From contig NBIV01000048.1 in the NCBI GenBank assembly GCA_003194525.1, positions 124,001-188,000 on the forward strand: a stretch of 64,000 bases of DNA, given 5' to 3'. Source of the stretch: Gracilariopsis chorda. Lineage: Eukaryota > Rhodophyta > Florideophyceae > Gracilariales > Gracilariaceae. This document shows, one piece after another, positions 1 to 64,000 of the stretch (positions are counted from its first letter, which is position 1; every line of letters begins with the position of its first letter). Under the pieces are notes generated by a model that was not told where the DNA came from, made no database searches, and worked only from the letters and a program-made list of their open reading frames with translations. The translations under genes were made by a program, and so were the position numbers.

Positions 1-563
1 AATGTCCATTGCGACAAATTCCAATGGTCCGGCAGCGGGAAACAGCTTGAGTCGCTTCTGCGACCGGTACTGAGTTCCCCGCACGGCAGCGCACGATCGA
101 CAGTCCCGTGCGGTCTGGAACACATCGTTCGCCATTTGCGGCCAGTAGAAATCCCTCCTCAGGGTATTGTACATGCGGGTCCCGCCCGGGTGCCCTTCCA
201 AGCGCGGATAGTGCGCGAGATACAGCACGCGCGGTACCAGTGCACGGGGCACCACTCGCTGGAGAGCACCATCCAAGGGAGAGCGTCGGACGATAATTCC
301 GTACGGGTTCACGTCGAATAGCGTGACACCGTTACCAATGTCCTTCCGCACGGTCTTGCAATATCCGTCTTCGGCCTGGGCTCGGACGAATTCTTCGACC
401 GTGATTGGCCGGACGTCCGTCTCTTCCTCGACTATTGCGAGGACCTCTGCAATTCCGACCGGGTCATGTCCGCACGGGGTGTCCAGCGTGACGCCTCGGT
501 GCTCCTGTCCGTCGATGGTGACATCGGTGACCAAATCGTCGTCTTCTTCCGCTCGGTCGGATA

Positions 564-2915
564 TCAGGAGGCACGGCACCTCCCGTCAAGGGGGTTGGTG
601 TCTTCGCCGTCCGTTCGGATTCGGGAAAGAGCATCGGCTGCCTGATGCTTAACTCCCGGTCGGTGTACGATGTCAAATTCGTACTCCATGAGGCGCAGGC
701 GCCATCGTGCTAGCCGACCGGTGGCATCGGCCAGATTGAGTATCCACCGTAATGCGTGGTGGTCCGTGCGGAGCGTGAACCTCTGGCCTTCCAGGTACGG
801 TCGGAGGTGCAATATCGCCCATACAACGGCGAGACATTCCCGTTCGGTCGAGGTGTAGTCCCGTTCGGGTTTCGACAAAGAACGGCTCCAGTAGCCGATC
901 GGGAGTAGGTCGCCGTCCGGTTGCTTCTGTAGGAGAACGCAACCTACCTGTTTATCACAGGCATCAGTGTCCAGAACGTACGGCATATCTTGGCGCGGAA
1001 TTGCCAAGATAGGCGGTCGAATGAGCCGTTGCCGTAACTCATCGTACGCCTGGTATTCCTCATCGGACAGAGTATCGAAGCAGACCGGTAGGCCTTTCTC
1101 GAGCTTGCGGTTAAGCGGTGCCGCAACTCGAGCGAAATTCTTGACGAACCGGTGGAAGACGTTACACAGGCCTAAGAACGATCGGAGCTCTGTCTGGTTG
1201 GTCGGTGGCTTAGCCGCTCGGATTGCTTCTTGTGTCTTTGTTGACACTTGAAGCTTGCCCGGACGGATGATGTGGCCAAGGTAGTCGACCGTGCTACTGA
1301 AAAAGTGGCACTTGTCCAGACGTAGCGTCACGCCTGCCGATCGGAGTAGGGTCAGAATTGTCCGTACGTGCTCGTAGTGCTCGGTTACCGAACTGGAGTA
1401 GATGATGACGTCATCAAGGTAGACCAATGCGTACTGCCACTTCACACGCGATAGGATGATATCCAGTGCACGTTGGAACGTCGCCGGAGCATTCTTCAAT
1501 CCGAACGGCATTCGTAAATACCTGAACAGCCCCATGTGTGAGGTGAAGGTAGTCTTGTCCCGATCGGTCTCATCCACTTCCACTTGCCAATATCCGCTAT
1601 TGGCATCGAGGGTGGTGAATATCTTCGCCTCCCCAAGGGAGTCGATGCATTCATCCATCCTCGGTAGTGGATAGGTATCCCGTACGGTTGCTTTGTTTAG
1701 GCGGCGGTAGTCTACGCAGAAGCGCAGGCTACCGTCCTTCTTCTGAGCAAACACGACCGGGCTGGCCCACTCAGATGTAGAGGGCTCAATAACGCCCTGT
1801 CTGAGCTGCTTTTCGACTTCCGCTCGTTCAAGTTCTCTACGAGCGGGGCCCGCACGGTACGGCATTTGGTAAATTGGCCGCGTGCCGGGTTCCAGCTCAA
1901 TGCGGTGTTTTGCCGCTGCCACACGTCCGAGATGGCCGTCCCACATATCCCGGAATGGGCGCAGTAGCTCGACAATCTTCGTCCGTTCGGATTCGTGTTC
2001 GGGCGCCAATTGGATATTGGATATCCAATCGTCCGGATCCTTTGGTGGCGCCTGAACGCGCGGGTTAGCTGCGTTGTCCGTATCGGAAAATGAATTAGAC
2101 AAGGCTCCCCCCTCCTTAGTTTCGTCACTCCGTGACGGAAATTCCGGTGTGATTAACGCGATGGGGGAGGGTAGAGCTAATCCGATGATTGTACGCTTGT
2201 GTAAGCTTACCGGACGGTCGGAAAAATTCGCCACTTGGACGTAAAATGGTACGTCCGGACGGAGTTCCATGATGCCATTGGCCAGGAGGGTTAACTCCTG
2301 CCGGCTAGCCGAACGGTGATATCCTTGCAAGAATGCAAGGCCGGCCGCCTTGGTGGTTACCCGGACGGATGATTCCGACATGGGGGGTATGACGACCGGT
2401 CGGGCGACCCGTATCTTATTAGAAGGGGTCTTCCGAGTGGTAGCCGGTACGTGCTCTCCCGGCGAGCGAGAGGACCGACCGGCAGAAGATTGAATCGCCA
2501 CGGGGTGGGAGTGACGTAAGATTATTGTCCGTTTCGGGGGTAGTATTGCCATGACGTACTTATCGATAAAAGAAGTACCGAGAATACAACTGGCCGCGAG
2601 GTTGGTGGCAACGAGAAAGGGGATCCGAACGGTTAGAGCTCCGATGTGTACGAGTAGGGGAACAACACCACGGATGTTCATACGATTCCGAGAGGCATCC
2701 GTGATGTTGGTGAACGAACGGGATTGGAGATGCTCCTCCCAATTAGGGGGGAGGTTCCGTTCGTGGATGAGGTTAGGGCCAGCGCCGGTGTCAAGTACAC
2801 CGGTGAGGGGGTACAAGACCGAGCGGGAGAATCCCACAGAAAAGTTTATCTTATAGTGGGTATTCTTTAAAAGGGCCACTGGGGCTGTCGGCTCATACTC
2901 ATCCACAACGTACAC
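564..2915 (-). CDS. Pol polyprotein part (protease, RT, RNase H) of element A
   Basis: A 783-residue open frame. A retropepsin-type aspartic protease comes first (motif LDTGAGPNLI near residue 40). A Ty3-type reverse transcriptase follows in the middle (FCVDYRRLN, then YLDDVIIYS). RNase H is C-terminal (DTDACDKQVG start, then TDHHALRWI). In living elements this polyprotein copies the RNA genome into DNA. Integrase sequence continues to the left toward base 1. The frame follows the Gag frame by about 70 bases. Family assignment is secure from domain order and motifs; I treat it as a mobile-element gene, not a host gene. Confidence 0.88.
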   Translation of the reverse strand: MYVVDEYEPTAPVALLKNTHYKINFSVGFSRSVLYPLTGVLDTGAGPNLIHERNLPPNWEEHLQSRSFTNITDASRNRMNIRGVVPLLVHIGALTVRIPFLVATNLAASCILGTSFIDKYVMAILPPKRTIILRHSHPVAIQSSAGRSSRSPGEHVPATTRKTPSNKIRVARPVVIPPMSESSVRVTTKAAGLAFLQGYHRSASRQELTLLANGIMELRPDVPFYVQVANFSDRPVSLHKRTIIGLALPSPIALITPEFPSRSDETKEGGALSNSFSDTDNAANPRVQAPPKDPDDWISNIQLAPEHESERTKIVELLRPFRDMWDGHLGRVAAAKHRIELEPGTRPIYQMPYRAGPARRELERAEVEKQLRQGVIEPSTSEWASPVVFAQKKDGSLRFCVDYRRLNKATVRDTYPLPRMDECIDSLGEAKIFTTLDANSGYWQVEVDETDRDKTTFTSHMGLFRYLRMPFGLKNAPATFQRALDIILSRVKWQYALVYLDDVIIYSSSVTEHYEHVRTILTLLRSAGVTLRLDKCHFFSSTVDYLGHIIRPGKLQVSTKTQEAIRAAKPPTNQTELRSFLGLCNVFHRFVKNFARVAAPLNRKLEKGLPVCFDTLSDEEYQAYDELRQRLIRPPILAIPRQDMPYVLDTDACDKQVGCVLLQKQPDGDLLPIGYWSRSLSKPERDYTSTERECLAVVWAILHLRPYLEGQRFTLRTDHHALRWILNLADATGRLARWRLRLMEYEFDIVHRPGVKHQAADALSRIRTDGEDTNPLDGRCRAS

Positions 2916-2989
2916 TTCGTCCGGCTTGGGCGAAGAATCTAAACCGTTCGTTCGGGTGAGGCGTTCCGACCTCGGAGGGGGCGTTGCCT

Positions 2990-5248
2990 CTACGCTCCCT
3001 CCACATCGTTTTCCGACTCGGACATGCCGTGATCTGCAACGGCCATTATTGAGCGGTTGACGTGATCGTATGCAGGAGGTTTCCGTTCGGAGTCTGCTGA
3101 CCCAGGGGTCCGGACCCCAATGCTGGACCGACCGGGAGTGTTACGGTTGTAGTAACCCTCTTCTTTGCGAAGTTGGTAGTTTTGTTCCCGAGCGGCTAGC
3201 AGAGCATCCCGAACGTTCGGAGGGATCATTTGACAGTGGTCCGGTTCCCATGACAGACAAATCCGACACGGTTTGTCCATCAACTGCTTCCCGTCCGGCT
3301 GTCGGTTTGTTGGTGCCCGAGCGTCAGCAGGCTTATAAAAATCCGATCGGGAGGGTCCCGAACGGTACGAGGTCGTCGCGGTTGACGGCGTCGTGGGGGG
3401 TGATGGGGCGGAGCCGACCGGGGTAAATGCCAGGACGGCCTCACCGTCATCGGTGTCGGAGGCTACCGAATCCGTACGGCTCCCCATGCTTAGGACACTC
3501 CGACGGTCTGTACGAGCGGCCACCCTTTTCCCCGTGGGATGCGGAAGGGAGTCAAGCCGAACGGATTGTCGTCGTACCGAACGGCTGGTGTCGCCATACG
3601 ATTCGGCATACCTCGCCAACGCATCATAGCCGATGGACGGATGCGTCGTAAGGTGATTTCTCACCTTCGCCCGAATGGAAGGAAGTAATCCTTCCACGAA
3701 TAGGGACTTTAAACGCCGGTCGGAGAATACATTGCCGCAACGGAGGGCCTTGTTCCACAGCTTCTGTGAATACTCCGTTTCGGACATACCCGACGACTGA
3801 CGGTAGAGGGTGACCTCGGAGTACGCGTCGGCAATTATTTCATCCGTTGCGTACGTTGTCAATAAAAAGTTGACGACTTCGGAGTATGAGCGGAGCATCT
3901 CGCCACGTCGTACATCCACGGCGCCCGACTCTCCCATGAGCCGTGACTGGATCAGTGAGTGAGCCGGTCCGGTCAGGTAGAATTGGAAGCACCATACCGC
4001 TGCTCCCTCGGACAGTCCGTTATGGTTACAGGCGGTCTTGAACCGCTGTAAAAAGTTTAGAACGGATATCGGATCCGCTCCGGAAAAGGAATGTCCCTTC
4101 ATCTGGACATTCAGTTTCTTCTGGTAGCGCGTAATCTTACGCGCGACTCGCGAGTTGTACGATTGGCTACGATTGGTTAGCCGGTACGTACGATAATTCA
4201 CCACCCTGGTGAACAATTCGTTCAGTGGTTTGATGCGCCGAGGCGCGGATCTTTCCGAACGGGAACGATACGGGTCGGAGCGGCCTCTGCGGCCAGAACG
4301 GTCGGAGTCTGAGTCGCTATCAGTTCCGGAAACGGCATCGGAACTATCCGAGCGGTCAGAATCAGTATCCGAACCGGAGGAATGTCGCTTTTTCCTTCGG
4401 CGACGATTCTTCCGTGCGCGGCGAGGGCGATCCGTGTCGGACTTGTCAGCTCTGCCGCCCCTGTCACGGCGGCCCCCTCTTCCCTCGTTAGAAGAGGAGC
4501 TGTCTGAATTTCCGTTCGGATCATCTCGGTGGGGTTCCACCGGGAGGACTGGGACCATGGGGGCACTCTGATGGCCCCCTTCTGGGTGGGTTTCCTCATC
4601 CCGTCCGGTCTGTAATTGGGCTTGGTCCGGTCGGCCAAGGGAAAACTTGGGAAGGGGTGGCAGCGTTGTCGCTGCCGTATAAACTGCCGTACGGTCCTCG
4701 TGCTTCATGGCACCAAGTCCGGTCAGAAGGAGCTGCTGAAGGATTGCCTCGGTGGTCTGGCGGACCATCGGGGTAATCAGTTCTGCCAGCAGTTCTGGCA
4801 GGCGCTCCTGCAGGTAGCGCTCAACCCGAACGGGGACACGAGCAGCAAGCTCGCTCTTCAGCTTGTAACCCCAATAGGACTCGAGCTGCTTCCACAGTTC
4901 TGGGAGCGTCCGTGCGGGAATTTCGGCTGCCACTAGGCCGGTCGGAGTGGCGAGTAGAGGGAGCGGTGCTGCACCCTCTGGGTTCATTGACGGGCCTAAA
5001 TTCCGGTCGGTAGGCGTTTGAGAAGCCCGGGAGGAGCGAGGAGCTTTGCGCACGAGCACCTCGGGGTTCTCCAATCGGACGTCCGGAGCTGGTGCAGTGC
5101 TACGGGTGCTGCGGCGGCCAACCGAGGCATTGTCCGAAGCGGTCTGCATTGGTGGCTCGCCGGACGGAGCCAATTCTTTTTCGACATCGACCCTTGCGGT
5201 CGACTCCACGTTTGCGTCACGTGTCTGCATCTCGTGTTCGTTATCCAA
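2990..5248 (-). CDS. Gag-like capsid polyprotein of element A
   Basis: A 752-residue open frame just upstream of Pol on the same strand. The N-terminal third is low-complexity. The middle has a Ser/Asp/Arg-rich stretch (about residues 240-335). It is followed by a retrotransposon-Gag-like helical region (about 350-520) with the pattern around FSGADPISVLNFLQRFKTACN. A CRIC...HC cluster near the C-terminus may be a degenerate zinc knuckle. The Gag assignment rests on position between the LTR and Pol and on the capsid-like helical region. The frame is long for Ty3-type Gag. Confidence 0.75.
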   Translation of the reverse strand: MDNEHEMQTRDANVESTARVDVEKELAPSGEPPMQTASDNASVGRRSTRSTAPAPDVRLENPEVLVRKAPRSSRASQTPTDRNLGPSMNPEGAAPLPLLATPTGLVAAEIPARTLPELWKQLESYWGYKLKSELAARVPVRVERYLQERLPELLAELITPMVRQTTEAILQQLLLTGLGAMKHEDRTAVYTAATTLPPLPKFSLGRPDQAQLQTGRDEETHPEGGHQSAPMVPVLPVEPHRDDPNGNSDSSSSNEGRGGRRDRGGRADKSDTDRPRRARKNRRRRKKRHSSGSDTDSDRSDSSDAVSGTDSDSDSDRSGRRGRSDPYRSRSERSAPRRIKPLNELFTRVVNYRTYRLTNRSQSYNSRVARKITRYQKKLNVQMKGHSFSGADPISVLNFLQRFKTACNHNGLSEGAAVWCFQFYLTGPAHSLIQSRLMGESGAVDVRRGEMLRSYSEVVNFLLTTYATDEIIADAYSEVTLYRQSSGMSETEYSQKLWNKALRCGNVFSDRRLKSLFVEGLLPSIRAKVRNHLTTHPSIGYDALARYAESYGDTSRSVRRQSVRLDSLPHPTGKRVAARTDRRSVLSMGSRTDSVASDTDDGEAVLAFTPVGSAPSPPTTPSTATTSYRSGPSRSDFYKPADARAPTNRQPDGKQLMDKPCRICLSWEPDHCQMIPPNVRDALLAAREQNYQLRKEEGYYNRNTPGRSSIGVRTPGSADSERKPPAYDHVNRSIMAVADHGMSESENDVEGA

Positions 5249-5305
5249 AACGTTCTAAAATCCGTACGGAAAGTCACGAGTCCCACTTCTAGGTCGGGAG
5301 ACCAG

Positions 5306-5969
5306 TGTGAGATAGTGACTCTAATTCACACAATTGAAAGTGTGTCCTAGAAGCAGTATCCGCTCGGCGTGCGTAGCGGGGCGTGATGGATCACGAGATC
5401 CGGTCGGGGGGGAGGTGATGCGTGGGGACGAGCGCCAGCACCGGGCGGTAGTAGGAAAGACTGGGCGGTTAGGTACGTCAGGCGCGGTCGAGATACGCGC
5501 GAAGAGTCCGAACGGCTTGTAAACCTAGTTGAGTCCCGTACGGAGTAATGTCTCAGGTCTGCTTTAGAGACAAAAGTAGTTCGGGACGGTGGTGCTTACC
5601 GTTTACTGAGTGTGGGTAGCGGGGAGCGAGGTGCACTAAGTACTGCACCTCGAGCTCAACCTGCACCGCAATCGCTACCCTTCTACTACGTACGGATAAA
5701 ATTATTAAAATATCTAAGCCTATCGTACAAATGCCACCAGCCACGTGGCTACCTGTCCGTCTGGCGCAGCAACCCTGCACCTCAGCCGTCCGGCACGTGT
5801 ACACCTGTGGGCTATGAGTGCACAACCAATGGCATTGCCCGCTCCCGTGCACCACTCAACGATTCCGTTCGGCCAATCATAACGTGCCAAACAATCCGCT
5901 CGGATACGGTGCTTGAAGGCACTCAAGCACACTCTGAAGTGCACTCCCGGGCGGGCCCGCTATACTACA
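5306..5969 (-). repeat. LTR of element A (about 664 bp)
   Basis: The boundaries are inferred. The sequence from 5306 to 5969 starts TG and ends CA on either strand. The inner side abuts a primer-binding-like stretch, and the outer side ends exactly where the ctgctgctgaa tract of the neighbouring tandem repeat begins. No second copy lies in the window, so the limits could not be confirmed by comparison. Confidence 0.6.
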
Positions 5970-6980
5970 CTGCTGCTGAATTTTTTAAATGGTAGGGAGG
6001 CGTTGCGCCAAATGGGCGATTTGCATGGGCAAACGGGGGCGTGGAAGAGGAATTTGTGGCGCAACGCCTCCATTCAATCAAGACCACCTCCCTCATACGC
6101 GTATAAACACTTATAGTGGAGAGACAAGTGGAAACGGCCTTCGGCCGTGGGCGGCGCTGCCCGCCGCGTTGGTTTTGTAGCTTTGTGTATTTAGTAGCGT
6201 TCGGAGGCTCTCCGAGCACTTTGCTCGCTTGCGCTCGCAATAGCGCTCGTAAAACCACGGGGCGCCGCGGCGCCTAGGTGCCTAAATTGACTGCAGTGCC
6301 TGCCAATGATGAGAAAGCGTGAAACGTTGCTTTGTGTAACTGGGTGGCACTGCAGTCATTATGGGAGTGCCAGCCAGTAAACAGAAAGCTTTGCTGCTGC
6401 TGCTGCTGCTGAATGTTTTAAATGGTAGGGAGGCGTTGCGCCAAATGGGTGTTTTGCATGGGCAAACGGGGGCGTGGAAGAGGAATTTGTGGCGCAACGC
6501 CTCCCGTCAGTCAACCACACCCTCCTCATACATGTGTAAATCATTAAGAGTTGGGTGTTGAGACAAGTGAAAACGGCCTTCGGCCGTGGGCGGCGCTGCA
6601 CGCCGCGTTGGGTTTGTAGTTTTGTGTATTTAGTAGCGTTCGGAGGCTCTCCGAGCAGTTTGCTCGCTTGCGCTCGCAATAGCGCTCGTAGAACCACGGG
6701 GCGCCGCGGCGCCTAGAGTATGTGAAGCCGTTAGAGTTTTTGTTTAGGTGCCTAAATTGACTGCAGTGCCAGCCAATGATGAGAAAGCGCGACACGTTGC
6801 TTTGTGTAACTGGGTGGCACTGCAGTCATTATGGGAGTGCCAGCCAGTAAGCAGGAAGCATTGCTGCTGCTGCTGCTGCTGAATGTTTTAAATGGTAGGG
6901 AGGCGTTGCGCCAAATGGCAGTTTTGCATGCGCGTAGAGGGGCATACAGGGCGGTTTATTGGCGCACCGCCTCCCGTCAA
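5970..6980. repeat. Tandem ~430-470-bp repeat units with clustered hairpins
   Basis: Two full units and a partial third. The landmark aatggtaggg starts at 5988, 6421 and 6891, and atgggagtgccagccagtaa starts at 6361 and 6831. Each unit carries a 14-bp inverted repeat (GGAGGCGTTGCGCC ... GGCGCAACGCCTCC; 5996-6009 with 6058-6071 in the first unit). A run of short hairpins follows: ACGGCC-TTC-GGCCGT at 6134, CGGAG-GCT-CTCCG at 6202, CGAGCA-CTT-TGCTCG at 6213, TTGCG-CT-CGCAA at 6229, GGCGCC-GC-GGCGCC at 6261, TAGG-TG-CCTA at 6275. A (CTG)n tract precedes the second and third units. Short open frames here are repeat-derived. No gene seen. Confidence 0.85.
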
Positions 6981-9956
6981 TCACTCTTTGCGTTCCACCT
7001 GGACCAAATAGAAGACATTCTGGATGATTACTCCTTAGCTGACGATGATGCGACACAGCTGGTATACCAACCTTGCTTTTAAGACTTGTTGAGATGAACC
7101 AGGCAGCCTCAAAATGCGATGGACAAACGTGTAGATATTTTGTGGTTGTCCTGGTATGTGCCTCACTCGTGTGGAAGACAAGCGTTATGTGCATCAGTGC
7201 TAGCCGAAGCAGACTGTGAGCTGCAACCTTGCACAGAACACGCCATCAACTGGGGTCATCGTCAGCAGTTGCATCGCGCCCACCACCAGTTCAGTGCACC
7301 TTTCTTCGTTCTGTGAGTAAAGTTATGTTTTTGACCCTCCCATCCACTTTGTTGGACTGGTGGTGGCAAACAAGTATGCCACTTCGGAGCAATTGACCAG
7401 CTGAGACGCTTGTTCTCACTGCCCATTGCGGAGTTTGCTTTATTGATTAATCGACGCTCGGGAAAGTCTCTTCTTTCCCAAACCATGCAATAAGCTACGT
7501 TTATGGCGTTGTACAAACAACGCACTGACACTATTCTCAGCTCGAGGATTGAAAAATACAGCGTTATCGGAAAAAGGCGATCACGAGAAGGCGATCTATT
7601 ATTCATCCAATGCTGTCGGAGACACAAATAACAAAGACGTGAAAGAGCTTTGCGGCACATGTATTTTGGGTCTGAAAGCTCGGGAAGCACTCGAAAGCAG
7701 CTGATAACTTGGAAATTTAATGAAACGCATCCCAGACAACTCCATGTTGGCGTACATCATGAGCGAGTTACATCGAAAAACGACATCTCCAAGAAAAGCA
7801 TATGTGGTTGTAGAAAAAATGATGAGAGATTGTAAAATTCGTGCTCAGAGAAGGAGCTCAGCTCGTCAGAGCAAACTCAAACCGATTCAAGTTCTTCTGG
7901 AGATTATCATTGGGATTCGATTTGTTGAGGAGAGATATCTCGATGCTGCTGACCTTCTTTCAAGATGAAAGATGGTAACACAGATATTGTATGTTGGATG
8001 CTTTTTGTACAACGGTTATTGGAAGCTGTATGTCACCATCGCTTTCTTTCTACCACTGCAGCCGAGCCTACTTTTCAGGAGTTCTAGGAATTCCAAGCAG
8101 AATTGAAAAACACGTTGTTCTACTTTGACCAGTCGCGGACGCATGTAGAAGAGGATCAAACTTTTCTGATGAGACATGAGCGTCCACCTTACCACTCTAT
8201 ATAGGCGCTGAGTTGGAGGACCCGGTTGATTCCCGGCTTATTTGAGCAGTGTGTGCTGTATTGGAGTTGGCGATATGAGTACAGCAAATTCTGATCTGGA
8301 ATGGGTGCTATCGGTACATCCCCGTTACGTGTTGGAGCCTCAATGCGGTACCCACAGTTTCAAACTCCGTAAGAAGTGGTCTGAGTAAAGAGAAATGCCA
8401 CCAAGAAGTATTCAGGCCAAACTGGGCACTGCTCTTTGAAGGTGAAGAAAACAAAACAGGAAGTTGATGCCCTCGCCCGAGGAAGGGAGCTCTTTCAGAA
8501 AGGCGACTTCAGAGGGTTTCTTGTTCAAGATTTCACTCCTATAGAAAACGCTTTATTTCTTTGTAAGCCAGGCAGACAACCAGAAAGCCTAATTCTGAAG
8601 GTTCGAAAAACAGTAACGATGATCTCCTCGGTGTACGTGAAGGCCATGAGAAGCAATCCGATAATTTTGCACCCGCAGACATTACTGAATCCATAGGGCA
8701 GAATTCGAACACCAAATAGATAGAGAAAAGCTTCAGGCACTTGGAGCTACTTTGATTGCGGAAATGGCAGTGTGCTCGTGCCAAGCTTAGGATGACTTGG
8801 GAAACCGTAGTCCCTGGTTCGCATTTTTGAATGCTTGGCTCATCTTCGAATAGCTGGGGATCGGCCCGATGTGAAACTGCGTTTAAGGGCGTTGGACGTT
8901 ATCGTGTCTACGGCGGTCGGTGATGGTGCACGTGCCCATGATTCAGTAAGATATTTTTTTTGGAAGCACCAAAGAATACGGATATGGAGTTCGCATGCTC
9001 AGTCATAGACCAAATGAGGATGGAAACAGATGGGCAGCGCTGTAGATCCTTTCAGTTTCTGAAACGATTATGGCGGAAGAACATTTCGCCGCTCTTACCT
9101 TATTTGGTTGGGAATTGCTCTAGTCGAGGAGGGGTTAACATCCGTCGATACACGGAAAGTGATATATCTTCATCCGATGAAAATGTTGCCTAAGCATCCT
9201 CTTCTATGCCTGTTATTGGCCATTCGGACTTCATACGTTGTGGAAGGGAAAATCATCCAGAATCGCAACGAGATGGTTACGTATGCGCTGCGTTTTCGGA
9301 GCGATTATATGCGAAATGGCAGAAAAGGGGTTCTACCGGAAGAGCATTGCTTGTACAACACGGAAACTAGCCACGATTTCGGAAGAGATATGCACCACCT
9401 TCGCCTGTTGCACTTTGTAACTGAAGCTTACATGCGAGTGCTTGACAGTGAGAATGAGGGTGCGACAAAAATGCTATATCAGAATGGACCAATTTGCGAC
9501 GGAACGCGGCGTTCAACTTTGTACAGATCTACAGGGAGGGTGGGGATATCAAAATGACTGGCGCAATCTGCAATGAATACTTTGTTTTCTGAAGCGGTGC
9601 GTTGAAGCAGGTAAACAAGGCTATACGCAAAGCTCTATGCAGCACTCCAGTGGTTCATGAGATGACAAGTTTACGTGAGATATTGGGGCTGACCACTGTT
9701 GCGTGCAGATGCGGCATTGTGCGCTGAGGTTCGACACAGCGTTGTAATGGATAGTGAAATAATTGCGGTTTCAGCTGCAGCAGAGGATGATAACGACGAA
9801 GGGCGGCGACAAGCTGTAGAAGGAATTTATGACAAGATGCAGGCGTTGAAAATAGTAGCGGTTCAAGAGAAGTAGAGCATAGCTGATTAATACCGTTGAT
9901 TGATGAAACTGAGAACTAGACGGAAGAAGTAAAGTGAGTGCGAAGGTGGAGATGAC
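6981..9956. other. Unrecognised region with short coding-like remnants
   Basis: There is no recognisable intact gene. Short plus-strand frames with protein-like composition occur at 7720-7968, 8436-8696, 8960-9193 and 9108-9557, in different phases and separated by stops. This is what one or more decayed genes would look like. The 9108-9557 piece (149 codons) is the longest and has no family I can name. The left edge continues from the third tandem repeat unit without a clear boundary. Confidence 0.4.
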
Positions 9957-10736
9957 TTAAGGAACGACTTCATCGTTGATGTCAAAGAAGACCTCACTGC
10001 GGTTAAGATCGTCTAAGCCTGTAGGACGAGAAATCATGAGTGGCTTTGCAAGACGACTAGAAGGTAGATCATCCGAAGTGGAATCACTCTCGAATCCTTT
10101 TTCCCACTCACTATCACTATCTGAAGTGCCGCCAAGATGTTGCGGATGGGGATAGTAATCATGGAGACGCGAGGCGTCACCGCTACCATGGGAGGAGAGA
10201 GTTGTTAGATGATGTGCCATGGTTTGTCTTCTTAGCATTCTTTTACGATTCTTCTTCTCCTTTCTGATGGGCTCTCTCTTGTCACGTTTGCGCTTGCGAA
10301 GAATGATCTCCACTTTGAAGCGGATACATTCATCGCCAGGAACGTTGGGCATGCGGATGCAGGATATGGTGGTTCCGGCTTTGATGTGCTCTACTTTGGC
10401 AAGTTTGTTGCCTATGTCGTGGTATCGACGGATGATTTGATCGTCCAGTTCGTTGGGTGGGTCTTGTAGACAGAGGGCGTAGGGAACGATTTGACGTTGA
10501 TTGTTGACGTTGAAGATTGCTGGACCACCTAAGGGGATGAGTTCGACAACGATTTTGTAAAGACCATCTGCAGGAACAGTATAACTTGCTGAGCCATGGT
10601 CGAAACAAGGATGTGTATTGTCTTCAACGATGTCGCGTTCGATTTCCCACCCTTTTACTACGGTCTTCTCCGCGGACGGTGGTGGGGGGTTTGTACTTGG
10701 ACAGTGGAGCGCCGAAAAGTCGCAAGCGGCTTCCAT
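9957..10736 (-). CDS. Hypothetical protein with jelly-roll-like core and basic/acidic tail
   Basis: A 259-residue frame, complete from ATG to stop. Residues about 25-150 have the alternating hydrophobic pattern of a beta-sandwich. The segment YTVPADGLYKI followed later by IKAGTTISCI resembles the layout of C1q/TNF-like domains, but the resemblance is weak and by eye. Residues about 150-175 are very basic (many Lys/Arg, nuclear-signal-like). The tail is rich in Ser, Asp and Glu. There is no signal peptide. A GGTAC-A-GTACC palindrome lies about 240 bp upstream of the start. The composition looks like a real, intronless host gene; the function is unknown. Confidence 0.6.
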   Translation of the reverse strand: MEAACDFSALHCPSTNPPPPSAEKTVVKGWEIERDIVEDNTHPCFDHGSASYTVPADGLYKIVVELIPLGGPAIFNVNNQRQIVPYALCLQDPPNELDDQIIRRYHDIGNKLAKVEHIKAGTTISCIRMPNVPGDECIRFKVEIILRKRKRDKREPIRKEKKNRKRMLRRQTMAHHLTTLSSHGSGDASRLHDYYPHPQHLGGTSDSDSEWEKGFESDSTSDDLPSSRLAKPLMISRPTGLDDLNRSEVFFDINDEVVP

Positions 10737-10975
10737 TGGAGGAGCTGAAACTGCTGGTGAACAAGCCTTTCGAAGAGCGGGAGTGTGTGTGGGGGTGAAG
10801 GGTGGAGATTACTAAGATGAAATCAGAATAGGATAGAGAGGTGATGGAAGGAAGGCAGTTCATTGAATGTGTGTTGTGCTTATCAGGGCGTGTGTTTGTA
10901 CGTATGAGTTACATCCATGCACGAATGCGGACTACGAGGGACGAGAAGGGGCAAATTTTGGTCCCGAGCCGCAGG

Positions 10976-10986
10976 GGTACAGTACC
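10976..10986. promoter_or_regulatory. GGTAC-A-GTACC palindrome upstream of the 9957-10736 gene
   Basis: A perfect 5-bp-arm palindrome about 240 bp upstream of the minus-strand start codon at 10736. It is one member of the GGTACC-type motif set seen upstream of several genes here. A regulatory role is inferred from repeated position only. Confidence 0.3.
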
Positions 10987-11602
10987 ATTTTTCCCTTCGC
11001 GTGACCCGCAACTGCGCGAGTTGTTGCGCGAGTTGTTCGATATAACGTGCTTATCGCACTGTTTTCCAACATGTAGCCAATCAACAGCAAAGTAGGAATG
11101 GGTGAGAAATGGCTAAAGAAAAGAGATCGAAATCAAAGGACCGATATCGATAACATCATCGATGGAGTGAGATAAGCATGGAACGTTGAGTTATGCGCGC
11201 TGGTTAGGTGCTATGAAGCAGGAATCAAGGTGGAAATACTTTACGTGCATGGCTGTGCTTGAAGGTGGCGCGGGCGGTTATGGGGAAGCGGCGTGACAAG
11301 ACGGCGAGCCCTTTTCTCTTCAGGCGGGCTACAATGTCCGCGCATTGCAGGCGCGGCCAGACGATGCCGCAGACATTGACCATTGGCAGATTGCGTCCCG
11401 TTGAGGCACGTCGGCCACTCAGATTCGCACAAGTTGACAGACCATGCATCGCGCTTGCCCACGGCGATACCGTCGTTGCTGTGATGCACCTTCCAACTCG
11501 TGGCGCACGCGTTCCTCTTGCTGTACTAGACACTTTGAGCCGTGACTTCTCACCATCTTAAATGACAACGGTACGTAGCTTTAGAATCTTTCTGTTCCGT
11601 TT

Positions 11603-11619
11603 CGTTACCGTTGGTACTG
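11603..11619. promoter_or_regulatory. GTTACCGTTGGTAC motif upstream of zinc-finger gene
   Basis: A member of the GGTACC-type motif set, about 170 bp upstream of the ATG at 11788. The spacing between the TACC and GGTA halves matches the other loci. The role is inferred. Confidence 0.3.
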
Positions 11620-11787
11620 TTTGCCAAGGGTATGTCAAACTTTAAGAATTTTCTCGCCAGTTTAGAACGCACGACGCCCCACTCCACCACTGCCATAGTT
11701 TTATAAACCCGGCCACTTCGTTCGAGATACTATCATAGTATCCCGGCCGCGCGTATCAGAAGAGTTTCCATTCCATTTATCGTCGCT

Positions 11788-12948
11788 ATGTCATCCAACA
11801 AAACAGTTCCCGGCCCGCCAAGATCTTCCTCGGCGGTCAAGCGTCTCGCCTGCACAGAAGAGGGTTGTGACAAAACCTTTACTAGCAGACAAGGCCGAAA
11901 GAGACATATGCGCATGCATACCGGTGAGGAGCCGTACTTTTGTTTTGATTGCGAGAGGAGCTTTAAATGGAGGAGTGGTTTGGTACTCCATAGGCGTCAC
12001 ACGGACTGTTCTCCCTTCGCTTATGCGTTTATCCGTCGCACCGAACAGCGAGCACAGCCGCCGAGACAGGCTGGCCAAACTGCTCCACCACCCGATATGA
12101 GAGGTGCGATAGATGCCTTCGTCACACAGCTTCAGCAACAGCAGGTAAATCTTTGGCATGACGCGGACCAAACACAGAGTGCCGCTATAAATGCTGCTCT
12201 CTTACGCCAACAGCAAATTCACCCAACCTTGCAAGAGCAACAACGGATTCGTCAACAGGACGACATCGAACGCCAACAAGGAAAGCAAGGTTTGATTCAA
12301 ATACAAAGACAGTTCCAGCTCTCCCCCCAAGAGCAGCACGAGCAGACTGCGCAGTCTTTTACACCCCATGTCCTTGATTCAAACAACTCCGCTCAGCCTG
12401 TTTATGCCACCCAGGACGGCATGCGCAGCTACTCAACACCGCAGCCTGCCACGGAGTCTCACAGTGTTTACCAAATACCGCAGCAAACTCATGCATACAT
12501 TGGGTACTCGGAGCCCGCGACATCAAATCGCGAACAGCTCTACTACGCAGAGCCCGAAAACTACGAGGCACTCCCAATCTCGTACATGCGACCAACTCTC
12601 CCTGGATCGCACCATGAAATTTGGAGCACACAAGCTTCTTCGCAGAGCAATGCCCCAGATACACTTTGGTGGCAAGGTGAAGATCGAGAGATTTTTGACA
12701 GTTCAGAAGACGCCCATGCTGCCAATACGGGCAATGAGTTCCATCTGGACCCAAACGATGACATTTTTGCTGCGTTACAAGATCCCGATGCGGACCCTCA
12801 TGGCCAGATGGATATCAACTTTGGCTGCAATCAAGAGCTCCTAAACGATGACTTGGGAATAATAACAGATGCAGTGCAATGGGGCAATAGGGGGGAGAAT
12901 GATGATGAAACATGGTTTACATTAACCGACAGGTCAGTGCTGCAGTGA
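11788..12948 (+). CDS. C2H2 zinc-finger protein with Gln-rich and acidic C-terminal regions
   Basis: A 386-residue intact frame, probably a nuclear DNA-binding protein. Finger 1 is canonical (C22-X4-C27-X12-H40-X3-H44) with a TGEEPY linker. Finger 2 has C52-X2-C55-X12-H68 and then only two residues to H71, an atypical last spacing. Residues about 115-190 are rich in Gln and may form a coiled coil. The last 100 residues are acidic, as in activation domains. The start is the first ATG after a stop. Most of the coding sequence after the fingers (12038-12802) recurs at 20034-20797 with only four differences. Related finger sequence recurs at about 37300. Target genes are unknown. Confidence 0.85.
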   Translation: MSSNKTVPGPPRSSSAVKRLACTEEGCDKTFTSRQGRKRHMRMHTGEEPYFCFDCERSFKWRSGLVLHRRHTDCSPFAYAFIRRTEQRAQPPRQAGQTAPPPDMRGAIDAFVTQLQQQQVNLWHDADQTQSAAINAALLRQQQIHPTLQEQQRIRQQDDIERQQGKQGLIQIQRQFQLSPQEQHEQTAQSFTPHVLDSNNSAQPVYATQDGMRSYSTPQPATESHSVYQIPQQTHAYIGYSEPATSNREQLYYAEPENYEALPISYMRPTLPGSHHEIWSTQASSQSNAPDTLWWQGEDREIFDSSEDAHAANTGNEFHLDPNDDIFAALQDPDADPHGQMDINFGCNQELLNDDLGIITDAVQWGNRGENDDETWFTLTDRSVLQ

Positions 12949-14100
12949 CACTGCCGTTATCTAGAACCATTGATTGTTGGTCGCCTTTGGGCTGTTGTAA
13001 AGACAGATCTTTAATGTTTGGGAAAGGAAGAGGTGGAGGTTAACAAACTATCACCAAGACGTCAGCAGAGCTGAGATCCTACAGGACGATCCAAAAGATA
13101 CATACTGTTTCCGGGAGTGGTGGGCGGGTAATTTGAAGTGCTAGAGGATATCGTACATCGAACACGATGATACCGTATCTGATCAGCAGAACAACAACAC
13201 GATGATACCGTACTTGATCAACAGAACAACAACGAAAGATCGCCTTTGCGAATATGGCGCCTGCCGAATGTTTTGTAGCCCTTCACAGCCAAACGTGGCT
13301 CCGATGAATCCACTTCTGCAGTGCCCTGGAATATTCAGCGTCTCTGTCATTGTAGTAGTGCTCTTACACAAACTATCCGCAACTGCTCGTAGACTTTCTA
13401 AAGGAGTGTGGTTGTCATGACATTAGATGAACTGATGTCAGGCAATTCTCTTACAACATACTTCAAGAAGGGATCCCGTTCTCGATCTATGAGCGATCGC
13501 CCCATGTCAATCGATTCTAAGATTTTTGGCAATCGGTCACAGGAAACTGGCTCGTCCTTTTTATTCGTGGGCCTTCGGCTACTCTTGACCGCCTGTCGGG
13601 TGGGCTGAAGTACAGAGGAAAGTGTTCGTGCAAAATGAGTGACATTCTTAACACTGGGTTAGAACCCGGTCTTTTCGGGTGTATCGGTCATCTTTCGTTG
13701 ATTCTGCCCGAATTAGGCAACGGCTTGTGTGGACCATGTACTACTGGCGTCTCGCCACTGGGGATTACATTAGCGATGCCGGGCGCGTCACCGCGAATCC
13801 CATTTCCACACATGCGCCGTAGCTTTCTATCTCCGCATACCTCACAGACCTTCCGGTTTGCATACAAACGAACATGATGGGATGACTAGTAAGTGTACTT
13901 GATGGCGAAATTAAGTTGGATATGGACATAGTCATTATGACCGCTACCCCAAACCATGCACAAAGTAAACTTTTGGGGACAATGAGCTTGCACATAGCCG
14001 AGAAGGACAACGAAATCTTTAGACCTTGCCCGGAGGTAACCCACCGTCTACGTCCTGCTCTTCACACGCTAATGTTTGACGATCTGTGGGCAGAAAAGGC
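12949..14100. other. Intergenic; 35-bp tandem duplication, no clear gene
   Basis: A two-copy 35-bp tandem repeat lies at 13163-13197 and 13198-13232 (cacgatgatacc...), with three differences between copies. Frames of 66-126 codons (13408-13608, 13635-13877, 13916-14296) show no family signal, and the last overlaps the decayed palmitoyltransferase gene on the other strand. Confidence 0.4.
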
Positions 14101-15791
14101 TTACAAGATGCAAAAACGACGTCTTGAAGAGTCTTTAAGTTCCTCTTCAACAACGCAACACCAGTGCCGAGGTCCAGTCGATGTCAGAAACGATATAGCA
14201 TTTTGCCAAATGTCCTTGTTATACGGATCTGACGTGATCTTTTCTGTCATTGCTACTATGTGCTCATACGCCGTTCTCCCTCTCGCAACCAACTGAGTCT
14301 GAGTTGCGAAGAGGCATGACACAAAAAGCAGCTATTACCACATGTACCAACACCAAACATGATTCCCACGGGGTAGCTTCTCATCAAAACAGCAAGCGAA
14401 GGGGATGTCATTGCCACGCGAACGACAACAGAGATGAAAAACCATTTGCACTATAAGAGTTGCAAGTACACCTAGCAAAAACTGTCTGCTCGTATTGAGA
14501 CCGATAGAGTTGTTGAGCCACGAACACTCATGGTCAAACATTCGCACGCAAACATCTCGCTCCGACGCATGCATTGATCGTGCAGGCTTCTCTGTTAAAC
14601 ATGTGTAGCAATAAGCAGATGGCAGTAAATCAATGTCTTTGTCATTGTCAACACACTTTTGAATGTAGCGCACCAATGTATCACAGGTTTCTCTCGTAAG
14701 ATCGTCTGCATTTTTAAACACTGTGGTGAGAGGGCATACAACGCTGATAAACAACAAAACGTGAGCTACGACAAGGGATGGCAGGCTTATGAGCCTGGTT
14801 CCAATAGTGGGCTGCCAGAACTTGGCGTAAGAAATTGCGAGAATAGTATAATAGAACAGAACAGAACAAGACCGTAGCGCGCTGGATGCTTTGCGCGACC
14901 TCGTGCCGCCTGTGCAGTGCCCAAGAAACCTTCACGCAACTCTTGCTCTAATTCGCGTACCAACATCTTCAAGGTTGGTACACGGATTAGAGCAAGAGTT
15001 GCGTGAAGGTTTCTTTTGGAACGGCGCTAATTGGTAGGGCGTGTTTCCTAGGACATCTGTGATGGAGGCGTCTGCACCAGCATAACATGCGCGCTGGCTA
15101 TCAAGTGATGATTCCTCTGCAAAGCTCTGTGTAGCGCTGTGGCACCCAGCGATCGACGGCATCTATATCGGCTGCATGAACAATTGCAAGGCAAGTGGCG
15201 CAGTGATGGTGACCATAATAAGCGGCCCATAGCAGTAGCGTGTGAGATTAATTGTCGACAGTACGAGCCAGTACAGGCCATTTCGAAAGAATGAGAGGCA
15301 GAACGGCTACCCTTCCATACTGCGCTGCATATGTTGGTGCGTCGTATCCATTGGCACCACGAAATGAACAATCTGCCCCGGCATCGAGCAAAGCGCTGAC
15401 ATTCTGCAAAGGCGCTGACACGTACGCCTAGTGCAGGGGGGTGGGTATGCTGCAATTGTGGGGGATTGGAAGACAGGCAACCAAGCCTCGTAGCGAGGGG
15501 TAGAGGAGTGGCAAGAAGTGCAGCTGAGGCCAATGGCGCCCAATGCAGCGGGGTGTGACCTTCATCGTCGGACTGCAGGAGCTGCTGGGGGAGAGCAGGA
15601 TCGATGAGCCGCGGAAGCAACGAGGGTCGGTCGCCTGCGCGGATTAAGGCGGTCAGGGAGGGGAGCTGTTCCGTGGCGCCCGTGGCGGTGCGCGAAGACG
15701 GTGGGCGGACGCGGTCGCGGACGCGGTCGCGGTTGCGAAGAGCTGCGCGCGGTGGCAGAGAACCAGCGCGGAGCAACGCTAACGTTGCCAA
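14101..15791 (-). pseudogene. Decayed ankyrin-repeat DHHC palmitoyltransferase (Akr1/HIP14 type)
   Basis: Read right to left. Ankyrin-like repeats come first (HTPLHWA; AAYYGHHHCATCLA; GATALHRAL; GADASITDVLGNTPYQLA, spread over three phases between 15700 and 15020). Hydrophobic segments follow (near 14750), then a DHHC cysteine-rich domain (YCYTCLTEKPARS, MFDHECSWLNNSIG, 14630-14480). The C-terminal part has TQTQLVARGRT and the DPYNKDIWQNAISF motif (14200-14310). This is the domain order of ankyrin palmitoyltransferases, which S-acylate proteins at Golgi and other membranes. Decay signs: several frameshifts in the ankyrin part, two consecutive stops (TAA TAG) near 14335, DHHC read as DHEC, and a 42-bp inverted repeat at 14923-15015 in the reading path. 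A GGTACC cluster lies about 250 bp upstream. A live copy probably exists or existed elsewhere. Confidence 0.8.
14923..15015. repeat. 42-bp fold-back inverted repeat
   Basis: The left arm 14923-14964 and the right arm 14974-15015 are reverse complements with two mismatches, around a 9-base loop. It sits between the ankyrin and DHHC parts of the decayed gene. Since only one arm can be the original coding sequence, the other looks like a templated inverted copy. Confidence 0.9.
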
Positions 15792-16166
15792 CGCTACAGC
15801 GTACTGTACCTAACTCACCTTGTATGACGTCGCGTCGCGGGACTGCCGAGCATCGCCGGGTGGCGCTGCAGAAGGAGTCGCTTCAAGCGGCCCCGTCCTG
15901 TGCCACGTGTTGCTTTCTTTTCAGCCACATCATACTTGCGTTTGCTTTTGATCCGAGCATCAATTTGCGTATGAAGTGGCATTGCCATCACCCATTGGCC
16001 CAGCGCGATCCTCCGCTCCAAGTGCGCGCTTGCTGTTCGGTACCGTTGGTACACTCGTAGTACCGAATCGGTACCAACGGTACCAACAGTGGCGGCTTTC
16101 CAAGCCCCGTCTGTTCGAAGGCAGCGAGCCGGCTTGAACCCAGTATGCACTGTGCCACACGTGACA
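15792..16166. other. Upstream region of the ankyrin-DHHC relic
   Basis: Holds the GGTACC-type cluster at 16039-16090 and otherwise no recognisable gene. A 133-codon minus-strand frame across it (15815-16216) has no family signal. Confidence 0.35.
16039..16090. promoter_or_regulatory. GGTACC cluster with 9-bp period
   Basis: Contains taccgttggtac, gtaccgaatcggtacc and gtaccaacggtaccaac, about 250 bp upstream of the start codon at 15791 of the ankyrin-DHHC relic. It is the same motif type as at 11603, 41111, 42039 and 44731. Confidence 0.35.
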
Positions 16167-16570
16167 CGATAATTTAGGTGATATTTGGTCGCATATCCCT
16201 GCCGATGTGCGTACAAGCCGGTCGAATACCAGCCACCTCTTCTTGCATCACTTCCTGAAACTGACCTTCAGAAACACCATCACGGAACATGATAATCTTC
16301 CTCGCATGCACCTTTCCCTTGAATTTGTCATACCAAACCTTGTACACTTCTTTGAACATGTCTCCAATATCTGAAATCACCTCCTTTCGTCGCGTTTGCT
16401 AGTGAGTTGTAGCCGAGAACTGCAAGCCCTGACGATCTCTCGTCATCGTAGAATTAGTAGCAGCAAGATCTTCGTCAATGAAGAGAACTCTGGCGCCCGC
16501 CTCTGATTCTTCTATGATGTTTGCAGCTTGTGATGTCGATTCAGATAGACTGTAAAAAACTGATTGGTAC
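16167..16570 (-). pseudogene. Argonaute PIWI-domain fragment (minus copy)
   Basis: The minus strand reads the middle of an Argonaute PIWI domain: NSTMTRDRQGL, QTRRKEVISDIGDMFKE, then KIIMFRDGVSEGQFQEVM and EEVAGIRPAC. RDGVSEGQF is diagnostic for Argonaute, the small-RNA-guided slicer of RNA silencing. An in-frame stop lies in the stretch before the IGDMFKE motif, and a stop follows RDMRPNIT, where Argonautes continue FIVVTKRHH. The first catalytic-Asp region is not recognisable. N-terminal, PAZ and MID parts are absent. This is a fragment, not a gene. It faces a second PIWI fragment at 16651 in inverted orientation. Confidence 0.8.
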
Positions 16571-16650
16571 CCTTTCCAAATGGAAGGTTGTTGATGAAGG
16601 GGGTAACATCAACTCCCGTAACACCGTGGCCATCTTCTGCTCGAATTTAC

Positions 16651-16836
16651 ATGCAAGAAGAAGTGACTGGTATTCGACGGGCTTGTGTGGATATCGGCAG
16701 GGATATGTGACCCAAAATCACCTACATCATCGCCACTAAGCGTCATCACACTCTCGCCTTCCCGGCTAAGGGAGAGGAAGGGGATAGGTCGAGCAATGTT
16801 CCACCTGGTACAGTGTTTGATACCGACGTTAGCATC
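16651..16836 (+). pseudogene. Argonaute PIWI-domain fragment (plus copy)
   Basis: The plus strand reads QEEVTGIRRACVDIGRDM, a stop, PKITYIIATKRHHTLAFP, then SSNVPPGTVFDTDV. This matches the PIWI segment from the helix after RDGVSEGQ through the KRHHTR strand and the PPGTVVD loop. It starts at the residue where the minus copy is well preserved and runs further C-terminal. One in-frame stop (TGA near 16704) is present. The 82-base stretch shared with 16167-16248 is about 84% identical in inverted orientation. Confidence 0.75.
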
Positions 16837-18289
16837 GCTGTGTGGCGCAAGCATTTCCGAAACCTCTTCAGCCTTTCAAGAAATCTAACTACTTCCCTGT
16901 TCCCTGAACTAGAAGCGCAGACTATACGTATTCACTTACGTACAGGTTTGGCGACGCCAAGCTTCTATCCCGGCCTATTTATCGTTTTCTGGCCAACTAG
17001 CGGCCCTTTAGCGCCACTCTGCAAATCCGTTGCTCGCAGACCTCTTGTTCTCCAGTTCGGCAAGCTCGTTGGCCTGCTTCTCAGCCTCTCGAGCAGCTGC
17101 AGCTGCAGCCAAAGCAGCTTTCTGGTGATGTTACTCTTGTACGAGGGCCATTGCAGATTCTGATGTAACATTTATACCTTTGATCGAAACAATACACTCG
17201 TTAGGCATCATCACCGGCTGCAGATGTAAACCTTCTCTCACCGTACGCGGTTCTATTTTCGGCGTTTTGCTTGTTTAACTAAATATTGACAGCTTTATTG
17301 GTCGCCTGTTAGCCGCTTTCCATAAAAAAGAAGCCACAACACATCTTCTTTGTCTTCTCTAACGATATGATGTAGTCCCAGGACGACGGGTAGGGCTGCG
17401 GAAGAGTTATCATCGTTTAGAAGAAGATAACAATTTTTTTAGTATTTAGCCTATACAGGCCCTACACAAATTCACGGGGGCTGGTAGATACTCTTACGCA
17501 CTATGTCTAATGCCAGCTGTCGACCTGCGCAAGCGGTTTATGTAGCAACCTGCAAGACCGCATTGCCAGTAAAATGCCAGTTTCGGGCTGACAGTCCGGC
17601 GGCCGGCGGCGGTGCCCCACCCGCCCCGAGACTGTATAAAAGTCGAGTAGATCAGCAAACTGCACATCTGAATGGAGAAGGCAGAACCCAGACGCCACTC
17701 AAGGAGTCCACGATTTCGCAGCCCACCCTTTACTTTTGTCTTTTCTTCTTCCTCCTTGTCGTCGCCCTAACCACTTGCTGCTATCACCACTGCTGCGATC
17801 TGCGCACATCCTCGGCCGCCCTTCGATACACAAGTTGTGGGTGCTTTTGTGGTGTGAAAAGGCCCTACAGGGCCTTTTCGCACACATACTACCATAATTC
17901 TGAGACATTCACCATACCGCGCGACCATGACGAGGCTACCATCGGTTAACTCTGGTTACCACCACCATTTTGCTTTCGTACACCGTCCAAGGCTTGAAAC
18001 TTGGAAAACAATCCCTTCGTACCTCATCTGTGTAATACTTATGAGAAGCATCATACGTGCATGTTTACGTGTGTGCAGATGCGATAAAGCTCCACAACAC
18101 CATCAAAACACCGCCGAAAACGAAAAGAACGTGAAGCCGATATCCCACAGCTCTAGCATGTCAGTGAAACGGTCTGCATGAACTTTTAACATATTTTATG
18201 CTCTACAGGTTGCTATGAAGACCGTCGTAAGAATACTCTACCCTAATCAACATCTACAGATGGACATCCTCTCTTTCGTACCTCCACGA
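16837..18289. other. Mostly noncoding; one doubtful 148-codon frame and a strong palindrome
   Basis: The minus strand near 17040-17160 encodes an Ala/Glu-rich helix-like run (KAALAAAAAAREAEKQANELAELENK) after a stop, possibly a coiled-coil relic. The plus frame 17503-17949 has a hydrophobic Cys-rich stretch and contains a TATAAAA at 17636. I do not trust it as a gene. A palindrome AAAAGGCCCT-AC-AGGGCCTTTT lies at 17857-17878. Nothing else is recognisable. Confidence 0.35.
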
Positions 18290-19618
18290 ATCTGGAGACT
18301 CCACTAACCACTTTCGTGCTGGTGCGTTATTCTGTGCACCGCCAGGTTGCTGGGGATGTTAAAACGACGATCGCACAAATCACAGGAATGGCTGCGAAGC
18401 TTCAAATGCACCGAGTCCTAATGATGGGAAATGTTTCCCTTCCACTTGGAAACATAGAAAACAGCTGGGCATTTGTGTATCCCCGATGCTGGATTACTTC
18501 TGCTAGAGCGTTGATTGGCACCGGCGCTAGTTCTGAGCTGAATGGATATGCGCTGCCGTCTTGCTACACTTCCTTGATCATCCGCAGAGACGGTCGTACC
18601 GGCTGTGTGGATTCTCATATTATGAAGAGAACACGCCCGCTGAGAGGTGAAAGTAGCTGTACGAAGATGGCATTGAACTTGTCGGGGGGATTTGCGCATG
18701 GGCTGTGCGCATATGCCTCCTCAAGTTCCCGTGGCTTCTAAACTGCACCCGACATTCGCGGCAAGGAATCATCCACAAACCTTCGAAAAGATGTGCCCGT
18801 GCAGCATGTCTGCGCCATGAATGCATGTTACCGTATTCTTCCAAGCATTAAGAGCACACTACCGATCCATCTTCGCGAGTTATTGGATCAACATGTGCCG
18901 GAGATATCACCGCCTCATTGAAACCATTGTTGGGGGAGTGGATAGGAGGCAACGGTGCACCTTGGGACGTGCCAACCGAGTAATGGTGCATAGCGTTGGT
19001 TGCATGTGTGTCTGGAGTGGGAGACACACTACTGCCTGATCACCGAACTGCTGTGGTGGGGAAGTCATTAGCACTAGGCTGAGGGTAGTGCACGACAGCG
19101 GGCGTGGATAGCAAAGCGGGTTGTGCAGAAAAATGATCCGGAGCAGACACCACGTGCTGAAGATGAGATGAGTGATGTAGTTCGAATCCATCACATCGCT
19201 GTACCACCGGGAGGCGTGTCCGCCTGTGTAGAAGAGGTTCACACGAATCGAGGTTTCTGCTGATTTCAGATACTTACGGCAAACGGCTGTACATACGAAC
19301 CGACTCTTCTTCCATCCTTCTGTATTCGGCGATACTGCCGGCGCGTGAGGTGAGGATAGGATGAGAAGCATTAGCAGCATGTCCATCTGCAATATGTCGG
19401 TTGATTGAGTTACAAGAAAAGTATGCACGACGTGCCAAATTGTTAGGATAGCTCGGAGTAGGAGTGTGTTGGTTGGTTCCTTGACCATTGGGATGGTTAA
19501 CCACAACATATCCGTGATTGAAGTGAGGTACATAAGATGGTGTTGGATTGCCATGGGACAGTTGAAGTGCAGCGGTTGTTTCCTTTGACTGCGTGGCGAG
19601 AGGGTGTTCGCAGCTCAA
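18290..19618 (-). pseudogene. Decayed multi-finger C2H2 zinc-finger gene
   Basis: Read right to left. The N-terminal part is Asn/Pro/His-rich low complexity (from 19618), followed by a segment with RRAYFSCNSINRH and FVCTAVCRKYLKSAE, and then C2H2 fingers. One finger has a stop between its two cysteines (VVCS-stop-CLEEYGN...HAARAH, near 18830). The next is intact (CRECRVQFRSHGNLRRHMRTAH, near 18740). A weak finger follows (near 18460), then HSCDLCDRRFNIPSNLAVHRITH (near 18340). Phase changes at least twice and there are further in-frame stops. In life it would be a transcription factor. It is distinct in sequence from the two-finger protein at 11788. Confidence 0.7.
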
Positions 19619-20033
19619 GTATGAAAGAATACGAAAGAATTAGAAGGCAGTGATCGCGCGGAGATGGTGGTAAAGGATGGTGTGCGGAAAATTTGTAGAG
19701 TAAATGTGAGTACAGGAGGAAGAATGGAAGGGCAGAAGCAAATAGAGGTGAAAATCAGCAGCTTTAGAGAGTTGAGAGAGCGCTTATAAGCACTTTGTGG
19801 TGATGGACACGCAATCGGATAGCCAGAACCACCGGCAGGTGTCTGATCGAACTCGAGTACCCCCAACCTCAGCAACACACACTTCATAGAGAGTAGGTCG
19901 GACCCATAGTAGGTCCACAAGGCAAGAGGGTTCGAAGATTGACAAAAGAAATGAATGCGTTCTCTGAGAGAGAACAATTATGGAAAAGTAGGAGAGGAAT
20001 CACAGCACCCCGTACTAGATACGTGTACCAGTT

Positions 20034-20797
20034 GCACCGAACAGCGAGCACAGCCGCCGAGACAGGCTGGCCAAACTGCTCCACCACCCGATATGAGAGG
20101 TGCGATAGATGCCTTCGTCACACAGCTTCAGCAACAGCAGGTAAATCTTTGGCATGACGCGGACCAAACACAGAGTGCCACTATAAATGCTGCTCTCTTA
20201 CGCCAACAGCAAATTCACCCAACCTTGCAAGAGCAACAACGGATTCGTCAACAGGACGACATCGAACGCCAACAAGGAAAGCAAGGTTGATTCAAATACA
20301 AAGACAGTTCCAGCTCTCCCCCCAAGAGCAGCACGAGCAGACTGCGCAGTCTTTTACACCCCATGTCCTTGATTCAAACAACTCCGCTCAGCCTGTTTAT
20401 GCCACCCAGGACGGCATGCGCAGCTACTCAACACCGCAGCCTGCCACGGAGTCTCACAGTGTTTACCAAATACCGCAGCAAACTCATGCATACATTGGGT
20501 ACTCGGAGCCCGCGACATCAAATCGCGAACAGCTCTACTACGCAGAGCCCGAAAACTACGAGGCACTCCCAATCTCGTACATGCGACCAACTCTACCTGG
20601 ATCGCACCATGAAATTTGGAGCACACAAGCTTCTTCGCAGAGCAATGCCCCAGATACACTTTGGTGGCAAGGTGAAGATCGAGAGATTTTTGACAGTTCA
20701 GAAGACGCCCATGCTGCCAATACGGGCAATGAGTTCCATCTGGACCCAAACGATGACATTTTTGCTGCGTTACAAGATTCCGATGCGGACCCTCATG
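20034..20797 (+). pseudogene. Recent partial copy of the 11788-12948 zinc-finger gene
   Basis: This 764-bp block copies 12038-12802 with three substitutions and one single-base deletion (about 99.5% identical). It begins just after the second finger, so both zinc fingers are missing. The deletion splits the frame near 20285, leaving 19955-20290 (with a new upstream start) and 20287-20814. The right end joins directly to the LTR fossil at 20803. No target duplication is obvious. A chimeric transcript cannot be excluded, but the DNA-binding part is gone. Confidence 0.9.
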
Positions 20798-20802
20798 CAA
20801 AG

Positions 20803-23800
20803 TTCTTGTTGTGAAAGACTTTCAATCGTCGACCGTGTACCCAGTCTTTCTTTCCAGTAAGCAGGTCTTCGAATTCGAGGATTTAGTTGTCTAGGCATTT
20901 TTTCCCGCGGAACCGTCCCGACCACTTCAATTTCATGCTCGATCCGGCGTTCTTCAGCAGTATGCCATGAAAAACGTAATCACCTTCGCGGAAGTTGACG
21001 GCTCGCACTCCGGTTTGCCGATTATGTGACTCTACGGCCCCCTTGAGTTGTTTGCTTGCGCGATTGGCGCACTAACGGTGAATCGTCTTGAGAGATTCCT
21101 GTAGGTTCTTAATGTTCAGAAGGGCGTTTCGCTTTTCTTTGGTGAGGGATTCTACGTTTTTGATGTTATGATCGTTGAGTATTGTGGACAGTGGGGAGTC
21201 GCGCGGGAGGCCAGTAAAAACCGTAAGTGGACACTTTCCGTTTAGCCTGCGAGTTGATGTGTTGCTGAGGCCGGACTAAATCAGGGTGAGTACGGATGGC
21301 CATGCAGTCTTGGTAGCTGGTGCTCTGATACTACTGCTCTAGATGCTCGTAAGAGTTCAGGGCATACGACTACGACCGATCCGTTACTCCATGGGCATTA
21401 CGGAAGAGTAAACTGGTGTTTGGCTTTGAGTGCATAGGCAATGCGTTCGACCAGTTTGTTCTCGAAGTGGCCTCCTTGGTCCAGTATCCAGCACTTTGGA
21501 ACTCCAAACGTGGCAAATCAGTCGAATAGTATCGATGCTTTGGTGTCTGCGTCGGCGTCTGTTGTAGGTTTCAGCCAAACGTAGCCCAATAGGTTGTCCT
21601 TGAAAATATGTACGTACACTAAACTGACTTCGCCGGATTTCAAATAGCAAAAATCGAAGTGGATAATTTCGTTAGGTGCAGTGGCATGCATCGTGTGTCC
21701 CAGCAGCCTTAGTACGATGCAACCAGGCTCGGTTGCTATGCAGTGAGAGAAAGACCGCACAAACTGTTAAGTGCCAGTTCGGAGGGTTTTCCACCAAAAT
21801 TCCTCCAAAACAGATTCTATCGTGAGCTCGAAAGCTCTATGTCCTCCTCTTTTAGTGTATGCAGCGATCAGAGTTCTTAAACGTAGCTTTAGATCAGAGT
21901 CAGGGATCCAAACTTGACCGGATGTCAGTTTCCATGGCTTTTTCTCCTTTAGGATAGACTCTGGTTCTTCGGCCGCGTACTTGTTCTGGGTTGCCTTAAT
22001 GTCATCTATAGAGGGCCAGTCGAAGTCTCTTTCTACCCCTGGATTGATCGGAGTGACCATCAGTGCGCAGAGTTTTCCCAAATTTGATTGATTCACAGTG
22101 TTCTTTGGATCCACAGCCCATCTTGTAAGCATTTTGGCCCAGACACTCTTTCCGCCCCGGAAATGCTCTAGGATGTAGCAAAATGCGCTCAGTTTCAGAG
22201 CCCAACGCATGATTTTGTCGGCGATGTGGCGAGCGATTCCTGGGTTATGCCCATATGGAGCATAGATGTACACGAAGTTGGCGTGGTGGGTGTAGATCGA
22301 GATCTTTTTTCCAGTTTTAAGGAGTTATATCCTTTATATTGCTTCTACAATGGCGTAGCCTTCCTTTTTCGGGACGGTCCATCTTTCCGATGAACCCTCG
22401 AACGCGCCAGAAAGAAAACACATCGGTTCGTGAGTTTGTTCATCGACTGGCTTGTGTTCTTCTGCCTTGGGCGACTGTGTCAAGATGGCTTATCAATGCC
22501 GGTCTGAAGCATCTGTGAAGAGGCACGTTCTGTACCCTTTGTTTTGGAAGTGAGAGCTTGGTGGAAGCTGCGGGGTGAGCGACTACCTTGTTGAATGCTT
22601 CCGTGTGTGCAGTCTCCCAGGAATCGCTAATGCAGATTTTCCTTACAGCTTTCTTCGTTCGTTTGGCAGCCTTCTTATACATGTATTCAAGTAGATCGTG
22701 CAGGGGTTCCACTGTCTTCGAGTAGTTGGAGATAGAGGTCTTCATCCAATTGGTGACACATACCAGCTGTTGCAGCTCGCCTTCCATCTGTGGTATTTGT
22801 ATGCTCAAAAAAGCTTCAATGTTGCGGGAGTCGAATCGCACTCCTTCGCGGGATATGATCCTCCCACAAAAGTCACTTTCTTGCAAAAGAAACAGGGTTT
22901 CGTGGGTTTGACCTTGATGCCAATATCTTTGCAGATGGTAAGAAATGCTGGAAGATCTGGAAGCAGGTCTTTCTCCGTCTTGGGGTACATCAAAAATTTG
23001 TCGAGCCATTGTACCATGCGCTTCACCTTTTCCGCAAAGTGTTCGATCGTGACCGACTGAAAATGGTTTCCGGAGTCCATTCCTTCTTGCAGTGTTCCTG
23101 CTGGTGAGTACACACCGTCTGGGATCTGAATGGCCATGATTTACTGCGAAGCATGGTCAAGGGGTATTTGCCAGTACCCGTGGATAGAATCTATGTTGGA
23201 GAAGCATTTGCTTCCGCTGCAGTTCTGCAGCAAAGATTCAAAATGCGGCATGGCTGACTGGAGCGAAAGGGTGCGTGCGTTGGTTCCGCCGAGGTCCACT
23301 GTGAATTGGAGCCTATCCGATCCGGGTTTCGGTACGGCCAGTGCTGGGCTGGCCCAGCGTGCGTCCGGGTTTTTGTACATGGTGCCTATCTTTTCTAGCT
23401 GATGCTCCGTGTGTGGGATAAATGTTCTTTCATTGGGTGCGTATCAACGCTGGATGCATCGGAAGGGCTGCACATTGTGTCTAAGCTTCACTGACCGTGG
23501 TTGCACGTTTGCTGGAGAGTGCGAGCCATATTTGATCCTGAAACAATCCTGGTGTTCTTCTAATAGATTTTTGAGAGTCTGTGTCCCTTCTATGGACATC
23601 GTATTGCTTGCCGCTTCTTTAACTGCCTTTTTGACCGCTTTTTGGATGGCCTTTTCTGAGTCAGTGCCAAAACCGGCATGCAGGCACTCTGGGAGCTCTA
23701 CTGGGTCGTCGTCGGCTTCTTTATAACTCAGATCTCTGCACTGTGTTGCAGAGATCCGCGCGGTTTCCGTGATGAGTTTCTTTTCCAACATGCCGTTGAT

Positions 23801-24015
23801 TGATGCACCTACCTTCTCTAAGTGTTTTCCGACGTCGAATCGATTGCCTTAAGCAGTGGTCTTCCTAACAATACTGTGAAGCAACGCGTTTGCGTAATAT
23901 CCGCGCCGATGCAACTCACAAGAGTGAGACGTAGTCGCCGCAATGGCTCTACGGTATATGAGTTGGACTCAATAGGAGTGGCACCAAGTGGATGATTTAG
24001 TGTGTGCAAGTTCAC
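20803..24015 (-). mobile_element. Old chromovirus-type Ty3/gypsy fossil B, Pol part
   Basis: A heavily broken copy (more than ten breaks) on the minus strand. In element order from the right: protease end (about 24015-23820), a linker, reverse transcriptase (about 23400-22800), RNase H (about 22800-22250), and integrase (about 22200-20850). It is clearly the same family as element C at 58435-63757. No LTR remains on the left, where it abuts the zinc-finger copy at 20797. The Gag-side part of what is probably the same insertion lies at 35761-36760, across the Harbinger element. Confidence 0.85.
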
Positions 24016-24197
24016 CTAAGAAGGTAGACATCTGGAGTGGATTGCAGAATGATGGACGCATGTGCGCGTGTGCGCGTGTGCTACAATGCCATGCTGTGAG
24101 GTTTTGTTTTACTTGGGACGACCCCTCAGGGTGCCTGACACTGGTATAAGCACGTGTGTAGACCTGAAAAGGTGTGCACTATTTAAGTTAGTTATTA

Positions 24198-24225
24198 GAG
24201 GATTAACGCCGTAGAAAACCTCGTA
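24198..24225 (+). repeat. Left terminal inverted repeat of Harbinger 1
   Basis: Starts GAGGATTAACGCCGTA. It matches the right end in 24 of 28 bases and is preceded by TATTA. A second inverted pair (ctcgtagcc / gctacgag) follows within 60 bp, as expected for transposase or Myb binding sites. Confidence 0.8.
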
Positions 24226-24385
24226 TCAAATCTCGTAGCCACGACTTACACGAACGCTACGAGATTTTGCGGAACAAAACATTGTGTTTGCACCTTACGC
24301 AAAATAACTTATGGTATAGTTCGTAGGATACGCATCATGCAGTTGTCCACAGACCACCCAGTTGGCAACATGAGCCAAGATTCCA

Positions 24386-25540
24386 TTGCACTTTTACATG
24401 ATGGTCCGCCAAGAAGACTACTCAATTGGGCGTGCCCGTTCTCGTTTTTTACCGCGCAAAACGCTGTTTCAACTAGCTCTTAATTCTGAAGCCGAACCAT
24501 TGTTGATGCTAGCACTATGGCGTCGAGTGCAAGTTGCAAAATATGATCTTCAAAACCTTGAACTTCGACGCTGCCGCATTCGAAATCACAATTTCAACCT
24601 TAACATCTTCTCTGACGAACAGTGTCTACATGACTACATATTTCGCCGTAACGATATTGGTAGAGTTTCTGTGGTTATCGGGTGGGATCTGCGTCATACA
24701 CATCACAATCGCTACTATTGTGACTCAATTACAGCCTGCTGTATTGTCTTGAAACGAATGTCTTCTGCTCATACATGGTATGATATGGAGTTAATATTTG
24801 GCATGAGATTCACACACATCAGTGAAGTATTCTGGGAAGCAGTTGAGCGATTTGTGAACCTAAAAGGTAAACTGGTAACCACTTTGCAGCAGCAGCTTCT
24901 GACATCTCGTGCGGCAATTTACGCAGACGCAATTCAAAGACGCGGAGCCCCTCTAGAAAAATGTGTAGGGTTCATTGACTGCACAAAGGTAAGTGTATGT
25001 CGTCCAGGAGGAGAGGGGAGCAACCAAAGATCTTGTTTTTCTGGGCACACGCGGCAGCATTGTTTGAAGTATCAGACCATTTCTACCCCTGATGGCCTGA
25101 TTTTTCATATGTTTGGCCCTGAAATGGGACGCCGACACGATCTTACACTCCTGAGAAGAAGCGGGATCGAAGCCGTTATGGAAAGGTGTATGGTTGTGAA
25201 TGGATTGCAGTACTATATTTACGGGGATCCTGCGTACGTGCTGCGACCATGGTTACAGACTTCTTTTCAGAGAAGTTGCGCTACTGCCATACAGCTTGAG
25301 TACAACTGTTCAATGAATGCAATTCGAACTGCAGTGGAATGGAACTACAAAGATCTAAAACAAATGTGGGTTCGAAACGGTTTCTCACGTCTGCTTTGCG
25401 TTCGCCGATTTCCGGTCGCTCTTTTGTATATTGCGTCCGCATTGCTGCTGAACTTCAAGACCTGTGTTGAAAAAGGAGGACAAGATAGCCAGTATTTTGA
25501 TTGTGAGGCACCAGAGTTTGAGTTGTACTGCAATATATGA
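24386..25540 (+). CDS. PIF/Harbinger DDE transposase (DDE_Tnp_4 type)
   Basis: An intact 384-residue frame. The catalytic core shows the expected triad: D near residue 198 in GFIDCTKVS, D near 281 in YGDPAY, and E near 318 in AVEWNYKDLKQ. Typical intervening motifs are present (SGHTRQHCLKYQ, the GPEMGRRHD pattern). The N-terminal half is helical and His/Arg-rich. In this superfamily the nuclease cuts and pastes the element, helped by a Myb-like partner; a candidate partner is at 34058-34996. No stop or frameshift is visible, in contrast to the decayed passengers beside it. Confidence 0.9.
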   Translation: MHFYMMVRQEDYSIGRARSRFLPRKTLFQLALNSEAEPLLMLALWRRVQVAKYDLQNLELRRCRIRNHNFNLNIFSDEQCLHDYIFRRNDIGRVSVVIGWDLRHTHHNRYYCDSITACCIVLKRMSSAHTWYDMELIFGMRFTHISEVFWEAVERFVNLKGKLVTTLQQQLLTSRAAIYADAIQRRGAPLEKCVGFIDCTKVSVCRPGGEGSNQRSCFSGHTRQHCLKYQTISTPDGLIFHMFGPEMGRRHDLTLLRRSGIEAVMERCMVVNGLQYYIYGDPAYVLRPWLQTSFQRSCATAIQLEYNCSMNAIRTAVEWNYKDLKQMWVRNGFSRLLCVRRFPVALLYIASALLLNFKTCVEKGGQDSQYFDCEAPEFELYCNI

Positions 25541-25542
25541 CC

Positions 25543-28500
25543 ATATAAGGACACACCGATATATTGACATATCTGCTTGGCTAAACCACGAGCTTGGTGA
25601 TCTTTCTTCATCTGCATCCTATTTCCCAACTCAAAACTTCGCCTCATCAGATGTCTTCATTGCACAATACGCAGCTGTGCTGCGCTTTTACAGGGGCACC
25701 GCATTCAACGCTGAGGTACTGCGCTTTGGCAACCACATCAAGAAAGCCAACTTGTCCTTCAGTGCCGCTGTTTCTATTGCTACAGAACATATGTTGGAGG
25801 TTGCAGCACAATCTTTTCATGGTGCTGAGGCTGCATTACCGAAGACTCCTTCACTTCCCCATCCGCATCATGCCCAAGTCTCACGAATTTCACAAAGTAT
25901 CGGCCAGTCTGCAAGCAGTACAAGGAGCAGCACTCCGTCGAATGATGCCGCGGGAACAGTTCAGTCTACTGATGAATCTGGAGATGAAACCAGCCTCTTA
26001 GAAGGCCGATCTTTGGAAGCTATTCACGACAGTTTGGAAACCTCCGATTCTCTACAGGTTTGCGAAGATGTAGAACAGGAGCTGTCCTCTTCAACAAGTA
26101 GCGAGAATAGCCACGACAGCGACAATACACCAGAGGTACCGTGGGACACGAAGATTACACTTTCGCCGGCCGCAGACTGTGAGTCATGTGTTAGAGACGC
26201 ACCAAACCTCATTGCCAATATTACTGATAGTGAAGAGTATTGAGATCCGCCAACACAAATGCAGATCGTGAAAAAGCGGCACCGGAGGAGCAGACATGAA
26301 TTAGCGAGGTAGAAAACTCACAAGTTGATGTAGCAGGAGATAATGAAGGATCTAGAGCCGGATTAACGTTTGTGTCATGTGTTTCTGACGAATTCAAAGC
26401 TCAATCTAGCCTTGAAGATGACAGTGATGGCTTAGAACCCCCCATTCATGGCTCAGATCATCAGAATCAACAAGAGGTGGTAGCTGAGCTCTTTCCAAAA
26501 CTCCCTGACAAGAGTACTACGGACGACGATGGTGAAACAACTCCAAACAAATATGGAAACTTGTTTGACCTCGACAGTTCTAAGAATCATGCGGAAGAAT
26601 CACAGATCACCGAAACTGCTCTAAGAATAGCTGAGAACGCATACATGAGTTTGATGCACGAATTGCAATCCAGTCACGAGTACGACGTGGAAGGACGTCG
26701 AGGACTAGACTTGCGTTTCAGCGAGCTGGAGAAAGCTGACCTGGTTGCTCTAAAGCGGCTCGAGTTAGAAACAGACAAGCTAGAGACGTCTCATCGGGCA
26801 ATAGAAACACGATACAGAACTCTGAAGATGCCACATTCCAACTCAGTTGAATTCAGGCGTACTAGTGTATTAGGTGACGAAGATAACCTAATCTGCTGTG
26901 AAATATCCTTTCCAGTGTGTGACGCCGAACAATAATACGCCAAACTTGGACATGTATCATGTCTCATGAAGGAGGAAGATGAAGTACTTCGGAGTGACCT
27001 AGAGGATATCGAATCTACTTTGCAGAATGAACATCAGAAGTCGGAAGTACAACTGAAAGCGCTGATGGGCACCGTACTGTCATCGGTATGTTTCTTAGCA
27101 GAATGGAAGTTCGCACGTCATATGAAAGAGCGATTGAAACGTAGACAGGAAGAGCAAGCCCAGAGAGATGAAGAAGTGCGTGACCTAGACCAAGAGTTCA
27201 AGAAGCGAATGTGGACCTTAAACCTTGAACGAACTCGAATTGGAGAAGAGGAGTGGAGGCTTGATTCAGAAATCATGGCATTGGAGGTTTCCTATCAGAA
27301 AGAAAACAATACGGTCTTTGAACTACTTGAGGCAGAAATCGACACCCGACTCTTGACGCTTCAAAATACAGAGGAAAAAGAGCGCATGGAACTTTTGTTG
27401 CGTAGTGAATCACGCGAAGAGTGTGGACAAAGAATAATGGATGTAGAGGATTTAATCAATAGTTATCAGCAAATGAAGGGCGAAGAGGATCATCAAGAAG
27501 ACCAGGCGGAAGAAGAAATATATGAAAGCATTCCTGGAAAGAATGATTACCGGAAGAGTATGCCATCAATGAAGAGCAGGTGGAGTTCTGCTCAGATATG
27601 TATGCTGCGAAGTCAACTATGTCCGCCCAGGACGTAACCGTAACATGTAAGATACGGTATGCCGCGCAAGGAGATGCCGCTTCCGGTAATGTCCAAACAA
27701 GGCGATTTCTGGACAATGCCGGGGAAGAAAACCAAGAATCTTCTGAGTTTCCGTCTAACTGTGGGTCTTCGTCCGTGCAGTATCAAGCAAGGCGTTTTTC
27801 TCCGCAGAGGTTTGCAAGTCCCGTTCTCGCATCCGTCAATGTGCATGTTGATACACCGCCCCCTGTGAAAGACACTACAGGGAAATCTGGATTATCCGTC
27901 AATTCTGGACTCACATCCCTGCAGGCATTACAAAGAAAGGATTATGTTGAGAAGACTAAATCCAGTCCACGAAGTAACGATCAAAAAGTGCGGCTTAACG
28001 TCCCCCCCGAAGATGCCAGTAACTTGGAAAATCTTTCAGTTGAACTGAGTTCTTTCAATATTACTTCCTCGAGGAAGTCTGTTGACGACGTAATGAGTAA
28101 TCCCAGTTACGCAAGCAAGGTTCATGCTCTCATCCGGAGAATATCGACAGCAACAGCATCACCTTCTCGTTGTATGTCCGATTCCTTAGAACACAGAACA
28201 TCCGAACGTCATAGCATGGTTTCTCAGAACATCATTAGAACTATTCTAGTGGTGTTGAGACACCTGCACCGAACTTCTACGCATATTCGCCTTATTGATA
28301 GAGGGATAACTATCATTGGTGACCTCTGTGAAGTACAGGACCGTGTGGTGGATGTTACTTCAGTGGAAGAATGCATCGATGTGATCTTTACCTGTGCGCA
28401 GTTCTATAGAGATCGCGAGGGCATCCTCGACGCTGCGGTTTCTGTCTTGTACTAGTTATCGCAGGATGTCGACGGAGAAACGTTGGTGAGGAAAAACGAG

Positions 28501-28833
28501 AATGCTCTAAAACGACTTGAAAGGATCAAAAATCTACTCAACTCAGCCGCCAACCAGGAAGGCAAGCATCGCATCCGGTTTCAGCACGCCAGATTGATTT
28601 TTAATCAAGTTCGCCTGAGAGAAAAAGGAGTCAGTCGACACTTGCTTCTCAGAGAAGATCTCGCAGCAGCTCAGAAAGAAAGTGCTCCGCTAGAGCTTAG
28701 GATACGGCCTTCACATCGTCTGTTGTGTTCTCTGTTGAGTGAATTGAAATCCAAAAGGAGTGGTTTGAGTAGATTGACAAAGAAAAGTAAATTAAAGCCA
28801 CAGCCTACATCATGCGACGTTAAAAGGTTTTAA
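25543..28833 (+). pseudogene. Broken long coiled-coil gene, C-terminus ASPM-like (uncertain)
   Basis: There are five consecutive plus-strand open pieces (to 26243, 26372-26935, 26966-27637, 27580-28455, 28483-28833). Pieces two and three share a frame separated by one TAA, and pieces four and five share a frame separated by one TAG. Phase shifts occur elsewhere. The middle is a charged coiled coil (Glu/Lys/Arg-rich, about 26970-27500). Near 28230-28560 a helical stretch (RGITIIGDLCEV, SVEECIDVIF, QFYRDREGIL) resembles the armadillo-like C-terminus of ASPM-type spindle proteins. I rate that assignment low. It lies just downstream of the transposase on the same strand. Confidence 0.5.
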
Positions 28834-29137
28834 TCCAGATTGTGAAAGGGTTGCTGGTGACTCTCAACCCCAATATCAATTGAAGTCCATGTTCATTTTA
28901 TTATAGGAGTGCAAACCTCTTTCTACTAGCCGCTTCATTACCTTTACCCCAAGTGGCTACACCAACAGGAATCAAGTTATTCGAAAACAGCAAGGTGCAA
29001 TACAATGGTAACAGATATGAACAGAAGGCGCAACCAGGATCTGCTTCAAATGAAATCATACCTCGAGCCACGTGAAGCCTACACACAGTGGAGGACGACG
29101 GCTGCTTCTCTGAAATTACCGCATCCACCCGTGACGG
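28834..29137. other. Spacer with a perfect 10-bp hairpin
   Basis: No gene seen. CATCCACCCG-TGA-CGGGTGGATG at 29121-29143 forms a perfect stem just at the start codon region of the next gene. Confidence 0.5.
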
Positions 29138-30217
29138 GTGGATGAAGTGAAACCGCCATATGCTTGGTACAGATGGGTTCTTATGTTACGTAGAAAACGC
29201 GTTGTCTGTACTCTGAACGCGTTTCTGGTCTGCATCTTGATAGAGAAAACGATTAGGTTGTTTCGATTTCGCGGCGATGTCCATTTGCCTGATTCACTGT
29301 TTGCTACAATGCCTTCGGGTGAGCTACCACATCCGATGGACATCGTTGCCCAGGTTCAAACTCATCACTTTGTGGCTCCTACAAGTACTTCCTTCTACAA
29401 ACCAGGATACACGAGCATCAGAAATGCCACGTTCCGCAACAGATACCCGTCTGTCAATTTCCAAGGCACCGGGACATTTGATGAAGTGTTTGGTATCACT
29501 AGCGAAAAATGCAGTGAGCAGTTTCGAGAGTTCGAACTTCTAGCTACTCAAAAGGCTGATATCCCGGTCACAAGATGGAACCAGGACGAGCCCCGTCATG
29601 TGTCTTTTCAAAACCCTCCACTTCCAATATCAGAATCAGTTCTGGAAAAGCTTCGTTTCATGAAGAAATCGAATGTATCGCTGATGCAGAAGCACGTAGC
29701 TTACCTTGAAGCTCATAAAAGGCTTTGGGCGCATGTGGCCGCCACGGGAAAGCAGCGGATCTTGGTGATCGACGACACACTGTTTCCCACCACGCGCTTG
29801 CTAAAAAGGCTGCCCATGGTTCTGACAAACGTTGACCAAGAATTCGTTGCAAGACAACAGCCATGGCACTTCATGTTTCTTCGCCGGCAGATGCCCAACC
29901 ACGAATTGCGGCTACAAGCGTCTCGAAAGGAACGCATCTGGACAATGAATCCGAGATACAAGCACTCCGTTGTTCAGGCAAACATATCGCACGTTGCCAG
30001 TGCCTACATTCTATCACTTGATGGTGCAATATTTCTGCATGAACATGTATCAAGATTCCGCGCTCCCCTGGATATTGAAATCGGTCTTGTCCAACGAGAC
30101 TTTCCAGGTCGGTTCGTTGCCCTTAGCGCTTGCAACAATGATGTACAAACACCTTTTTGCCCAGAGATGGTTGAAGACATATCATCTACTTCCGCAAGGA
30201 CCTTGAAATGCACGTGA
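29138..30217 (+). CDS. Type II membrane, GT25-like glycosyltransferase
   Basis: A 359-residue intact frame. A single hydrophobic segment (about residues 24-45, TLNAFLVCILIEKTIRLF) follows a short basic N-terminus, as in Golgi type II enzymes. The C-terminal half resembles family GT25 (LPS- and collagen-type beta-galactosyltransferases). It has a helix with YLEAHKRLWAHVAATGK, a strand ending ILVIDDTLFP in the place of the EDD metal site, and later SAYILSLDGAIFL before a P-L-D. The first acidic residue is Ile-shifted relative to EDD, so activity is uncertain. It lies inside Harbinger 1 as a passenger. The family call is by eye. Confidence 0.55.
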   Translation: MDEVKPPYAWYRWVLMLRRKRVVCTLNAFLVCILIEKTIRLFRFRGDVHLPDSLFATMPSGELPHPMDIVAQVQTHHFVAPTSTSFYKPGYTSIRNATFRNRYPSVNFQGTGTFDEVFGITSEKCSEQFREFELLATQKADIPVTRWNQDEPRHVSFQNPPLPISESVLEKLRFMKKSNVSLMQKHVAYLEAHKRLWAHVAATGKQRILVIDDTLFPTTRLLKRLPMVLTNVDQEFVARQQPWHFMFLRRQMPNHELRLQASRKERIWTMNPRYKHSVVQANISHVASAYILSLDGAIFLHEHVSRFRAPLDIEIGLVQRDFPGRFVALSACNNDVQTPFCPEMVEDISSTSARTLKCT

Positions 30218-31682
30218 CGACGATTGCATGACCGTCGTAATGCACAAGAGTTTGATAGTTATCTCAAAGGGTAGGCTTGATACACTCGGGAACGAAGACC
30301 ATATATGGTAAGACGCATCTAACTACACGTGAGAATGATTGAACGAGTATCCACTTGGCAAGTCGCAAGAATGCTCTGAACTGGTTAGACGAGCTCGAGA
30401 TCTGAAGGCTAGTGTCAGTTGCAGCCAACTTTGATATTAACGTGCCGCTCCCAGCCAGTTGGAACATAGGAAACATCTTCAGGATTCGATGCATGACTCC
30501 GAATCCGGCTCTTCAACCTTCCAAACTTAGTTCTCTAGATGCGGGCATGTGATCACTCCTCTGCTAACGCCCAAAAAAAAACAGGCTGCATCTCACAAAT
30601 GAAAGGCGGTTATGAATAAGTTGAAGCACACCGTTCCACTGGCTAACCCTTTCCTCACTGAGGTCGTCAATAGCTCCCACCCAGTCTGTTGTTCCACTAA
30701 CGTTATGGTCTGGCTTGTTAGTCTTTCAACCTGTTCGTACTGGTTCATGCTGCACTGAGTTCATACTAGGGCGGCATGACGGATGTGGAACTTTCTATCA
30801 ACCGTCGTACTCTTGCTGCAATTTACTCACGGTGGGGAACTGTGATTGTGCATCGGCTTTCATATATCATAAGTAGTAGGCCCAACAGACGTACTCAAAC
30901 CCTGGAAATATGGTTGGCAGATGACAGTGACATAACGAGCGCAAGTACTCCTAAATCCATCTCAACAACTCGCACGTCTGGTTTCCAATGGGATTGATTT
31001 GGTCTTCGCAAACCCTGCTGTCGGTGCCACATCACCACTGCCACGTATTAATACTCAACTAAAGCCACAAGTTTCGAAGAGGTAAAAAACCTGCAGTCAA
31101 ACAGTGGTCTTGAAAACACGTACACATGTGCATATATAGCGAAGACGGCAAACGCGAAAAAACGAGCCATCCCACCTACAAAACAGGACGGGGGAAACGA
31201 AAGCTTCCCCTCGTATGATCATGGTTTACCATATCAGGGATTGCGGAATCCTCCAAGTGATGTGATCCTCTGTTGTCTTTCTTCATGGAGTAAACGCCTT
31301 CTCTCACGCTTTATGATGGGTTTGTAGAGAGGAAAACAATGACGCCTAAATGATCAGACAACATCCTTGTAAGCAGCTTGTAATATCCTGGAACCTCGTG
31401 GTACACTGACAAATTGATAAACGCAGATCTGTCAGCCCTGAAGATGAGACTGTCTTGGAAGTTTTTGTTTCTGTGGATTTCACAAGTAGCCTTAAAACGC
31501 TGTGGAAGATAACAACCGGTTTGCAGGACTTCAAGAAAACCTGGTTCTGGGATTCCCTTCATATGCGGGGACAGTTGTCATCGAACAATTTCTGTCGTCG
31601 GATCAGTGGAAGTGTATACTTTGGCTACCGTCTGCGATACATGACGTCCAATTCTCCTATTCGTTCCATCAAATTTTATGCC
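30218..31682. other. Passenger spacer containing first copy of a direct repeat
   Basis: No gene. About 30500-31160 is an imperfect direct repeat of 33590-33960, with an extra ~230 bp near 30700-30950 in this copy. Short frames (30776-30997, 31455-31727) show no family signal. Confidence 0.5.
30500..31160 (+). repeat. Imperfect direct repeat, copy 1 (inside Harbinger 1)
   Basis: Shares segments such as tcaaccttccaaac, ctctagatg.gggcatgt, catctcacaaat and cttgaaaacacgta with 33590-33960, in the same order. The two copies bracket the EME1-like and STT3 pieces. Confidence 0.75.
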
Positions 31683-32321
31683 TCAAAGGAGGTCATCTTG
31701 ATTCACACTGTTCTGGAGAGCGTTTAGTAGACATTGATGCGTGGGATACTTCTCATATATGGCTTTGCCCTTCGCATTAGACACACCGGGTATTAGGGAG
31801 AGCATCATAAGGTACATATGACTTGTATTCTTCGTAGAACGCTTAAGTGATGTGCCTTCCTCGTGCTCGGATTCGCTATCATTTTCTTCGGTGTTTGTAG
31901 CCCCGTTTCTGTTCTCTCGTGATATAATAACGGCTGCTGCGGCTCTTGCAGCTTTCTTTCTCTTGTACGGCAACACGGACTCCAAGAAGGCCTCGTTTTG
32001 GTAGTGTGGGAGCTTCGCTACAGCCCGAGAAATGTCACAGATATAGTGAGAGAGCTCTTCTCGATTGTGGATATCATGCGTACGAATTCCGTAATCCATG
32101 AAAAGAAAGGCATAGCTGTCCTGAACTGCTTCCTTGCTCATTATAGTAAGCGAATGTCCACCCTTTTTAAGAGCGTCTCGTGCTATCTGTTTGCAATATC
32201 TATCCATATCGCTGATCGCTATCACGATCTTGTTACCCGTTGAACACGCCTTGAAATCACGGCAGAAATGATCGAGCGTGTTGCTCTTCATGTGAGCAAC
32301 ATATTCTGCGGCTGTAAACAA
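31683..32321 (-). pseudogene. EME1/MMS4-like ERCC4-family fragment
   Basis: A 212-residue open piece. EAVQDSYAFLFMDYGIRTHDI, EELSHYICDISRAVAKLPHY and the C-terminal helix-hairpin-helix-like MLSLIPGVSNAKGKAIYEKYP line up with the C-terminal half of EME1, the partner of MUS81 in cutting branched recombination intermediates. The N-terminal part reads EYVAHMKSNTLDHF and KIVIAISDMDRYCK as in EME1. A real EME1 is over 500 residues, so at least the N-terminal half is missing. The reading begins exactly where the STT3 piece ends (about 32300-32320), so the two are joined end to end. The frame itself is open. Confidence 0.7.
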
Positions 32322-33360
32322 TAACAGAGCACAGCGAATGCACCATACGTAATCAAGAACATATTCGCATCAGACAGCTTCTTGAAACAAAAGTACAGTC
32401 CCATAGGCATCAAATACACAGTCAAGTGGAGGTCGAAAAAGTACGATCCCCATGCTGTGTGCTCATGCTCTGACACGGGTCCAATAATCGGAATGTTCCT
32501 AGATACATACGTCGGATCAAGAAATGTTCGAATCCTACAAGTCATACGACCGCTGCTGTCGAACGCAAATGATACAAGAACCAGAGATACAAGAACGGAC
32601 AACGTGAAGAGTGCACGCGAGCGTACAAACGATTTGAACACCCTCGGTTCGGTAAAACTGCGTACCCAGTTCGTAACACAATACAAGTTAATGAGACCAA
32701 ACGTTCCAAAAGCCCGAGATGTTCAAAAGTTTGAACCGCGTTGAATCCAACAAATCGGATTTGCAGGAAGAGAAACGTTCCAAGCAAGTAGAAAGTGTTA
32801 TTCGCCACATATAGCCCTGCGAGTAACTCCCTGTAAAGAGCAGCACAAGGACGTAAACCGGGATCAACTTAATCAGAAAGAAGTATCTACCCCAACTGGC
32901 CACCATGAACAAGTATGATAGAGTAGCCATTCCTTACCAGAACAAAGAGCCTGTACTCACAGCTTTGGTCCATAGGTAGAAGCAGAAAATCATGGCATTG
33001 ATCGCAACGCCTTCGTTGCAATACGAGTCAGTGACCGCACAAGATATATACCCAGGCACAATAGATATGATAGCGGCAGCAACTATGCCTGATGCAGTGT
33101 CATATTCTTCGTTTGTAAGAGCATAGGAAGATAATGCAGTCAGTCCTGAGAATACCGGGGCTCTTAGCACGCAAACGTCCTGAATGTTGATTTGAAAACC
33201 GAGAAAATGGAGAGTATTGTACACTAAGCAGCTGTATACATTATCCCGGGGTAAAACGTGCCTCTCACGATTCTACCAAGCGGATACCATGATCGTGAAT
33301 CAAAGCAGGTCCCAAGCTTGTAGGAACCTTCTTCGACCAGAACTCTGACAAATTGAAAAG
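32310..33360 (-). pseudogene. STT3 oligosaccharyltransferase fragment
   Basis: Strong similarity to STT3, the catalytic subunit of oligosaccharyltransferase in the ER membrane. In order from the right: LVEEGSYKLGTCFDSRSWYPLGRIV, YNTLHFLGFQINIQDVCVLRAPVFSG, IVPGYISCAVTDSYCNEG, LFMVASWGRYFFLIKLIPVYVLVLL, DPTYVSRNIPIIGPVSEHEHTAWGSYFFDLH, and LSDANMFLITYG. Several phase changes and an in-frame TAA (after TGSLFW) break it, and SYDNEG is read SYCNEG. The N-terminus with the DXD motif and the C-terminus with WWDYG are absent. It is a captured internal piece, not a working gene. Confidence 0.9.
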
Positions 33361-34057
33361 GGGATTATTCGCAAGTTAGAGTGAATCGAGCGAAGGGGAG
33401 AAGAGGGTGCTGGACATTAACGCTCTGGACATCAGCGGTAGTGGTTCATGGTGTAGGGGTTAAGCTTACCTTGTGCTTCGGAAATTGAACAACGGTTCAA
33501 ACTCGTGGGTTATGCTTCATATCGCAGGACTGAGAAAAACCGGATGGAGAACGATACAATGTAGTTCAAACTGCGAGCTATTCCAAAGGCTGATCCGGCT
33601 TTTCAACCTTCCAAACGTCGGTCTCTAGATGTGGGCATGTACTCACTCCTCTGCAAACACGCAAAAATCCAGTTAGCATCTCACAAATCAGAAACTGTTG
33701 TGAATATGTTGAAGCACACAGTTCCACTGCCTAATCCTCGCAAAGCCATCTGCACAACTCGCGCATGTTATGAGTTATGATGGGATTGCTGTAGTGTTCG
33801 CAAACCCTGCTATCGGTGCCACATCTCCACTGCCACGTAAAAGTACTCACCTAAAGACAAAAGTTTCGAACAAGGAAAAGCACTCAGTCATATCGTCATC
33901 TTGAAAACACGTAAACAGGCGCATGTATAGCGATCGCACCAAGCATGAACAAACAAGCCGTTCTAATTGCCAAATCGCACGGACGAAATAAGAGCAACCT
34001 GTGAAATACCACCTGGGTTAAACTAACCAATTAGTGTACCATCATATCCAGTTTACC
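33361..34057. other. Passenger spacer with direct-repeat copy 2
   Basis: No gene. A weak tRNA-like stretch lies near 33440-33510 (A-box-like TGGTGTAGGGG, B-box-like GGTTCAAACTC) but cannot fold into a good acceptor stem. 33590-33960 is the second copy of the direct repeat. Confidence 0.5.
33590..33960 (+). repeat. Imperfect direct repeat, copy 2 (inside Harbinger 1)
   Basis: See copy 1 at 30500-31160. This copy is shorter and lacks the ~230-bp insert. It sits just outside the STT3 piece. Confidence 0.75.
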
Positions 34058-34996
34058 TCAATGAAGCTTCTTTGTCAAAGCTTCAATCAAACCAATCATC
34101 TGTTTCCTCTCTTCAAGTGCTAGAGCACGCTTTTCCTTTTCCATTTCAAATCGTTTCCTCTCAAGCTCCAATCTACTGTCCGCTTCTCTCCTCGAAGCCT
34201 CAAAATGTTGCCGATCTTTCTCGTTTCTTCCTCTTTCCATCTTCAAGCGTTCGTGTTCCATGTCGAACCGCTTCTGTTCTAATATTTGACGTTCTTTCGA
34301 TTGCTCGAGAAGAAAAACTGTCATATCGTCAGCAGAATTAGAAGCCTCCAAACGTCGAGCCCGTTTCCTGCCTGGCGATTTCGAGATATCAGTACCTCCA
34401 TCACTTTGCACTGCAATTGTCTTGTGTTTCGTAGCCTTCTTGCGTATTTCTTCATCGGCATCAATTAGTTTTTTCTCATGTGCACTAAGCTCTTCCTTTT
34501 CTACCTTCACCGCTTCTGCTTTTTCGTCCATTTCAAGAATGAGATCATCTAGCAGCACTTCCTTTTCACCATACTCCTCCAAAATTCCAGTTGCGGACAC
34601 ATTACGCCTATTGTCCGCTCTTCGTATAGCCACGAGACTTTTAAATCGATCGATTAGCGTCTTCCGTGATGGACGGTTCATATAAGAAAAAACTGCCCTA
34701 GGAACAACTGCAAGAAAATTATTTAACACTTTATCAAATATCACGTCAGTTTTGCCCCATTCTGGAACATGCGCGTCAGATCCTCGCACCGCCTGAAGAA
34801 GACAAATGTCATATGCTTGAGTAAACCGAAATCGCTTCAGTTGTTGCGTAGTGGACGATAAGGCAGACTCATTTGGTAGTTCGGGAGAATGGGTTTGGGT
34901 GTTTCCGGGCAATCCTGTTGTAGTCTGCATAGCCTTGGCGTCTTTCCACGACTTTTCGGAATGCCCGGACGTGCTCATGGTCAGAGAGACGTTCAA
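34058..34996 (-). CDS. Myb/SANT-like DNA-binding protein of Harbinger 1
   Basis: A 312-residue intact frame. Residues about 50-125 form a Myb/SANT-like helical domain (RFRFTQAYDICLLQAV, W residue in EWGKTDVIFDKVLN, then KTLIDRFKSLVA). A basic nuclear-signal-like stretch follows (PGRKRARR, about 210). The C-terminal 90 residues are a long Glu/Arg/Lys coiled coil for dimerisation. In PIF/Harbinger elements such a protein binds the transposon ends and imports the transposase. It starts 172 bp inside the right end and points toward the transposase gene, which fits the role. Confidence 0.8.
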   Translation of the reverse strand: MNVSLTMSTSGHSEKSWKDAKAMQTTTGLPGNTQTHSPELPNESALSSTTQQLKRFRFTQAYDICLLQAVRGSDAHVPEWGKTDVIFDKVLNNFLAVVPRAVFSYMNRPSRKTLIDRFKSLVAIRRADNRRNVSATGILEEYGEKEVLLDDLILEMDEKAEAVKVEKEELSAHEKKLIDADEEIRKKATKHKTIAVQSDGGTDISKSPGRKRARRLEASNSADDMTVFLLEQSKERQILEQKRFDMEHERLKMERGRNEKDRQHFEASRREADSRLELERKRFEMEKEKRALALEERKQMIGLIEALTKKLH

Positions 34997-35140
34997 ACGT
35001 AGCGCGTCGTCTGCGAAAGAGGTATACCATCAGCTACTAGTATGGATGGTGGTTTGTACGAGAATTTGTATGAAATTCTCGTACGTTTCGTAGCCACAAA
35101 TGACAAGTGTGCATCCTGTCCCTGGTGTATACCATAATTG

Positions 35141-35168
35141 TACGAGAATTTGTACGGCGTAAATCCTC
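35141..35168 (-). repeat. Right terminal inverted repeat of Harbinger 1
   Basis: The reverse complement starts GAGGATTTACGCCGTA. It is followed on the outer side by TATTA at 35169-35173, the same 5-mer as on the left. Confidence 0.8.
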
Positions 35169-35173
35169 TATTA

Positions 35174-35760
35174 CTATTTATTTCTGTAGTGTACCTACTT
35201 AGATGAGCGTGACCTCACTCGCTAGCGCTAAGTAAAGTTAGCCCGAGTCTTCGGTCGCACATAAGTGTTCAGTTTTACCTGAAGAATCCGTCTCTGGATT
35301 ACATTGCCTTTGCAGCGTGCACTACTCCACCCGGAGGGTCACTGCAATCGTTTTATAGTATCTAACCACTCGGAACAACTACAGATATACTGTGTTCACT
35401 AGTTGTTGTGTGACTTCTATTTTCTCTGTGTTACAAATATCGACCCTGTATTGGGTATTATTTTGTTGTTTGTTGTTTGTTGTTTGTTGTTTGTTGTTTG
35501 TTGTTTGTTGTTTGTTGTTGCTTTTGCACCCAACGTCGGGTCGAGTTTTACGGTCTTACACCGGACACCTGGGTAGACGGAGAGCTCAACCGCTGAGTCT
35601 ACTTCGCAAGAGGGCAGGGACTCGGACATCCTTGACTGTCACCCATTCCCGGGTTTTGCACTACAAATACCTCGGTCATGTCTTCGTCGGCGATAAGGAT
35701 CTCTACGCCTATTATGCATAAATGGAGGCCTGTGTTGGGGAAAATGACCATGAAGCAGAG
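35174..35760. other. Spacer between Harbinger 1 and fossil B, with microsatellite
   Basis: Holds about eight copies of a 7-bp unit (TTGTTGT)n at 35461-35520, followed by gcacccaacgtcgggtcg at about 35526, a primer-site-like phrase. It could be LTR-plus-leader remains of another retroelement, but I found no partner LTR. No gene. Confidence 0.4.
35461..35520. repeat. (TTGTTGT)n microsatellite, about 8 units
   Basis: A 60-bp uninterrupted run of a 7-bp unit, directly visible. Confidence 0.95.
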
Positions 35761-36760
35761 CTAGATCTTACCAGTAGCCGTTGAGGTTCCGTTCTGGTTA
35801 TTCCTCTTTTCGGCGGTCACCAGCACCATCGGTTTCTCGAAGCGCTGGTCTGGGTTTTCGGGATGTTTCTCCTTGATAGTGGCAAAAATGGTACACAATA
35901 TAGTCGAGACGTCTGCTTTTGAGTCTCCCAGGCCAACTTCTTCAAATTCGTTCAACAGTATCAAATACCATCCTTCTTTTTCGTTCGGGATGGTATGTGA
36001 CACCGAGCGGACGGATGCAATCTTTGCGTTCTTTCCATGCTGCTTTTTGTTTCCAAATAGTTCGTCCGTTAGCTCTTGCTTCTTCTCTTTTAGTTTATAT
36101 GGGTTTTTCTTACTCAAAAAAATCCCGTCGCATTCATCTTTGTTCAGGCAGGGCTTATTCCATTCCCCTGCGTTCTCTTCTTTCCTTTTGAAATGTATGT
36201 CTTTTTTCTTTCCGAGACGTTCGCGGATGGAGCAGCTTGCTTTTTGGACTTCTACGGAAGCCTCCTGGATACTGTTATTGTACGAATTTTTATAGTGGCC
36301 ACTGTTCTGTTTTCGTTTGCGTTTGGAGATTGCCAACTGAACGGCGTGCACCTGATCGGAAAGAGTGCATAACTCGTTGGCGAAGAAAGTCAGGTTCCCC
36401 TTCTGTTCTGCTCTCAGCATTCCCATCTGGTCTCTCAAAAGCTGTTTGAGTTTCGGAGACTCGACTTTTTTTACCAGTTTGGTCACGAGTTGCTTGCAGC
36501 GTTCAGTCTCAGTGATTACTTTGGGTGTCTTGTGTTCGTCGAATGCAGTTATAGTGTCCGGAACAAAACTGCTCTACGGTCCCAGCTGAATCTATCGGGA
36601 TTGCTGTATTTTTTTCTTTCGAGATAGCCTCTTCCACGCGATCGTTTAGGTCTCTGGAGCTATGCCCCAAGCGAGACTCGAAATAATTGTTTAAAGTTTC
36701 TTCTGTTTCCTCTTTTGCTTTGGAAGCGCCTTCAGCCTTTTTTCAAATGCACAGGCTTTG
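35761..36760 (-). mobile_element. Gag-side part of chromovirus-type fossil B
   Basis: The minus-strand sequence matches the Gag-to-protease region of element C: KLVKKVESPKLKQLL against its KLVKKLEPPELKQI, CLNKDECDGIF against CLNSEECSGIH, and VGLGDSKADVSTI against VALGDSEADYSTI. It stops about where the protease part at 24015 resumes. It is collinear with the Pol part on the far side of Harbinger 1. Broken in several places. Confidence 0.75.
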
Positions 36761-37184
36761 GAAAATTTTTGGTTTGATGCACTGACGTATCCAGGCAGCT
36801 TTGATTCTCTAACTTACCGGCATTGACGTTCCCCACAATTCTTACGTATGCAGAGTATTTTGTTTCAAAACAAATGAGTGTCGGTTGTGTTGCTTTTTAC
36901 AAAGACGGCAACGTGATTGTAATTACCAATCCGTACGTCGACATGCTCATTTTGTAACTTTTTGGTACGATTTGACGTCCCAAAGCGCTTTGTTGTTCGG
37001 TTACGCTACGCAAGTGAGTGCCGACCGTGTTTTGGTCTGACAGGAAAACTGAACAAACACACAAGACCTCAGAGTCTTACTGAGGCTGGCTTCTCCCTTC
37101 AGAGTTCTGCCTCTGGAGGTTGGCTTCTTATTCTCTACTGGACACCTTCCTGATGGAAGGTAACTACGGTTTCTTGCGTGTGCG
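36761..37184. other. Unassigned spacer
   Basis: No gene or repeat recognised. Possibly remains of the far end of fossil B, but no LTR similar to those of element C is visible. Confidence 0.3.
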
Positions 37185-37508
37185 TTGCGCTGTTGCCCCG
37201 CAATTCGTACCACACTAGTTCGGGTCCTGTTCTTCTTTTGGAAATGCCTCTTTCCTAATTGGGCAATTGCTAGATTAATTAACAGCATCCACACCGCTGA
37301 AGAGCCATACTGTTGTTTTAATTGCGGAAGGAGCTTTAAATGGAAGAGTGGTTCTGCATCGCATGAACGCGCACATAGGCTTCGCACGGACTATTCTCTC
37401 TTCGCGTATGCATGCAAGGATATGCGACGAATAATCACATACATTATCGTCACTAAGCGTCATCACACTCGCTGCTTCCCGGTTAAGAGAGAGGAACGTG
37501 ATATGTAG
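37185..37508 (+). pseudogene. Chimeric relic: C2H2 finger piece joined to Argonaute PIWI piece
   Basis: The plus frame reads HTAEEPYCCFNCGRSFKWKSG...FAYACKDM and then RRIITYIIVTKRHHTRCFPVKREE. The first half is homologous to the second finger of the 11788 protein (GEEPYFCFDCERSFKWRSG...FAYAF). The second half is the KRHHTR strand of the Argonaute PIWI domain, closest to the plus-strand fragment at 16700-16790. The join falls near 37415. No complete finger or PIWI domain remains. The frame is 107 codons long and open, but the content is a mosaic of two gene fragments. Confidence 0.7.
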
Positions 37509-38890
37509 AATGTTGCGTCTGTATACACATCTGTATGCGGGTGAAGCTATCCAGGGAGTAGGGAGTGACATGCCGACACCTGGCATTCGACCGAGCGTGC
37601 ACTGTCCTACATATCGTCGGCGGTCGGGTGAGAGTCTTTTGACTTCTCGGCCATGTCAATTTTTTTTTGCCTACCCATCCCCGTCCGGACGCCCTTCCCT
37701 GGGCTTCCCTCAGATGTCTATTCTCTGATATTGTTTTTCTTTGTTTAGTTTTCGATAGATAGTTAAGAGTACTTTCGCCATCGCTGATATCCTGGGTGTG
37801 TGGGAGCTCCAACCGTAAACGACCACCTATCTTCATTGAGGAAGATTACTGTCTTTTCGTAGATGTATTCTGATTGTAGGTATTTCCCCGAGAATTCTAT
37901 TCGAAGAAGTTTATGTAATGCTTTTATGTATTAATTCTACATATGTTTTTTGTAATTTAGATAGGATACATGACGCAGCATCTGGCGAACGCACTTTGTG
38001 GTAAGAGGTAACCGTATATCATGACGAATGTTATTTGTCAATTTTGGACATTTGGTTTTCTAGTAGGTTGTCGGTTGTTTGATATAATAACTCGATTGTT
38101 TAAACAAATATTCAAATATGTTTGCATTGCGACATAGCTTGCAAGAATATTGTTCTAGAGAGAAACACATTCTCTGGCGTGTTATGTGAACGCACTTCTC
38201 AAAAAGCGATCTGGCCAAGTACGCCTAAATGTAAGAAAATAATCATTTTTCTGCATTACAAAACATTGTCAGACATAGCCCTGGAGAGGACTACCCTCGT
38301 ATAGTGCACTTGAAAAAATGCAGCTCGAGCTGCTCGGCCATAGCTGTTGCCGTGGGCAGTCCTTTGCGCAGAGCGGCGTGGGTGAGAACTCGCAGCATCA
38401 TGTGTTGTTGCGGCGACGGCGGCGCTCCACAGCGAGCGGGGTCTGGCTCACCACCACGTGGCGCAAGCGAAGACTCATTTTATTGAAGAACAACAATGCC
38501 CGGCAACACTACAGCCGTTTGTAGTCTACAAATGTACCCGCAAGAAATTTTCAAGAGAAAAAGAGGATACAGGTAGTCTCATGGTGCGCCGTGGCAAACT
38601 CCATGTAAAGGCAAACGCTGTACTGTAAATTATGAGGCCACTGTAAGTGGGTGCCGGGTATCTTGCCAAGGTTACTAAACGGGGTTAAGACGGATATCCG
38701 AAGTCTCGCCAAAGCTTGCTATGCAAACCCAAGGGTTTACCCTTGTGAGATTGAGGACATTCGGCTCATCGACGACGCACTTAAACGGGTCATAGACCAA
38801 CGATGCTATTACAACTAAACCCAACTGCTATCTTTGGTAATAGATCTGATGTACGGGATAGAACGAGAACGGCTTAGCATCACATTGGTA
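37509..38890. other. Low-gene spacer with one short coding-like piece
   Basis: AT-rich at 37840-38110. A GC-rich patch at 38320-38470 gives 60-68-codon frames I do not trust. The plus strand at about 38650-38817 reads a protein-like stretch (KTDIRSLAKACYANPRVYPC, then EDIRLIDDALKRVIDQ) ending in a stop, perhaps the tail of a lost gene. AAGGGT-TT-ACCCTT at about 38733 is a small hairpin. Confidence 0.35.
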
Positions 38891-40903
38891 TCAGCTCAGC
38901 GTAGTAGCCGACTCCTTCGACAGGTCCTTAATGTTATTCACCTGGATCTGTTTCGAAGACAGGGACCACAAATGCTCTCCACCCAGCACAAGGTTCCGTT
39001 CAATGGACGGCGAATACCTGCTCGATGATACACTTTCATGCGTAATACGACCTCGTTCCTTAATGGTGCTGTCCGAAACCTCTAACACCACCGACCCAAC
39101 GAACCGATCCGAAGCGAAGTACGCCGACACAGGAAGCACTGCCACAGATTCCGGCCCCCAGTACAAGAACGCTCGGTGATCCCACTCGGCAGTCGAGCGA
39201 CTTCCTGGCAACGTCCATGACGACAGCTCGGTGGGCTTTGTCTTATCCGACACGTCGAACAACGTTACCTTCGAGCCCGTCACTCTACCCTCCGCGGTAG
39301 CGTCCTGTCCGACGCCGAGGATGCGACCAGCTGAGATTGGGTGCAGGTAGGAACTGAAGCCTGGGATCTTCAACTCGCCCGTCACTCTCAGCCACCATGG
39401 TCGTGAGAGATCAATAATGTATAATGGATCTATCTGTCGGAACGTCACCACGTACGCTGTGTCTTTCACGTAGCGCACGGCGAAGATGCGCTCTCCCAAT
39501 CCCAAGTTACCCACTTCTCCGATTTTTTGCAACTTCTTGCTGTACCTGTTGGTCCTGAACGATGTCACCTTGCTCGAACTTTCGTCTCGAGCGCCCCACC
39601 AAGGTGCGCCATCGGTGGTGGCAATGAAGAAGTATCGGTTGTACTCGTGCATGGAAAACTGGTTCAGCACGCTTCCCGATACTTCACCACTCGCAACGTA
39701 GTTTGCGCCGTAGTCGTGGAGCGAGAACTTATGGATGGACGTCTTAAAGTCCCTACCTGATCTTATGCTGTTTTCGAAACCGAAGAAGTCCCATCGGTAT
39801 TCCGTCGTGGTGACGTACAAGGAGGAGGCTGTGGCGTATACCTCATCGCCTTCAGAGACAATTGAAACGCTTCCTGTTGGCTTCAAATTTCCTGAGACAG
39901 GCAGAGTGACCACGGTGAGCAAGTCAAATCCAGGGAAAATTCCCGGTATGTACACGTTGGAGCACGAAGAAATCAAGGAAGTAGTCTCACCGCTCTGACC
40001 CTCGAACTTGAGTGAGTAACCAGGATACCAATCGTTTTGAGTAGACCTTCGGATAACTTCTTGATTGTGAGCTTTCGCTTCAGCGTAAGGAACCACACAA
40101 GATGGGTACTTGAATCTCAGGTGGGGTTTGTACAGCATGACAATTCGGGCGACGCCGTCAACTTCCCTCGAGTTCAAATAGCGGCCTTCCATGCGAAGGG
40201 TAGCCACTAACTTGGGAATGCCATTGTTCACCTTGATCTGATACACACTAGTCGTGCTCTGATCAAAGAAGATACCGCCAACACGTTTGGAGAGTGGTAT
40301 GGGATATATAGAGCCATAAGTCTGTGCAATGACCAGCAGATGGTCGCGCTCAATAAGCATCTCCCTTGCACGGGATGGCAGTGTCAACTCACCAGTCACA
40401 CGCCCATTCTTCCCTCCATCCTTCACGTCGAGCACAAAGAACTTTCTTCCACGAACGACAAACACTCGTTTGCCATCTGTTTTAATGATATCCGGCTCAT
40501 CGACTCCTTCCACTTGCACGTTAGTTTCCGAGAAATCCACACCAGCCACTGGTTCGCTGGCCGACGGCGCAGCCTTCGGCACAGCATTGCTTTCAAACGC
40601 GGTGGGAGCTGCATTGGCGCTGTCTGTAGCAAACGCGGTGTTCGCCAAGAAGACTGGGGGCATCGGGTCGAAGCCACGGCCTCGATACGGCCCGCAGTAA
40701 AAGGACGGACGGAACGAGCCGTAATTTCGCTGATCACTTAGCCCGTACGCACCGACACGCGACATTGCGTTGTTCTTGAAGTAGCGCACGAGGTCGGGGC
40801 ACTTGTTGTAGCGGCTGAGTGAGATGGCGTGCACATTGTGGAGTAGCAAAGTAAAGAGGACAGCCGCCAAGACGGCGGTGTGACGCGGAGAGACGGACGT
40901 CAT
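38891..40903 (-). CDS. Secreted beta-propeller-domain protein
   Basis: A 670-residue intact frame with a clear signal peptide (residues 1-26, ending NVHA-I). From about residue 125 it shows the hallmark of the Beta_propel family of secreted proteins distantly related to WD40 repeats: ETNVQVEGVDEPDIIKTDG followed by RVFVV and FFVLDV strands. Repeated blade-like segments run to the end. The family is best known from bacteria and archaea; its biochemical role is unknown. The frame is uninterrupted. A TACCCTTGGTA motif lies about 210 bp upstream of the start. It is one of the best-preserved host genes in the window. Confidence 0.88.
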   Translation of the reverse strand: MTSVSPRHTAVLAAVLFTLLLHNVHAISLSRYNKCPDLVRYFKNNAMSRVGAYGLSDQRNYGSFRPSFYCGPYRGRGFDPMPPVFLANTAFATDSANAAPTAFESNAVPKAAPSASEPVAGVDFSETNVQVEGVDEPDIIKTDGKRVFVVRGRKFFVLDVKDGGKNGRVTGELTLPSRAREMLIERDHLLVIAQTYGSIYPIPLSKRVGGIFFDQSTTSVYQIKVNNGIPKLVATLRMEGRYLNSREVDGVARIVMLYKPHLRFKYPSCVVPYAEAKAHNQEVIRRSTQNDWYPGYSLKFEGQSGETTSLISSCSNVYIPGIFPGFDLLTVVTLPVSGNLKPTGSVSIVSEGDEVYATASSLYVTTTEYRWDFFGFENSIRSGRDFKTSIHKFSLHDYGANYVASGEVSGSVLNQFSMHEYNRYFFIATTDGAPWWGARDESSSKVTSFRTNRYSKKLQKIGEVGNLGLGERIFAVRYVKDTAYVVTFRQIDPLYIIDLSRPWWLRVTGELKIPGFSSYLHPISAGRILGVGQDATAEGRVTGSKVTLFDVSDKTKPTELSSWTLPGSRSTAEWDHRAFLYWGPESVAVLPVSAYFASDRFVGSVVLEVSDSTIKERGRITHESVSSSRYSPSIERNLVLGGEHLWSLSSKQIQVNNIKDLSKESATTLS

Positions 40904-41110
40904 GGCGATGTTGGATGACGGAGAGAGCGGAGAAAGTAGTGTGGGTGTGGACGGCGGGTTCTTAAGGACTGTGGGAGTGAGTCACTGCGTGTTGCCAATA
41001 CGTATCGACATTTCCCATGGTGGGTGCAACTATGCGGCAGCGCAGTGGGACAAGCTTGTCCGGTTGCCGTAGAGCGTCTTCAACGCTCTGCGCATCTCGA
41101 GATGCAGTCT

Positions 41111-41127
41111 TGGTACCCTTGGTAATA
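41111..41127. promoter_or_regulatory. TTGGTACCCTTGGTAA motif upstream of beta-propeller gene
   Basis: About 210 bp upstream of the ATG at 40903, on the promoter side. Member of the GGTACC-type set with 9-bp period. Confidence 0.3.
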
Positions 41128-42038
41128 GGGATAAGGTGAGGTTGTGGAAGAAGGGCGAGAGTGAATTGTGAGGGATGTCGGGGTTGTGTACGCAGGACTC
41201 AGAAGTGTGTCAGTCAAAGGGTGCAAATGCATTAACGTGGGTGGAACTGGCAGCGGAAACAAGGCATACGTGAAATTCAAGTTCACTGAATTTGAGGGCA
41301 GCGATCCCCGACAACTAACGGAAGCGTTATAAATAAAGATGCGGCGGCGCGAATTGTTGTGTTTCATTCTTGTGAACGCTAGCGGAAGAGGGCTCCGCAA
41401 GGCGCGCACTGCGGGCGCTCTTGTGTTGGCGACTTCAACAATAGCGCAACCGAGCCGTTAATTTGATTACAATCTGAGTAACTTATACGACGTAAGGCTC
41501 AGATGTTCATCTCGACGCACACACATAAGTTAGGTATATATAGTGCAATGTAGCGTTTGCACACTTGTGAGAACGTATCATCGCGTTGCAGTTTAACTGG
41601 TGCCAAACTGCTGTGCAGGTGAGCTAGCTCATTCTCCAGGTAGAGGTTGAGCGTAACCCTAGCTGTACACAGGCGTGCAGAAGCAACGGGTAATAACCTT
41701 CGCCGAGCATTGGAGGGATTGTGCATCCGATTGGAACGAGAACATATTCCACAGCAGGTTTGACACAATGCACACTGAGTGGAAAGAATTGCTGTGGGGG
41801 AGATGGTGCCTGATACGGACGCCCAATGGTGTTGACTGCAATGGAATGACGTTCGCATCACTCTCGAAGACGAGTCGGGGCTCGTAGCCGAAGATGTTGT
41901 CACTTTGTTTTCAGATGTTGTTGTACTTACACGGCACTGCGAGCAGTGAAACTTAGGCGTGTCGCGTTGACGCCAAGGCGTTTGCATCCACACCGTTGTT
42001 TCGCGCCATGCTTTCACTTTGCAGTTAACCCTGACCCT

Positions 42039-42081
42039 CGGTACCAACGGTACCAACGGTACCGACGGTACCCTTGGTAGC
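42039..42081. repeat. Five-unit 9-bp GGTACCNNN array
   Basis: ggtaccaac, ggtaccaac, ggtaccgac, ggtaccctt, ggtagc in a row. The cleanest array of the set; no confident gene start lies next to it. Confidence 0.85.
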
Positions 42082-43499
42082 AAAACACATTGTTTTAAGT
42101 TGGAAAAACTCATTTAAAAAAGGGCCCAAAAATGTTTTTAAGAAAGACAAGGAATATAAAATACACATGTTAAAATATACAATTTCTTCGTGAAATAAGA
42201 ATTCGTTACACGTAGTGAGGGGCAAAGTCTTCTAGCATCGTTCTCAAGAAATCCTGCTCCAGATTATTTGGTTTGTTTTGCAGCCTTGAAATTAAACAAC
42301 GTCAAGAGCCTACACGTGATCTTCTGATCCTACAGAAACTCGTCTGCAGTTCCTTTTTCATCAAACTCACTTTGCATACCACAAGAAGTGCGCAAGAACC
42401 ATATATGACAAGACAGCCGTCGTAATTAGTCATATATACAAAGCAGCAGGTAAGCTGGCGCCACAGTTCAACCGAAAGAAAAATTCCATGTGAAAACTAT
42501 TGGTCTCAACTTAGGTTTACGGATCTATGGGCCTTTTTGGGAAGCCTTTCTCCAAAATGGAGCAAAGATACACTTATGACCTGCAAATTCTGACATAAGG
42601 TCAACTTTTCAAGACCCCAAAAAAACGAAGCATGCTACTTTTGAACAGAATCTACTCCAACACGATAAAGTGCCCCTTGTGTGAAGCTGTGCGAAACGTT
42701 TTAAATTACCGCATAACTTAATTCGTCTCGCACGTTTCTTGCAACAGATATGACTGATGAACATCAAGCATTCAAACAAAGTCAATTGGTTCGCTAGACT
42801 CTCTAGCCTAGTGTGGTAGCTGATCCGCCTTTCGAGAGGAAGTCCATGGCATCATTAATAAGTTAGCAACTGTCTGCTATTTCTGTTGACTAGTCTTACA
42901 TGGTTTCAACTACAACTAGCACCCTTCCCTTCGCTTAATTTGCGGGTATGGAGTAATTTGAACGCTCAACTACCCAATCAAATTGGACATTAATGCTAAG
43001 TAGGATTGTTGTCAATTGGGGGATGTTGCAAGAACGCAAGATTTTGCACTATTCCAAATTACACCAGTTTGGATCTGTACACGTTGCTCAACGTACCTCC
43101 AAAACACTGAGATATTTAGTTTGCCTGAGAAAAACCAAAAACCGGCCCAAATCAAGCCAGGGCGAAGGGTAACCTTAAAAAGTAAGCAAATCATATTTCT
43201 CAGAGTTGAATTGCAGTCTTTTCACGGGGATTAGACGCAGTTTGCTGTACGAATCGGGGATGGTGTGGTGTATGATGAAGATAGTATCAAGTGTAAAAGC
43301 AGCAGATAGATTGAAATCATGGCGGCAAAACGAGCAGGACAGAGCTCAAATTTTAGACATTTATCCCTCTCCCGGAACTACCCTTGGTATACCGCTGAAC
43401 GAAAAAGCAAAACATGTATCGCACCGCGCGCTTACAACAAGTCTCACGCTAAGACACGCTTGCATTGAGGTTCACGTTGTTCATCAGTCTAGAAAACTG

Positions 43500-44270
43500 C
43501 TATTCCGGAAGATCTCTCACACGCACGATCACTGCGGTCTCAAACGATTCCCCATCAACCACTAAATTACTCGATTCGATGGTAATCAGAGCAGAGCCAA
43601 TGCGATGAGGGCGTAGCTTGATATACAACCCATCACCATCAATACTGACATCATCGTCTTCGAGCATTGCCCCCTGTACGCGGTTGAACAACACATTTGC
43701 AGTCAGATTGAAAGCGACCTCTCTTGGAACATTTGCGATGTACTTTAGACGAACAGGTTCCTCTCCCAGAGAAGAAGAAATCAGGCTCAAACCGTACCCA
43801 AAGTCGCCAGAGATAAGCGCCATCGTGCCATGACTGTCATCGTAGAACGCCATCCCATACACCGAATGATTCCGTTCCATAGTATATATACTAGCACCCC
43901 CGGGTGATTCAGTTCGCGCCGCGATTTGGTAAACTGCTTCACCAGGAAGGTATTCGAAAAAGAGGGTAGCAGTAATGTTGAACAATGTATCAGAGATTTG
44001 GTCGACCTTGATGACGTAAGATGTGATAATCGAGTGATTCGATGTTTCCAGAGTGGTGTTCACCAATTGTGCAGTGTCATTGAGCTCGAAAAGGAAAAAC
44101 TGCGTTGACTCGGCAGACCCATATTGAAGAAGAGTTTCCGAAGACCCCTGCGTGTGAATTAGACTACTTTCAACAACACTGAGCAACAATAGTGTGAAAA
44201 GCGAGAGCACGAGGTTAAACATGGCAGCAAATCCAGACGTTGTAAGGCTCGTAGACACAGAAACTGGCAA
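43500..44270 (-). CDS. Secreted/extracellular protein of unknown function
   Basis: A 256-residue frame. A strong signal peptide begins at Met17 (MFNLVLSLFTLLLLSVVESS), so the true start may be at 44222 rather than 44270. The mature part is beta-rich, acidic, and carries at least six N-X-S/T sites (NTT, NHS, NIT, NHS, NLT among them). There is no transmembrane segment after the signal. I recognise no family. A run of GGTACC-type motifs lies about 460 bp upstream. Composition and the glycosylation sites support a real gene. Confidence 0.65.
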   Translation of the reverse strand: MPVSVSTSLTTSGFAAMFNLVLSLFTLLLLSVVESSLIHTQGSSETLLQYGSAESTQFFLFELNDTAQLVNTTLETSNHSIITSYVIKVDQISDTLFNITATLFFEYLPGEAVYQIAARTESPGGASIYTMERNHSVYGMAFYDDSHGTMALISGDFGYGLSLISSSLGEEPVRLKYIANVPREVAFNLTANVLFNRVQGAMLEDDDVSIDGDGLYIKLRPHRIGSALITIESSNLVVDGESFETAVIVRVRDLPE

Positions 44271-46366
44271 CGGGCAGTTGCTTCGTTCGAATGCAAGACG
44301 AGTATACGTCGGATGTAGTCGACGTCGATGCGGTCAACATGATGAACAGCCTGGCCGTCGACCATTCTTCATTTGGAGAACATAGACTTGAGAGGTCGGA
44401 TTTTCCGGTCATCCCCGAAGCTGATTGTCCGTCTATCGCATGCTCGTATGTAGTGCGTATGTACGTTCCGTTGCGTCGGAGCGTGATATTGGAGGTTCCT
44501 CGATGGTCATATGGTTTTTCTTTCGCTCGTTTGACGGGTCTATCCGGGCGTGGGTGGGAGTTTAGATTGGGTGAAGATGAATTGTGCTGCTACCGGTTGT
44601 TCCTCTGAGCTGTAAAGGCGGGAGCGCATGAGGACGAGATGCACGTGGCGCCGTCGTATTTGTATGACACTGTAAGGCGTCCAGAAACACCCCCCTTTCG
44701 CGTAGAGTGGAGAGACTCTCATCTAGGTTACGTACCTTTGATACCTTTGGTACCTTTGTACCTAATGCAGATAAGGGTTAACTTATACTCTAATGCCAGA
44801 GCTTCTATTCAATTCAAGGGAGAATGGAGAGCGCTCCATATGCTCATTTTGACCAAGCAGATTGGCGTAATCGTTCTCATGACCAGCGTATGTAGTGAAG
44901 AGAGACACGAGGTTAGAAGGCCACTCGTACAAGTGCAAACTCCTAAGCTTTGGTGAGGATGCTTACATTCCCTCCACCAGTTGCGGATTTCAAACGTTAA
45001 GTGCAATTTTCTACAGAAAAGCATTAAAATGCATGAAGGATGACTAATTTACGCTTGTACAGTACATACACCACCATGTAACGCCTACTATAAGGGCGAC
45101 CCCACTCAGGCCTCCTCAACGTATACCGCCCACGTTGCGTTGTCATTTGGAGTTTCAGCAACCCCACTGTATCTCCGTAACATCAAAAACGGCCACAAAA
45201 TTTTTGCGGCGACGCTATCGAAACAATTTTTGGGGAGGTCTCCGTATCCACCACAAACGTCGTCGCCCTCTGCCCAGCGTGTCTATCGTGCGACGCATAA
45301 CGCTCATCGCGGAGCTGACCCCGCGCTTCACATTGCGCTCCTTCCACCGCGCTCAAAGCGCCCAAACCGTCGCGCATTCCGGGCACTTCCCACCGACCTC
45401 CTCGCGCGCTTTAAACCACTCTTGCTTCGGGCGCGCCCTTTGCCACGCGGTGGGCACGGTGGCGGCGCAGCTACGGCAACGCTTGCCGCACGCCTACCAC
45501 CGCGTTCTTTGTGACCACGCCCACGGCCGTGTTCTCCGTCAGCACGCCGCTGCTTTTACCACCAAACTGACGCCATAGCCGACAACACACATGTAACCAC
45601 GCAAACAACAAGCACCAAATAACATATTTGCCGCTCTCGCGCTCTTTCGTCATCATGCATTTTGCTCGAGGCGCGACTACCCCAAAACCTCCTCCGACTC
45701 ACCGTCGCGTGCATGACAATTTTTCACACTCACTTCCACCTATTCTGCTGCATTTGTTGCGTTCCGGCAATTGCAGCTGGCTTCTTGCCGACCGCAGCCT
45801 TTCTATGTGCAAACGCGTCGTCGACGACAAACTTGGCACAATGGTTAGGCTTCTACAGCAATAGTTGTCGAAACTACCCAATCTCATTCACCTTTAGCTC
45901 ATCTTGCAAGCTATCATCGCAACTCCTGCTTTGTTTCTTCCGCATACTCACGACTTTACCACCGCCTTCACCCTGTCGTTCATAATTCTCTTCAATATCC
46001 AGCCTTGCGACGCCCTCGCCAGCACCCTGGCGACGTAGCCAAAATGAGGCGAACGCCATAAGGTGGGAACATAGAATCGCGCAATGGCCGGATACCGACA
46101 ACCTCACACTAACAATACTCTCAACGGTCATTTTTGTATCTTTGCTTCAACGGCAAGAACTCTGACAGAAATAACCGTTCACATTTCCTGCGATCTATTC
46201 GTTTTGTTTAAATGTGGAGTAACCTAAAGTTGTCTTCGGTGCCGCACTGTTTCTCTTCGGCCGCCCTTGAACTCTCTCGCACACTATCGAATGAGTTTGT
46301 GCCTTTCACTGTCTGCGATACTAATTTCTATGCTGCTGAGAGTAGCAATCTTGGTTAAGAAGAGAG
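44271..46366. other. Spacer with a GC-rich patch, no clear gene
   Basis: 45135-45580 is GC-rich and leaves a 147-codon frame and shorter ones open on both strands. None has family motifs, and composition alone explains them. A 105-codon plus frame at 44291-44608 begins opposite the start of the secreted-protein gene and is doubtful. Confidence 0.35.
44731..44763. promoter_or_regulatory. TACCTTTGGTACCTTTGTACC motif cluster
   Basis: gtacctttgatacctttggtacctttgtacc, 9-bp period, about 460 bp upstream of the 43500-44270 gene. The role is inferred from the shared motif. Confidence 0.3.
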
Positions 46367-46466
46367 AGTGTCGGCTTCGAAATTGTGTTTCACGGAAAAG
46401 CTGCTGTTGGACTGTGTCATTCTTCGGATCGAGGTTGGGTCTGTGTCCTCTTTCGTGATTGTCGTG

Positions 46467-47531
46467 ATGAACCCAACAGAAAACACACCGAGTGTAAATG
46501 ATGGAATCGCACAGGAACGCGAGCTAAGACGAAAGGAGAAGGTCGGTAAGAGTTTAGTGTGGAATGAGAAGGAAAATTCCGCATTGTCTCATGCAGCGCA
46601 GAAGGCTTTGCTAGATCCTACTACCGGATCGAGCATGAACAACGCAGAAAAAGCAAGACGAATCAGAGCCGCGTTCATCAAGGATCCATTACGTCCGAAA
46701 GAAGCCTGCACTACCGACGATAAGGGCGACCTGGATCATCGCAGATGGGATGGACGATCTGCGCGAGCAGTGCTGGGACAATGGGAGATAATAAGGAGGG
46801 AGTGCACGAAGTATCATGCTTGCGTAAAGCGAATTGGGCGTGCGCAACTTACAGGAAACCCCAGCGAAGAGGATCAACTACGTTGCGCGTCGCTTCTCTA
46901 CAGTGACGGAAGCAGAGCTATGTCGCACTTGTATGATTGCATCCGTAACAAGGACTACCACGTTAAGAAACCGTTTAGGTTCATGAGTGCGTACAAGGTT
47001 CTCTCAGGTTCAGAAACTATGCTGGAGGCTTTTGTGGTGACGGAAGAGGGAGCATCCAAAGTATTACGACCGGAAGGGGTCAAGACGGCTAAGAAGCGCA
47101 AAGCAGAAGAGATTGCCAAAGCATTGAATAGTAAAGAAGAAGATGTAGGTCAAAGTGTGAAGCGAATTCAGCAGATGATTGAAGAGAATATAAAGTCGAG
47201 GAAGGCGACCACGCAGCTCAAGCTACAGTACGAAAGAGAAAGAATGGAGTGGGACATGGAGAAGACATTACTTGGACCTGGTTCAGATGCAACCTCAGAA
47301 GAACGTAGAACTATTTCCGGCTTACTAAAGCGCCGCTTAATGAACCGGCTTCTGGCACCAGGAGAGAAGAACATTGTCCCACAACAACGGAGGGGGGAAG
47401 TAGACGACGAAGCTCGGGCTGTTGCAAACTGTGCTAGTACATTACTTCAAATATCGGCAGTATCTGTTAACAGTGAGCATGGCTGTGGTGCACAGAATGA
47501 AGATAGTGACATCGGTCATGGTGCGGGATGA
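46467..47531 (+). CDS. Myb/trihelix-like protein of Harbinger 2
   Basis: The frame opens at 46368. I prefer the Met at 46467 (MNPTENTPSV), giving 354 residues. Residues about 30-190 have the helical, Trp-containing pattern of the Myb/SANT-like proteins that accompany Harbinger transposases (SLVWNEKENSALSHAAQKALLD, KDPLRPK, DGRSARAVLGQWEIIRREC). Basic KTAKKRKAEEIAK and a C-terminal charged helix follow. The expected role is binding the element ends and helping the transposase. Convergent with the transposase gene. Confidence 0.7.
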   Translation: MNPTENTPSVNDGIAQERELRRKEKVGKSLVWNEKENSALSHAAQKALLDPTTGSSMNNAEKARRIRAAFIKDPLRPKEACTTDDKGDLDHRRWDGRSARAVLGQWEIIRRECTKYHACVKRIGRAQLTGNPSEEDQLRCASLLYSDGSRAMSHLYDCIRNKDYHVKKPFRFMSAYKVLSGSETMLEAFVVTEEGASKVLRPEGVKTAKKRKAEEIAKALNSKEEDVGQSVKRIQQMIEENIKSRKATTQLKLQYERERMEWDMEKTLLGPGSDATSEERRTISGLLKRRLMNRLLAPGEKNIVPQQRRGEVDDEARAVANCASTLLQISAVSVNSEHGCGAQNEDSDIGHGAG

Positions 47532-47571
47532 AAGTCAAAGTGTGTCAATAAAAGTTTACTACGGCAAATCA

Positions 47572-48867
47572 TCAAATGTCTCCATGCGCGTTCCATATGT
47601 TCTGAATCTGCGCATTGAGGAGACGGTTATGATCTGCAACACTGTCAAGGTCATCAACTGTTTCGCGCCACAAGTCGGCTTGCCTGTAGGTGCAGTGGGA
47701 AGTTTCATAGTTCGACAATGTAGGTGGCAAGGACTGTAGTTCTGCGTCAGGAATTCGAAACTTTGCGGTCCCTTCATAACCCCTTTCTTTCACAATCATA
47801 TTGTGTAAAATGGCGCAGCACATTACGACGTCATTCATTTCTTGAAGGTGATGCAACCTGCAAGGGCGGGAAAGAATCTCAAATTGAGCGTCAAGAACGC
47901 CATACAAGCGCTCAACAGCCTTGCGTGCACTCGAATGTGACGCGGTGTACAACCTTGATTTCGCATTTGTGGGGTTGGGGTGTGGCTTGGCAAAAATGCG
48001 AAAGCTTGGATAGATTCCATCCGCTAAGAAATAGAACCAATCAATCACCATTCCACCTACAACATAATTGGGCTTCACTGTTGGCCATTGTCTTGTCTTG
48101 ATATCATTAAACAGGGGGCTTTGATCAAATTTCGTCCTATCGTTGCGAGCACCAGGAACGCCATACAGAATGTGCCATATCCATAGTTTGTCGTCCGTTA
48201 CAGTTTCCATACGCACACACGGTCTCCCCTCTTTTCCAATAAACTGACCCTGCAATCCCACAGGACACCTTGCCCACTCCCAAGAAGAACAATCAACACA
48301 ACCGATACATCCAGGAAATCCCAGTTTTGCATACTGCTTTTCAATATTGAGTAGTTCTGCGTGTGTTGGTCGACGGATATATTCCTCAAAGTGCTGCACT
48401 ATAGCCTTGGAGAAGTGCTTTAGAATTTTTAATAATGTAGTTTCAGACAACCGAAAGTAGTCTACCAAAGTATCTGCGGTAGCTCCAGAGCTGAGTTGTC
48501 GCAAAGCTGCGCATAATTTTTGATCAGTTGAAGCGCCATTAACGTGACAGCAATCTGACAGTTCATTGAAAAAAGACTCGTTTTGAAGTAGCCGCGTTCT
48601 TATAGATTCGTATATTGTCCTCGTGACACTGAATCTTCTTTCAAATTCTGCCGTTAAGAAAACAGAAGGAGCTAATGAAACACGACAAAAGTAGTCTTGA
48701 TCAAGACGACGTTTGCCGCTTTCTCGCCCAATATCTCGATTTGGCTGCTTACCAGGTTTGGATCCACCTTGTTTGGCTTTTTGTTTACGACTTGTCACTA
48801 GCTGTGTCACAAGAAGCAAAAGAGAGTCAATCACATCATCGTTTGATGAGTCCGATGAGGTAGACAT
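47572..48867 (-). CDS. HARBI1-like transposase (Plant_tran type)
   Basis: An intact 431-residue frame. Catalytic D in GCVDCSSWEW, second D in FLADGIYPSF, and the helix RKAVERLYGVLDAQFEIL with the catalytic E. Flanking motifs QFIGKEGRPCVRMETVTDDKLWIWH and GVPGARNDRTKFDQSP are typical of the plant-transposon-protein branch of PIF/Harbinger. The N-terminus is Ser/Asp-rich followed by Lys-rich. No internal damage is seen, so together with the neighbouring Myb-like gene this element may be recently active. Confidence 0.9.
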   Translation of the reverse strand: MSTSSDSSNDDVIDSLLLLVTQLVTSRKQKAKQGGSKPGKQPNRDIGRESGKRRLDQDYFCRVSLAPSVFLTAEFERRFSVTRTIYESIRTRLLQNESFFNELSDCCHVNGASTDQKLCAALRQLSSGATADTLVDYFRLSETTLLKILKHFSKAIVQHFEEYIRRPTHAELLNIEKQYAKLGFPGCIGCVDCSSWEWARCPVGLQGQFIGKEGRPCVRMETVTDDKLWIWHILYGVPGARNDRTKFDQSPLFNDIKTRQWPTVKPNYVVGGMVIDWFYFLADGIYPSFRIFAKPHPNPTNAKSRLYTASHSSARKAVERLYGVLDAQFEILSRPCRLHHLQEMNDVVMCCAILHNMIVKERGYEGTAKFRIPDAELQSLPPTLSNYETSHCTYRQADLWRETVDDLDSVADHNRLLNAQIQNIWNAHGDI

Positions 48868-49056
48868 AGCTGCAGTGGTGGTCGGGCGTACAAGACAGTG
48901 ATCCCGATCACGCTGTTCTTTGCGTTAGGGAGCTTTCATTGAAACTGCATGTCGTAAAGAAACGCTTCAATTTCTTGCTGTTTAGGGAACCAATCTTTGT
49001 ACGCCACGTTTCAATGTTTTTTACAGGTTGGCGTGAACGAGTGGGTTCGCCCTAAA

Positions 49057-49296
49057 GGGAAAGGGCTAAACTACACGACGTAGATAGTGTAGGCGAGTCA
49101 GCGCGCATTTGCACCAATAAACAGAGACAGTCAGCGGGCACATGCCACGGCGAGCTGCACAAGTGCCCGTGCCACTTCAGATCTTACTGTAGCCAATAAT
49201 ACGCCCCTATTTTGGATATCAACCAGTAGATCCGCAGAGTCAGGGCATTCCCTCTATCCCTGCTCTCTCCGGCCGCCAAGTCAGCACAACGTAAAT
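49057..49296 (+). repeat. Left 240-bp terminal inverted repeat of MULE
   Basis: Reverse-complement match to 57740-57979 along the full length with about eight differences by hand comparison. Confidence 0.9.
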
Positions 49297-49476
49297 GAGA
49301 TGTAGATGCAGTCGAGGTTACCGCGCAGCGTCGTCAAAATGTGTGGGAATGACAGCTACGTCCGGTACTACGTCCTCCTTCACATCTTCGACGACCCTTT
49401 CAAAGACTGCTGACTCTCTCTACGTCCTAATCTCCTTCCCGGACCGCTCTCGTGTACTGTTCTATTTCTTTGACCA

Positions 49477-50273
49477 ATGGAGCAAAAACAAGCGTCTGAT
49501 TACGTAGATATTCTCCCAGAACATGAACTTTATGAAACCTTTACGTCGTTCTGGGAGAATCTTGAAAAGCGTACGCAAATGCGCATCAGTGATGGCTCTG
49601 CGAGTTCCAAAGTTTTTTTGCGGTTGTGAAGGACCATGTAGCCAGAATCTTGATCGCAGAAGGCAAAGAAACATCACCGGTTTCTTTGGTACACAGTTCA
49701 AAACCTGACTCCGAAATGTGTAGCGATTTGATCTCAACAGCTGTTTTGAACATGGTACCTTCTGTTGGTGTGGCTTTTGCCTCATGTTGTATTGGAGTGA
49801 TTCTGACAAGGCTATCGAAGTCATTCAAGGGAAAGAAGGGAAACATACCGGAAGAGGATTTGGAAGTGTTCAAGAAGTGGTTTACCTTTAAATATAATGG
49901 TGATACAGAGATAAACACCGTTTTAGTCCCATTGAACATGTGTAACAGCCATTGGGGTGTTTTGGTAGGGAAGAAAATTGTCAATGCGGCGCGAGGAACG
50001 CAACGATGGACGGTTTGGTTTGGAAACAGTCTTGGAATGTCTGTTGATCGAAGGATTCTGAAACTGTTCTCTTTCTTGTTTCCCTTTTGCCTCACAGAAG
50101 ATGAAGCGCTACGTGCGGTGATATCGGAGCGGAACTACATGCTACAGGTAAAAGGTTTTAAGCGACAAAAGGACTCGCACAGCTGTGGTTGCTATGTTGT
50201 TTCCCTTTTCACCATGTTCAGTGCGGACCACGGCTGTATCCCGAAGCGAACCTACGCCTCTGGGTACAGCTGA
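49477..50273 (+). pseudogene. ULP1/adenain-type C48 cysteine protease, one frameshift
   Basis: C-terminal catalytic region: His in CNSHWGVLVG, then WFGNSLG in the place of the usual D-S-L-G (Asn instead of Asp), then the Gln-Cys box QKDSHSCGCYVVSLF. These are the landmarks of SUMO-protease-like peptidases, which cut ubiquitin-like modifiers. The gene likely starts at 49477 (MEQKQASDYVDIL). The phase changes once at a run of seven T near 49612-49618, after which the 49626-50273 frame is open to the stop. The gene is the first inside the left MULE repeat. The Asn substitution also occurs in some active family members. Confidence 0.75.
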
Positions 50274-50509
50274 GCATTGACTGAGAGGATTCGATGGATG
50301 TCCATTAGAATCCAAATTCTACACATACTCATGGCGAAGGAGTTCTTTCAAACCGACATTGTTACTGAAACAATGGTCGTACGACTCCGGTCAGAGCATC
50401 GTTTAGAACTCCTTCGCATAAGGAAGGAAGGTAAACAACGGCAGAGTACGAAACGAAGCGTGGAGCGGAGCATTGGGATGCAGACTGGAAAGGAAGATGT
50501 GGTGCAATG

Positions 50510-51312
50510 CCCCAAAGGGGAAAAACACCGAAAGACGTTCGGGATCTTCCTCTCACGAGGTGAACCCAGTTGGGTACAGCCCTCCCAGAGGTTTCACGGC
50601 GAAGCCGGTTTGTAAGACCAGGGACACCTGTCGCGACTCGCGCAGGGAGGTGAAGGCGAAGAATCGGTATCCGCGTGAGCGGGGTGTGATCCTCAGTAGA
50701 GGTATGTTTCCATGTAAGTGGGGGTGTGTGAGCGGATGCGCACACGAGGGCCGCGGATAGCGGGAGGTGCTACCCTAAAAAGGGGAAGAAGGAAGGGCGA
50801 AGAGGAGGAAGAGAGGACGAAGTGAGTCGCGAGAGCGACGAACAGATACGGCGATGCCGGTGGACAGGACTCCCTATACAGGGCGAAACACCAATGCAAT
50901 TGGAACAATTATACTCCCAGTGATGGGTCCCTTTAGATGTGCAAGGGTGTTAGATGTCCCGTGGTTTACGGCGTTTCCCTCCAAGGAGGAGTAGAGCACG
51001 CGCACAAGCGGTAACAACTAGAGCCAATTCCCCAGGTTGGGGTCCCTTGTTGGGGAAGGTTTACTGGTGCGACGGCAGTGCGCCGTCGCACTAAGTACTA
51101 GCTTCCCAGAAATGGGTGTGAAAATAATAAATAATATTAACTAAAATACTCCACATTTCGTGGCAACATCCACTACTGTGGCCAACCGCCAATTGACCCA
51201 AAACCATGTCCCAGGTGTCCATACCCACCATTGTGGGGGGTAGTTCATATACACACTGCACAACCGATAATATCGGGAAAACGATCAAGTACCAGGAATC
51301 CCTCCCTGAGGG
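50510..51312. repeat. Array of about 25 short perfect hairpins
   Basis: A run of tiny stem-loops with 4-6-bp perfect stems and 2-5-base loops, nearly end to end. Examples: CCCC-AAA-GGGG 50510, CCTC-TCAC-GAGG 50549, ACCCA-GT-TGGGT 50564, CGGC-GAA-GCCG 50597, CAGG-GACA-CCTG 50619, CGCG-ACT-CGCG 50632, CCGC-GTGA-GCGG 50671, CCTC-AGTA-GAGG 50691, GTCGC-GAGA-GCGAC 50826, CCCT-ATAC-AGGG 50872, CCAAT-GCA-ATTGG 50891, CCCA-GTGA-TGGG 50916, CCTCC-AA-GGAGG 50978, CCCCA-GGT-TGGGG 51030, a 10-bp stem at 51067-51091, CCCA-GAAA-TGGG 51105, CCAC-ATTTC-GTGG 51151, CCAC-TACT-GTGG 51170, CCCAC-CATT-GTGGG 51224, CCGATA-A-TATCGG 51264. Left arms are mostly C-rich and right arms G-rich. No coding signal. Not rRNA or tRNA that I recognise. 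Confidence 0.8.
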
Positions 51313-51354
51313 CGTTGCACTTCAGAAGAAGCTGGAAAGGAAGAGGGAACGGAT

Positions 51355-52509
51355 GTGAATACAGTTCTGGGAGAAAGAAAAGCAGGAGAAGGAAAGGTCG
51401 TGGATGTTTTCAACGACCCCTGTAGAGAGACGAATCTTCAGCCAATGCCGTTGGGTACGCGCGACTCTGAGGCGCGTGCTATACGGAAAAGCCAGCGAAC
51501 AAAGCGTGTTCATGAGCTGAACCAACGTTCTGTTCAGAGCAGTGGGATGTGTCTACCCCTGAAGATTCGCATGAAGCGACGAGTGCAGTTTTCTGATTCT
51601 GCTCCGGTTGTAGCGGACATTGTGAACACATTGATTGAGATATGTGTATCACAGCGCTCCGAGATGGTGCACAAAGCGCTAGGTGAGAAAACTGGAAGAA
51701 GTTCTGAAGTAAGTGGAGTATCAGGTGTAGAACAGGAGCAGAAAAGGATTCAGACTGGAGGAGGTAGTGAAGTAGACATGGAAATTGACGGACATTCACC
51801 AGCAAAGACGATCAGTCGGACACAGGCACAGGTAGAAGTTGAAGCTGAATAAGGAGCGAAGGATACCGCGGCGCCTTCCGAGCTGAAGGCAGAAACTGAA
51901 AAACATATTGAAGAGACGAAGCAGGCTTCTGAGAGTGGTGGTCACGCTCAAGAGCTCAATGAAGAGCTGGCAGCCTGTTCTGACGTTCAGATACAGGAGA
52001 AGCCACACATGGAGCTACCATTAATGACTATGTGTGAAGGACGCACTAAAAAGACCGGGTCATGCACTGAGGATCAGGCAGACGTCCAAGAGACATTTGA
52101 AAACAATGGAAGGCGTTTATGGGTTGATGTGAAACTTCAGGACGGTGGTGAATGTAAGACAGAACTTGCGATGTCAAACGAGAGGCTTGTCTCAGCTCTC
52201 AAAGGTTTAAAGGAGGTCTTTGACCTCCCTGCACTGGTTGCCTACATCGCTAAGAACTTTGGCTACCTTTATGGTGTACAATACTTCTCAGTGTTGCAGA
52301 CGAGGAAGTCGAAGTCGTCTGCGCTGCTCACCGGAAAATTGCGGTGTCTGCGGCACAAGTCGCAGTGCCGCTCCAACATTCGGGCAAAGTTCTATCCCAT
52401 GGCGAGATGTTGGGTAATTGAACAGGGCCTGATACACACGCACACCCCCAACAACTTCCATGCCCCGATGATGTTGAAAGAAGGTTTGAGGGCATTCGCT
52501 CCTCTTTAG
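51355..52509 (+). pseudogene. FAR1-type zinc-domain frame of MULE (one in-frame stop)
   Basis: A single phase runs from 51355 to 52509 with one TAA at 51850. The first half is Glu/Gln/Ser-rich. The C-terminal part (about 52120-52480) has a FAR1/WRKY-GCM1-like zinc module: C and H spaced as KLRCLRHKSQCRSN, then the CWVIEQGLIHTHTP segment. This domain binds DNA in MULE transposases and FAR1/FHY3 regulators. The reading after about 52470 continues in another phase (RRFEGIRSSLASRLQEWEEH) toward the transposase frame, so this may be the N-terminal part of that gene rather than a separate one. Confidence 0.6.
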
Positions 52510-52697
52510 CCTCCCGTTTACAAGAATGGGAAGAGCACATACGGAAAAATGGAGAATATGTACGTCTGTCATGCATATTTCGAACCATACCTCCCTTCCA
52601 CGGAGCCGAGTTCTACAACAGCTCATCATGCTACCTCCTAGAGCATTCACATGGTTCTTTATCTCAAAGCGATGCAGAAACAGGAAGCGAAGACGAT

Positions 52698-55600
52698 ATG
52701 GCGTATGGCGACTCCAGTGGGGCTGAGGACTCTTATCCCTTCTATTGCATGTTGCATAGCACGAAATGCCCTGAGAGGGGAGGTGTTTTTGATGGCCGTG
52801 CTTCGCAAAGAGCAGTTCACGAACCCAAACCCGAGCTTTGGAAGCAACACTCCTCGGTTTCACAGGAAGGAGGTAGGCCGTTTTCCAATCTACCGAAGAG
52901 GCCGCAGCAAGGAACTATCTCAGGGGAAGGCATCGGGAAAGGTGGCGTAAACGATGTAAAATGCTCGGATGGACTTCTGGATAACGCGTTTAACGTCGAG
53001 AGTGGCGTAAGAGGCGATTTTGGCATTAGCTCTTTTGAAGCTGACCCCCCTGCTGCTTCTCCGAACTCCTCAACACAAACAGTGGACGCGAATTGCGAGC
53101 GTGCACGCCACAGCGCTTTGGGCGCCGAATTAGGCTCAAAAATGAGTGAGGAGAGTGAAACTCTCAACGCAAACGTTTCATATGCGCAGCAGGTTTCAGA
53201 TGAGCAATCCGTTGAAGAAGAGGAGGCGCCGCTCATTGATCGATTCCTAGATGACGAAGAGGAGGTTCCTTCATGCTTCTTCGAAGACTCTGATGGTGGC
53301 ATCCTGAATGAAGAAGAATCGGAATCGAAGGAGAAGGATGGCCTTGGAGAGAAGGACGAAAAGTACTGGACAGAAGATGGTGATGAAGAACTGGGCACGG
53401 AATCCGTACAGAACACGATACCGAATGAGAGAATTGAGGAGTGTTTTAAAGCAGCAGTCTTAGCCTATCTGGAAACCCTTCCTCTCAATGCTCCTGGTGT
53501 CACGGTTCTGAAGGAAGTTCAATTTATCGCGGACTGCTTCGGGTACAGCTTATTCGTAAGGACTTCTATATACTTTGGAGAACGAAAGCGATCTCCGGAT
53601 AAGGCAAAGTCTCCCAAGAGTCGTGGTGCTGAACGTGGGAATAGAAGGGTGCTGAAGAAGGGAATCTTGAAGTGCGATCAATATAATAACAAGATGAGGC
53701 GATGCCTCTTCTCGATAACGATTAAGACGGAGGATTCTGGGCAGGAGGAAGATGGTGGAATGATCTACGTGGCTAATTTAAATGGTTGTAAACATGGACA
53801 TGGTCCCTCTTGGAGCTTTGGTATTAGACATCTCAAGCCGCAAATGCGTTCTGAAGCGATACATATGACGAACGATTTGCATATGAGCTTTACAGATACC
53901 ATACGATACCTGGAAGACAAGTACAATCAAAAGATAAATCCGGTATCGGCGAGGAAGAAGTTGAGGTATGCTTCCTCCACAAGCAATCTCCGCGATTTGG
54001 AATGTGTAAGGTTGTGTGATCTGCTCTTTTCGTTGAGCCAGGAGGATGCAGGAAGTAAGGGATTCTTCGCTGCGGATGATTCGGGTAGGATGAAGTACGC
54101 TTGTTGGTCGTTTCGAGAGTGGATGGAAGACTACCAGAAGTTCGGCATTGTTCCGGGGGTATCTATTGATTTTAAAGCCATAGCCAATAGATACGGTTTC
54201 CCTCTGGTCACCATTAATGTAAGAGACAATGATGGTCATGTGTTGACATTTTTCATGGGGTTCATGTGCTCCGAAACAGAAGAGGACTTCGTACGAATTC
54301 TGTCCTACTTCAAGTCTATAGTCGCCGTCTCACCGGCGATGGTAGTGATGGACCAGAACACTGCGTGTATAAATGCAGCTGAGAAGGTGTTCAATTCGTC
54401 CTATATAAGCCTCGACGAATGGCATCTGAACGAGAATCAGAAGAAGAATGTGGCCAATTGCTGTAGAAAGATTGATAAGATGGAGTGGATGCACGATATG
54501 AAGAAAGACCTGTTCAACCTCAGAAATTCATATACGTCGGAAACGTTTTTCGAAAGGAGAAGAATGCTAGAATCCAAGTACTTTGATGCTTTTGACGATC
54601 GTCTCCCTGTGTGGTATAAGTACTTGTACCACTATAAGCCGCATATACTGGTGTCTTGCTTCCGAAATGCGGCTATACCTACCCGTTACATGTTCCAAGG
54701 AACTGGCTACACCGAATCTTCTAACTCTGCATACAAGAAGATCATTATATCGAAGAAGATTCCCTTGTGCAAGGTTCCTTTGGAGGTTCGGCGTATATCC
54801 CAAGAACGGGCTGATACCCGGAACTTGGAGCTTGTAAGAACCTTATCTTCTCAAAGTGGGAGATATTGGAAGACAAGAGAGCTTGAGCAATTTCTACCTG
54901 TAGAAGTTGTAGACAGCCTGGTGGCTGAGTACACGAACTACGCCTTGGCGCACTTCGTAGATTTGAGCTTTAAGCCCTCGAAGAATACATTCTTTCCAGC
55001 ACAGAGGTTGTGGATTATTCACAGGAAGCGTGGCCGGAAGCAATCAGAAACCTGGAAAGTAGTTCAACCCCAGCAATGGGACCTGTAGCTCGCTTTGAGT
55101 TGAAATGGGGAAGCCATCTGAGTCAGAGCCGGAATGCGTCGGTGGATGAAGAGCGCTCATCACAGGAGACTGTTGTGCAATTCTCAAAAAGGTATACGGG
55201 GTCGGGGGATGACGTTAAGGCAGAGTTTATTGGTATCTGTTCCTGTGGGCAGCCCTGGTCCATTGGTTTTGCTTGTCGTCACATGGTTCGATGTGCTGTG
55301 GTTTATCAGGAAGAACGTCTGCGGTTCCCTGAACTACGAAACATACTAGGATACTTCATACCTCTTGAAGCGCTTTTCTCTACATACTGGAGAAAAGATA
55401 CTTCTGCTATGACAGTCCCATACTTGGCGAAACTCAGGTCAGAGACCCGATACTTCAACAACGAGGAGATGGATTACCGACTACGCCGTTTTGACGATTC
55501 GACGGAGAAAGAGTTTATCCCCATTGACTCAGATATACTTAGAACCAGTAGCGAAGACTCGGAAGTAGATGGGTACAATACGTACATGGAAGGAAAAAAC

Positions 55601-56071
55601 CTCTACGATGCTTTACATCGACAAGCTACTGGAATTGGACGTGTTGCGGTGAGTGGAGTTCTACGTCTTTTAAGGGATGCCATCGCGAACATTCAGCAAG
55701 AAAAAGCGACAAACTTCGAAGCTATAGGTACCTTAAAACAAGGCTGGCTTCATTAACAGAACACGCGGAAGAAACAGAGAACACTGTCACTTTACTGCAT
55801 CCATCGTCTTCTACAAAAGATTTCAGTTCATCAGGGATCCGTCCGCCAAAAAATGGACGCCACAGGGCACAACGGAGAAAGAAAAGCTCCATGGAGCGCA
55901 CGAGAAAGCGAGCGAGGACAAGCCCACATTCATCCCAGGAAGTGTCTCAGAAAGACTGTCACCCACCTTCAACATCCTCAGAACCAGCTGTGGCACCCTC
56001 AACTTCCATAGCCCAAGACGTGCAAGACAAAGCACTTCGAATTATGTCAAAGTCTCTCGAACACATCCACT
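52698..56071 (+). pseudogene. MULE DDE transposase with FAR1-like and SWIM zinc domains, frameshifted
   Basis: The 52698-55088 frame (796 codons) has an acidic N-terminal region. A second FAR1-like zinc module follows (GILKCDQYNN, NGCKHGHGPSW). The MULE catalytic core has VSIDFKAIANRYGFP with the first D, PAMVVMDQNTACINA with the second D, DEWHLNENQKKN, and YTESSNSAYKK with the E. After a phase change in 55010-55088 comes the SWIM finger CSCGQPWSIGFACRHM. A second phase change near 55740 leads into IRPPKNGRHRAQRRK and a basic/Ser tail ending at 56071, typical of FAR1-family C-termini. Family is certain. Two frameshifts make this copy inactive unless introns restore it; no clear splice sites were noticed. 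Confidence 0.85.
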
Positions 56072-56361
56072 AGCTGTAGCATTGACCACAGGCGTTTGAT
56101 CCCCTTCCTTCTTTCAGAATTTCTTTGAGCTCTTTCTGTTCTTCATAAAAGCCTTGAGGTCTTGCTTCTTTCGCCTTTTGCTTCACTTTAATTCTTTATT
56201 CAACTTCTAGATATCGTCGCATATTCTAAAACCTCGTCCAGGAACGCGTGAACAGTCTTTCTTGCATCTGAGAACCCCGAAATGGAAGCCCAGTTGGAAT
56301 TGTTCCATGCACCTCGATCACTGAAGAGCCAACGTATCTTTGAAAAGACTAAACAATAGTA
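56072..56361. other. Short noncoding gap between convergent MULE genes
   Basis: Pyrimidine-rich, no frame or repeat of note. Lies between the two convergent 3' ends, where polyadenylation signals would be expected. Confidence 0.4.
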
Positions 56362-57732
56362 TCACCTGAACTCATGAACAGCAATCGGAGGTTCAGTTTC
56401 TTCCGACTTAACTTCAACTGTCCCCAACAGTACTTCAGGTCCATGCTGGTTCACGTCGGACTCGTCAATCCCAGGTACACAACTCGACTCTCTTGGTATA
56501 GCTTCAGTCGTTGCACTGTCCACACGCACGTTTTCTGTGAGCATACCTTCTGCGACCACAATGGGAGACTGCTCTGAGTCGACCTATTGAATGTCACCTA
56601 ATTCCTCAACGACTGCTTGACCGTATACCTCATCCGGATCGACAACATCTTCATAGTATTCTTCAATATCAGAATGAGCATCAAGGTCAGCGGGTCTCCC
56701 TTCCGCAGTTAAGTCAAGCTCCTCCACTTCCTCCCGAACATCGAACTCAACAGGCGCTTGTCCATCTTCCTCATCAGCTTCGTCGTACTCATCATCATCC
56801 TCTTCTACGACATTGAGAGTAGCAAAAGCCAGTACAGGTGGCTCCGCTTCAAAGTCCTCGTCGCCACCATACTCTTCGCTTGTGGCATCAACTTCTTCAA
56901 TTTACTCCTCGTCTGCACCCTCTTCAGCACCTCCTCCCTCAACAACAGCCGCATTTACATCAACTACGAGACTGGGAATTGATTCTTGTTCCTGCTCTTG
57001 CGATGTGTCCACATCTTCGGTAAGCATTCCAGCATCTTGCGCTTTAGCGTCGCCCTCGACATCGAAAGCAGTCGCTTCAGGTTCAACTACGCGCTATTGG
57101 CCAGTCCCAGAGCCCTCGTCGTCTTCTCCTTCGGCCTTTACGAGTTCCGTGGCCAAAGCCGGCGTGTGTGCAGCACGATCTAGCGGGTTACCAGTGTCGT
57201 CATCCGCGTTCTCTTGCAAACCCTCGGTTGTGCCTTCTAGGGTTTCCAAAGTAGATTCCCCATACTTCGATGTTCAATCGAGCAAGTCTGGGTTGTCCCC
57301 AGACGTTGTAGCTACATCCTCAGACCCATCCTTAGAGATGGAAGCTGAAAAGAATCCACGGGTTGTCTCAGTGACGTCCTCGTCGGCAATTTCTTGAACC
57401 CTGACGTCGCCGGTCTCGGGAATGGCTATCTGCTCCCCGACTTTGTGGAGCTCAGTTTCCACTGGATTCTCTGTACTGCCGCCATCATCCACCTGCGTTG
57501 CGATCACCACGGCTTCCTCCGAAACAGGTTCGATGGCCCCTAGATCCAAATTGTGCTTTGGAGGCTCATCTTCGGTAATTGGGTAGGCGTCATCCGCAGC
57601 CTTGTCCACTGGGTCCTGGGCCGTAGTGTCCTCTGTAACGCCAATAATACCCACCGCACGATCACGATTCCCTATGCCTCTTCTCCGTCGGCTACGCTCA
57701 CCCGTTTGCACAAAGATGGCGCCAAATGGCAA
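56362..57732 (-). pseudogene. Acidic convergent MULE gene with four in-frame stops
   Basis: One phase stays readable for 457 codons from the ATG at 57732, only 8 bp from the right terminal repeat. Beyond the basic start (MPFGAIFVQTGERSRRRRGIG), the product is very rich in Glu, Asp, Val and Ala, without recognisable domains. It is interrupted by four isolated stops (TGA near 57275, TAG near 57095, TAA near 56905, TAG near 56588) with no phase change. Position and direction match mudrB of MuDR, but sequence similarity to it is not apparent. The opposite strand keeps a Ser-rich 194-codon frame open (56813-57397), which I read as a shadow of the acidic codons. Confidence 0.5.
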
Positions 57733-57739
57733 TTATGAT

Positions 57740-57979
57740 ATTTAAGTTGTGCTGACTTGGCGGCCGGAGAGAGCAGGGATAGAGGGAATGCTCTGACTCT
57801 GCGGATCTACTGGTTAAAATCCAAAATAGGGGCGTATTATTGGCTACAGTAAGATCTGAAGTGGCACGGGCACTTGTGCAGCTCGCCGTGGCACATGCCC
57901 GCTGACTCTCTCTTTTTATTGGTGCAAATGCGCGCTGACTCGCCTACACTATCTACGTCGTGTAGTTTAGCCCTTTCCC
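57740..57979 (-). repeat. Right 240-bp terminal inverted repeat of MULE
   Basis: Inverted copy of 49057-49296. It contains the same gccacttcagatcttactgtagcc and cctctatccctgctctctcc landmarks in reverse complement. Confidence 0.9.
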
Positions 57980-58434
57980 TACTATAAATGTGCGTGTGCT
58001 TGGGCCGGAGTCTGCCGCGTGCATATTATTTCTGGAGCAACAGCAAGATCTTGCAGTACAGCAGCAGCAATTCATGTGAATGGCTGTGCCAGCCGTTCAG
58101 TGAAACGTGTAGACGTACAAGTTCCACTGAACCTGACAGTCAGATTATCAATAAAGCACCGCCGGCGGCTCTGTCTGACTTTGTGTGTCGGCGAACCTGC
58201 CAGGCAATACTGTACCTCATGCTTTTCATGGTAGCAATGCGGTGTAAAGCTTCAACTCTTAGTTTTCACCGCCCTTTCCTTTCCGCTCCCTTCCCACGCA
58301 CGAACGCAACCCACCGGACGCACCTTCAACTCATCTCCCGCTTTAAGCTTTAATTGCACGTGGCGCCGTAGCTGCGCTTATATGTCTCCTGCAAACATAC
58401 TTGCGTTTTCAAAAGCTACTTTTCCGTTTAAAGC
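57980..58434. other. Spacer between MULE and element C
   Basis: Contains ctataaatg at the left edge and no convincing gene. A 121-codon frame at 57988-58353 has no family signal. The last five bases, AAAGC (58430-58434), are the left target duplication of element C. Confidence 0.5.
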
Positions 58435-58745
58435 TCTTGATAGCATACCTACTTGGTGCGTAGGTGCTCGGAAGTTCTGGTGTCGGTGCGTAGGTTGCAG
58501 AAACCCACCAGCACCGTTGTTGCGTAGTAGATATAGAATAGCTACAATTCATACTGTTACCCAAAAGAGAAGTACACTCTTTTGGAAGCCTACAACGGTA
58601 TATAAAAACCTGACTTCTGCAGTACAGAGCAGAAGTCAGAGGCATTGAAGGAACGGACTCCTTCAGCTGTGTGCTTGTTCTCTGTGCCCAGTACCCGAGC
58701 TCGCTAACCCGATCTGACGTACCGTGAACGCTGTTCTACCCAACA
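58435..58745 (+). repeat. Left LTR of element C
   Basis: Contains a TATA box (TATATAAAA, 58599-58607) and two perfect hairpins: CCAAAAGAG-aagtaca-CTCTTTTGG (58561-58585) and CTGACTTCTGC-agtacaga-GCAGAAGTCAG (58610-58639). Ends ...CCCAACA. The right LTR has the same features. Confidence 0.92.
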
Positions 58746-58796
58746 AAGCGCTTTGCGATTCAATGTTGAAGAGCATTACAACGATCGCGGATCGTC

Positions 58797-59670
58797 ATGT
58801 CGTCGTATGGCGTTGTGCACACTATCCAAGCCCCGACTCTTGCAGGAGCATCTCAACCGGAGCTGATCAAGTTTGAAGTGAACTACACCGCCTACACCGA
58901 ATGCGTCGAAGATGTTAACTCCGTAAAACCTCCCAGCCAACGCATCAATCTAGCCTCCGTCCGCCAATGCATGACACCTCGACTCTTGCACAGCCTGTGC
59001 ATCTTAGGACGTATCGAAGAATCTAGTTCTGCCGAGGATGCAACCGACGAGTCAATGAAAGCGTGGTTCAATTGTCGGCTAGCTTTGACCGTCTGTGATC
59101 TCAGTGACCATGTCTAGGAAGCGCTGTTGACGGTTAGGTTCAAGCCAATGTCTCGCGATCCTGCAGGTGCCGCAGAAAATCTTGTTCTGGAAACGATCGC
59201 CGCACTAGATGAGTACAACGCGTCAAGCATCATTACTGACAGTGATCTATGCAAAGAATTTATCGCAAAATTGGTCAAGAAACTGGAACCGCCAGAGCTC
59301 AAGCAAATTGTTGCAGATCAGGTGCGGCTGTGAAAGAAGGAACAAAAGGGAGATTTGAAGTTTTTCACCAATACTATCTCTACCCGGGCAAGCCAGGTGC
59401 ACCTCGTACAGTGTGCAACCCAGAAGCTAAAGAGAAAGCATCCATCATCGCACCATCAAGGCAACCTTTCAAAGAACACTGAAGGTTCTAGCACCGAGAA
59501 GCAGCGTAACAGCCTACACGACAGCCTACGGAAGACCACCGAGCGTCCGGGTGCAGTCGGCCACGCTGGAGAACAATTCAGGAACGGCACGTGGGACAAA
59601 CAGTGCTTGAACAGTGAGGAATGCTCTGGTATACATCCGATCAGCAAATGTCCGGTCACGTCAAAGTAAA
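58797..59670 (+). pseudogene. Gag-like region of element C
   Basis: The region between the left LTR and protease. It is helical, followed by a basic stretch and a single CLNSEECSGIHPISKC zinc-knuckle-like segment. Assigned as Gag by position and by its match to fossil B at 35761-36760. Broken; the domain layout is described, not reconstructed. Confidence 0.6.
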
Positions 59671-62600
59671 AGAGACGCAAACTATTGGACAAGCATCTCG
59701 GAAAGCGATACCGACCCTCAGCGAAGAAAACGCGAAAGCGGCTGTGCTCAGGTCGACTCCGGGACCCACCCCGAACGCGGATGATGGCAGGTACCGTATC
59801 ACACTATACCACATCGATACAGTGGCCCTTGGGGACTCAGAAGCCGATTATTCTACCATCTCGTCGGACATGCTGGAAGCAATTCAGAGTGAATGCTCCC
59901 AGGTCCAAGCAGAACGCCTAGAAGTACCGTTGAAGCTCTACACAGCTCTGAAAGCCGATGAAAGCTTGCCACCTGTCACCGTCTCCAGGATGGTCATCCT
60001 AGACCTGAATATCTTCCTCCCCAGAACTGGACTGCCGTTAAGAGTTCGTGGAGTCCAATTTCTTGTCGCTGACACGGAAATGCCGGAAACGCTTTTGGGA
60101 CGACCGCTCTTGAAGGCAATGGGTTTTGACTTTAACGAGCACTTACATCGCGTAGCCTCTCTCATTGACGGCAAATCTGAGGAAGAACTGCAAGAAGGAA
60201 ACTGCCGGCTGTCGTCTACTACGTTTCGCGGACTGACGTATACGGATGAAGATGAAGATCCGATAGAGCTACCTGAATGCCTACAAGCTGGATTGGGAGA
60301 CGACCAACCAGCCGACATCAAGGAAGCCATAGACTCAGCAGTTGAAGAAGCCAAAAGGAACGGAATTTCCTCTGACGGCTCTGAGAAACTCCGCGAAATA
60401 TTGGAGAAGAACCGAAGCTGTTTTGGGATCAAGCTGGGAACACAGCCTCCCGCTAACGTTCGCCCGCTGTCAATCAAGCTTGCACCGAATGCTGCACCTT
60501 TCAAGACACCGCAGCGTCGATACTCTCCGACACAGCGCGTGTTTATCAGGCACACCATCCAGCAGCTTGAGAAGATAGGAGCGGTATACAAGAACGATCA
60601 GTCCAGATGGGCCTGTCCAGCACTTGCCGTCCCCAAGCCTGGTACAGACAAACTACGGTTTACTGTGGACCTCCGTGGAACGAATGCGAGAACAGTACCA
60701 TTGCAGTCAGCAATGCCTCACCTCGATTCTATGCTACAGGAATGTGGAGGAAGCCAATGCTTTGCAAACATAGACTTTACACACGGATACTGGCAGATCC
60801 CGCTGGACAAGGCATCACAGGAAATCATGTCCATCCAGACCCCACTGGGAATCTACTCCCCTACTCGGACTCTACAGGGCGGGACAGACTCTGGATCGGT
60901 AACGCGCGAAAAGTTCGAGGGTAGGGTAGAACGAATGCTACAGTGGCTGGATGACTTTCTCTTGCACGCTAAGAACGAGGAATAACTCCTCAGAAACATC
61001 ACTGCGTTTCTCCACGTCTGCAAGGAGGTGGGATTCAAAGTCAACCCGAGGAAGTCGTGCTTCTTCACAAAGGAAGTAAAGTTCTGCGGAAGAATCATCT
61101 CCGCTGATGGGATCCGTTTTGACCCGAGGAACGTCGACGTCCTACTCGCTATGAAGGCGCCACAGACCGGGGACGAGCTACAGCAACTACTATGCGCGAA
61201 GAACTGGATGAGGACTGCCATCTTGGACTACGCGCGGTTGATTGAGCCATTACACCAACTTCATGAGCAGGCTTGCAGGACAGCATGCAAGAGAACCAAG
61301 AAGGCCCTAAGGAAAGTGAAGCTCGCGTGGAGTAGCGAGCACAACCGAACATTCGAAGCAGTGAAGATGCAGCTAGCAACTGCAACGAAGCTGGCACTCC
61401 CGAAGGATGGATATCGCATGTGCCTATTCACCGACGCTTCAGAGACCCACTGGGCCGGAGTACTGACCCAATACCCAGAATCAGAACAGAATAGGGACCT
61501 CGAGAAGCAATGGCACGAGCCACTGTGCTTCCTATCAGGCGCGTTCAACGGATCATCAGCCAGGTGGAGCGATCCCGAGAAAGAAGGCTTCGCCATCGTC
61601 GAATCTATGGGCTAACTTGACTACCTGACTGTGGGCCGGACCGTCTCCATATACACAGACCACTCGAATCTCGTCTACATATATGATCCGTACGGAAGTA
61701 ACGCTGGAGTAGCGCGACATATTGCGAACAAGCTGACGCGCTGGGCCTTGAAGCTGAACGGTTTTCGCTTCTTTATTGAACATGTACCAGGAAAAAGAAA
61801 CGCTTGGGCAGATATGCTAACAAGGTGGGCGGTCCAGCCCAATAACACAGTTGACCCGTCCAAATTGGGGAGGATAAAAGCACTGATGACAGCTCCAGTC
61901 AATCCGAGTGTATCGGATGAATACGATTGGCCTCGAATGTGGCAAATACTCGACTCTGAACACCGAACGAACCTCGACACGCCCGAGAGATGTACAAGCA
62001 CAAGTGGAGCTATCCGAGTGCCTACTGGACAAATCCGGATTCCGGACGAAGATGAGAAGCTTCAGTTGAGAATCCTGATCGCCGCACACACCGGGAAGGG
62101 AGGACATAGAGCAACCGATCCCACTTTTGACACCGTAGCAGCTCATGTCTGGTGGAAGGACCTTCGTCGCCGCACTGCCAAGTTCACTCGATCCTGTTTT
62201 CACTGCATTGCTACAGCACATGGCAAGGTTGTCCCACGACCACTTGGACCCACAATGCACGCCAGTCACCCGAACGAGTTACTGCATTTCGACTATTGCT
62301 ATATGAACAAAGGGGAGAAGGGCAAACTCTACAATCTCATCGTGAAGGACGACTTATCCGGATATGTCTGGTTAAGATGTGCGGAGGAAGCCGATTCGGA
62401 GACCACCGTAGACGTTCTAGTAGAATGGTTCGCCGCATTTGGAGTTGCATGGTCATGGATCTCAGACCAGGGTAGCCATTTTAAGAACAAGCTAGTCAAA
62501 TCCCTTTCGAAGAAGCTCAAAGCAGACCATCACTTCACACTACCATATTGTTCATGGAGCAGCGGGTCGGTAGAGGTGGTATGTCGAGAACTGTTGAAAG

Positions 62601-63346
62601 TGTGCAGAGCACTTCTGTCCGAATTCCAACTGCCACAGTCCGCTTGGCCGACAGTACTGCCACTCATCCAGTCGGCGCTGAACAGCACGCCGTCGAGACG
62701 CCTGAATGGGAAATGCCCGCTCACAATCTTCACCGGACTACCCCAGAACTCACCTTTGAAGGGTATTTTGCGAGCACAGGAGGAAAAGGTACCAGTCCAG
62801 GATGTCACTCAGCATCAACGAGAAGCCTTCGAGCGAATTGAAGCACTGCAAACAGCGCTTATGAAGCTTCACAGGGACTGCGCAAACCGCTCTCGCAAGC
62901 AACGCAAGGCGTCCATCGATGCTCACAACTGCCGCACTGGAGTTAGAGCCGTCGATTTCACTGAAGGAGACTACGTTTTGAAGGCTGTGATGCAGAAGAA
63001 CCTCAGAGCAAAGACGAGTCTCAGATGGCATGGACCTTTCAGAGTCCTGCAGTGCAAAGATCAGTACATATTCGAGGTTGAAAATCTTGTCGACGGCGAA
63101 AAAGAGCTAGTACACGGACGAAGGCTTAAGTTTTTCAGCAACAAGGACTACGAGATATCTGAAGACATTCGAGAACATCTCGCCTATCAGCAGAACGAGC
63201 TTTTCATTGTCGAGGATTTCGAAGATATTCGTCGCCGTGGGAACAAAACGGAGCTGTTAGTGAAGTGGACGGGTTTCGCTAAGGACGAAGCAGACTGGGT
63301 CAGTTTTGAATCAATACACCAGGACGTACCGGAGTTACTGGAATAG
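59671..63346 (+). pseudogene. Pol region of element C with C-terminal chromodomain
   Basis: Order: aspartic protease (about 59790-60150, ends TLLGRPLLKAMG), reverse transcriptase (about 60480-61000), RNase H (about 61330-61820), integrase with HHCC zinc (about 62080-62210), catalytic core (about 62270-62700), and a chromodomain at the end (FIVEDFEDI, LLVKWTGFAKDEADWV, 63200-63340). The chromodomain places it with chromoviruses, whose integrase tail is thought to steer insertion toward marked chromatin. Broken in a few places. Confidence 0.88.
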
Positions 63347-63446
63347 TATCTCGAAGAAGTGCAGAAAAATGGAACACGTATACAGCGCAACATAGTATCT
63401 GCTATCAAGAAGAAATAACAGCATTGGAGTTGCAATTATGGGGGAT

Positions 63447-63757
63447 TGTTGATAGCATACCTACTTGGTGCATAGGTGCTCGAAAGCTGGGGTGCTGGTG
63501 CGTAGGTTGCAGAAACCCACAAGCACCGTTGTTGCGTAGTAGATATAGAATAGCTACACTTCATACTGTTACCCAAAAGAGAAGTACACTCTTTTGGAAG
63601 CCTACAAAGGTATATAAAAACCTGACTTCTGCAGTACAGAGCAGAAGTCAGAGGCATTGAAGAAACGGACTACTTCAGCTGTGTGCCTGTTCTCTGTGCC
63701 CAGTACCCAAGCTCGCTAACCCGATCTGACGTACCGCGAACGCTGTTCTACCCAACA
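63447..63757 (+). repeat. Right LTR of element C
   Basis: 311 bp, starts TGTTGATAGC and ends CCCAACA, followed by the AAAGC target duplication at 63758-63762. Confidence 0.92.
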
Positions 63758-63762
63758 AAAGC

Positions 63763-64000
63763 TTGCGCAAATGTGCTCGCACATGGGCGTCATCTTCAAC
63801 ATCGGATGTTCCCACACACTTTGCAATCTTAACTACACTAGCACATAATTCCCTCCCTAACCAACGCTTGGAGACCTCACGTCTACGACGTGTTTGAAAT
63901 TACGCCCGTCTTAGTGCATTTCTTTTTGACAACGCCACTTTCCTCACTGCGCTCACGCAGGCGTGGCAAAGCAAATTCACAGCCGCATTCGTGCGCAATC
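63763..64000. other. Flanking DNA to the window end
   Basis: No gene or repeat recognised in these 238 bases. Confidence 0.5.

Follow-up and report, generated by a model that had tools for sequence, protein, structure and literature searches.

Probable serial capture and exchange of host-gene fragments by a PIF/Harbinger-type transposon family in the red alga Gracilariopsis chorda

In a 64,000-nucleotide stretch of contig NBIV01000048.1 of Gracilariopsis chorda (the window), about 11 kb of DNA with a transposase frame near one end and a second open frame near the other encloses pieces that resemble unrelated host genes, which raises the question of whether the whole is one mobile unit and how its cargo was assembled. 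The genome analysed was a 91 Mb assembly of 1081 contigs, which are designated below by C-numbers. The features of the window copy, with strand and basis, are as follows.

24194..24196, no strand: left target site duplication (TSD), ATT; family comparison
24197..24225, plus: left terminal inverted repeat (TIR), A-GAGGATTAACGCCGTA...; 32 exact core matches genome-wide, 24 of them in 12 inward-facing pairs
24198..25789, plus: left module, about 94-97% common to cargo types B and C (extending to 26094 for type B); copy alignments
24386..25540, plus: open DDE transposase ORF of 384 aa, with DDE_Tnp_4 at residues 197-328; ORF list and Pfam
26100..29137, plus: coiled-coil gene, broken piece, labelled from sequence; match to C87:74154-75026, in a reported 2135-codon open frame
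29138..30217, plus: GT25-like ORF, 359 aa, open in the window copy; 95% aa identity to C87:75695-76771
30503..31212, no strand: inner-block spacer; 78.5% like the right spacer (33593-34010) over aligning parts
31683..32321, minus: EME1-like (ERCC4) piece, its frame running past the junction in C87; Pfam and C87 comparison
32329..32330, no strand: junction of C87-matching DNA (97.7% over the last 88 bases) and STT3-matching DNA; no shared bases seen
32330..33561, minus: captured STT3 fragment, 92.8% identical to the host gene at C137, with a putative intron kept; genome match
33563..34010, no strand: older GT25-like remnant (33563-33594) and right spacer (from 33593); spacer 89.5% like element C99
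33879..35168, minus: right module, common to type C elements (for type B, from 34005 on); copy alignments
34058..34996, minus: open partner ORF of 312 aa at the position of the second (Myb-like) Harbinger gene; ORF list and family comparison
35141..35169, minus: right TIR; inverted match to the left end
35170..35172, no strand: right TSD, ATT; family comparison

The boundaries were examined at the level of single bases. An earlier note on this DNA had placed inverted repeats at 24198 and 35168, and a recount of the terminal bases bore this out, with 24 of 28 matching (chance about 2e-11 at a fixed place); the usual range for PIF/Harbinger elements is about 25-50 bp in the available part of PMC2572040. 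Comparison of 14 family members, window copy included, placed the start of the element proper one base outside 24198, so that it occupies 24197-35169 (10,973 bp, A-GAGG...CCTC-T). The TSD has the 3-bp length of the superfamily and is perfect in 13 of the 14 members (ATT, AAT, AGT, ACT, ATA or TTT), the sole exception being C3 (TCT/ACT); the triplet is mostly A-N-T here, compared with the TTA or TAA common in plant PIF/Harbinger members. The motif TATTA, noted previously on both sides, is indeed present on each flank, but the perfect 3-bp repeat ruled out a 5-bp TSD, and TATTA is therefore ATT with chance neighbours.

A genome search with the TIR core, allowing up to two mismatches, yielded 124 matches in forward and 192 in reverse orientation (48 and 49 with the reversed pattern). 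Among the exact matches, the 12 inward-facing pairs, one of which is the window copy, span 3,072-13,699 bp, and the remaining eight matches are single. The compared elements comprised the window copy and 13 others, namely the other 11 exact pairs together with C49 and C317, which have end mismatches. C156 and C49 match the window copy from end to end at 96.2% and 95.4%, so the search for further copies with both ends, proposed in the earlier note, succeeded. Empty sites were sought by joining the window flanks with one ATT, and this sequence matched at least 38 other places without interruption at 80-91% identity (40 of 207 candidates scored; the remaining 2 of the 40 rows were the window's own two halves). 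These copies of the invaded repeat read straight through the insertion point. End-to-end copies at other places and at least 38 uninterrupted sites uphold the earlier claim of one mobile unit of about 11 kb, and thus the unit entered one copy of a repeat. Two of the four flanking frames tested have sub-threshold RVT_1 and Integrase_H2C2 matches, which suggests that the invaded repeat is perhaps a worn retrotransposon.

Two explanations that would dissolve the unit were weighed against these data. If two separate Harbinger remnants flanked ordinary host DNA containing the EME1-like, STT3 and GT25-like sequences, the 8.5 kb between transposase and partner would be accounted for, and 25 of the 66 paired loci listed do have gaps of about 1 kb or less. 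However, two copies match over about 11 kb from end to end at different places, the uninterrupted sites number at least 38, and the STT3 gene lies on another contig; this explanation is extremely improbable. The same data dispose of the proposal that the cargo was simply flanking DNA, since the copies share both ends and the insertion point is uninterrupted elsewhere. Assembly chimeras or contamination could also yield a mosaic, given an assembly of 1081 contigs in which some copies stop at contig ends (C103, C304), but these mosaics are repeated on several contigs, where flanks and TSDs differ and divergence is about 0.4-10%, which makes artefacts highly improbable as their source.

Assignment to the PIF/Harbinger superfamily was based on the TSD, the TIRs (28 bp, 24 matching) and the transposase frame, in which DDE_Tnp_4 was found at 5.4e-18 (Pfam). 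The transposase has 106 protein relatives, most of them labelled DDE_Tnp_4, and the closest named relative is Gracilariopsis chorda BWQ96_02612. The partner was previously described as Myb-like; both frames are open inside opposite ends, as was claimed, but no Myb domain was found in the partner by Pfam, and its structure model (mean pLDDT 61.8) has a long C-terminal helix and N-terminal helices of low confidence. Helitrons lack inverted repeats and TSDs, and the window copy, which has both, was not assigned to them.

After merging, at least 101 transposase and 102 partner loci were obtained. Among the matches listed, a convergent partner lies within 20 kb of 66 of the 101 transposase loci (3 others are tandem and 2 divergent), with a gap below 1.1 kb in 25 of the 66 and of 1.5-19.7 kb in 41; later insertions may form part of the longest gaps. 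A tree was built from 7 of the 106 protein relatives and from 24 of the 30 transposase loci fetched, after six fragments had been dropped; in it, 16 widely spaced and 6 compact transposases, the only compact ones sampled, fell on opposite sides of one branch (100/99).

The compared elements carry different cargo between similar ends. Cargo A is found in the window copy, C156 and C49. Cargo B (C1, C3, C47) holds a 1140-codon VPS13-like frame that is open in C1 (Pfam match below cut-off). Cargo C (C34, C95, C267, C268 and partly C317) holds a CH domain, a DUF2921 E3-ligase-like piece and a PPR protein whose frame is open in C268. Cargo D, a short form of 3.07 kb (C5, C13, C22:445673), holds a phosphoglycerate mutase piece, and no transposase was found in the three D copies among the matches listed. 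B and C copies have in common with the window copy the left 1,592-1,897 bases at 94-97%, a stretch interrupted by an insert in C47 and by C317's own stretch in C317, and the right 1,164-1,290 bases at 88-97%; no long shared stretch was found between these end modules. The D copies share 126 left and 325 right bases with the window copy; within the GT25-like region, a further 701 bases match at 79-80%. In the C47 insert, one frame matches reverse transcriptase (4.2e-14) and another has a sub-threshold phage-integrase match; we read the insert as DIRS-like. By these alignments, the cargo is not fixed but is exchanged among relatives with the same ends.

Donor loci 91-97% identical to the cargo were located in the same genome. 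The host STT3 gene lies at C137, on a contig other than that of the window, and C126, C86 and C99 each hold one STT3 stretch of 1,356-1,358 bp that is 91-93% identical to it. The stretch lacks both gene ends. About 123 bases within it contain three stops, are bordered by GT...AG and are probably an intron, whose retention in the transposons indicates that DNA was copied. For cargo A, C87:72672-78887 (6.2 kb) matches 26100-32329 at 96%; the beginning of cargo C, in which the CH piece lies, is matched by C87:69534-71001, also at 96%. The C87 matches lie in reported open frames of 2135 (coiled-coil), 438 (GT25-like) and 438 codons (EME1-like); such reported frames were stop-to-stop frames in all 8 transposase rows checked, but the 855-codon frame reported for STT3 holds the three stops of the putative intron. 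Over the 241 bases read in C87, the EME1-like frame continues stop-free at the point where the window copy crosses into STT3. Near the C87 match, no transposase, partner or end with 0-1 mismatch was found among the matches listed (107 of 339 and 127 of 159 protein candidates scored), and because of this and the reported open frames C87 is probably an ordinary host locus. Mapping of intact genes, as the earlier note had advised, thus gave the STT3 donor at C137 and open-frame matches for the EME1-like and GT25-like pieces at C87.

Cargo C has two donor loci, C79:210693-211813 (97%) and C1:25854-28927 (96%, 3.06 kb); at each border 281-301 bases were read, and cargo C elements switch abruptly from C79 to C1 sequence at a point where C317 continues along the C79 gene. 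For cargo B, the best outside match was 76% over 1.06 kb at C260 (3,359 bases, about half of B, searched). The search with cargo D gave further places, some of them beside family ends or partner pieces, and no clear host donor.

The labels of the cargo pieces differ in their basis, and the previous count of at least three host genes is qualified to that extent. STT3 is firm. The EME1-like label is close to the Pfam cut-off (ERCC4, 25.3 bits against 24, with sub-threshold EME1-MUS81_C); no protein homologue was scored among 208 candidates, and a PDB search gave noise. The GT25-like ORF is 58% identical to proteins of Gracilaria domingensis and Agarophyton chilense and was named through precomputed Glyco_transf_25 labels on 2 of 14 homologues; by Pfam, a third homologue gave a sub-threshold match and the window ORF itself none. 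The long coiled-coil gene reported earlier is present as coiled-coil sequence, but in broken form, as part of a longer frame that occurs elsewhere in the genome. It had no Pfam match, and a protein search returned 21 rows, 19 of them in C87 or in already known places and two with E values of only 0.38 and 0.53.

The order of capture was read from differently aged forms. In C99, C86 and C126 (and in C182 by coordinates), which are about 88-91% identical to the window copy, STT3 lies inside the GT25-like ORF, and the sequence corresponding to window positions 29304-32329 is missing at that place. In C126, about 1,358 bp of captured STT3 took the place of 225 bp of this ORF (corresponding to window positions 29304-29528). 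The block 29304-32329 is present in the window copy and its closest relatives, and these have lost 119 bases of the STT3 piece. The right spacer of the window copy is identical to that of C99 at 374 of 418 positions (89.5%) and to its own inner spacer at 288 of 367 (78.5%), so the inner block came from another source, for which C87 was the best match; counts for C156 and C49, in which both spacer copies were mixed, were left out. Capture junctions range from no shared bases (EME1/STT3) to a few, in raw counts. These forms show serial capture, in which later pieces replace earlier ones inside the element and the ends persist.

The most likely mechanism would be internal template switching during repair of element breaks, followed by cut-and-paste spread. 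A break or transposition gap would open inside an element, and repair would copy from host DNA or from another element, with template switches at little or no shared sequence. A captured fragment with remaining similarity to its donor locus may sometimes guide the repair, and the altered element would then spread by cut-and-paste, with transposase and partner protein supplied by itself or by a relative. We regard it as very probable that the elements form a PIF/Harbinger-type family with near-constant ends and an exchangeable middle of host-gene copies acquired by gap repair and spread by cut-and-paste. A more tentative extension, which we consider possible but somewhat doubtful, is that a captured fragment serves as a foothold, its match to the donor locus guiding later repairs and allowing stepwise growth of the cargo; the window copy would then represent a second copying from C87 into an STT3-holding element, and constant-ended Harbinger elements would work as a cargo-exchanging family.

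Capture through faulty excision of neighbouring elements, which yields hybrid elements enclosing the DNA between them, has been described for Pack-CACTA (review, available part of PMC13317346) and would suit both the large contiguous host pieces (3.06 kb matching C1 and 6.2 kb matching C87) and the difference of whole cargo blocks between types. It is nevertheless unlikely here, as internal segments were replaced by the STT3, C1-derived and inner-block pieces with both end modules retained, and these pieces match loci on other contigs. A different question is whether selection keeps the cargo as functional accessory DNA because it helps element or host. Such a role has been proposed for the cargo of fungal Starships, and would agree with the frames that are open in single copies (VPS13-like of 1140 codons in C1, GT25-like in the window copy, PPR in C268) and with low dN/dS values for the GT25-like piece against the three D copies (0.41-0.44) and the coiled-coil piece against C49 (0.36). 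Against it, many of the same frames have stops or frameshift gaps in sister copies, 18 of the 27 dN/dS values for cargo fall in the range 0.5-1.3, and the STT3 piece lacks both gene ends, and we consider it very unlikely. The cargo has no evident function and probably decays for the most part.

In the portions available of the sources cited here, autonomous PIF elements with host fragments are already known. Pifvine-3 of grapevine has ORF1, a transposase and host exons and introns common to several copies, but there the additional DNA forms a 5' region of at most 3.5 kb (PMC2528002), compared with about 5-8.6 kb between the two genes in the red-algal family, drawn from several donor loci and swapped among relatives. 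Turmoil-1 of C. elegans is likewise a Harbinger element with a transposase and two captured gene fragments, one intron being kept; it differs in its size of 5,024 bp, in having the fragments inside 760-bp inverted repeats and in its single complete copy (PMC2572040). Pack-TYPE elements, including Harbinger-PIF members in rice and maize, capture coding DNA between their ends (PMC8903248), as the 3.07 kb D copies and the window copy do, but they are defined as non-autonomous (PMC8903248), and the window copy keeps both transposition genes with its transposase open. Animal Pack-TIRs resemble the present family in internal filler DNA and short shared sequence at switch points (median 2 bp there) and differ in being mostly short, degenerate elements with a median consensus of 374 bp (PMC8277862). 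The word Harbinger is absent from the available text of that paper and of a review of giant eukaryotic transposons (PMC6431247), and no paper on such elements in red algae was found by title or abstract start among the papers listed in a search that covers subscription journals thinly.

New in this family are its size, the several donors per element, the swapped cargo and the readable capture order. PIF/Pong work in yeast found small size to be critical, which may explain why most such elements have little extra sequence (PMC10288884, available part); in contrast, same-ended elements of 7.6-13.7 kb were repeatedly copied here while shuffling unrelated gene pieces. Capture order and junctions can be read stepwise because donors and differently aged forms coexist in the 91 Mb genome, and this makes gap-repair and hybrid-excision models directly testable. 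Open host-gene pieces in such transposons are also a warning for gene annotators.

The earlier proposal that the transposition genes stay open while the cargo decays holds for the window copy, but among the copies compared, 11 of 13 transposases and 6 of 10 partner ORFs had stops or frameshift gaps, and dN/dS adds weak support. Comparisons with C22, C17 and C58, which were saturated and poorly aligned, were left out. Across the cargo as a whole, dN/dS was 0.36-1.99 (one further value was undefined), which overlaps with the ranges of the transposition genes. These values fit a decaying cargo and an intermittently functional transposase, although with so few changes they prove neither. Values were 0.59-1.28 for the partner ORF (10 comparisons), 0.55-0.84 for captured STT3 against the host gene (6 comparisons), and 0.41-1.55 for the window transposase against 13 close copies, the lowest (0.41-0.52) being those for C1, C3, C34 and C267.

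Besides the element at 24197-35169, the window carries a second Harbinger-type transposase and further frames, as follows.

564-2915, minus strand: retrotransposon frame with reverse transcriptase, RNase H and protease
38891-40903, minus strand: open frame of 670 codons that strongly matches the Beta_propel domain (3.5e-124)
46368-47531, plus strand: 387-codon frame adjoining the second transposase
47572-48867, minus strand: second Harbinger-type transposase (Plant_tran, 4.9e-52; DDE_Tnp_4)
52698-55088, plus strand: 796-codon frame with a MULE transposase domain
59621-63346, plus strand: retrotransposon frame with reverse transcriptase and integrase, plus a weak chromodomain match

The Beta_propel family is mainly prokaryotic, and horizontal transfer is therefore a possible source of the frame at 38891-40903.

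Elsewhere in the same assembly (G000), a sister lineage, at about 66% on the amino acid level, was located on contigs C22 (370686-379440) and C17 (116828-126875). Its transposase and partner ORF are also widely spaced, with 7-8 kb between them, and a 217-codon frame stands at the start of the cargo in these elements. On contig C355, a left-end fragment of the window-element family (stretch L055, 461-1254; 87% over 792 bases) lies directly beside a compact Harbinger element. The element with VPS13-like cargo (cargo B) on contig C47 (stretches L018/L019, G000:C47:76600-91600) is interrupted by a 4.7 kb insert. One frame of this insert encodes a reverse transcriptase, another weakly resembles a phage integrase, and 225 bases of element sequence are repeated at the insert's edge.
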